NCBI GenBank assembly: GCA_021732585.1
Contig: JAKFUR010000003.1
Location: forward strand, 1-35,299
Direction: 5' to 3'
Source of the DNA: Bacteriovoracaceae bacterium
GTDB lineage: Bacteria > Bdellovibrionota > Bacteriovoracia > Bacteriovoracales > Bacteriovoracaceae
Length of the DNA stretch: 35,299 bases
This document shows, in pieces, positions 1-35,299 of this stretch (positions are counted from its first letter, which is position 1; every line of letters begins with the position of its first letter). A program made the translations under genes and the position numbers. The notes beneath the pieces are model-generated. The model worked only from the letters and a program-made list of their open reading frames with translations, was not told the origin of the DNA and ran no database searches.

Positions 1-386
1 AGACCGGTACAAACACTCGCATCGGGTACTTTGTGATGCAACAAGAACGCCCGCTGTACTTCAACAAGTCACCCGGTGATTTCGAAGTCATCAAGGCGAG
101 CTTCGGCCAGGCCGGCTTGTCGTGGACGGCGCACCAGCGCCGACGCATCGGCCTCTTGTGGGGCGTGGGCGCGAAAGCGTTCGCGCTCTTCCCCGTCGAG
201 GGCGGCGACATCCTCACCGAGGCCGGCGCCGGAGCCGAGGGCTTCGCGCGACTTGGGTGGATCGGTCCGTTGGGTACGAGCTACCTGATCAAGGGCTTCT
301 ACCAATACGCTTCCGCGCCCAACGCCGAAGTCAACTTCACTCATGAAATGTTCGGCTACGCCGCTGTGGTTAATTTCACTTTTTAG
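1..386 (+). CDS. Outer-membrane beta-barrel-like protein, 3' end only
   Basis: The reading frame is open from base 3 to the TAG at 384-386, so this is the C-terminal part of a gene that begins before the window. GTG at 33 and ATG at 36 are internal codons or weak alternative starts. The visible ~128 residues alternate polar and hydrophobic residues, contain Gly-rich turns and several aromatic residues, and end in Phe after a short strand (AAVVNFTF). A terminal Phe on an amphipathic strand is the usual Bam-recognised signal of outer-membrane beta-barrels, so an outer-membrane location is likely. The function is not recognisable. The stretch is clearly richer in G+C than the rest of the window. 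It converges on the giant gene, with only 5 bases between the stop codons and no terminator hairpin visible. Confidence 0.6.
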   Translation, partial: TGTNTRIGYFVMQQERPLYFNKSPGDFEVIKASFGQAGLSWTAHQRRRIGLLWGVGAKAFALFPVEGGDILTEAGAGAEGFARLGWIGPLGTSYLIKGFYQYASAPNAEVNFTHEMFGYAAVVNFTF

Positions 387-391
387 TCAGC

Positions 392-3300
392 CTACAAATT
401 CTCTACTATTCCGTAGCTGATGTTTGATTCGACTGAGTACTTGTATTCGACTCTGATCTGAGCATCTGTTTGAATGGTGTTGCGAATACGAATACCATCG
501 AGAGAGCCATTGAAGTAAGACGTATTACCAGCAGGGTTTATTGAAGTTCTCACACCAAACTTAGTAAATGACGTCGTTACTGCTCCCGTACCGCTGGTAC
601 CGCTTCCGTTCAAAACACCATTGATAAAAAATCTTACCGCACCAGTAGCTGAGTTTCTCGTCATGCTGACATGTCTCCAATTATTGTCATTGACGACGAA
701 GTTCGAAGTTGCAGAGGCTCCGTTTCTAGCGTTAATGCCAATCCGCCCAGTACCGTTGACCCAACCAAAATAAATTTCATTAAAGCCGCTGTCATCTCTA
801 ACCCCTGTCACACTCGGGGCAAGCCAGAATGAGTTATTGCCCACAACATTCGTTCGCTCCCAAAAGGACACTGTCGAGTTGGCACCAATAAATGTAGCAA
901 GGTTGGCACCCACGTCTATGTTAGAAGAGCCATTCAAGGCGATTGCATTTCCGGTGGGACCTTGCACGTCAGTTACTACACCCTGGGTTGTTCCTGTTTT
1001 GCCAGATCCAGTGCCGTCAATGTAGTTAGCTCCGGTTTTATCCATGTTCCAGACACCAGCGAATCCGCTCCAGGTGGCAGTCGGATTTTCTGCGGACGTA
1101 GCAGACGGATTGTCGTAATACATGTAGATCACTTGCTGTGCACTGGCGGCAATCGATGGAATCCGAACCCAAACTAAACTCTCGCCGGATGCATCCCATG
1201 ACTCAATGTCGTAGCTTAAAACCGTTGTATGGTCATCAAGCGTAAAACGTATATCAGTTCCATTCGCGAGGGTGTCCGAATAATTAATTCGACTTGATTT
1301 TAATCGAACAAGAACCTGAACACCTGTGTGTGTTACAGCTTGATCAAGATTATCGAGGGTTATCGAGATTCGTTTCGTATAGTCGGTGTTCCACCATGTG
1401 AGCAGATTCACAAAAGATACGGCTGCGGTATCCGGAGACAATACTGCAGCGTTGTCTGTAAAAGTCAGGGTAATCGCCTGCACAGTCGGATTTTTCACAT
1501 AAACAGTCTTCGTTTCTGTTAACGCCGGCAAAGTAGTTGATGTGATAGAGCCTGTGCAAAGGCTATCACTGTAGTAAACAGCGTTGCCGTTTTCGGTAAG
1601 GTTCACCTGCACATCGACGGCGCGTCCTGCTTTGTTACCGTTCGCATCTACCAAATCAATAATAATCGGATTACAAACATCAATCTCAAGTTCGGCCGGT
1701 GGATTCACCGAAATCCTTGTCGGGTTAGCAGAGGTATTGACGGGTTTACTCGTTGAAGTAAGAGTCGCTGGGTTAAATACCAACGTAAGGTTTTGGTTCG
1801 CTGTGGTTGCGCGGAAGTAAATGATCCGAGAGCTCGTACCGTTGTTAATGATGGTTGATGTAGCCGCCGTAGCGCAGGTGGCATTTGAGAAGAAGCCACC
1901 AGCTCCGTTGTTCACGACGAGGTTGACCGTTTGGTTAGCCGATACGTTTGCGGTCTGGCCAGACGCTGTTCTCGAGTAGATCGTGAACGGGATACATTGG
2001 TTAATCAGGATCCCGCCGGGGCCTTCTACTTCAACAAGAGTCGGAGTGAGTACTACGCCTGTACCGGTAATCGCCCTAGAAACCGAGACCGTTGTGCTTG
2101 CGTTGTTGTACTGTAATTGAACGAAGTCGTTGAAGCTGCCGGCAGCAGTTGGAGAGAACGTCACAACAATTGAGCAGGTTCCGGCGATGGTAGTTGTGCA
2201 GGTACCGCCGGTGCCTGGGAATGATCCACCTTTGAATGCAAAAGGGGCAGCAAGAGATATCTCGGTGACCGCCGTCGCGTTTGGCGTACCAGATTTGTTA
2301 ATGAGCATGGTGACATCGGCAAATCCGCCAGAGGCGACTGTTCCAAAATCATGGGTTGAGGTGTTCGCGAACGACAACATTGCCGGTAACTGATACGCGC
2401 GAGAAAACTGTATTGCCGCAGTGCTAGGGTTGCCGGCCGTGTCCGAAGCAGCAGAGGCAGGCATATCAACAGTGACGCCACCTTCTGAAGAAGGGTTCAC
2501 ATTGATATCGTAAGTAGTTGCTGAAACTATTGTGAAGCCAGAAGTTGTCGCATTTGATGTAGTGAAGTCTCCAGCTGCAACGCCAGTGACAGACTCACTA
2601 AAGAGTGCTCTGACCACAAAGGCTGCGTAGACTGGGTTTCCTGCGGCCGATGCAAACGCTACGGTAGGAGCAACGGTATCTTTCAAGACAGATGCTGTGG
2701 CCTGTGTGGCAGCGTTGCCGACGGCGTCGGTATGGTTGGCGGTGATTGAAAGAGTCGCTGAATCAGTGGCCCCGGTGACACTGATGGCGCCGGTTGTCCA
2801 TGTTCCGCCTGAACATGTCGGAGTGGCCGATACCGTACCGATCATAACGCTTACGTCGCGTGTATTCTCAGAGCACGTTCCACTCACCGTGTAGGCCAAA
2901 CGGTTGGCAATGTTGATTGTAGGTGAAGAAGTTATAGCAACGGTAGGGTTCGTGGTGTCTTTCACCACAGTCGTCGATGCCGTTGTCGCTGTATTACCAG
3001 CAGAGTCAGAATGGTTGGCAGTAATAGCGAGTGTCAGTGAATCAGGTGCGCCCGTGACATTAATTGCACCCGTCGTCCATGTTCCACCAGAGCAGCTTGG
3101 TGTTGCCGGAACCCCACCAATACTTACTGTCACTGTGCGCGTATTTTCTGAACATGTACCAGTGACTGTGTAGGCGTTTCTATTCGCATTGGTGATCGCC
3201 ACAACTGCGTTGAGCGCAACCGTAGGATTGACGGTGTCTTTAACAGTCGAGGTCGCTGCTTGAACGGCGTTGTTACCGGCGGCATCAACGTGATCGGCTG

Positions 3301-6300
3301 TTATCAGTACAGACCCTGAGTCAATAATGAAAGATGCATCAACAGTTACGGTCCAATTAAGAAGTGTACATGTGTCCGAAGCACTCACGTTGCCCACCAT
3401 TACAGAAACTGTGCGGCCGGTTTCTGAGCATGTACCGTTGACAGTGTAAGCAGCTTTGTTAGCGTTGTTGATGATGGCCGGTGAGTTGATCGCAATCGTT
3501 GGAAGACCGGTGTCTTTCACCACGGTCGTAGATGCTGTCGTGGCTGCGTTGAGAGCGGCATCTGTGTGGTTCGCGGTGACAGACACTGAGGCATTATCCG
3601 CTAACGCAGTCACAATCATGGAAGCAGACCACGCCCCTGCCGTACAGGTTGGCGTAGCACTCACAGACCCACCGATGAGAACAGAAACTTGGCGAGTATT
3701 TTCAGAGCAGGTACCACTGATTGGATACGCCGCTTTATTTGTATTATTAATGGCCGGTGCAGACGTAATCGCAACCGTTGGGATCACAGTATCTTTCAAC
3801 ACGGTTGTTGAAGCTTGAGTCGCATTGTTACCAGAAGCGTCTGTATGATTGGCCGTGATGGCAACAGTACCACTGTCAGAAACGCCGGTCACATCCAAGG
3901 TTGATGACCAAGCACCTGCGCTACATGTGGGCGTAGCAGGGACACTGCCCCCTACGAGAACAGCAACCTGACGGGTATTTTCTGAACACGTACCGCTTAC
4001 CGTATAGGCGGCTTTGTTTGTGTTATTAATGACCGGACTCGATGTGATCGCCACAGTCGGATTCGAGGTGTCTTTCACAACTGTTGTGGATGCTTGTGTG
4101 GCGGCGTTACCCGCGAGGTCAGTATGGTTGGCGGTAACTGAAACGCTCGCGCCATCCGGTACAGTTGTTACATCCAAAGTGATAGACCAAGCACTGGCGG
4201 TACATGTCGGAGTTCCAGACAGAAGCCCAATGGTGAAACTGACTGTGCGGGTATTTTCAGAACATGTTCCGCTGACCGTGTAGGCCGCTTTATTCGCATT
4301 ATTGATGAGTGGTGATGAGGTTATCGCCACTGTTGGGATCACTGTATCTTTTAAGAATGTCGTGCTGGCCGGGGTCGCGGCGTTTCCAGCGGCATCTACG
4401 TGCGTAGCCGACGCTGCTACGGCGCCAGAATCAGAAACAAGATTCATGTTTAACGTGGCCGACCACGCGAGAGCCGTACATGTTGGTGTTGCCGTGCGAC
4501 CACCCACATCCACACCGACAGCTCTACCGTTCTCTGAACAGGTTCCGCTCACGACGTAAGCGAGTCTGTTCGCGTTGTTGATCGCCGTCGTTGAAGTGAT
4601 CGCCACCGTTGGGATCGCCGTATCTTTCACCACCGTCGTACTTGCCTGCGTGGCCGTGTTCCCTGCCGCATCCGTGTGGTTCGCGGTGATCGAGACTGAG
4701 CCCGAGTCAGCCAAGCCGCTTGCGTTAACAGTGGCTGACCATGCGCCTGTCGTACAAACCGGAGAACTCCCAACTCCACCAACCGAAACAGTGACCGCAA
4801 TAGTATTTTCGGAGCATGTACCACTTACTGTGTAAGCGGCACTATTCGACTGATTGATAACCGGTGAAGATGAAATGGCGACTGTTGGATTAGAAGTATC
4901 TTTCACCACAGTCGTCGAGGCGATAGTAGCCGCGTTCCCTGCAAGATCTGTATGCTGAGCGGTGACAGAAACAGACGCGCTATCTGAGACTAAGTTCGCG
5001 TTGATCGTTGCACTCCAGGCCAGCGCCGTACATGTTCCAGAGCCTGAGGCTGAGCCGACGTTTACACTCACCGAGCGAGTATTTTCAGAACACGTTCCAC
5101 TGACCACGTAAGCCAATCTATTAGCATTATTTATAGCGGGCGAAGAAGTGATTGCGACAGTTGGAATGGCCGTATCTTTGAGCACAGTCGTAGACGCTTG
5201 AGTGGCGGCGTTGCCGGCAGCATCAATATGATTGGCGGTGATCGCAATCGATGGGCCATCACTGACGCCAGTGACATCCACAGCAGTGGACCAGGCAAGG
5301 GCCGTACAAGTTGGAGATGCAGAGACTCCACCGACCACAACACTCACTGTACGAGTATTCTCCGAGCAGGTACCACTGACTGGGTAAGCCGCTTTATTGG
5401 TATTGTTAATCGCCGTACTCGACGTAATCGCCACCGTTGGATTGGATGTGTCTTTTGAGGTTGTCGTTGAGGCCTGAACTGCATTGTTGCCAACAGCATC
5501 TGTATGATTGGCCGTGATCGCGATCGATCCGCCATCTCCCACCCCACTCACATCTAAGCTTGTGCTCCAAGCACCAGCAGAACATGTAGGTGTTCCGCTC
5601 ACGCCACCCACGACCACAGTTACTGTTCGAGTGTTCTCAGAGCAGGTACCACTGATTGGGTAAGACGCTTCATTAGCAATGTTGATCGCCACTGGAGCTG
5701 TTATTGCGACAGTCGGTACGACTACGTCTTTAACTACTGATGCCGACGCTTGTGTGGCAGCGTTCCCAGCAGCATCACTATGGTTGGCGGTGATCGAAAC
5801 ACTTGCATTGTCTGCAACACCATCGACGTTCAAAGTTGCGGTCCACGCGAGTGACGTACAATTCGGCGAGCCCGTGACTCCGCCGACGTTCACGCTTACA
5901 GCACGTCCGTTTTCAGAACACGTACCACTCACCGTGTAGGCTAATCTGTTTGTGTTGTTGATCGCCGGGCTCGACGTGATGGCCACCGTGGGGATCGCCG
6001 TGTCTTTCACAACTGTCGTGCTGGCTTGAGTCGCATTGTTGCCGGAAGCATCCGCATGGTTCGCCGTGACTGTGACTGTGGCACTATCAGAAATTCCTGA
6101 CACATCAACGGAAGTCGACCAAGCTGAAGCCGCACATGTCGGAGTAGCAGAAACGCCACCGACACTCACGCTGACTTGGCGTGTATTTTCTGAACACGCG
6201 CCACTAACAGGATAGGCCGCTTTATTTGTGTTATTGATAGACGGTGCTAATGAGATCGTAACAGTTGGAATGACCGTGTCTTTAACAACGTTAGTTGTGG

Positions 6301-9300
6301 CCGGGGTGGCCGCGTTACTGGCTGCATCGCTATGTGTGGCCGTGATAGTGACCGACGCATTATCAGTCACACCTGTAACATTGATTACGGTAGACCAAGC
6401 GCCCGCAGTACAAACAGGTGTACCAGAGAAAGCACCAATAACAACAGATACTGTCTGAGTGTTCTCAGAACATGTACCGCTAACAGGATAAGTCGCCTTG
6501 TTTGTGTTGTTGATCGCCGGACTCGACGTGATGGCCACCGTTGGTATGACTGTGTCTTTCAATACAGTCGTGGTTGCCTGGTTGGCATCGTTGCCCACAG
6601 AATCGTCATGATCGGCGGTGATGGCAATTGAGGCCCCATCTCCAAGTCCGGATACATTCAAAGAGGCTGACCAAGCGTTGGTTGTACAGACAGGTGTTGC
6701 AGTAACGCCGCCCACGCTCAGTGAAACCGTTCTGGTATTTTCAGAACAGGTACCACTAACTGGGTACGCATTTTTGTTTGTGTTATTGATAGCTGGACTC
6801 GACGTGATCGCTACCGTCGGAAGACCTGTGACCTTTGCGACGGATCTTGAGGCCTGTGTAGCCGCGTTGCCAGCGACGTCGACATGGTTGGCCGTGATGG
6901 CGACGGTTGGAGAATCGGCCACACCTGAAACGTTCAGCGTTGATGACCAAGCACCGGCCGTACAAGTTGGAGTCCCTGGAACTCCACCGACGGCAATCGT
7001 AACGGTCACTCCGTTTTCAGAGCAAGTTCCACTCACTGGATAGGCCGAAGCATTTCCTGCGTTGATGCTTGGGTATGACGTGATGGCCACAGTTGGGATA
7101 ACTGTGTCTTTTAAAACCGTGGTTGAAGCTTGAGTAGCAGCGTTGTTAGCAGCATCAATATGATTCGCTGTGATTGCCACCGAAGCACTGTCAGCCACTG
7201 TCGTCACAACAAGAGTGGTGCTCCAGGTGTTCGAACTACAAGTAGGTGTACCGGTCACGAGACCGCCAACACTAACACTTACTTGACGAGAATTTTCCGA
7301 ACACGTACCACTTAAAACGTAAGCGGCTTTGTTGGTATTATTAATGACGGGGCTCGATGTGATCGCCACCGTAGGAATGGCGGTGTCTTTAAGTACTGAA
7401 GCTGTTGCTTGAGTTGCGTTGTTACCAGACACATCAGAATGATCTGCCGTGATCGCAACGTTCGCATTGTCGGCCACGAGCGTGACATCTAGTGTTGTAC
7501 TCCAGGCACTGGCAGTACATGTCGGTGATCCAGTCACTCCACCGACGCTTACCGAAACTGTACGAGTATTTTCTGAACACGTTCCACTAACGGTGTATGC
7601 GGCTTTATTCGTATTATTAATGACAGGGCTCGACGTGATGGCCACTGTTGGATTCGAGGTATCTTTTACTACAGTCGTTGAAGCTGGAGTCGCTGCGTTG
7701 CCAGCGAGATCTGAATGAGTCGCAGAAACCGATACACTCACGCTATCGCTTACACCAGTCACTCCAAGTGTCGATGACCATGTTCCCGCAGAACACGTCG
7801 GTGTTCCAGGTACGCCGCCTACGCTCACATTTACTGTTCTACCGTTTTCAGAACACGTACCCGCAACAGTATAGGCCGCTTTATTAGCGTTATTAATCAC
7901 TGGCGATGAGGTGATCGCAACAGTTGGAACTACAGTGTCTTTTAATACAGAGGCCGTGGCTTGGTTGGCGTCGTTGCCAACTGCATCATCATGATCAGCT
8001 GTGATGCTAATAGAAGAATTATCCACCAAGCCGGTCACACTTAGTGTGGTCGACCACGCCAAGGCCGTACATGTTGGCGTGACTTGGATGCCACCCACAT
8101 TAACTGTCACCAGACGTGAATTCACCGAACAGGTACCACTCACGGTGTAAGCGGCTTTGTTTGTATTGTTAATGACTGGACTTGAAGTAATCGCTACCGT
8201 TGGAATGATGGTGTCTTTCACAACTGTAGTTGATGCAGTGGTTGCCGCGTTTCCAGCTGAGTCGCTATGATTCGCTGTGATTGAAACTGAAGCACCATCG
8301 GTGACACCTGTCACATCAAGTGTTGCTGACCACGTAAGAGTTGAACACGCAGGCGTAGCCGTGACTCCGCCCACATTCACAGAAACATCGCGGGTATTTT
8401 CCGAACAGGTACCACTCACAACGTAAGCCGCTTTGTTGGTGTTCGTGATTGCTGGGCTCGAGGTAATCGCCACTGTGGGGATGACAGTATCTTTCACTGA
8501 ACTTGTCGCCGCTTGAACTGCCGCGTTTCCAACTGCATCGCTATGGTTCGCAGTGATAAGAAGACTCAAGGAATCCGCATTGCCAGATACGTTGAGGGTC
8601 GCGGACCAAGTCAGAAGTGTACACATCACAGAGCTTGTAGTGATCCCCACGGCGACGGAGACGTTTTGACCTGTCTCCGAACATGTACCACTGAAAGTGT
8701 AGGCATTTTTATTGGCGTTATTAATGACTGGAGTGCTGGTGATCGCCACGGTGGGTAGTGCAGTATCCTTCACAACCGTTCTTGAAGCTTGTGTCGCCGG
8801 ATTTCCAACAGCATCGCTATGATTGGCCGTAATAGAAATTGCTCCGCCATCACTTACGCCTGAAACATCGAGAGTCGTGGACCACGCAGATGACGAACAT
8901 GTCGGAGTAGCCGTCACACCACCGACGTTGACTGAGACTTGTCGCGTATTTTCTGAGCAGGTACCGCTGACCGTGTAAGCTGCATCATTGACACTATTAA
9001 TCGCAGGATAAACCGTGATTGCCACGGTTGGGATGACCGTATCTTTCACGACCGTTGTTGAGGCCACGGTTGCGGCGTTGCCTACAGCATCTGTATGAGA
9101 CGCTGTCGCAGCAACTGACGCATTATCAGCAATGCCGCTTACAACTAAGGTCGTCGTCCAAGCAAGAGCCGAGCACACAGGAGTCGCGGTCACTCCGCCT
9201 ACATTCACTGAAACGTTGCGAGTATTTTCAGAACATGCACCACTGATGGTGTAGGCATCTTTATTTGCGTTATTAATCGCAGGACTAGAAGTGATAGACA

Positions 9301-12300
9301 CAGTTGGGATCACAATGTCTTTTACTACCGTTGTGGAGGCCTGATTTGCGTTGTTGCCAACAGAGTCTGAATGATCGGCCGTGATGGTGACGTTGGCGGA
9401 ATCTGTTACACCCGACACGTTAATCGTGGTGGTCCAGGCAGAAGACGAACAAACAGGGTTCCCTGTGGCAAGTCCACCCACAACGACGGCCACGGTTCGA
9501 CCCGCCTCCGAGCAGGTACCGCTAACAACATAGGCGTTTTTGTTCGTGTTATTGATTGCTGTTGATGAAGTGATCGCCACAGTCGGGAGCGCCGTATTTT
9601 TGACTACGGTGGTTGAAGCCGTCAACGAGTTCCCCGCGGTATCAGTATGAATCGCACTCACAGCAATTGAAGGAGCATCAGCAAGACCACTTACATCAAG
9701 TGAAGCGGACCAAGTTGATGCGCTACAATTGGGTGTAGCGGTCACTCCGCCCACACTTACTGTTACTGTACGTGTATTCTCGGAACAGGTACCACTGATG
9801 GGATAAGCATTTTTGTTAGCGTTGATGATGGTGGGGCTGGATGCAATCGTTACCGATGGATTCACGGTATCTTTCAACACAAGTGTGCTTGCCTGAGTCG
9901 CCGGGTTTCCAGCATCGTCAGAATGATCGGCGGTCACAAGCACGCCCGGAGAATCTGCGACCGATGTCACGTTGAGAGTTGCTGTCCAAGTCAAAAGTGT
10001 ACAAGGGACAGTTCCCGTGATCGCGCCAACTTTCACAGCAACGTTTTCACCAGTCTCAGAACAGGTACCACTAAAAGTATAGGTCGCTTTATTGGCATTA
10101 TTAATGACTGGACTTGAATTGATCGCCACTGAAGGAGCGACTGTGTCTTTGACAACCGAGACACTCGCTTGAGTGGCGGTGTTACCAGCTGCATCAGTGA
10201 GATTCGCGGTGATCGTGACCGAGCCCGCATCCGCAAGGCCCGAGGTATTGATCGTTGCTGACCAAGCTAATGAAGTACAAACGGGAGAGGCATTAATGCC
10301 ACCCACAGAGACATCTACCGTGCGCGTATTTTCCGAACATGTGCCACTGACAACATACGCGGCTTCATTCGCCACACGAATGGCGGGGCTTGAGGTAATC
10401 GCCACTGTAGGATTGGTGGCATCTTTGATGACTGTTTTCGAGTCTGTGTCACTGTTACCACCGGAGTTCGTGTGAGTGGCCACAATAGAGAGCGCAGCAC
10501 TTTCAGGAGCCGCCGTGACGTTCATCGTGACAGACCAGGCGTTCGACGAACATACCGTAGACCCCGGCACTCCTCCGACGTTTAAAGTCACTGCGCGAGT
10601 GTCTTCAGTACACGTACCACTAAGAGTATAGGCAGCTCTATTCGCCACATTGATGAGACCGAAACCTGTTATGGTCACCGTCGGAAACTGTGCCGACGTG
10701 GTGAACGTGCGCTCATTACTAAGTAGCGTTGTTCCGCCCCCGGCAGAGTTTTTCGCACGGATCGCAACGTAGTAAGTTGTCGCGGGCGTCAGACCCGTGA
10801 GTGTAGTTGGTGTGGTGCGATTCAATGAGGTGCTAGTATAGCTACCCGATGTGGTTCCATAGAGAATGTCGTAACCCGTGGCTCCCGTCGCTGCGGCCCA
10901 CACGAGATCAGCTGAAGCAAAGGTGGCCACAGTGGATGATGAGAATGAAAAATTGGCTATCGGCTGTTTGGAGACTTCCAACGAATTCCCAGACTCAAGA
11001 CCATTAAACGAGCGCACAACGTAGAAGTATGTTGAGCCTGGTGTCGCGCCCGTATCAATAAATGAATTTGTCGCTGAGCTGTTCACGAATGCATATGAAC
11101 CCGTCGATGTCCCACGGTAGATATTGTACTGAGAAGCTCCTGGTACGATATTCCAGTTCAATGTCACGCTCGTGGGCGCCGCGACAGCTGTCAAACCTGT
11201 CGGCGCCGCGATCGCTGCGACCGGCGTCGCTGAAAGTTGATTCGAAGAATTTTGTGCCGTGCCGAGACCCACAGGGTTTGTCGCGACGACCGTGAAATAG
11301 TAGGTCAGTCCACCCGTGAGTCCGGAGAAAACATACGGCGAGGTCACGTTTGTCACTTGCGACGAAAGAGACACTGGGTTTGAACCAAAACGAATATTGT
11401 AAGAGGCCGCACCCGTCACAGGCGTGGGCCAGGTCACAGTGACTTGGCCAGGTAGCGGGCCTGCGACCACGGAACCAATGGCGAAAGCGGCGATAGATCG
11501 CGCTGTCACGACTGCCGAAAATGCTCCGTTAAAACCATTGAGGCCGCGAACCTTATAGGTATATGTTGTGCCGTTAGAGCCATGGTTGTGAGCGAACGAA
11601 CTTGTAACACTTGTTCCAATCAGAGTTGAGCCAGTTGAATCCCAAATTTCGTAGCTCGTAGCTCCGCCAAGATCATTCCAGTCAAGAGTGATCACGCCGG
11701 GAGTTGCAGTAGCAACAACCCCAGTGGGAGCGACCAAGGGACCGAAGGGTCTTTCAGATGCTTCTGTGGTGTTTAGGGCGTAACCGTTGTCGGTGTTCAC
11801 AGCGACGATGCGCGCGTAGTACATTGTTCCGTTGGTAAGACCCGTGAGTGTGTACGGCGAAGTGATATTCGTCACAGTTTGTGGGTAGAGACCAGGGACG
11901 GTTCCGTAAATCAGATTGTAAGACGTGGCGTTCGACGATGCGCCCCAGTTGTAAACAATCGATCCATCACCGGCGGTCGATGAACTTATGTCAAAACTCC
12001 CCACGGCGCGTGAGCGACCTGACGAAGTGATCACTCTTGAGCCCGCAGAGTTTGTTGCCGTCACACTGTAATAGTAGAGCGTGTTCGCATCGAGACCAGT
12101 GAGCTGGCACGACTCACGATCGTTCGAGCAGGAGGTAATTGGTGTAGTGATCGCAGCTGGGTCAGTGCCTGTAAAAAACTGATAGGTCTCAGCGCGGGGC
12201 GATGTCTGCCAAAGAAGCTGAACACTTCCGTCAACGGCGCGGATCTGCGTGAAAGCGAAAGCTGCTGGCGGCTGGAGAAGCGGCGTATGATTTGAACCAA

Positions 12301-12382
12301 TCACAGAACTTCCCTTCGGGTTATTACAACCGAAGCTCACGAGGAGCATGAAGATGAAGTTGAGTAACGAAAATTTAAACAT
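392..12382 (-). CDS. Giant FN3/Ig-like repeat surface lipoprotein with DUF2341 and LamG-like C-terminus
   Basis: A single 3996-residue open frame. Residues 1-19 look like a lipoprotein signal (hydrophobic run, then SFGC with Cys19); Ser at -3 is atypical, so cleavage by signal peptidase I is possible. Residues ~37-560 hold six fibronectin-III-like modules with the recurring W/Y...LTGLT..TYYY pattern. Residues 566-3234 are 29 tandem Ig-like repeats of ~92 residues. Then come a Cys-free Ig-like module (~3235-3332), a choice-of-anchor-D/ASPM-Hydin-like module (~3333-3440), two Ig-like modules each with paired Cys, a DUF2341 domain from W3663, and a LamG/concanavalin-like domain (~3773-3985). Such modules normally form extended stalks with terminal binding domains, so adhesion or prey/surface contact is a fair inference. 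The ATG has only a weak AAAGG upstream; a much stronger Shine-Dalgarno-like stretch lies about 40 bases upstream. Domain names are from memory of families. Confidence 0.9.
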   Translation of the reverse strand: MFKFSLLNFIFMLLVSFGCNNPKGSSVIGSNHTPLLQPPAAFAFTQIRAVDGSVQLLWQTSPRAETYQFFTGTDPAAITTPITSCSNDRESCQLTGLDANTLYYYSVTATNSAGSRVITSSGRSRAVGSFDISSSTAGDGSIVYNWGASSNATSYNLIYGTVPGLYPQTVTNITSPYTLTGLTNGTMYYARIVAVNTDNGYALNTTEASERPFGPLVAPTGVVATATPGVITLDWNDLGGATSYEIWDSTGSTLIGTSVTSSFAHNHGSNGTTYTYKVRGLNGFNGAFSAVVTARSIAAFAIGSVVAGPLPGQVTVTWPTPVTGAASYNIRFGSNPVSLSSQVTNVTSPYVFSGLTGGLTYYFTVVATNPVGLGTAQNSSNQLSATPVAAIAAPTGLTAVAAPTSVTLNWNIVPGASQYNIYRGTSTGSYAFVNSSATNSFIDTGATPGSTYFYVVRSFNGLESGNSLEVSKQPIANFSFSSSTVATFASADLVWAAATGATGYDILYGTTSGSYTSTSLNRTTPTTLTGLTPATTYYVAIRAKNSAGGGTTLLSNERTFTTSAQFPTVTITGFGLINVANRAAYTLSGTCTEDTRAVTLNVGGVPGSTVCSSNAWSVTMNVTAAPESAALSIVATHTNSGGNSDTDSKTVIKDATNPTVAITSSPAIRVANEAAYVVSGTCSENTRTVDVSVGGINASPVCTSLAWSATINTSGLADAGSVTITANLTDAAGNTATQASVSVVKDTVAPSVAINSSPVINNANKATYTFSGTCSETGENVAVKVGAITGTVPCTLLTWTATLNVTSVADSPGVLVTADHSDDAGNPATQASTLVLKDTVNPSVTIASSPTIINANKNAYPISGTCSENTRTVTVSVGGVTATPNCSASTWSASLDVSGLADAPSIAVSAIHTDTAGNSLTASTTVVKNTALPTVAITSSTAINNTNKNAYVVSGTCSEAGRTVAVVVGGLATGNPVCSSSAWTTTINVSGVTDSANVTITADHSDSVGNNANQASTTVVKDIVIPTVSITSSPAINNANKDAYTISGACSENTRNVSVNVGGVTATPVCSALAWTTTLVVSGIADNASVAATASHTDAVGNAATVASTTVVKDTVIPTVAITVYPAINSVNDAAYTVSGTCSENTRQVSVNVGGVTATPTCSSSAWSTTLDVSGVSDGGAISITANHSDAVGNPATQASRTVVKDTALPTVAITSTPVINNANKNAYTFSGTCSETGQNVSVAVGITTSSVMCTLLTWSATLNVSGNADSLSLLITANHSDAVGNAAVQAATSSVKDTVIPTVAITSSPAITNTNKAAYVVSGTCSENTRDVSVNVGGVTATPACSTLTWSATLDVTGVTDGASVSITANHSDSAGNAATTASTTVVKDTIIPTVAITSSPVINNTNKAAYTVSGTCSVNSRLVTVNVGGIQVTPTCTALAWSTTLSVTGLVDNSSISITADHDDAVGNDANQATASVLKDTVVPTVAITSSPVINNANKAAYTVAGTCSENGRTVNVSVGGVPGTPTCSAGTWSSTLGVTGVSDSVSVSVSATHSDLAGNAATPASTTVVKDTSNPTVAITSSPVINNTNKAAYTVSGTCSENTRTVSVSVGGVTGSPTCTASAWSTTLDVTLVADNANVAITADHSDVSGNNATQATASVLKDTAIPTVAITSSPVINNTNKAAYVLSGTCSENSRQVSVSVGGLVTGTPTCSSNTWSTTLVVTTVADSASVAITANHIDAANNAATQASTTVLKDTVIPTVAITSYPSINAGNASAYPVSGTCSENGVTVTIAVGGVPGTPTCTAGAWSSTLNVSGVADSPTVAITANHVDVAGNAATQASRSVAKVTGLPTVAITSSPAINNTNKNAYPVSGTCSENTRTVSLSVGGVTATPVCTTNAWSASLNVSGLGDGASIAITADHDDSVGNDANQATTTVLKDTVIPTVAITSSPAINNTNKATYPVSGTCSENTQTVSVVIGAFSGTPVCTAGAWSTVINVTGVTDNASVTITATHSDAASNAATPATTNVVKDTVIPTVTISLAPSINNTNKAAYPVSGACSENTRQVSVSVGGVSATPTCAASAWSTSVDVSGISDSATVTVTANHADASGNNATQASTTVVKDTAIPTVAITSSPAINNTNRLAYTVSGTCSENGRAVSVNVGGVTGSPNCTSLAWTATLNVDGVADNASVSITANHSDAAGNAATQASASVVKDVVVPTVAITAPVAINIANEASYPISGTCSENTRTVTVVVGGVSGTPTCSAGAWSTSLDVSGVGDGGSIAITANHTDAVGNNAVQASTTTSKDTSNPTVAITSSTAINNTNKAAYPVSGTCSENTRTVSVVVGGVSASPTCTALAWSTAVDVTGVSDGPSIAITANHIDAAGNAATQASTTVLKDTAIPTVAITSSPAINNANRLAYVVSGTCSENTRSVSVNVGSASGSGTCTALAWSATINANLVSDSASVSVTAQHTDLAGNAATIASTTVVKDTSNPTVAISSSPVINQSNSAAYTVSGTCSENTIAVTVSVGGVGSSPVCTTGAWSATVNASGLADSGSVSITANHTDAAGNTATQASTTVVKDTAIPTVAITSTTAINNANRLAYVVSGTCSENGRAVGVDVGGRTATPTCTALAWSATLNMNLVSDSGAVAASATHVDAAGNAATPASTTFLKDTVIPTVAITSSPLINNANKAAYTVSGTCSENTRTVSFTIGLLSGTPTCTASAWSITLDVTTVPDGASVSVTANHTDLAGNAATQASTTVVKDTSNPTVAITSSPVINNTNKAAYTVSGTCSENTRQVAVLVGGSVPATPTCSAGAWSSTLDVTGVSDSGTVAITANHTDASGNNATQASTTVLKDTVIPTVAITSAPAINNTNKAAYPISGTCSENTRQVSVLIGGSVSATPTCTAGAWSASMIVTALADNASVSVTANHTDAALNAATTASTTVVKDTGLPTIAINSPAIINNANKAAYTVNGTCSETGRTVSVMVGNVSASDTCTLLNWTVTVDASFIIDSGSVLITADHVDAAGNNAVQAATSTVKDTVNPTVALNAVVAITNANRNAYTVTGTCSENTRTVTVSIGGVPATPSCSGGTWTTGAINVTGAPDSLTLAITANHSDSAGNTATTASTTVVKDTTNPTVAITSSPTINIANRLAYTVSGTCSENTRDVSVMIGTVSATPTCSGGTWTTGAISVTGATDSATLSITANHTDAVGNAATQATASVLKDTVAPTVAFASAAGNPVYAAFVVRALFSESVTGVAAGDFTTSNATTSGFTIVSATTYDINVNPSSEGGVTVDMPASAASDTAGNPSTAAIQFSRAYQLPAMLSFANTSTHDFGTVASGGFADVTMLINKSGTPNATAVTEISLAAPFAFKGGSFPGTGGTCTTTIAGTCSIVVTFSPTAAGSFNDFVQLQYNNASTTVSVSRAITGTGVVLTPTLVEVEGPGGILINQCIPFTIYSRTASGQTANVSANQTVNLVVNNGAGGFFSNATCATAATSTIINNGTSSRIIYFRATTANQNLTLVFNPATLTSTSKPVNTSANPTRISVNPPAELEIDVCNPIIIDLVDANGNKAGRAVDVQVNLTENGNAVYYSDSLCTGSITSTTLPALTETKTVYVKNPTVQAITLTFTDNAAVLSPDTAAVSFVNLLTWWNTDYTKRISITLDNLDQAVTHTGVQVLVRLKSSRINYSDTLANGTDIRFTLDDHTTVLSYDIESWDASGESLVWVRIPSIAASAQQVIYMYYDNPSATSAENPTATWSGFAGVWNMDKTGANYIDGTGSGKTGTTQGVVTDVQGPTGNAIALNGSSNIDVGANLATFIGANSTVSFWERTNVVGNNSFWLAPSVTGVRDDSGFNEIYFGWVNGTGRIGINARNGASATSNFVVNDNNWRHVSMTRNSATGAVRFFINGVLNGSGTSGTGAVTTSFTKFGVRTSINPAGNTSYFNGSLDGIRIRNTIQTDAQIRVEYKYSVESNISYGIVENL
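2681..10687 (-). repeat. 29 tandem ~276-bp Ig-like coding repeats
   Basis: Counted by eye in the translation: 29 units covering residues 566-3234 of the giant protein, mean ~92 residues. The consensus runs from DTxxPTVAITSSPAINNxNK, through AYxVSGTCSENTRxVxVxVGGV and TPTCxAxAWSxTLDVxGVxD, to xxSITANHxDAAGNAATQAS and a closing TTVVK. Every unit has exactly two Cys about 21-23 residues apart. Units 3, 8 and 27 form a subtype with CSETG and CTLLxW. Units 28 and 29 share CSGGTWTTGAI. Near-identical protein units differ at many synonymous positions, so the copies are not very recent duplications. Confidence 0.92.
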
Positions 12383-12410
12383 GGTTAAGAAAACCTTTAT
12401 ACTTTCTCAC
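12375..12410 (-). other. Possible leader mini-ORF before the giant gene
   Basis: On the minus strand, GTG at 12410 opens an 11-codon frame (V/M-RKYKGFLNHV) that stops at TAA 12377-12375, overlapping the first bases of the giant gene. GGAGGAGG, the best Shine-Dalgarno-like sequence nearby, lies at 12430-12423, 12 bases before this GTG but 40 before the giant ATG. An in-frame TGA rules out an upstream start for the giant gene. Translational coupling is possible, but the 12-base spacing is longer than ideal. Confidence 0.25.
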
Positions 12411-12482
12411 CCTCTAACTTTACCTCCTCCCAGGGGTGCGCTGATTTAAAAGTGTTTGAATTTTCTTACTAAATTTAAGTGA

Positions 12483-12632
12483 ATGATTTTAGATAGTTAC
12501 CTGGAATTCTTGAAGACATTTAGGGACGTGTCAGGAAGAAATTTCCACTTGCACGAGTTGATATCAAAATTGGCCGAATTTAGAGGCAGAAACGTTGATT
12601 TTCAGTCATTGAGCGGGTCACTCGGACTTTAG
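12483..12632 (+). CDS. Doubtful 49-residue small ORF
   Basis: ATG at 12483 opens 49 sense codons ending with TAG. The peptide is MILDSYLEFLKTF at its start, then a mixed charged/hydrophobic sequence that could form helices (HELISKLAEFRGR). I recognise no family. The spacing to any Shine-Dalgarno-like sequence is poor, and the frame may be open by chance in an AT-rich intergenic region. It could also be a fragment of a larger decayed gene. Confidence 0.2.
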   Translation: MILDSYLEFLKTFRDVSGRNFHLHELISKLAEFRGRNVDFQSLSGSLGL

Positions 12633-12766
12633 CTCTATTACTTGAATTTTTTATGCCCGACCATCTCACTCAGGCACTAAGACTAAAACGCTCTAACTTA
12701 CTGTTAAAACATTCCAAATATTAAGTAAAAACCAATCCAGCAAAAATGATTTAGTCAGTAATTTTC

Positions 12767-12794
12767 TCAACTTGCAGCCTAGTCTTTCCGATAA
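12767..12794 (+). promoter_or_regulatory. Sigma-28 (FliA)-type promoter for flagellin
   Basis: TCAA at 12767-12770 and TCCGATAA at 12787-12794 are separated by 16 bases. The flagellar sigma-28 consensus is TAAA, ~15 bases, GCCGATAA, so the -10 matches 7 of 8 and the -35 matches 3 of 4. It sits ~70 bases before the flagellin start, which fits late-class flagellar gene control. Confidence 0.65.
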
Positions 12795-12866
12795 GTTACT
12801 AACGTTTTCACGCATGGAATGCGCGAGGACAAAACTCAATCACGGAAGAAAAAACATGACCAGCTG

Positions 12867-13694
12867 ATGCGTATTAATACCAACATCTCTGCGTTGCAAG
12901 CTCATCGATCGATGAACGAGCATAGCAGAAACGTCGAAAGTGCTTCGGGCAAACTTGCTCAAGGCACTCGTGTACGTCATGCGAGTGACGATGCTGCATC
13001 GTTAGCGATCGGCACGAAACAAAAATCAAACATCAGATCTAATTATCAAGCGATGAGAAACGCAAGTGATGCGATCTCAGAATTCCAAATTGCCGAAGGC
13101 ACGTTGAACGAGATTGGTAACATGCTCGTTCGTCTGAAAGAACTTTCGGTACAAGCTTCGAGTGATCATCTCATTGACGACGATCGCGCTAACATCAACT
13201 TCGAGTACATGGCACTCCGTTCTGAAATCGAGCGAACGACTCAGAGTGCGAATTTCCTCGGTGACAATCTTTTCCGTAGTACGAAAGATCGTACTTACCA
13301 GATTGGTCTTCATAACGATGAAACTTCTCGAATGGAAGTTGATCGCGCGAAAATGATCATTACTGAATTCAGTCTTCAGATCGTCGACTCTTCAATTCCA
13401 ACTGCAGAAGAAGCACGCTTGAATCTCGGATACATTGATGCAGGGATTGAAAAACTTTCTAAAACGAGAGCTGCACTTGGCGCTATCCAAAACCGTATGC
13501 AGGCGACAGTAAGTAATCTCGATACCAGCAGACTCAATGAAACAGCATCGATGTCTCAGCGCATGGATGCAGACTTCGCTCATGAGACATCGGAAAAGAT
13601 CCGCGGCGAATTGAAACTCCAGGCCGCTGGTTCAGTGATGGTTCAGGCCAACAACGTATCTGCGAATGCTCTTAAGCTCTTGAAGGATTCTTAG
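12867..13694 (+). CDS. fliC: Flagellin (short form)
   Basis: Structural protein of the flagellar filament, 275 residues from ATG 12867. The N-terminus MRINTNISALQAHRSM is the classic flagellin D0 start, followed by the D1 segment (SASGKLAQGTRVRHASDDAA and later QIAEGTLNEIGNML, RLKELSVQAS). The C-terminal D1/D0 helix is at the end (MVQANNVSANALKLL). There is almost no variable D2/D3 insertion, so the filament surface would be smooth. A longer frame could begin at ATG 12819, but its 16-residue, strongly basic extension is unlike flagellins. A sigma-28-like promoter precedes it. The start ATG shares its A with the TGA of a three-codon frame (MTS) that has the better-placed GGAAG ribosome site. 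The 3' end overlaps the end of lgt on the other strand by 23 bases. Confidence 0.93.
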   Translation: MRINTNISALQAHRSMNEHSRNVESASGKLAQGTRVRHASDDAASLAIGTKQKSNIRSNYQAMRNASDAISEFQIAEGTLNEIGNMLVRLKELSVQASSDHLIDDDRANINFEYMALRSEIERTTQSANFLGDNLFRSTKDRTYQIGLHNDETSRMEVDRAKMIITEFSLQIVDSSIPTAEEARLNLGYIDAGIEKLSKTRAALGAIQNRMQATVSNLDTSRLNETASMSQRMDADFAHETSEKIRGELKLQAAGSVMVQANNVSANALKLLKDS

Positions 13695-14484
13695 CCATCA
13701 GCGGATTCGGGATCTTCGCTTTCTGCGACCACGCGTACAGCACACCTGCCAACGGCAACATCAGCAAACACAAAATCTGCCCCATCGTAAGACCACCGAA
13801 GTAGTAACCGAGTTGTGAATCTGGTTCACGGAAAAACTCAACAATAAAACGGAACGCACCGTAGCCCACGAGGAATACAGAACTCACCAATCCGTAGTAG
13901 CGCTGGCGGCGATGAACAAAGTAAATGATGATCGCAAGAACAATACCTTCCATGATGCCTTCATAGAGCTGCGAAGCATGACGGGGATACGGACCGGCGC
14001 CTGGGAAAACGATTCCCAAGGGAGAGGTTGTTACACGGCCATAAAGTTCAGCGTTGATGAAGTTACCCATACGCCCAAAGAAAATGCCTTGTAGACCAGC
14101 AACTGCCATACAGTCAGCGATCTGAAACCAATGGACTTTGTTTCTACGTGCAAACCATGCGGTTGCGAGGCACATGCCAAACACGGCTCCATGGAATGAA
14201 AGCCCGCCGCGCCAGACGTGGAAGATTTCATTGATGTGACCAGAATAGTAATCCCAGTTGTAGATAAAAACGTAAGCGGTACGTGCGCCAAGAAACATGC
14301 CTACGATAAGAGCAGTGACGTACTGATCGACTTTCTCTTTAGGGAGTGGCCAGAAGCCCGTCTTCGCCAGGCGCGTGAGCAACCAGCTGCCGACAGCAAA
14401 GCCTGCCACGTACATCAGTCCATACCAACGCACTTGTAGAGGGCCCAGTTCAAAGAAAACAGGATCGATCCAAGAATTTGTCAT
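13672..14484 (-). CDS. lgt: Prolipoprotein diacylglyceryl transferase
   Basis: Inner-membrane enzyme that transfers diacylglyceryl from phosphatidylglycerol to the lipobox Cys of prolipoproteins, the first step of lipoprotein maturation. 270 residues, normal for Lgt, with about seven hydrophobic segments. The Lgt signature is present as GRMGNFINAELYG (137-149). RGGLSFHGA (92-100) carries the conserved essential His (His98 here, by alignment from memory with His103 in E. coli). The N-terminus DPVFFELGPLQVRWYGLMY is typical. The gene lies 20 bases after an unknown gene on the same strand, so the two may be co-transcribed. It overlaps flagellin tail to tail by 23 bases. Confidence 0.96.
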   Translation of the reverse strand: MTNSWIDPVFFELGPLQVRWYGLMYVAGFAVGSWLLTRLAKTGFWPLPKEKVDQYVTALIVGMFLGARTAYVFIYNWDYYSGHINEIFHVWRGGLSFHGAVFGMCLATAWFARRNKVHWFQIADCMAVAGLQGIFFGRMGNFINAELYGRVTTSPLGIVFPGAGPYPRHASQLYEGIMEGIVLAIIIYFVHRRQRYYGLVSSVFLVGYGAFRFIVEFFREPDSQLGYYFGGLTMGQILCLLMLPLAGVLYAWSQKAKIPNPLMAKNPSRA

Positions 14485-14504
14485 GGGATCATGGTAGCGG
14501 GAGC

Positions 14505-15305
14505 TTAGGCGTTCGACAACCCATCAGCTGGTGTTGAATGACCGCTCCACTCGCCGCGCACGGCTGAACCAAGAGTCAAAGCGGCCTTCTTGAGTGTGAA
14601 AGGCAAGCTTCCGTGAGTTAGATACACGTTTGAAGTGCTCAAGAAGCTGACCAATTCTTCTGGTGTTAAACGACGGCCAGTAGGTCCCACTTTATCAGCG
14701 CGAAGAATCGTAAACCCTGCTTGCAGTGGCGTCACGCCAGATGAAGAAAACATCACACGCTTTTCTACATCGACAGTCACCATCTCACCAAAAGACTGCG
14801 ACTGCTTCATGGCGACGAGACCTTCGTTAGTGGCCACACCCCAAAAACCAATCACTCCCATGGGAGCGAGCGCCCATGCGAGAAAACGATTCAGCATCAC
14901 ACGCAGGCCCATGAGGTCTTCAGTGGTTTCAAGCTGACTCACAAGACCAAGCTCCCACATAGAGCTTGCCGGTGAAAACACCATCATGCCCAAGCGGCGA
15001 TAAAGATAAATATGTGCGCTGCCTTGGTATGACAACACTTCATGGCCGTATTTATCCATGGAGTCCGGCAACATCACTTGCTGCGCCACACGTGTTGAGG
15101 CACGACTGAGTGTGAGAATTTTTGTACCCGGACGATTGGCCGGAATTTTTCTGTGATCAGCTTCCGGAATTTCCTGGAAACCTAAATCGATGATGAGTTT
15201 CTGCAAACGCCCTTCCATCAGCTCTCGTTCCATGCGCAAGAACACGGGGTAACCGTGACTCTTTTGCCATTGGAAGAAAACTGGTTTTGCGCTCGTAGCT
15301 GACAT
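14505..15305 (-). CDS. Conserved-looking protein of unknown function
   Basis: 266 residues, family not recognised. There is no signal peptide. A hydrophobic stretch lies near residues 143-160 (LAWALAPMGVIGFWGVA) in an otherwise soluble-looking mixed alpha/beta sequence. The start is well supported by TAGGAG seven bases before the ATG at 15305. It ends 20 bases before lgt on the same strand and is probably in one transcript with it. Base composition and codon use look like its neighbours. No catalytic motif was identified, so no function is offered. Confidence 0.75.
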   Translation of the reverse strand: MSATSAKPVFFQWQKSHGYPVFLRMERELMEGRLQKLIIDLGFQEIPEADHRKIPANRPGTKILTLSRASTRVAQQVMLPDSMDKYGHEVLSYQGSAHIYLYRRLGMMVFSPASSMWELGLVSQLETTEDLMGLRVMLNRFLAWALAPMGVIGFWGVATNEGLVAMKQSQSFGEMVTVDVEKRVMFSSSGVTPLQAGFTILRADKVGPTGRRLTPEELVSFLSTSNVYLTHGSLPFTLKKAALTLGSAVRGEWSGHSTPADGLSNA

Positions 15306-15395
15306 GGGAGTCTCCTATAAGGCTTCTCGGAGTCCGCAAAAAAAAGATGAATTTTTAGACACTTAACCGACGAAAACGACCAAGAAATGGACAAG

Positions 15396-15424
15396 TTGAG
15401 CCTCTAAGACCTTGAGATCATAAT
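15396..15424 (+). promoter_or_regulatory. Sigma-70-like promoter for the 15454 gene
   Basis: TTGAGC at 15396-15401 and CATAAT at 15419-15424 with a 17-base spacer. The -10 matches TATAAT at five of six and the -35 matches TTGACA at four of six. The predicted start site is ~23 bases before the ATG at 15454. Confidence 0.45.
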
Positions 15425-15453
15425 GGTTCTCCTGGCCTGAAATTTGCTTCAAA

Positions 15454-15780
15454 ATGAGTATGGAAAAGTCTCTCGCACCACCTGGTGCTCACCACCCATC
15501 AGCGCCGCCGACAGACTGGGATGAAGCTCAGCTCTCTCAACATGCGCGCGATTTACGTGAAAGACTTTTGCTTGCGTGCGCTGATTTGCGCACGACAGAT
15601 CAGCGCCGTGATTGGCTACTTCACATGACATTACAAACCCACCACCTCACGACGTTGCTTGAACTCATCGATCAGTTCAACCAATCTCAAATCGATGGAA
15701 GGGATTTAGGTTACGAATTTATTGATGTGAGCTTTCATGATCTTGGCGTGTATTTCAGACGACGCTCAGAGCTGATTTAG
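15454..15780 (+). CDS. Small protein of unknown function
   Basis: 108 residues. A Pro-rich N-terminus (~1-20) precedes a charged, probably helical region (residues ~25-80, WDEAQLSQHARDLRERLLLA and following), then a short acidic/aromatic C-terminus (FIDVSFHDLGVYFRRRS). No family is recognised and there is no signal peptide or membrane segment. A plausible sigma-70 promoter lies at 15396-15424, but no good Shine-Dalgarno sequence precedes the ATG. A second ATG at 15460 is an alternative start. Its 3' end overlaps the last 15 bases of the converging GNAT-like gene. It is probably a real gene, because the complementary frame is weaker and it fills the space between convergent neighbours. Confidence 0.55.
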   Translation: MSMEKSLAPPGAHHPSAPPTDWDEAQLSQHARDLRERLLLACADLRTTDQRRDWLLHMTLQTHHLTTLLELIDQFNQSQIDGRDLGYEFIDVSFHDLGVYFRRRSELI

Positions 15781-16881
15781 ATTCTTCCCGAACACCGCAT
15801 ACTTCGAAATCATATCTTTTTGGTCTTCGGTGTAACTCTTCAGCGCCGGACTATCTTCCGCGGTATAACAAATCAATAAGTGCGGTTGTGAGAGTGCTAC
15901 TGGCCAGAACATCTTTTTTGCTACCAAGCTCTGAATACCCTTAAACTCTTTTCCGTCTGGTGCCGGCAATCGGCCCACGTACATGATCAAGAGACGGCTA
16001 AAATTCATTTTAATACGTATGAGAAGCCATAATTGTGCAAGCTTGTTCGGCAGTTTTTTTTGCAAACGATGGTACTGCAAGATAATTGCGTGAGGGTCCA
16101 TGAAATTCACACAAAAAGCCACCGGCTTTCCGTCATGCTCAATAATAAAAGCAAACAACGGACTGATGATATGACGGAAACCTGCATAGAGTTTCTTGAA
16201 CGTCTCTAAGGGTATCGGTTCAAACTCAGGCATCTCGTTAAAAGTAGTCGTAAACAGTTGGTGAATGGTGGCCATTTCTTCATCGAAGCGTGACATATCC
16301 ACACCGCGAATATGTAAGCGATGCTCAGGCTTCTTCGCTTCACGAATCTCGCCGTACTGCCGCTTACTACGCCAAAACCGAATACGAAAGGTATCCCAGG
16401 TTTTGACTTGGTTCATGCCGACAGCGCGAAACAACTCTGGATAATAAGGCTTATGCATAGGCTCACCATAAAATGGTTTAGCTTTGCTCCAGGTCTTCCA
16501 ACGGTAGCTGACGAAGAAATGCATATTAATCGGGCCCTTGAGCTTGCTGGCCCCTAACTCTCTCGCCGCTTTCTCCACTTCATCCCACAAAAAACGAAAA
16601 TCTAAAGGAGCATCGTCACTCTCAACAAAGCCAACTTTGGCCACTTCAGGGCGATAGCCTGAAACAACAACCAATACGCGCGCGCGCAATTCTTTGTCTG
16701 AATAGAGAGAGAGTGCAATCCATTTGTCTTGTGGAAAGCCTATTGGGTCTTTTAGCAGTCCGCGGTAGTCATCAATTGATTCAAGCAGCACGCGCTTCTC
16801 ACCTGCGTAGAGTTTTTTGTGCTGATCTACCCAATCTTGAAAGAAAGCTTCATCCCAATTTGTGCGCTTTTCAATTCTCAT
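15766..16881 (-). CDS. GNAT-fold acyltransferase-like protein
   Basis: 371 residues. The pattern KGPINMHFFVSYRW (115-128) followed by a MHKPYYPELF segment (~142-151) resembles the N-terminal half of uncharacterised GNAT-like proteins of the YghO type, and the C-terminal half carries a second GNAT-like core (LFAFIIEHDGKPVAFCVNF). These are acyl-CoA-dependent acyltransferase folds; the substrate is unknown. It is the last gene of the leftward arm of the lipid-like cluster. Its ATG overlaps the TGA of the P450 gene in an ATGA, so translation is likely coupled. In this setting acylation of a lipid or amine intermediate is a reasonable guess. No signal peptide, so cytoplasmic. The family match is from memory. 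Confidence 0.65.
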   Translation of the reverse strand: MRIEKRTNWDEAFFQDWVDQHKKLYAGEKRVLLESIDDYRGLLKDPIGFPQDKWIALSLYSDKELRARVLVVVSGYRPEVAKVGFVESDDAPLDFRFLWDEVEKAARELGASKLKGPINMHFFVSYRWKTWSKAKPFYGEPMHKPYYPELFRAVGMNQVKTWDTFRIRFWRSKRQYGEIREAKKPEHRLHIRGVDMSRFDEEMATIHQLFTTTFNEMPEFEPIPLETFKKLYAGFRHIISPLFAFIIEHDGKPVAFCVNFMDPHAIILQYHRLQKKLPNKLAQLWLLIRIKMNFSRLLIMYVGRLPAPDGKEFKGIQSLVAKKMFWPVALSQPHLLICYTAEDSPALKSYTEDQKDMISKYAVFGKNLNQL

Positions 16882-18200
16882 CGTTGGGTCACTCTGAGAT
16901 GAATATTATTAGTCGCACGCAAAGTAATGCCTGCTTCTACGGTTTGTTTTTCCGGCGAAGGCAGGGCCCACTTATACTGACTACAAAGATTAGAAAGAAT
17001 AAGTTTAGCTTCCACTTGCGCAAAAATTTTCCCAATACACATACGTGGCCCAAGCCCAAAAGGGAAATAGGCGCCGGCCTTTACTTTCTCTCGCTCGCCC
17101 GCTAAAAATCTTTCCGGACGAAACGAAAGAGGATCTTGCCAAAAATCTTTCGAGCGCTGGGCAAAAAAGGGCATAAGGAAAACGATGTCGCCTTTTTTAA
17201 GTTCCAGGCCGTTCACATTCACGTTTTTTCCCGCTTGGCGCATGAAAGCCCAAACGGGTGGCCACAAGCGCATGCCTTCATCCATGACAGCAAGATGCAA
17301 GTTCACTTTATTAAAAGAAGCTTCTTGTAGTTTACCGTCTAACCAAAAGGTTTGTGACTCTTGCGCCAAACGTTCCTGGTACTCAGGATGCTTTGCGAGT
17401 TCAATCATGGCCCAGGCCATGCTGTTCGTAATGGTTTCGTGGCCCGCCATAAGAATGGTAATGATCTCATCGCGGATCTGCTGATCGCTCATGCTCTGGC
17501 CGTCTTCATCCTTAGCATCCATCAATATTTGTAGCAGATCATTTGATGCGATGGCGTCTTTCTGGCGACGCTGCTGCAACAAGCTTTCAATCAAACCATC
17601 AAATCGCGCCCTAGCGGCGAAGAACTCACGATGAGAAGGCAGCGGCATCCACATGGGAGGTGACGCCAGTGTGCGCACACGTTTAATCAGAAAATGCATC
17701 ATGAATTCGACATCTTTAAGAAACGTCGGGGCCTCTTTTGAGAGATCCATAGCAAACAAAGTCCGCGCAATAATTTTTAGCGTGAGTTCATTCATCTCAG
17801 AATGAATGTTGACGGTCGACTGATCTTTCCACTGACAATGATCAGTAATAATTTGTTGAATAGAAGGCACGAGATTGTACATGTGTTTCAAACCAAACAC
17901 CGGCCGCATGAGTCGGTTTTGTTTTTTCCACATCTCCCCTTCACTGGTGATCAGACCTTCACCCAAGAGAAGCTTCAGCTTTTTAAACGTGCGGCCTTTC
18001 ACAAAAGAATCCGGCTTCTCTTGCAGAATCGCCATGATGTCATCGGCATGTGATAGCAAATAAGCGCGCTGATGAAGCATGCGCAGTTTTACTCGATGTC
18101 CATACTTCTCATGGCAATCATTCACGAACGCCCACGGATCACCCATGTATTCACGGATGTCACCGAGTACACCGCCTTTATTAGGTCCTTTAATGTCCAC
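16878..18200 (-). CDS. Cytochrome P450
   Basis: Haem-thiolate monooxygenase. With numbering from the GTG at 18200 the landmarks are: C-helix WKKQNR (~91-96), I-helix oxygen-binding AGHET (~252-256), K-helix EGMR (~308-311), PERF (~362-365), and haem-binding FPFGLGPRMCIG with Cys388 as proximal ligand. All key residues are intact. The I- and K-helix pattern resembles the CYP4/CYP102 type that acts on fatty chains, but this is weak evidence of substrate. The start is uncertain: ATG at 18221 or 18260 would lengthen the protein and overlap the previous gene more. GTG 18200 is chosen because AGGAAAGG lies nine bases before it. Third to last step of the leftward arm; no ferredoxin or reductase is encoded nearby, so redox partners must come from elsewhere. 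Confidence 0.93.
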   Translation of the reverse strand: MDIKGPNKGGVLGDIREYMGDPWAFVNDCHEKYGHRVKLRMLHQRAYLLSHADDIMAILQEKPDSFVKGRTFKKLKLLLGEGLITSEGEMWKKQNRLMRPVFGLKHMYNLVPSIQQIITDHCQWKDQSTVNIHSEMNELTLKIIARTLFAMDLSKEAPTFLKDVEFMMHFLIKRVRTLASPPMWMPLPSHREFFAARARFDGLIESLLQQRRQKDAIASNDLLQILMDAKDEDGQSMSDQQIRDEIITILMAGHETITNSMAWAMIELAKHPEYQERLAQESQTFWLDGKLQEASFNKVNLHLAVMDEGMRLWPPVWAFMRQAGKNVNVNGLELKKGDIVFLMPFFAQRSKDFWQDPLSFRPERFLAGEREKVKAGAYFPFGLGPRMCIGKIFAQVEAKLILSNLCSQYKWALPSPEKQTVEAGITLRATNNIHLRVTQR

Positions 18201-20697
18201 TGATTTCAACCTTTCCTGCATCTGCGTCGAGCGTGATCCGCTCCACTCCACGCAGAGCATTCACAGCACCTCGCACTCCCACCAAGGTTGGAATCGAAAG
18301 CTCGCGACCAATAATCGCCGTATGACTTAGCAATGATCCTTTTTCAGAAATAAGTCCCCGGCACTGGCTCATGATATACACCCACGCTGGATCAGTATGC
18401 CGCGTGACGAGAATACAATCACTCAGATCGCCGTACTCCATGGCCTCAGTTGGGCTTTCCAGCACCAGCGGACGTCCACTCACTTTTCCTTGGGCGGCCG
18501 TTTGACCCACGAGATCACCCACATTCACTGCGACAGGAATTGTGGAGAGAGGAAGTTCATCCTTGCCTACCACTAAAAACTCAGCAAAAGGACCTTTAGC
18601 GCTTTGCCAGCCGGCCTTGTCTCTCATGAGTTGAACAAGTTCCTGCTCATTCATTTTTCCTTGAGCGAAAGCGAGATAATCATCCATGCTGGGATTAAAA
18701 AAATCATCGCGCTTGAAAGTGTGAAACGCAGGAAAGTCAGCGCGCAACTGCTCGGCTCCTCGTACCACCATTTCACGAACGAGATTAAAGAACTGCCCAC
18801 GCAACAAACGTGTGTGCTCGCGCCAGTGAATCGAACGTTTGGTCATTTTCCAACACGCCTTCCACGCCCAAAGGCGCCAGCCGGTAAAACTCTCAACGGA
18901 AAACTCCAACTTCTCATGTTTTTGTTGCTCGGCCTTCGTCGAGTGTCGCATAAACTGCATGAGTCGCACAAAATCGCTCGGCGATTGGCGCAGAGTCGGA
19001 CTTTCAAGTTTGAGTTCTTCAAAGGAACGATCCCCATAGCTCGCTAAAAATCCAGCAAGTAGTGTGGCCTCACGTCCCCAACCTTTCTGGCGAAGCTGCT
19101 CCCAAATAGGTCCGTAGATATCTCCCCACAGCTCTGCGTTTTGCGTGACCTCCACCCATGTTGGCCAAAAATCTTCCGGGAGGTCCGCAATCAGTACCTT
19201 AAGGGCCCTGAGTGGTTTAAGAGATTCTACTTCTTCACCCGTCTTCAACATCGGTGCGAGAATTTCTTCTCCTTTACCTTGAGAGGCGAGCAGGGCCGCT
19301 AAGCCTTTCACGCCGATCATGAGAATGACGTCGTTCAGCGCGGTGAGACCAAAGCCCATGGGACGAGCTAGTGTAGAATGAATCAATTGAAAGGTTTCTT
19401 GAGCGCTTCTGGTCGCGTGCACCTTCTCGCGAATAATTTTTTTATGTACTTCAAGGCTTTCGCTGAAACGCGACAGCACGCGATCCTGTGCCAAAATTAG
19501 ACGGATCAATTTTAACAAAGCCTTGATTTGTTCCCAAATTCCAAGTGGTGCCAAAAGCTCCGGCACGTCCATGCCCTCTTTTTTTCCACCGATCATGCGA
19601 TGCCAGTTCTCTATATTCTTTTTACCACCGGGCAGCGCGCTCAAGACAGCGTAGTAATGCTCGAGATCGTAGTAGAGATGATGGCCCACCTCGGCTACCA
19701 GACTTTGGTAGTGTCTCATCAACTCTGCTAAACGCTTTCCCTTGGCCCCCAGCAAAACAGCAGACTCAGCAAACACATTGCGGTAGCCGATTTTCACAAA
19801 ACTCGCCGTGAAAGGAGACACGACTCCTGGATATGACTCCGTGAGATTTGTGTCGGTGTAACTTTTGAGCGGCGGAAACTCCCGCGTGATGGGTCGCACT
19901 TGCAGGAAATAGAGTTGATCTCCTTCATACGCCCATTCCACATCAATAGGATGACCGCGTTTTTTCTCTAAACGCAAAGTCTCTTTGACGAGTTCGTTGA
20001 CTTCGCTTTCGGTCAGACACGGAATCGTTTGTTTCTCACTTGGCACTTCAATGCCGCGAGTTCCGCCTTGCGGATGGGCCCCGAGCGCCGTTTTTTTGTC
20101 AGCGATGCGTTCGATGAGAACTTCTTCCAGGCGCGACACACGCCAATGGTCCGTTTCAACAAGCCCGGACACGACACCCTCACCGACTCCCCAAGCCGCA
20201 TCAATCACCACATCGGCCGTGGGTGCCACCGGAGAACGACTAAAAGCCACACCTGCAACGCGCGGATCAAGCATCTTCTGAATCACCACCGCCATCTTGA
20301 GTTCTTGCGTGATATTTTTTTCTTTGCAGTAGGCCCGCACACGATCACTTTGAATCGCCAGATAAGCATCTTTGATTTTTTCTACGAGCTGATCACGTGT
20401 GACATAGAGAAATGTTTCGAACAGGCCCGCGAAACTCGCGCCTTGCCCATCTTCACCTGTGACCGAAGAGCGCACAGCGAGCCAGCGGGGCTGCCATGAA
20501 TCTACATGCCTAAAAACTTCGACCATGGTTCCTGTGGGAATATCCCCGGTGCGCGCCAGCTCATCACCGATTTCCGTTGGAAGAATCAAAAACGGTGGTA
20601 CACGCTGACCGGCCTCTACCAACGCCAAAAGTTGATGGCCTTTGCCACCCACACTCTCTCGTTCAGCCAATGAGGGAGGGAGAACCGGATGAATCAT
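18190..20697 (-). CDS. PEP-synthase-like dikinase with rifampicin-phosphotransferase architecture
   Basis: 835 residues from ATG 20697, which overlaps the upstream TGA as ATGA. A start at ATG 20757 or 20736 would overlap the previous gene much more. The N-terminal ~300 residues are a PPDK/PEP-synthase ATP-grasp domain (VGGKGHQLLALVEAG near the start; AVRSSVTGEDGQGASFAG). A long central region has no clear relatives. The C-terminal ~80 residues are the swivelling phosphohistidine domain, KGSLLSHTAIIGRE, with His792 as the likely phosphorylated residue. There is no PEP-binding TIM barrel after it, unlike true PEP synthase. This order matches rifampicin phosphotransferase and related enzymes, which use ATP to phosphorylate a small molecule. 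The substrate is probably a cluster intermediate. Part of an overlapped leftward operon. Confidence 0.85.
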   Translation of the reverse strand: MIHPVLPPSLAERESVGGKGHQLLALVEAGQRVPPFLILPTEIGDELARTGDIPTGTMVEVFRHVDSWQPRWLAVRSSVTGEDGQGASFAGLFETFLYVTRDQLVEKIKDAYLAIQSDRVRAYCKEKNITQELKMAVVIQKMLDPRVAGVAFSRSPVAPTADVVIDAAWGVGEGVVSGLVETDHWRVSRLEEVLIERIADKKTALGAHPQGGTRGIEVPSEKQTIPCLTESEVNELVKETLRLEKKRGHPIDVEWAYEGDQLYFLQVRPITREFPPLKSYTDTNLTESYPGVVSPFTASFVKIGYRNVFAESAVLLGAKGKRLAELMRHYQSLVAEVGHHLYYDLEHYYAVLSALPGGKKNIENWHRMIGGKKEGMDVPELLAPLGIWEQIKALLKLIRLILAQDRVLSRFSESLEVHKKIIREKVHATRSAQETFQLIHSTLARPMGFGLTALNDVILMIGVKGLAALLASQGKGEEILAPMLKTGEEVESLKPLRALKVLIADLPEDFWPTWVEVTQNAELWGDIYGPIWEQLRQKGWGREATLLAGFLASYGDRSFEELKLESPTLRQSPSDFVRLMQFMRHSTKAEQQKHEKLEFSVESFTGWRLWAWKACWKMTKRSIHWREHTRLLRGQFFNLVREMVVRGAEQLRADFPAFHTFKRDDFFNPSMDDYLAFAQGKMNEQELVQLMRDKAGWQSAKGPFAEFLVVGKDELPLSTIPVAVNVGDLVGQTAAQGKVSGRPLVLESPTEAMEYGDLSDCILVTRHTDPAWVYIMSQCRGLISEKGSLLSHTAIIGRELSIPTLVGVRGAVNALRGVERITLDADAGKVEISGH

Positions 20698-21566
20698 CCC
20701 CACCAACCCGCGACCAGGAGGAAAATGACGTTCCATAAAATCTGAGCTTCGGCCCATTGCTTAAGAGGCTTATTGATTTTGAGTGTGAACAAAAAGTAGA
20801 TCGAGGGTGCCATGAGGACGAGCTGGATTGCGCCGTAGCTCCAGGACCAAAGCGCTGTTGTTCCCATCTTATGCAATAAGAAGAAAGACGTGGCAGCAAC
20901 AATCGACTGAAAGATGAGTGTGAGACTAACGGCCACTCGCGGTCCCCAGATCTTTGAATAGGTGACGTAGTCATTTTCATCACGGGGTTGCTTAATCTTG
21001 CGAGAGATTTCCCAGTTGGTGAACATGAAGCAGATCGGCAGCAGATAATACGCATCCCGAGTTTCAGTGGCGGTGGTCATGGAGGCCGTCAAAAGATACA
21101 TAAAATGAAAGAGGACAATGGGATGATGGGAATACAACGCTAACGGCAATGAAGCGCGGATCTGCTTTTCGAGACCAAACCAGATCAGCATGAGGTACGA
21201 ATAAAACAAAACCCCGAGGCCCATGCCAAGTACATCTTCGTGCCACACCGACACGGCGATACTGACGGCCACGCAAACCCAACCTAAAACTTTCAGGTCA
21301 CTCTTGAGCACGCGACCCGACGGGAGCGGACGATCGGGAAAAAGTCGGACATCTAATTCGTAATCTTTAAACTCATCCATGACCCGCAAGAGCAGCGAGA
21401 AGAAACAGAGTCCCACACACGCGAGCAGCGTGTGCCACTCGAACTGTTGATCGATTCGTCCCAGGCGCCAGGCCACGGTGAGTACCATGAACCCACACAG
21501 GAATGTTCCGAGCCAGCTGCTGAACGGATACATCTCTTTGAAATAAATCATCCAGCGCTTCAACAT
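20694..21566 (-). CDS. UbiA-family prenyltransferase
   Basis: 290-residue polytopic membrane protein with about eight or nine hydrophobic segments. The two Asp-rich motifs that bind Mg-diphosphate are visible: MDEFKDYELD (63-72, the NDxxDxxxD position, with Asp replacing Asn) followed by DRPLPSGRV (78-86), and a second DENDYVTYSKIWG (~196-208). The family transfers an isoprenoid from a diphosphate to an aromatic, heme, chlorin or glycerol-phosphate acceptor. The acceptor here is unknown. The gene starts 7 bases after the CarS-like gene and ends in an ATGA overlap with the dikinase gene. It lacks the usual ubiquinone or menaquinone gene neighbours, so a housekeeping quinone role is unlikely. 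Confidence 0.85.
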   Translation of the reverse strand: MLKRWMIYFKEMYPFSSWLGTFLCGFMVLTVAWRLGRIDQQFEWHTLLACVGLCFFSLLLRVMDEFKDYELDVRLFPDRPLPSGRVLKSDLKVLGWVCVAVSIAVSVWHEDVLGMGLGVLFYSYLMLIWFGLEKQIRASLPLALYSHHPIVLFHFMYLLTASMTTATETRDAYYLLPICFMFTNWEISRKIKQPRDENDYVTYSKIWGPRVAVSLTLIFQSIVAATSFFLLHKMGTTALWSWSYGAIQLVLMAPSIYFLFTLKINKPLKQWAEAQILWNVIFLLVAGWWG

Positions 21567-21573
21567 AGAGTTC

Positions 21574-22116
21574 TCACAGAGGTTGGCGGCGTAAACCGCA
21601 GGCCCACAAAATTAAATTAACCACCACATGAACGATCGCCCCGAAGAAAAAGAGCACGGTCCACAAAGCACCATCGCCAATGCCAAAAAGGGCATAGACG
21701 ATGATGCAGCCCACGGCCGAGTCGGTCTGATCAAGAAAAGAAAAGAGCCATGGAAAACGCTCGGACGTCTCGCCCGGCTTGATGCCCATGCGGCGTTTGA
21801 CGTAAGAATTTGGTAGCTCAGAAATTACGTAGCCAAGTCCCAAGGCCAGTCCTAATCCCAGCATAGAATGGCCCGTCAGAAGACCTGTATTCCAGAGCGC
21901 ATCTAAGACTTCAGCTGGCCACATTCCCAGCACCGTAAGTAAGGGCATGACAACCACCCCACGCCAGGTCTTGTTTGCTCCTAAAGCCTGCAAATGTAGA
22001 GGGATTTTGAGGAATGAGAAATGATCAAATCTCACCACCAGCATATGCAAAATTCCACCCACGATAAGAGGGAGAATCATGACGACGATTTTTTGCCAAA
22101 ACAGGGGTGCCAGCAT
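21574..22116 (-). CDS. CarS-like CTP:lipid-phosphate cytidylyltransferase
   Basis: 180-residue membrane protein with about five hydrophobic segments. Motifs of the CDP-archaeol synthase (CarS, formerly DUF46) family are clear: GANKTWRG (46-53), SELPNSYVKRRMGI (99-112) and FLDQTDSAVG (127-136). CarS activates a lipid phosphate with CTP to a CDP-lipid before head-group transfer. Bacterial members exist, but most are uncharacterised. It is the first gene of the leftward arm, divergent from a lipid kinase that could supply its phosphorylated substrate. ATG 22116 lacks a clear ribosome site; ATG at 22080 (residue 13) is an alternative start. Confidence 0.8.
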   Translation of the reverse strand: MLAPLFWQKIVVMILPLIVGGILHMLVVRFDHFSFLKIPLHLQALGANKTWRGVVVMPLLTVLGMWPAEVLDALWNTGLLTGHSMLGLGLALGLGYVISELPNSYVKRRMGIKPGETSERFPWLFSFLDQTDSAVGCIIVYALFGIGDGALWTVLFFFGAIVHVVVNLILWACGLRRQPL

Positions 22117-22243
22117 ACCTACAAGTATAGCTAGAAGCGCCCCAAGTGCTAGAAATGACTTAATTAGTCAGGAAGCACTCCGTCCTATGTAAGTATTTCC
22201 AGTTGCCCTCATCCACAGGGCTTTAGGGGCTAGAATCTAACCT
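22117..22243. promoter_or_regulatory. Divergent promoter region of the lipid-like cluster
   Basis: 127 bases between the CarS-like gene (leftward) and the lipid kinase gene (rightward). TAGAAT at 22231-22236 could be a rightward -10 just before ATG 22244, and TATACT (minus, 22129-22124) a leftward -10 just before ATG 22116. Both would give almost leaderless messages, and neither has a clear -35, so these calls are weak. Confidence 0.35.
22145..22179. promoter_or_regulatory. Concentric inverted repeat, candidate operator
   Basis: The inner arms TGACT (22156-22160) and AGTCA (22166-22170) flank TAATT. The outer arms AGTGCT (22145-22150) and AGCACT (22174-22179) are perfect complements centred within one base of the same axis. 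This is the shape of a dimeric-regulator site placed to control both arms of the cluster. A transcribed hairpin is the alternative. Confidence 0.4.
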
Positions 22244-23221
22244 ATGGCTTCTATCGTTTTTTATCACAACTCCAAGGCGGGCCGCGGTGGTCTTCCTCAC
22301 TCAGAGAGTGAGTTGCGTAAATTCTTTTTTCGCCACGATGTGACTTTCCGTTACCCGAAATCTCGCGAAGAACTCCTCACGAGCCTTGATGACGATCTCA
22401 AAACGGGCAAAGAGTATGTTTTCTCAGTCGGTGGTGACGGAACTGCCAACACCATCGCACAAAAACTGCTTCATCAAGAAACACGTTTAATGGTTATTCC
22501 ATCAGGCACCGCCAATGATTTTGCCGGTGGATTGGGTCTTACTCCAAGCATCCGCAAAATTGCCAACGTCTTTCACGCTCAACACACGCGCCTGGTGGAT
22601 GTGATCGAAGTAAACGGTCGCGCTATGGTTTCCAACGGCGGACTCGGGATCGCTGCTATCGTTGCACAGGAAATTAACGAAAAACGAAAGACCGGTCAGA
22701 TTTTTAAGAATCTCATGCACACGTTGGGCAGTGATATCTACGGTTTCACTTTGCTGCAACATCTCATGACAAGACCTTTCCCTCTGCAAGACATTCGAGT
22801 CAGCTCAACTGACGCGCCAGAATTAGACGTGGTGACCAGCCCGCTCATTCTTGTGAATAACCAGCCGCTCCTTGGTGGAAAATTTCGTGTGGCACCGGAA
22901 ACAAATAATACTGACGGAACATTCAACGTCACGGTCTTCCATCATCAAGACAAGATGAGCTTCATTCAATGCATCGTTCGTATTCTTCGCACGGGCATGC
23001 CGGCGCACGGAGAAAATGTAACGACCTTCGAGACCAATAACCTCACTCTTACTCCACTGACCGCAGGGCCCATGAGTTTTTTTGGAGACGGCGAGCAGTT
23101 TACGCATGACACCAGTTACTCCATCCGCCTGGTTCCCCAATGCCTGCGCGTTTGCGCTGTCAATGATCAGATGCTTTATGACTCAGGTCATAACCTGGAA
23201 GAAATTCCGAAGCTCCAATGA
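22244..23221 (+). CDS. Diacylglycerol-kinase-family lipid kinase (YegS/BmrU type)
   Basis: 325 residues, normal for the family. The catalytic nucleotide-binding loop GGDGTAN (63-69) and the PSGTANDF motif (86-93) are intact, and the C-terminal DAGK beta-sandwich includes GGKFRVAPETNNTDGTFNV. These soluble, membrane-associated enzymes phosphorylate lipid alcohols such as diacylglycerol or sphingoid-type lipids with ATP. First gene of the rightward arm. Its TGA overlaps the next ATG (ATGA at 23218-23221). Facing a CarS-like CTP transferase, it could make the lipid phosphate that enzyme uses; that link is inference. There is no strong ribosome site before the ATG. Confidence 0.92.
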   Translation: MASIVFYHNSKAGRGGLPHSESELRKFFFRHDVTFRYPKSREELLTSLDDDLKTGKEYVFSVGGDGTANTIAQKLLHQETRLMVIPSGTANDFAGGLGLTPSIRKIANVFHAQHTRLVDVIEVNGRAMVSNGGLGIAAIVAQEINEKRKTGQIFKNLMHTLGSDIYGFTLLQHLMTRPFPLQDIRVSSTDAPELDVVTSPLILVNNQPLLGGKFRVAPETNNTDGTFNVTVFHHQDKMSFIQCIVRILRTGMPAHGENVTTFETNNLTLTPLTAGPMSFFGDGEQFTHDTSYSIRLVPQCLRVCAVNDQMLYDSGHNLEEIPKLQ

Positions 23222-24255
23222 ATATCCTCCTGACCGGTGCGACTGGTTTTATTGGACGTCGACTCACCCACGCGCTGGCGGCGAAGGGACATAAGATCGG
23301 ACTCCTCATCCGTCCGAGTAGTTTGGCACGCGCTAAGAAAACTTTTCGCGACCTTCCGAATGTTCATTTCATTGAAGCCGATATTTCTCGCAATGATGTG
23401 GTCGTTCGTGTAGCTGGCACCGAAGCAATCCTGCAAGAAACAGATGCGGTCATTCATCTCGCGGGGACCTACGATCTTGCCATCCCACTAGAGGAGGCTT
23501 ACACCAACAACGTCATTGGCACCCAGAACATGGTTTGGTTTGCACAACGTTTGAACCGCTTGCCCTACTTTCATTATATCAGTACCTACGCTGTCAATTC
23601 TCACTGCCAAGGCCATGTGGGAGAAGACCAGATCGATGCCACGAGCAAGCTCGCTGATCATTACGCCCAAACTAAATTGCAGGCCGAAAGCATCGTGCGC
23701 CAAGCTGCTTGGGGTCCAACAAAAGTTCGCATCTATCGTCCAGGTGTGATTGTGGGCGACTCGCTCACAGGAGCGATGGATAAAATTGATGGACCTTATT
23801 TTTTCTTTCGTCTCTTTAATCAGATGAGGAAATGGAAAAGTCTAACTCGCAGGATGCCCTTTTTTCCGATTGTCGGACGGCAGGGAGCACAAGTTCCCTT
23901 GCTGCCTGTTAATATTCTCGCTGACTGGCTTACCACCATGGTGGAAAAACCCAGCGCGCATGAGCTGCGTTCCTATCATTTGGTTTCACAAGAAAATCTC
24001 CTCGTGGAAAATTTTTTGCGCGAGTCACTTAAGGCCTACAGCGTGCCCCTCATGGTTCGTCGTATGCCAGAGACGCGTCTTTTTAATCCCGTCTTGCCGC
24101 TGGTAGGAATTCCACGTGAAGTGGCTCCTTATCTTTACTCAACAGCGAGCTTCTCCCGCGAGCATGTCGACGAAGATTTTCCGAACCTCAAGGCTCCGCT
24201 CTTCAGCGACTACCTCCCAAAGCTGGTAGAAGGTGCGCGGGGGCTTTTCGAATGA
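23218..24255 (+). CDS. NAD(P)-dependent epimerase/dehydratase (extended SDR)
   Basis: 345 residues. The Rossmann motif is at the N-terminus (TGATGFIG, 6-13), and the catalytic pair is visible as HYAQTK with Tyr149 and Lys153; ISTYAV (121-126) contains the usual Ser/Thr position. Extended SDRs of this shape reduce or epimerise sugars, sterol-like substrates or fatty-chain carbonyls. The substrate is not evident. It is joined by ATGA overlaps to the lipid kinase before and the acyl-reductase-like gene after, so it probably acts on the same molecule, for instance reducing a carbonyl made by that reductase. Confidence 0.9.
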   Translation: MNILLTGATGFIGRRLTHALAAKGHKIGLLIRPSSLARAKKTFRDLPNVHFIEADISRNDVVVRVAGTEAILQETDAVIHLAGTYDLAIPLEEAYTNNVIGTQNMVWFAQRLNRLPYFHYISTYAVNSHCQGHVGEDQIDATSKLADHYAQTKLQAESIVRQAAWGPTKVRIYRPGVIVGDSLTGAMDKIDGPYFFFRLFNQMRKWKSLTRRMPFFPIVGRQGAQVPLLPVNILADWLTTMVEKPSAHELRSYHLVSQENLLVENFLRESLKAYSVPLMVRRMPETRLFNPVLPLVGIPREVAPYLYSTASFSREHVDEDFPNLKAPLFSDYLPKLVEGARGLFE

Positions 24256-26276
24256 AAGAGATCATCAAAGTCGCCTACGGGCCATCGAGTGAAAACTACG
24301 ATGCAAAATTTAGTTTTAAAGGTGAGGATTATCGACTGAAGCGGCTCGGTGTGGATGCCAACGTGGATCTCGCCCTCCATTTACTCAAAAATTTTCGTCA
24401 TGAGTGCGACGCCTTTGCCGTCGCCGGCTTTCCACCTATCTTAAAAATTGGTCGCGAGACAATCATTCATCCGGTCTATAAACAACTCCGTGAAGCAGCT
24501 GGTACAACACCTGTGGCCGACGGAACCTTACTCAGAAAAACCTCGTTTTTGTGGGCGCTCAAAAGTTTATTGAAGCGTGAGCCTTTGCTCTTGAGTCAGA
24601 AAAAAATTGGCTTCTTCTGCGGGATCTTTCAAGCGGACTTCTTACATTTCTTTGAGGAGCACACCTCGGATTTGGTATTTGCCGATCTGTATTTCTCTCT
24701 TGGCATTCCAAAACTCATGCACTCTTCACGCCAACTGACGAAAGCTATGGGGCGTCTCACTCCCGCTTTGATGAAAGTATCGGTCGGGAAGAAATTTACT
24801 AAGGATTACGACGCACTTATTTTTCGCACGCCCCTGATGCGTGAGTTTCACCGCTGCGATGTTTATATTATCCACAAGACTCAACTCGACTACGTGAAAC
24901 TCTGGCCACTCGAGGGAAAAACCGTCATCGTTGACTCTTTAGACCGCTTCACCAAAGAAAAGCTCGTTGCCGCGGGTGCCGGACGAATCATCAGTTGTTT
25001 CCCTGAATTTCCCGCCCATCCTGAGATTGGCTGTGCGGCTCTGGAAGCTCTTTTCTTGGCCCATCAACCTGATAAAGTTCTTGATGAGGAAACACTTTTA
25101 CAAGAAGTGCGCTCTCTTGAGGCCCATCCGACGATCATAGAAACGGAAACAAAATCAAAGACAGCGCAGTTTGCTTTTGTGATTCATCCGCTGACACAAA
25201 AGCAACTTTTTCTTGTCCCGGGAATGAAGAATTTTAGCAACCTGCCTATCGCACGCGGCATAGAAAAAATGATGGGCAAGGTTCCCGGCTTTTACTACTG
25301 CAAGATGAACGGCATCAAATCAGAATTCAACGGACAAGAAGTTGAAGGCGAACTCTACGTCTTGCCTGCCACTCCCAAACAACTGCTACGCCAGGATCCT
25401 GAGAGTATCTATCGTCGGATTCATCAGCTCTGCTTACTCGCCCATAGCCGTGGCACAAACATTATTGGCCTAGGGGCGTACACCAAGATCGTGGGTGATG
25501 CCGGTGTGACTATCGCCAATCGCTCCCCTATTCCCGTCACCACCGGAAACTCACTCTCAGCTGCGGCCACTTTGTGGGCGGCAAGTTACGGCCTTGAGCG
25601 AATGGATCTCGTTAAAAAAGGAGCCGATGGTCGCTATCAGGGTACCGCCATGGTGATTGGCGCTACTGGAAGTATTGGCAAAGTCTGTGTGCGCCACCTT
25701 TGTCATCAGTGGGAAAAGGTCATTTTGGTGGCCCCTCGCCCTTACAAAGTTCTTGATCTCGTTGATGAAATGAAAGGTCATTGTCCCAATACAGAAATCA
25801 TTGGATCAACTCATCCCGACAAGTACACCCCGGATTGCGATCTCATCATCACCTCGACTTCGGCGCAAGGTGAGAAGGTGATGGATATCGCCAAGGTGAA
25901 ACCAGGTGCGGTGATCTGCGATGTCAGTCGCCCGTTTGATTTGGGTCTTGATGACGTCTCGACTAGGCCAGATGTGCTCGTGATCGCCAGTGGTGAAGTT
26001 GAGTTACCTGGGCAAGTTAAAATTGGCAAAACGCTTAATCTGGAAGGTGGTGCTGTGTACGCGTGTTTGGCAGAAACTGCGCTGTTGGCCATGGAAGGGC
26101 GTTTTGAAAATTTTAGCCTCTCCCGTGAACTCGATTACGATAAAGTTATTGAGATTGACCAACTTGCTCGCAAACACGGCATTCGTCTGTCGGCTATCAT
26201 GGGGCACACCGGCGAAATCACCGATCAAGAAATCGCTCTTTGCCGTGAACATGCATTAAAAGTTCGTCTCACTTAG
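24252..26276 (+). CDS. Fused protein: uncharacterised dehydrogenase-like domain plus acyl-ACP-reductase-like domain
   Basis: 674 residues, about twice the ~340 of cyanobacterial acyl-ACP reductase (AAR). The C-terminal half (~330-674) follows AAR closely: HSRGTNIIGLGAYT (~400-413), NADPH-binding GATGSIG (470-476), then YACLAETALLAMEGRFENFS with Cys605 at the position of AAR catalytic Cys294 and ARKHGIRLSAI near the end. AAR reduces fatty acyl-ACP to fatty aldehyde through a Cys thioester. The N-terminal ~310 residues resemble proteins annotated from memory as quinate 5-dehydrogenase-like (FADLYFSLGIPKLMHS, EGKTVIVDSLDRFTKEKL); their true activity is unknown to me. ATGA overlap with the SDR gene. 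No aldehyde-deformylating oxygenase is present in the window, so an alkane end product is not implied. Confidence 0.85.
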   Translation: MKEIIKVAYGPSSENYDAKFSFKGEDYRLKRLGVDANVDLALHLLKNFRHECDAFAVAGFPPILKIGRETIIHPVYKQLREAAGTTPVADGTLLRKTSFLWALKSLLKREPLLLSQKKIGFFCGIFQADFLHFFEEHTSDLVFADLYFSLGIPKLMHSSRQLTKAMGRLTPALMKVSVGKKFTKDYDALIFRTPLMREFHRCDVYIIHKTQLDYVKLWPLEGKTVIVDSLDRFTKEKLVAAGAGRIISCFPEFPAHPEIGCAALEALFLAHQPDKVLDEETLLQEVRSLEAHPTIIETETKSKTAQFAFVIHPLTQKQLFLVPGMKNFSNLPIARGIEKMMGKVPGFYYCKMNGIKSEFNGQEVEGELYVLPATPKQLLRQDPESIYRRIHQLCLLAHSRGTNIIGLGAYTKIVGDAGVTIANRSPIPVTTGNSLSAAATLWAASYGLERMDLVKKGADGRYQGTAMVIGATGSIGKVCVRHLCHQWEKVILVAPRPYKVLDLVDEMKGHCPNTEIIGSTHPDKYTPDCDLIITSTSAQGEKVMDIAKVKPGAVICDVSRPFDLGLDDVSTRPDVLVIASGEVELPGQVKIGKTLNLEGGAVYACLAETALLAMEGRFENFSLSRELDYDKVIEIDQLARKHGIRLSAIMGHTGEITDQEIALCREHALKVRLT

Positions 26277-26291
26277 CAAGCTGCATCATAG

Positions 26292-26336
26292 CCGGATTCT
26301 TTCACTGAACATCATCTCCTAGTGGTAGAATCGGAG
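26292..26336 (+). promoter_or_regulatory. Possible stem-loop over the ribosome site of the permease gene
   Basis: CCGGATTCT (26292-26300) can pair with AGAATCGG (26327-26334) with one bulged G. The second arm runs into GGAG (26333-26336), the only ribosome-site candidate for the TTG start at 26339. It lies in the only gap (62 bases) within the rightward arm, so it may set transporter expression apart from the enzymes. Confidence 0.3.
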
Positions 26337-26338
26337 CA

Positions 26339-27574
26339 TTGAAAACCACCAATAGCTACCTCTTTAAACTCGCCAAAAAGAACGTCAATCGCAACCGCGG
26401 TCGCAGTTTTTTTATTGGTCTCTCTGTTTCACTTTCTGTCGTCATGGCCGTGTGGATTCTCGCCTTCTTTGATGGCATGAATCACCAGATCGAAAAAGCC
26501 GTGGTAGTCGGTAACGTTGGCTACTGGCAATTGCAAGAAGCTAACTACGCCGATACGACAGATCCACTGAGTCCGAGAGTGTGGGACGCAAGTTTTGAGA
26601 AAGCACTCCAGGACAAAAAAATTCTTTCGTACTCCCCAGAGCTCGTTCTCGACGGCTACCTTTCAGGCCCTTACGGAAACGCTGCCTTGCAAGTGGTGGG
26701 CGTAGACTTTGCACTTCACCAAAAAACCATGGATATTGGCTCGCATCTCGATAGCGGAAGTTGGCCCACGAATAATGAACGCGGCATCGTTATCGGACGT
26801 GAGACTGCAGAACGTTTTCAGTACGTCGTGGGCGATAACCTCGTGATGAATTTCCAAGATGCCAAAGGTGAACTGCGCAGCGAGCTTCTTCCCGTTCTAG
26901 CGATCTACCACCACAACGGCCGCACCTTCGAGCGTCGCTACGCCTACGTTAGCGGTGATATCGTCGAAGAATACCTCTTCGGTGTCGCCGATCCACGCAC
27001 CATGATTCATCGAGTGGTTGTGATGACAAAGGATCTGCCGTCAGGCCAAGAAACGATGGAGCAAGCCGCACGCACTTCTAAAACAGAATTACGTTCGTGG
27101 AAACAAATCAATCCTGAAATGGGAGTGGTGCTGGATTTTCACGAAGGCCTCATCCGTTTCTTTTTCATCATCATCGCTATCACTGTAACTGTGACAATTC
27201 TCACACCCGTCAGCATGCTCTGGCAGGAGCGTCTCGGCGAAATACGTATGATGTCGACTATTGGTGTTCCCCGCAAGACGATCTGGCGATTAGGCATGTT
27301 TGAAGCGGGCATCATGACACTGCTGTCAGCCACGGCCGCGTCGATTGTTCTCATCATCATCATTAGCATCAATTCAAAAACTGGAATTCATTTCCGTGAA
27401 CTGGCCCAAGGCCAGGGACTCGAGCGCGCGGGCATCCAACTCCCGACTGCCATCTACCCTCTCTTGCTCGCCAAACAACTCTTCGTCACCTACGGCTTCG
27501 TCGTCTTTATCATGTTCCTGAGTTACGGCTTTGCCGTGAGAAGTGTTGTTAAAAAAGCGGAGGCCGTCACATGA
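26339..27574 (+). CDS. FtsX/LolC-type ABC transporter permease
   Basis: 411 residues. An N-terminal membrane segment (~24-44) is followed by a large periplasmic domain (MacB-PCD-like, to ~270) and three more C-terminal membrane segments that form the FtsX core. This is the topology of LolC/LolE/MacB permeases, which extract lipoproteins or other amphiphiles from the outer leaflet of the inner membrane rather than pumping across it. The start must be TTG at 26339, because an in-frame TGA lies at 26306 and the next ATG is inside the first membrane helix; GGAG is only two bases away. The stop overlaps the next ATG (ATGA). Confidence 0.88.
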   Translation: MKTTNSYLFKLAKKNVNRNRGRSFFIGLSVSLSVVMAVWILAFFDGMNHQIEKAVVVGNVGYWQLQEANYADTTDPLSPRVWDASFEKALQDKKILSYSPELVLDGYLSGPYGNAALQVVGVDFALHQKTMDIGSHLDSGSWPTNNERGIVIGRETAERFQYVVGDNLVMNFQDAKGELRSELLPVLAIYHHNGRTFERRYAYVSGDIVEEYLFGVADPRTMIHRVVVMTKDLPSGQETMEQAARTSKTELRSWKQINPEMGVVLDFHEGLIRFFFIIIAITVTVTILTPVSMLWQERLGEIRMMSTIGVPRKTIWRLGMFEAGIMTLLSATAASIVLIIIISINSKTGIHFRELAQGQGLERAGIQLPTAIYPLLLAKQLFVTYGFVVFIMFLSYGFAVRSVVKKAEAVT

Positions 27575-28779
27575 GTCGCCAACGCTTCCTACTGAAATTT
27601 TCTTGGCGCAACCTCGGACGCCACCCGCTTCGAACGGTGATCATGGCTCTCGGCCTTGCCTTCGGTACGGGCTATATTATTTTTGCACTCAACTTCTCTT
27701 CTTCTGCATCGAAAGAAATCGTGTCTGAGTTCCTCGCGCAGTATTTTGGCACTCACCAAGTCGTGGCACAGGGTTATTACCCTGACAGCGATAAAAAGAA
27801 ATTCGACGCCAACTACACCTTGGGCGAAGACCAAGTTAAAACGCTTCCGCTTGAAAACTATGTGCGACGGATTACGCTGCCCATTTTCCTTTCTGGGCCA
27901 CGCAAAACATTAGGAACTCTTCTTACAGGTCTCTCACCTGAGAACGAACTCAGGCTCTCAAAAGTAAGTAAGGCCCTCTCGCAAGGACGCTTCCTTGCCG
28001 AAAACGGGCATAACGAAATTCTTCTCGGTGAAAAGCTCGCGCGCAAACTCGGTGTTAAGCTGGGTGATGAAGTTGCGATCTTTGGACAAGCACTGGATGG
28101 ATCAGTGGCCAATGATATGTTCAAGCTCGTCGGTTTGATGAATTTCGGTGGCGGCGACATGGAAGAGAATCTCGCTTTCACTGGCCTCCACAGCGCGCGC
28201 ACACTGGCCGTCATCCCCGATGATCGTTTCCATCAATTGATCAGCTTCGGTGATTTTGGTCAACCACTACCACCAGCCCCCGCAGACACTGAAGTCGTAC
28301 CCTGGAGCACTATCCTGCCTGAAATCTACGGCTCGATTAACTTCATCGACATCTTCACTTGGATCGTTGCTGTGATCATCGTAGTGGTGATCAGCCTTGG
28401 TATGGGCAACACTCTAATGATCACTTTTCTCGAGAGAGAAAAGGAATTCTACTCGCTGAACGTTATCGGCGCGCGCTCAAGCTGGATCGCTCTCTCTCTT
28501 GGGATTGAAGTGATCATGCTCGGGATCGTCGGCATCGGCGCCGGAATTATTTTTGGCAATCTAGTGACCTCGTTCTTCAACGCTGTTCCCATCAGCCTCA
28601 AGCTCTTCACTGGCGGCAAAGACATCATGATGGGCGGTATGGCAATCATTCCCAAAGTGCGTCTTTGGCATCACCACCAGTACTCATGGCAGGCACCACT
28701 CTTGGTGTTTTTCTTTCTGACCCTAAGCCTTATCTTTCCAATACAACGGATCATTCAAAGGAGCCGTCGTGCTGATTGA
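27571..28779 (+). CDS. FtsX/LolE-type ABC transporter permease
   Basis: 402 residues with the same topology as the preceding permease: one N-terminal membrane segment (~22-42), a periplasmic domain, and three C-terminal segments (around 267-290, 310-335 and the C-terminal hydrophobic run). The pair most likely forms a heterodimer with the ATPase encoded next. The start overlaps the first permease in ATGA and the end overlaps the ATPase gene by 11 bases, so the three should be made in matched amounts. Sequence similarity between the two permeases is low apart from the N-terminal RN..R pattern, as in LolC/LolE. Confidence 0.88.
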   Translation: MSRQRFLLKFSWRNLGRHPLRTVIMALGLAFGTGYIIFALNFSSSASKEIVSEFLAQYFGTHQVVAQGYYPDSDKKKFDANYTLGEDQVKTLPLENYVRRITLPIFLSGPRKTLGTLLTGLSPENELRLSKVSKALSQGRFLAENGHNEILLGEKLARKLGVKLGDEVAIFGQALDGSVANDMFKLVGLMNFGGGDMEENLAFTGLHSARTLAVIPDDRFHQLISFGDFGQPLPPAPADTEVVPWSTILPEIYGSINFIDIFTWIVAVIIVVVISLGMGNTLMITFLEREKEFYSLNVIGARSSWIALSLGIEVIMLGIVGIGAGIIFGNLVTSFFNAVPISLKLFTGGKDIMMGGMAIIPKVRLWHHHQYSWQAPLLVFFFLTLSLIFPIQRIIQRSRRAD

Positions 28780-29449
28780 AATGAATAAACTCACCAAAAC
28801 CTACGGCACGGGTGATCAGCTCGTCCATGCCACACAAAATGTGGATCTCAAGATTCTCGAAGGTGATTTCATAGCCGTGGTCGGGCCATCTGGATCAGGT
28901 AAGACAACTTTGCTTAATTTGCTGGCAGGTTTGCTCGGTCCGACTTCAGGATCAATTCTCCATCGTGGGAAAGAGATTCAGCATCTCTCCATGGAAGAGC
29001 GCACGGCTCACCGTCTTGCGAATATGGGATTTGTGTTTCAAGACTACCAACTGCTACCGGTTCTCACCGCTCGCGAGAATGTTGAACTGCCTTTGCAGAT
29101 GCGTGGGATGCCGCAAAAAGAGATCGACGAGAAGACGGCCTGGGCCATGACCCAAGTAGGCCTAGGAGATAAATTCAATCGTTATCCACGCCAACTCTCA
29201 GGTGGCCAACAACAGCGTGTGGCCATTGCTCGCGCTGTGGCCGGTCGCCCCTCTCTTATCTTGGCAGATGAACCCACCGCCAACTTAGATTCAAAAACAG
29301 CTCAAGACATCATTGATCTTTTTAAGAGGTTGAACGAAGAATTCAAGCTTACTTTTGTTTTTTCAACGCATGACCCGCGACTCATCTCGCAGGTCAAGCG
29401 TGTCCTCAACATTAACGACGGTCAGCTGAAAGAAGGAAGTCATCCATGA
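28769..29449 (+). CDS. LolD/MacB-type ABC transporter ATP-binding protein
   Basis: 226 residues. All ABC motifs are intact: Walker A GPSGSGKT (39-46), Q-loop FQDYQLLP (90-97), signature LSGGQ (143-147), Walker B LILADEP (163-169) and H-loop His201. Length and the [10 protein letters not shown] segment after Walker B are typical of the LolD/MacB/FtsE branch, which powers FtsX-type permeases mechanically from the cytoplasmic side. The start is GTG at 28769, supported by AAAGGAG (28757-28763). It overlaps the permease gene by 11 bases and the LolA-like gene by ATGA. Confidence 0.95.
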
Positions 29450-30177
29450 GAAAAGAACTTTTCGCCTGCGTCCTCATCGGTGGTGCGCCCGTAAAGTCAG
29501 CCGATCACTGGTTGCAGTACATGGAGCAGCAGATGCGTGGTGACCAATCAAGGTCTGAACTCAGCATGAAGATCACCACGCCCACCTGGCAACGTGAACT
29601 TGAAATTCGCACGGATGTGAAAGGTAAAGACGACGCTCTGACTTTTATCGATGCACCGGCAAAAGAAAAGGGAATCGGAACCCTACGTCTTGGCAACAAT
29701 ATGTGGAACTACTTCCCGAAGTTAAAGCGCAAAGTCACCGTTTCTCCATCTATGTTACTCGCAAGCTGGATGGGCTCGGACTTCACCAACGACGATTTGC
29801 TGAAAGCTTCCAGTATGTACGAGGACTACACTCACACTTTCAAACCTGACGAAAAGATCGGCAAGATGACTTACAAAGTTATCGATAACATCGCCAAGTC
29901 AGACTCGAAAGTGATCTGGCCGCGGATTCTCACACTGGCCGATAAAAAAGACTGCCTGCCGCGCTATCACCGCTACTACGACAAGAAAGGAACGCTGATT
30001 CGCACACTAGCCCTGTCTGACGTAAAGGTCTTCGATGGACATAAAGTTCCTTCGCATTGGGAAATGACACCTCATAAAGAGCAGGGTCGCAAGACGATTT
30101 TGGTTTATAAGAAGCTGGCCTTCAAAGTCAAATTCTCTAAAGACCACTTCACTATGAAAAAATTAACGGATAACTAA
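29446..30177 (+). CDS. LolA-like outer-membrane lipoprotein-sorting protein
   Basis: 243 residues. A short N-terminal hydrophobic stretch (LFACVLIGGA, 5-14) ending near SADHW suggests an export signal, although it is shorter than usual. The body matches the LolA-like family annotated as outer membrane lipoprotein-sorting protein: alternating beta-strand sequence with the hallmark SWMGSDFTNDDL (107-118). LolA-fold proteins are half-open barrels that carry an acyl-chain-bearing cargo across the periplasm. Between a LolCDE-type transporter and an outer-membrane barrel it probably forms the periplasmic shuttle of a dedicated lipid export route. It starts in an ATGA overlap with the ATPase gene and ends one base before the next ATG. 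Confidence 0.88.
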   Translation: MRKELFACVLIGGAPVKSADHWLQYMEQQMRGDQSRSELSMKITTPTWQRELEIRTDVKGKDDALTFIDAPAKEKGIGTLRLGNNMWNYFPKLKRKVTVSPSMLLASWMGSDFTNDDLLKASSMYEDYTHTFKPDEKIGKMTYKVIDNIAKSDSKVIWPRILTLADKKDCLPRYHRYYDKKGTLIRTLALSDVKVFDGHKVPSHWEMTPHKEQGRKTILVYKKLAFKVKFSKDHFTMKKLTDN

Positions 30178-30178
30178 C

Positions 30179-31504
30179 ATGCGTTTCTGGTGGTTGATTT
30201 TACCATTCCTCTTGGATGTTAGCTGGGCACAGACACCAGCTCGACGTGGAACAGTACCTCTCCAAAGAAAAAAGATCAGTGCCCCTAAGCCCAAAGTAAA
30301 AACTAAGCCTGTGGCCGTCGCTCCTGTCGTAGAGCCGGAGGCTGAGCCAGAAGAGGACTCATCGTTTAAGTTTGAGATGAGTGGCAATCTTGAGGGCCAA
30401 GCACGAAAACTCTGGAACCAGTCCTCTGCCAAACGCTTTCCATTAGAACAAGATTGGCAAGAATCACAGTTCAACGTAGCGACCGGGAATCTTAACCTCA
30501 AAGCGGAGTACTTTGACTCGAGGGTGGAAACAAATATCTTCGGTCGATACGCGCAATCCGAGCTCTACCAACAAGGCTACCTCGCCCCTCAGCTCATCAA
30601 CTTTCCACGTAAACTCGTCGCGCGCGACGTCTTTCGTCTCGATCATTCCGAACAAGAAGGCGACTCACAAACTGATCTCGTGATCAACAAGCTCTACTAC
30701 GAACTCAATAACGAAGATTCGCGCTTCGTGTTTGGCCGTATGTACATCAACTACGGCACTGGCGAGATCTTCAATCCGGTGAATCCGTTCAACCAACCCT
30801 TAGGCCTCACCTCACAAAGCAATGTGGCCCAAGGTAACGATGGTTTTAAGGCCTCATTCTTTCCCAGCAACGATTCCTCCCTCAACTTCTACCTTCTCGG
30901 AAACAAGAACCTCGACGATTATGAAAACCAGATCACCCAGACCCTGTGGATGCACGGAGAATGGAAGCCCGGAGAAAACTGGCAAGTTGACTATGTTCTT
31001 GGCCAAGACCAAAAGCGTAACAAGGCCGGCGGTCAGCTCAACTATATCTGGGGCGATGACATGGTATTCAGTCAGCTCCTCTACTCATCCGCCTTCACAA
31101 CGAGCAAACCCAGTGAGAACCTCATCGATGCTCTTGTCGGTTACGATAGTCAGTTGACCGCTGAATGGCATCTGCGGCTCGAAGCTGGTTATCAAGAGCA
31201 AGACGATGAGTACATCCTCACAAACCCAGCTCTAGCAAGTGATCGTTTGCTTCCCTACGAATGGTTTTTTGCCGTGGCACAAACCTACGAAGCCCACCCC
31301 TTGGTTAAGCTATCCGCGACGGTCATCCACGATTTCAAGACGAGCTTCACCTATGGCATCGGCCGTCTCTCTTGGTCACTGGTGAAAGACGTGGAGTGGG
31401 ATTTCTTTGTCAACGCGCCTCTCTACTGGGTGGAAGAGGAAGACAATATTGTGCAGAAAATTTTCCCCACTGAAGCCGGAACGGCGTTGAGAGTGTTTTT
31501 TTAG
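30179..31504 (+). CDS. Outer-membrane beta-barrel protein of the export cluster
   Basis: 441 residues. The signal peptide is ~1-18 (MRFWWLILPFLLDVSWAQ). A Pro/Lys-rich then acidic linker (~20-60) precedes a region of alternating amphipathic strands with many aromatic residues and a terminal Phe-Phe, typical of an outer-membrane barrel. GRMYINYGTGEIFNPVNPF is a pattern seen in barrels often encoded beside LolA-like proteins. Last gene of the rightward arm, one base after the LolA-like gene. It may receive cargo from that protein, or form a porin for the product. It converges on the next gene with 5 bases between stops. Confidence 0.82.
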   Translation: MRFWWLILPFLLDVSWAQTPARRGTVPLQRKKISAPKPKVKTKPVAVAPVVEPEAEPEEDSSFKFEMSGNLEGQARKLWNQSSAKRFPLEQDWQESQFNVATGNLNLKAEYFDSRVETNIFGRYAQSELYQQGYLAPQLINFPRKLVARDVFRLDHSEQEGDSQTDLVINKLYYELNNEDSRFVFGRMYINYGTGEIFNPVNPFNQPLGLTSQSNVAQGNDGFKASFFPSNDSSLNFYLLGNKNLDDYENQITQTLWMHGEWKPGENWQVDYVLGQDQKRNKAGGQLNYIWGDDMVFSQLLYSSAFTTSKPSENLIDALVGYDSQLTAEWHLRLEAGYQEQDDEYILTNPALASDRLLPYEWFFAVAQTYEAHPLVKLSATVIHDFKTSFTYGIGRLSWSLVKDVEWDFFVNAPLYWVEEEDNIVQKIFPTEAGTALRVFF

Positions 31505-31509
31505 AAAAT

Positions 31510-32430
31510 TTATCCGTCCAGGGATTTGATACGACAAGCCTCTATCTCAAGTTCCAGGCCCTTAACCCACGCGACACGTTCATAATCAATATCGCGATCC
31601 AGGGTAAGCCTAAGTTTGTTTTTTGCCAATAAAAGCTCGTAGTAGGCGAGCGCTCTTTTAGCTTCATACCATTCTAGACTTTGGCCTTCTACTTCTTTTT
31701 CATTCGGAAAAAAGCTTGTGAACCGAGTAAACTCTTTATGAGAAAGAATCATAATCAAATCCCCACTACCCTCAATTGCAAGATAGGGTAGACGAGAGCA
31801 AACCATCACCACGTCTTCTTCGTGCTGAATTATAGATGAGAGTACTTCGAATGAGTTGAGTTGAACCTCCTGTTGCCAAGGGGTCATCCCTAATTTTTTT
31901 TCAATTTTTTTTAATGAAATTTCTAACTTCCTAACCTCAAATTCTTCTGTGTTGAGCCTAAGGTCACGCTTGATCCACCCAAGCTTTCGTAAAAACCAAA
32001 CTTCCAAGAAGAGTTTACTCCATTTCAATTGCAGTTGTTCAAGCCTGGCCTCTTCTTGCGCAGTATGAATTTCCGGAACGTCTAGCATCGGAAATAGTGT
32101 AAGTAATTGTGGAATTGCTAACGCAACACTTTTTATTGATTGCTCATCGGGCACAACAATTGTGAGATCCAAGTCAGATAGAAAGGGGTTAAATTCTTTT
32201 TCTAAAACTGAATGGCGAACAAGTACACGCACTCCCACTGGGAGACGTACGCGAACAACCTCAGTCAAGATACACTTGTAAAAAAACTGAACAGGTGAAC
32301 GTAGAAGCTTCACGAGCCAAGGAGTCTCTGCACAACTCAACAAGAGGCCTCTGAACCAAGCGGGTAGTCTGGGTTTCTTGCCATTCACAACCCTTTTGGA
32401 CTCTCTTGAATTCAGAGTACCAGCCGGCAC
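31510..32430 (-). CDS. Nucleotidyltransferase-fold-like protein of unknown function
   Basis: 306 residues. Residues ~66-95 (VGVRVLVRHSVLEKEFNPF then SDLDLTIVVPDE) resemble the core of a polymerase-beta-type nucleotidyltransferase, where the DLD carries the metal-binding acidic pair; the usual preceding Gly-Ser is replaced by His-Ser, so activity is uncertain. The remainder is rich in helices with many charged residues and is not recognised. The GTG start at 32430 shares one base with the TAG of the radical SAM gene upstream (TAGTG), which suggests coupled translation and a shared task. No signal peptide. Codon use and A+T content resemble those of the radical SAM genes. Confidence 0.6.
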   Translation of the reverse strand: MPAGTLNSRESKRVVNGKKPRLPAWFRGLLLSCAETPWLVKLLRSPVQFFYKCILTEVVRVRLPVGVRVLVRHSVLEKEFNPFLSDLDLTIVVPDEQSIKSVALAIPQLLTLFPMLDVPEIHTAQEEARLEQLQLKWSKLFLEVWFLRKLGWIKRDLRLNTEEFEVRKLEISLKKIEKKLGMTPWQQEVQLNSFEVLSSIIQHEEDVVMVCSRLPYLAIEGSGDLIMILSHKEFTRFTSFFPNEKEVEGQSLEWYEAKRALAYYELLLAKNKLRLTLDRDIDYERVAWVKGLELEIEACRIKSLDG

Positions 32431-33704
32431 TATGTGTCCTCCAACATTCTCTTAAGCTCCGGAAAAGTTTCTATAAAACTCTCACCGCGGATTCTATCAA
32501 GAGCACTTGTCCGTTCACGGAATTGCGCATTTTGCTCAGAAGAATCTTTTTCATTCATAAATTTAATCACATTGCGAACTGTTGCCGTTAGTTTTTGCCA
32601 ATCCTCACGATTATTATTTTTATCTACATAAGCGTTCAATTTTCTGGTTGTTTTTTCTTTGAGGTCGAGAGGTAGGGTTTGAATCACGTATTCGATTGGG
32701 TCTAGCAACATATTAACATTGAATTCATTAGGTCCCATGAGTCCTGTGAAAGTTAGCCATTCTATTATTTCGGGTAAATAGTACACATTATGAACACTCA
32801 CGGTGCAGTTAATGTAACGGCGAATGCCTGGAAAATCCTCCACGAGGCGTCGCATATTAGCGACAATCGTATTCCAATCGGTTCCCTTTCTAAAATATTC
32901 GGCACGAGGACCAATATCATCAAGGCTTATTCCGATAACAACTTCTTTGAAGTGTGACCACATGCGAGCCAAGTCTTGATTCCCATAGGCCAGAGTACTT
33001 AGATTCGTATTGTACGACAGGCGCACATCGGTTTTGTTTTGAGCTATTAAAAGTTTAAGAACTTCAAAATGCTCTCGTGTAATGAGAGGTTCACCACCAC
33101 CAAAGTAAATTTCTTCGGCATCAGGGATCATTGTTTTTAATTCTTCCCAAAATGTTGGCGAGTCGGTTGCGATGCTTGAGACGCGTGCTTTATCACTTTT
33201 GTAATTATAAAGCTGTTGATGATCCTCGTACCAAGCACTGCTCAAATCGGGTCCACATCCGCGGCAACGAAAATTACATAAGTTACTAAAACGGATATCA
33301 ATGTATTTGAGTTTTAAATCAGGGTGTGAGCCATCAGAGTTAGTCAGTGCCAAGGTAGATGCTAAGTGAGCAAAACGATTATTATTGCTTTGTCTCATGC
33401 TTCCAAAACCGGCTTTATCCAAAGCATAGCAGTGCTCACAGCCAGCTGAAGCTTTGCCTGCCAGCATGTTCTTGCGAAGCTCGCGATATTTTTCACTATT
33501 CCAAATACTACCGACATCCTGAGTCTTCCCGTCTCCAAATTTGTCTTGATATGGCCAAACGCAACAAGGAATGACGGCTGAATTTGGCATTACATGCAAA
33601 TGAACCCAAGGGATCATACAAAATACTTGATCCGCGTTGAGGATAGCACCCATCTTGTCGAGATCAGCGAGATTTTGAGATTCTAGTGGCAACACTGGTG
33701 GCAT
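32430..33704 (-). CDS. Radical SAM protein with N-terminal twitch/SPASM-like domain
   Basis: 424 residues. The radical SAM [4Fe-4S] motif SNLCNFRCRGC (CxxxCxxC: Cys143, 147, 150) is followed by the SAM-binding GGGEPL. Before it, Cys29, Cys47-Cys48, Cys89 and Cys92 form a set that fits an auxiliary iron-sulfur cluster in an N-terminal twitch-type domain, the reverse of the usual C-terminal SPASM order. This matches the family called twitch domain-containing radical SAM protein (from memory). Such enzymes often modify peptides, but the substrate is unknown. Divergent from a paralogue at 33773. The stop overlaps the next gene in TAGTG. Confidence 0.9.
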   Translation of the reverse strand: MPPVLPLESQNLADLDKMGAILNADQVFCMIPWVHLHVMPNSAVIPCCVWPYQDKFGDGKTQDVGSIWNSEKYRELRKNMLAGKASAGCEHCYALDKAGFGSMRQSNNNRFAHLASTLALTNSDGSHPDLKLKYIDIRFSNLCNFRCRGCGPDLSSAWYEDHQQLYNYKSDKARVSSIATDSPTFWEELKTMIPDAEEIYFGGGEPLITREHFEVLKLLIAQNKTDVRLSYNTNLSTLAYGNQDLARMWSHFKEVVIGISLDDIGPRAEYFRKGTDWNTIVANMRRLVEDFPGIRRYINCTVSVHNVYYLPEIIEWLTFTGLMGPNEFNVNMLLDPIEYVIQTLPLDLKEKTTRKLNAYVDKNNNREDWQKLTATVRNVIKFMNEKDSSEQNAQFRERTSALDRIRGESFIETFPELKRMLEDT

Positions 33705-33734
33705 AAGTTTCTCTTTGTTTTTACGAGAGCTAAA

Positions 33735-33752
33735 GATAGAGTGAATTCTATC
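33735..33752. promoter_or_regulatory. Inverted repeat between divergent radical SAM genes
   Basis: GATAGA (33735-33740) and TCTATC (33747-33752) are perfect complements with a 6-base spacer, in the 68-base gap between the two genes. It could be an operator for both, but chance cannot be excluded for 6-base arms. Confidence 0.3.
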
Positions 33753-33772
33753 GCCCTAATTTATTAAATGGC

Positions 33773-35080
33773 ATGTTGTTTTCTTCCAAAGAGCACTGTT
33801 CAGTTATGGTAGAAAAAATTAGTAAGACGTTTTGCCCTCTGGCCTGGAATCACAGTTTCGTAAATCTCGGCGGAGAGATGCAACTATGTTGTACAGCTGA
33901 AGAATTTCACGAGGCGATTCTTAACAACCAAGGACTTCCATTTCGCATCCAGGACAAACCTGGGCTGAATGAGGTTATGAATTCAGATTTTATGAAATCT
34001 ATCCGCCTGGAAATGCTCGCGGGGACATTTCCTAAAATTTGCCAGCGATGCGCCACAACCGAGCACAATGGAGGTAACAGCCGCCGACTAGTTGAGTTGG
34101 AAAAATCCCGACTTCTCCAAGACCTTTCTCAACTCGCTCAGAATACCGCACCCGATGGCACTATTCCGCTCGCTATTAGTTCAGCTGACTATCGTCTTGG
34201 CAATGTCTGCAATCTTGAATGTCGCATGTGTCATCCCGCATCATCTGCGGCTTGGCTTAAAGACTGGAACGAGGTGAAGGGCACCAGCGAACAACTTGGT
34301 CCTGCGGCAATGGCAAAGTACGCTCGTTATGACTGGGTGGATGATGATGGTGTACTGGAAGATTTAAGAATGAAAGTAGGTGCCCTCGATAATCTACACT
34401 TTGCAGGCGGCGAACCACTGTTTGCGTCTCGAATGTCTGAAATGCTCAAAATTTGTATTGAAAGTGGGCGAGCTGATAAAATTGTACTCAGCTATAATAC
34501 CAACATGACTCGTATTCCGAATCCGATCAAAGAGCTTTGGCCGGCATTTGCCGAGGTTCGTCTCTACTGCAGTGTCGACGGCTTTGGACCTGTGAATGAT
34601 TACATCCGTCTGAATTCTCGCTGGAAAGTAATTGATGAGAATCTCAGAATGCTAGACCAAGAAGCCGAAAAGCTACGCATCAGTGTCATGATGCTTTCAA
34701 CTACGGTTCAAGTCTATAACGTGCTCAATCTCGCTGAGCTTTATGATTACACAACGACCTTTAAGCACATGGCAAAAGCACTTAACCTCATAAGCCTTTA
34801 TCGACCTGATTATACCCAAACCCAGGTTCTGCCTATGGAAGCTAAAGAAGAAGCTGCACGCCGCTTGCGTCAAGCACAAGCCAAAGCAGCTGGATTAGTC
34901 GGGCCTTATCATAAGTATCTGCTCTCAGGTGTCGACGAGACAATTAACCACATGATGTCAGAGGACCTGACGCACTTATTGCCACAGCTTATGGAATACA
35001 CACGCAAAGTGGATTCACGCAAAGGCATGAGACTACAGGACTATATTCCAGACGTGTATCACTACCTATCCAAGAGATAG
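33773..35080 (+). CDS. Second radical SAM protein with N-terminal twitch/SPASM-like domain
   Basis: 435 residues. The radical SAM motif is LGNVCNLECRMC (Cys146, 150, 153), with AGGEPL as the SAM-binding motif. The N-terminal cysteines Cys21, Cys39-Cys40, Cys90 and Cys93 repeat the arrangement of the neighbouring paralogue (Cys, 17 residues, CysCys, then CxxC), so both probably hold an auxiliary iron-sulfur cluster. Sequence otherwise diverges, so the two may act on different sites or as a pair. The start could be ATG 33773 or ATG 33806 (MVEKISKTFCPLAW); neither has a good ribosome site. It is followed by 130 bases and rplU. Confidence 0.9.
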   Translation: MLFSSKEHCSVMVEKISKTFCPLAWNHSFVNLGGEMQLCCTAEEFHEAILNNQGLPFRIQDKPGLNEVMNSDFMKSIRLEMLAGTFPKICQRCATTEHNGGNSRRLVELEKSRLLQDLSQLAQNTAPDGTIPLAISSADYRLGNVCNLECRMCHPASSAAWLKDWNEVKGTSEQLGPAAMAKYARYDWVDDDGVLEDLRMKVGALDNLHFAGGEPLFASRMSEMLKICIESGRADKIVLSYNTNMTRIPNPIKELWPAFAEVRLYCSVDGFGPVNDYIRLNSRWKVIDENLRMLDQEAEKLRISVMMLSTTVQVYNVLNLAELYDYTTTFKHMAKALNLISLYRPDYTQTQVLPMEAKEEAARRLRQAQAKAAGLVGPYHKYLLSGVDETINHMMSEDLTHLLPQLMEYTRKVDSRKGMRLQDYIPDVYHYLSKR

Positions 35081-35105
35081 CGCTATGCGCCATCCCTTGG
35101 ATCAT

Positions 35106-35134
35106 TTGACATATCTCCGACTTGGCCTTAGATT
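35106..35134 (+). promoter_or_regulatory. Sigma-70 promoter for rplU
   Basis: TTGACA (35106-35111, perfect) and TAGATT (35129-35134, four of six) with a 17-base spacer. The expected start site is ~70 bases before the rplU ATG. AAGGAG at 35200-35205 is a strong, well-spaced ribosome site. Confidence 0.7.
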
Positions 35135-35210
35135 TCATCCCTCAAACTCACCTAGGGCAAATAAGTAGGGACATCCCTCCCCGACAGGTGGTTATTCGTA
35201 AGGAGTTCGC

Positions 35211-35299
35211 ATGTACTGTGTTGTGGAAATCAAAGGCCACCAATATAAGGTGTCCCCCGGTGACCTCATCGACGTTGAAAAACTCGATTTGGAAGAAGG
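35211..35299 (+). CDS. rplU: 50S ribosomal protein L21, 5' end only
   Basis: The visible 29 residues, starting MYCVVEIKGHQYKV and continuing SPGDLIDVEKL, match the N-terminus of bacterial L21 (the family has xYAVIxxGGxQYkVxxGDxxxVEKL). L21 is an rRNA-binding protein of the large subunit. Start ATG 35211 is fixed by AAGGAG five bases upstream. The gene runs off the window; rpmA (L27) usually follows. Confidence 0.93.
   Translation, partial: MYCVVEIKGHQYKVSPGDLIDVEKLDLEE

Follow-up and report, generated by a model that had tools for sequence, protein, structure and literature searches.

Acyl-ACP reductase (AAR) is known mainly from alkane synthesis in cyanobacteria, where it makes up one half of the pathway. 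A gene of a Bacteriovoracaceae bacterium (Bdellovibrionota) raises the question of what an AAR-like domain does outside cyanobacteria, and what the second domain fused to it is. The gene lies in a window of 35,299 nucleotides, which is the whole stretch of DNA that was analysed (contig JAKFUR010000003.1, positions 1 to 35,299, forward strand) and comes from a draft genome of 2.58 Mb that is 77% complete (assembly GCA_021732585.1). Our reading, to which we assign a probability of about 0.7, is that the protein carries two AAR folds in tandem, in which an active C-terminal copy follows a degenerate N-terminal copy and would deliver an aldehyde to a neighbouring SDR for the synthesis of an alkyl lipid. 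This reading draws on sequence comparison, structural models and analogy with known enzymes.

The gene and its locus

The features of the gene and of the two genes that precede it are as follows.

22244-23221 (+): YegS-like lipid kinase (domain match, DAGK_cat and YegS_C), GGDGT motif kept
23218-24255 (+): NAD_binding_4 (male-sterility/FAR-like) SDR (domain match), likely partner aldehyde reductase
24252-26276 (+): putative tandem AAR-like protein, whole gene, 674 aa
24252-25151 (+): N-terminal half, residues 1-300, putative degenerate AAR fold
25035-25037 (+): Ala262, N-copy counterpart of Cys605 in the profile alignment
25167-26273 (+): C-terminal half, residues 306-674, predicted complete AAR/PigE-type thioester reductase domain
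25659-25679 (+): predicted nucleotide-binding loop GATGSIG, residues 470-476
26064-26066 (+): codon of the predicted catalytic Cys605

The open reading frame at 24252-26276 is intact, with an ATG start and no internal stops. Its start overlaps the SDR gene by 4 nt, and the SDR gene in turn overlaps the lipid kinase gene by 4 nt; these coordinates indicate that the kinase, SDR and tandem AAR genes are probably translationally coupled. A preliminary description of this DNA had reported the reading frame and the fusion, and both proved to be real. In fact, several phyla have full-length proteins of the same architecture, with 32-92% identity, and the fusion is therefore not an assembly artefact. 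Among the matches listed, and in the tree, the closest relatives are Bacteriovoracaceae-type MAGs of Bdellovibrionota.

The C-terminal half resembles AAR and PigE

NCBIfam searches matched residues 335-667 to PigE (1.3e-48; 166 bits, below the equivalog cut-off of 850) and also returned AcACP_reductase, TIGR04058 (2e-13; 50.4 bits, below the equivalog cut-off of 449.7). The PDB sequence matches of this half were PigE (4ppm) and AAR (6jzq/6jzu). Judged by sequence, the 674-residue protein is a member of the AAR superfamily and not an AAR equivalog. A profile built from 35 homologues matched 4ppm at 1.6e-41 over protein residues 310-649, starting at PigE residue 2, and matched cyanobacterial AAR at 3e-16. 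For the whole protein, Foldseek matched the AlphaFold model (pLDDT 88.8) to 6jzy, which is AAR with NADPH and stearoyl (E 8.8e-19, TMt 0.78), and also to the carmabin-pathway TAD, which is AAR-like. The family and structure matches thus bear out the AAR assignment that had been made for this half.

The functional residues of the cyanobacterial enzyme SeAAR, whose Cys294, Arg189, Arg193, Arg314 and Tyr247 have described roles (PMC7089970), were located by alignment. Cys605 aligns with the catalytic Cys294 and is invariant in 77/77 homologues. G470, G473 and G476 align with G162, G165 and G168, so that GATGSIG corresponds to GATGDIG at SeAAR 162-168, and the loop with its glycines is found in all 77. 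The NADPH motif and the cysteine are thus kept, as had been proposed. Among the arginines that bind the NADPH ribose phosphate, R189 and R314 have counterparts in R496 and R625, and R193 aligns with V500, which is beside K499. In SeAAR, Tyr247 shapes the acyl tunnel and contacts NADPH (PMC7089970); since this position is occupied here by Arg560, invariant in 77/77, the substrate geometry may differ from that of SeAAR. Residue 496 (window 25737-25739) is Arg in nearly all Bdellovibrionota, and in the alignment it is Glu or Asp in many Pseudomonadota, in the Actinomycetota and in some Chloroflexota. This variation suggests a possible split between NADPH and NADH as cofactor within the family.

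The N-terminal half is probably a remote relative of AAR

The N-terminal 300 residues or so had been assigned to a different, uncharacterised family with a dehydrogenase-like character. Searches of Pfam, NCBIfam and the PDB (sequence and HMM) gave zero matches for this region, in agreement with the lack of a named sequence family, whereas structural modelling and profile-profile comparison pointed to a distant relative of AAR and did not support the assignment to a different family. When the N-terminal half was modelled alone from 57 homologues with AF2 (pLDDT 89.6, pTM 0.86), the best Foldseek match in the PDB was the AAR-like TAD 9e4u (E 4.7e-6); glutamate dehydrogenases and AAR 6jzq (4e-4) came next. 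The Foldseek alignments to AAR-like structures extend over about 380 columns, more than the 307 residues of the query, and the order of helices and strands parallels that of the C-terminal half when the whole-protein and N-only models are compared.

The profile of the N-terminal half gave a weak score of 28.2 against the C-terminal halves of the fusions alone (P 0.006; reached by 6 of 100 block shuffles), 44.0 against these halves together with PigE-type AARs (P 2.8e-5, over N29-300) and 47.4 against PigE-type AARs alone (P 7.5e-6). The alignments scoring 44-47 span 225-239 columns. For comparison, the column-shuffle background was 14.8 ± 2.4 with a maximum of 21.2, and 17 unrelated neighbour families used as controls, SDR and Fe-ADH included, scored 13-22. 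The match between the two halves is strong only once PigE-type AARs are included, so that it does not prove a direct duplication within the gene. The alignment pairs P87 and G91 with P428 and G432, P251 with P586, E265 with E608, and A262 with Cys605. At the position of Cys605, the N-terminal half has a Cys in 0/77 members, and a GxxGxxG-type nucleotide loop is likewise present in 0/77, as compared to 77/77 for the C-terminal half. Because fold and profile homology to AAR goes together with loss of both motif and Cys in 77 members, the most likely reading is that the N-terminal half is an AAR copy that has degenerated, and that the protein is a pair of AARs in tandem of which the first is degenerate.

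These data bear on two other explanations. If the N-terminal half were a second active oxidoreductase of another family, the protein could carry out two redox steps, from thioester to aldehyde to alcohol. A Rossmann-like fold with glutamate dehydrogenase matches, an invariant Asp145 just past beta-2 and a near-invariant Lys223 would fit such an enzyme. However, neither the nucleotide loop nor the active-position Cys is found in any of the 77 members, the half has profile homology to AAR, and the separate SDR or Fe-ADH gene that adjoins the fusion would be redundant, all of which makes a second activity improbable; the resemblance to dehydrogenases concerns the fold only.

The other explanation is that the N-terminal half is not an AAR duplicate and was recruited independently, either from the wider two-domain superfamily of amino-acid-dehydrogenase-like proteins or as a paralogue that once stood alone and became fused. 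The glutamate dehydrogenases among the fold matches would agree with this, as would the existence of stand-alone N-type proteins of about 318 residues and the fact that the N-terminal profile scores slightly higher with PigE-type AARs than with the set that includes its own partner halves. Yet the top fold match is an AAR-like domain, the alignment crosses AAR-specific segments beyond the Rossmann motif (the Pro/Gly, Pro and Glu pairs given above), and the SDR and Fe-ADH controls score at background level. We hold this explanation to be possible, though clearly the less favoured one. As to how the degenerate copy arose, duplication within the gene and fusion of a stand-alone paralogue are both possible.

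Stand-alone relatives of the N-terminal half were observed at L066:9592-10545, L067:9487-10443 and L068:2995-3951, with 25-28% identity. The genomes with such proteins mostly carry the fusion too, and the neighbours of these proteins give no functional hint.

Distribution of the fusion

A match was found in 120 of 369 Bdellovibrionota genomes; 11 of the 120 had no fusion signal (N-type or PigE/TamH-type proteins only), which leaves the fusion architecture in about 109 of the 369, some copies being cut by contig ends. Outside this phylum, full-length homologues with 32-36% identity over residues 1-672 came up in a scan of GTDB genomes; the best 80 homologues were kept, and the spread over phyla is thus a lower bound. 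The carriers among these listed matches are Chloroflexota (Herpetosiphon, Chloroflexus, Anaerolineae), Pseudomonadota (Betaproteobacteria, and Gammaproteobacteria including Halomonadaceae and Endozoicomonas), Actinomycetota (Gordonia, Nitriliruptoraceae) and a Wallbacteria MAG. In the tree, Chloroflexota form one clade and Actinomycetota another. The occurrence of an AAR fusion outside cyanobacteria, which had been singled out as unusual, is real, but it is widespread over several phyla. In the papers searched, we found no description of a doubled-AAR protein family, nor of a Bdellovibrionota lipid cluster or pathway around the tandem AAR. What merits attention here is the doubled architecture and its conserved cluster, AAR fusions as such being already known.

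Conserved genomic context

The other genes around the fusion in the window are as follows.

18190-20757 (-): PEP-synthase/rifampin-phosphotransferase-like protein (PPDK_N and PEP-utilizers), recurrent neighbour
20694-21566 (-): UbiA-like prenyltransferase, recurrent neighbour
21574-22116 (-): CarS-like (PF01864, 3.2e-06) putative CDP-lipid synthase, divergent to the operon
26339-27574 (+): LolC/E-like permease (domain match, MacB_PCD and FtsX), kept in the congeneric locus L031
27571-28779 (+): LolC/E-like permease (domain match), kept in L031
28769-29449 (+): LolD-like ABC ATPase (domain match), kept in L031
29446-30177 (+): LolA_like (PF17131, 7.5e-46) outer-membrane lipoprotein-sorting protein

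In the Bdellovibrionota loci with enough upstream sequence, the SDR gene was directly upstream of the fusion and on the same strand in 66/66, which strengthens the link to this gene that had been proposed, and a lipid kinase gene was upstream in 65 of the same 66 (55 of these genes are distinct). A DUF3419/BtaA-like gene was found within 9 kb of the fusion in 43/49 loci (e.g., L101:13895-14992), a PEP-synthase-like gene at 9.5 kb or less in 43/49, an AMP-ligase gene in 38/49 and a UbiA-like gene in 35/49, counts that include some genomes twice. DUF3419 occurs in 48 of 144 genomes of the phylum; that most of the phylum has it close to the fusion suggests a lipid head group derived from SAM. The cluster in the window is without DUF3419, the genome having only a weak DUF3419 protein away from the locus (G000:C149), and runs on into the LolC/E-, LolD- and LolA-like genes, which are kept in the sister genome.

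Other genes of the window were also annotated. The divergent block at 16878-22116 (-) comprises the CarS-like, UbiA-like and PEP-synthase-like genes and a P450, and its members recur near the fusion across the phylum; beside it, at 15766-16881, lies an unmatched protein of 371 residues. At 392-12382 (-) there is a gene whose product of 3996 residues, which contains DUF2341 and fibronectin type III domains, is probably a large protein of the cell surface. Two divergent radical SAM/SPASM proteins are encoded at 32430-33704 (-) and 33773-35080 (+), the second being a member of the twitch-domain family (7.6e-100), and an unmatched gene for 306 residues at 31510-32430 adjoins the pair.

In the other phyla, among the loci with enough flank, the fusion had as neighbours a Fe-alcohol dehydrogenase in 8/23, WS/DGAT in 4/23 and an SDR in 4/26, and a lipid kinase in 0/26. 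The genes next to the tandem AAR thus differ between phyla, with lipid kinases in some and alcohol dehydrogenases or wax-ester synthases in others. The recurrence of an alcohol-forming oxidoreductase, SDR or Fe-ADH, beside the fusion supports a fatty aldehyde as its product. ADO (PF11266), the oxygenase whose absence had been pointed out, was found in 0/144 Bdellovibrionota genomes and was detected in the Synechococcus control; alkane synthesis was rejected on this ground. WS/DGAT also gave 0/144 in the phylum, a count to be read with the fact that the control genomes gave no match either; the Pfam model does find the neighbours in other phyla. A role in a wax-ester or alkane pathway in Bdellovibrionota too, as the WS/DGAT and Fe-ADH neighbours in Betaproteobacteria might lead one to expect, is very improbable against these two counts.

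A different fate of the aldehyde, in a small molecule of the prodiginine or tambjamine kind rather than in a fatty alcohol or lipid, is brought to mind by PigE as the closest solved relative, by the recurrent PEP-synthase/PigC-like neighbours and by TamH-like proteins in other genomes of the phylum. We consider it unlikely: neither an aminotransferase domain nor MBC genes were seen in the cluster, the neighbours in the window are a lipid kinase, a CarS-like gene and Lol-type transport genes, with DUF3419 elsewhere in the phylum, and wax-ester genes adjoin the fusion in other phyla. One Bdellovibrionota genome encodes, at L069:5557-8169, a protein of 870 residues with a class-III aminotransferase and an AAR domain in TamH-like order, and similar proteins of 850-1080 residues occur in several other genomes, which may indicate that tambjamine-like compounds or amines are made there.

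Proposed mechanism

In AAR, PigE and TamH, the acyl group moves to the Cys and hydride then frees the aldehyde (PMC7089970, PMC8341465, PMC9594044). By analogy, the C-terminal copy of the tandem AAR would be the working enzyme, with an acyl thioester (of ACP or CoA) loaded onto Cys605 and a hydride given by NAD(P)H at GATGSIG, so that a long-chain aldehyde would be freed. The N-terminal copy, having lost the nucleotide loop and the Cys, may have a structural, docking or regulatory role. The aldehyde would be handed to the coupled NAD_binding_4 SDR, which probably turns it into fatty alcohol or uses it in another way. The product would then become part of a lipid, in whose synthesis the YegS-like kinase would take part and whose export would fall to the products of the downstream LolCDE/LolA-like genes. 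More tentatively, the dead copy could act as a partner within the same protein, taking up or positioning the aldehyde as ADO does in cyanobacteria, and the tandem enzyme could stand at the head of an undescribed, phylum-wide Bdellovibrionota lipid pathway of kinase, SDR, tandem AAR, BtaA-like protein, AMP ligase and PEP-synthase-like protein.

If the tandem reading is true, a doubled AAR present in several phyla would be an overlooked bacterial source of fatty aldehydes and alcohols, and a clear case of a pseudoenzyme copy retained next to its active twin. The fixed gene order in Bdellovibrionota points to a lipid of these predators.

Comparison with known systems

Bacterial fatty-acyl reductases of other folds are known: Acr1, FarA, AcrB and FcrA are of the SDR or HMGR type and do not have the AAR fold (PMC11948995, PMC5806253), and they share with the tandem AAR the proposed role of supplying fatty aldehyde or alcohol for wax esters or ether lipids. 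Two candidates for a characterised member of the present family were ruled out, Nevskia 'Ramo' being an Acr1-type SDR (PMC5806253) and archaeal FcrA being HMGR-type (PMC11948995).

AAR-domain fusions outside cyanobacteria have been described in PigE (prodigiosin) and TamH (tambjamine), in both cases with transaminases (PMC8341465, PMC9594044). PigE (4ppm), the closest solved relative by sequence, is thus a precedent for such a fusion. Its partner domain and that of TamH are class-III transaminases, whereas the partner in the tandem protein would be a degenerate AAR-like domain and no PLP enzyme; Pfam Aminotran_3 gave zero matches in the 674 residues. The TAD of the carmabin pathway (9e4s/9e4u/9e50) has an AAR-like fold that matches both halves, but it is a single copy and belongs to an assembly line of the NRPS type ('amino acid adenylation domain protein').

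With cyanobacterial AAR (SeAAR, 6JZQ/6JZU/6JZY; TIGR04058), the tandem protein shares the fold, the GATGxIG loop, the catalytic Cys and, in the alignment, counterparts of two of the three arginines for the NADPH ribose phosphate. SeAAR has a Tyr where the tandem protein has an invariant Arg, and is a single domain of 341 residues with ADO as its partner, while the protein described here is a 674-residue tandem without ADO and with about 20% identity to it.
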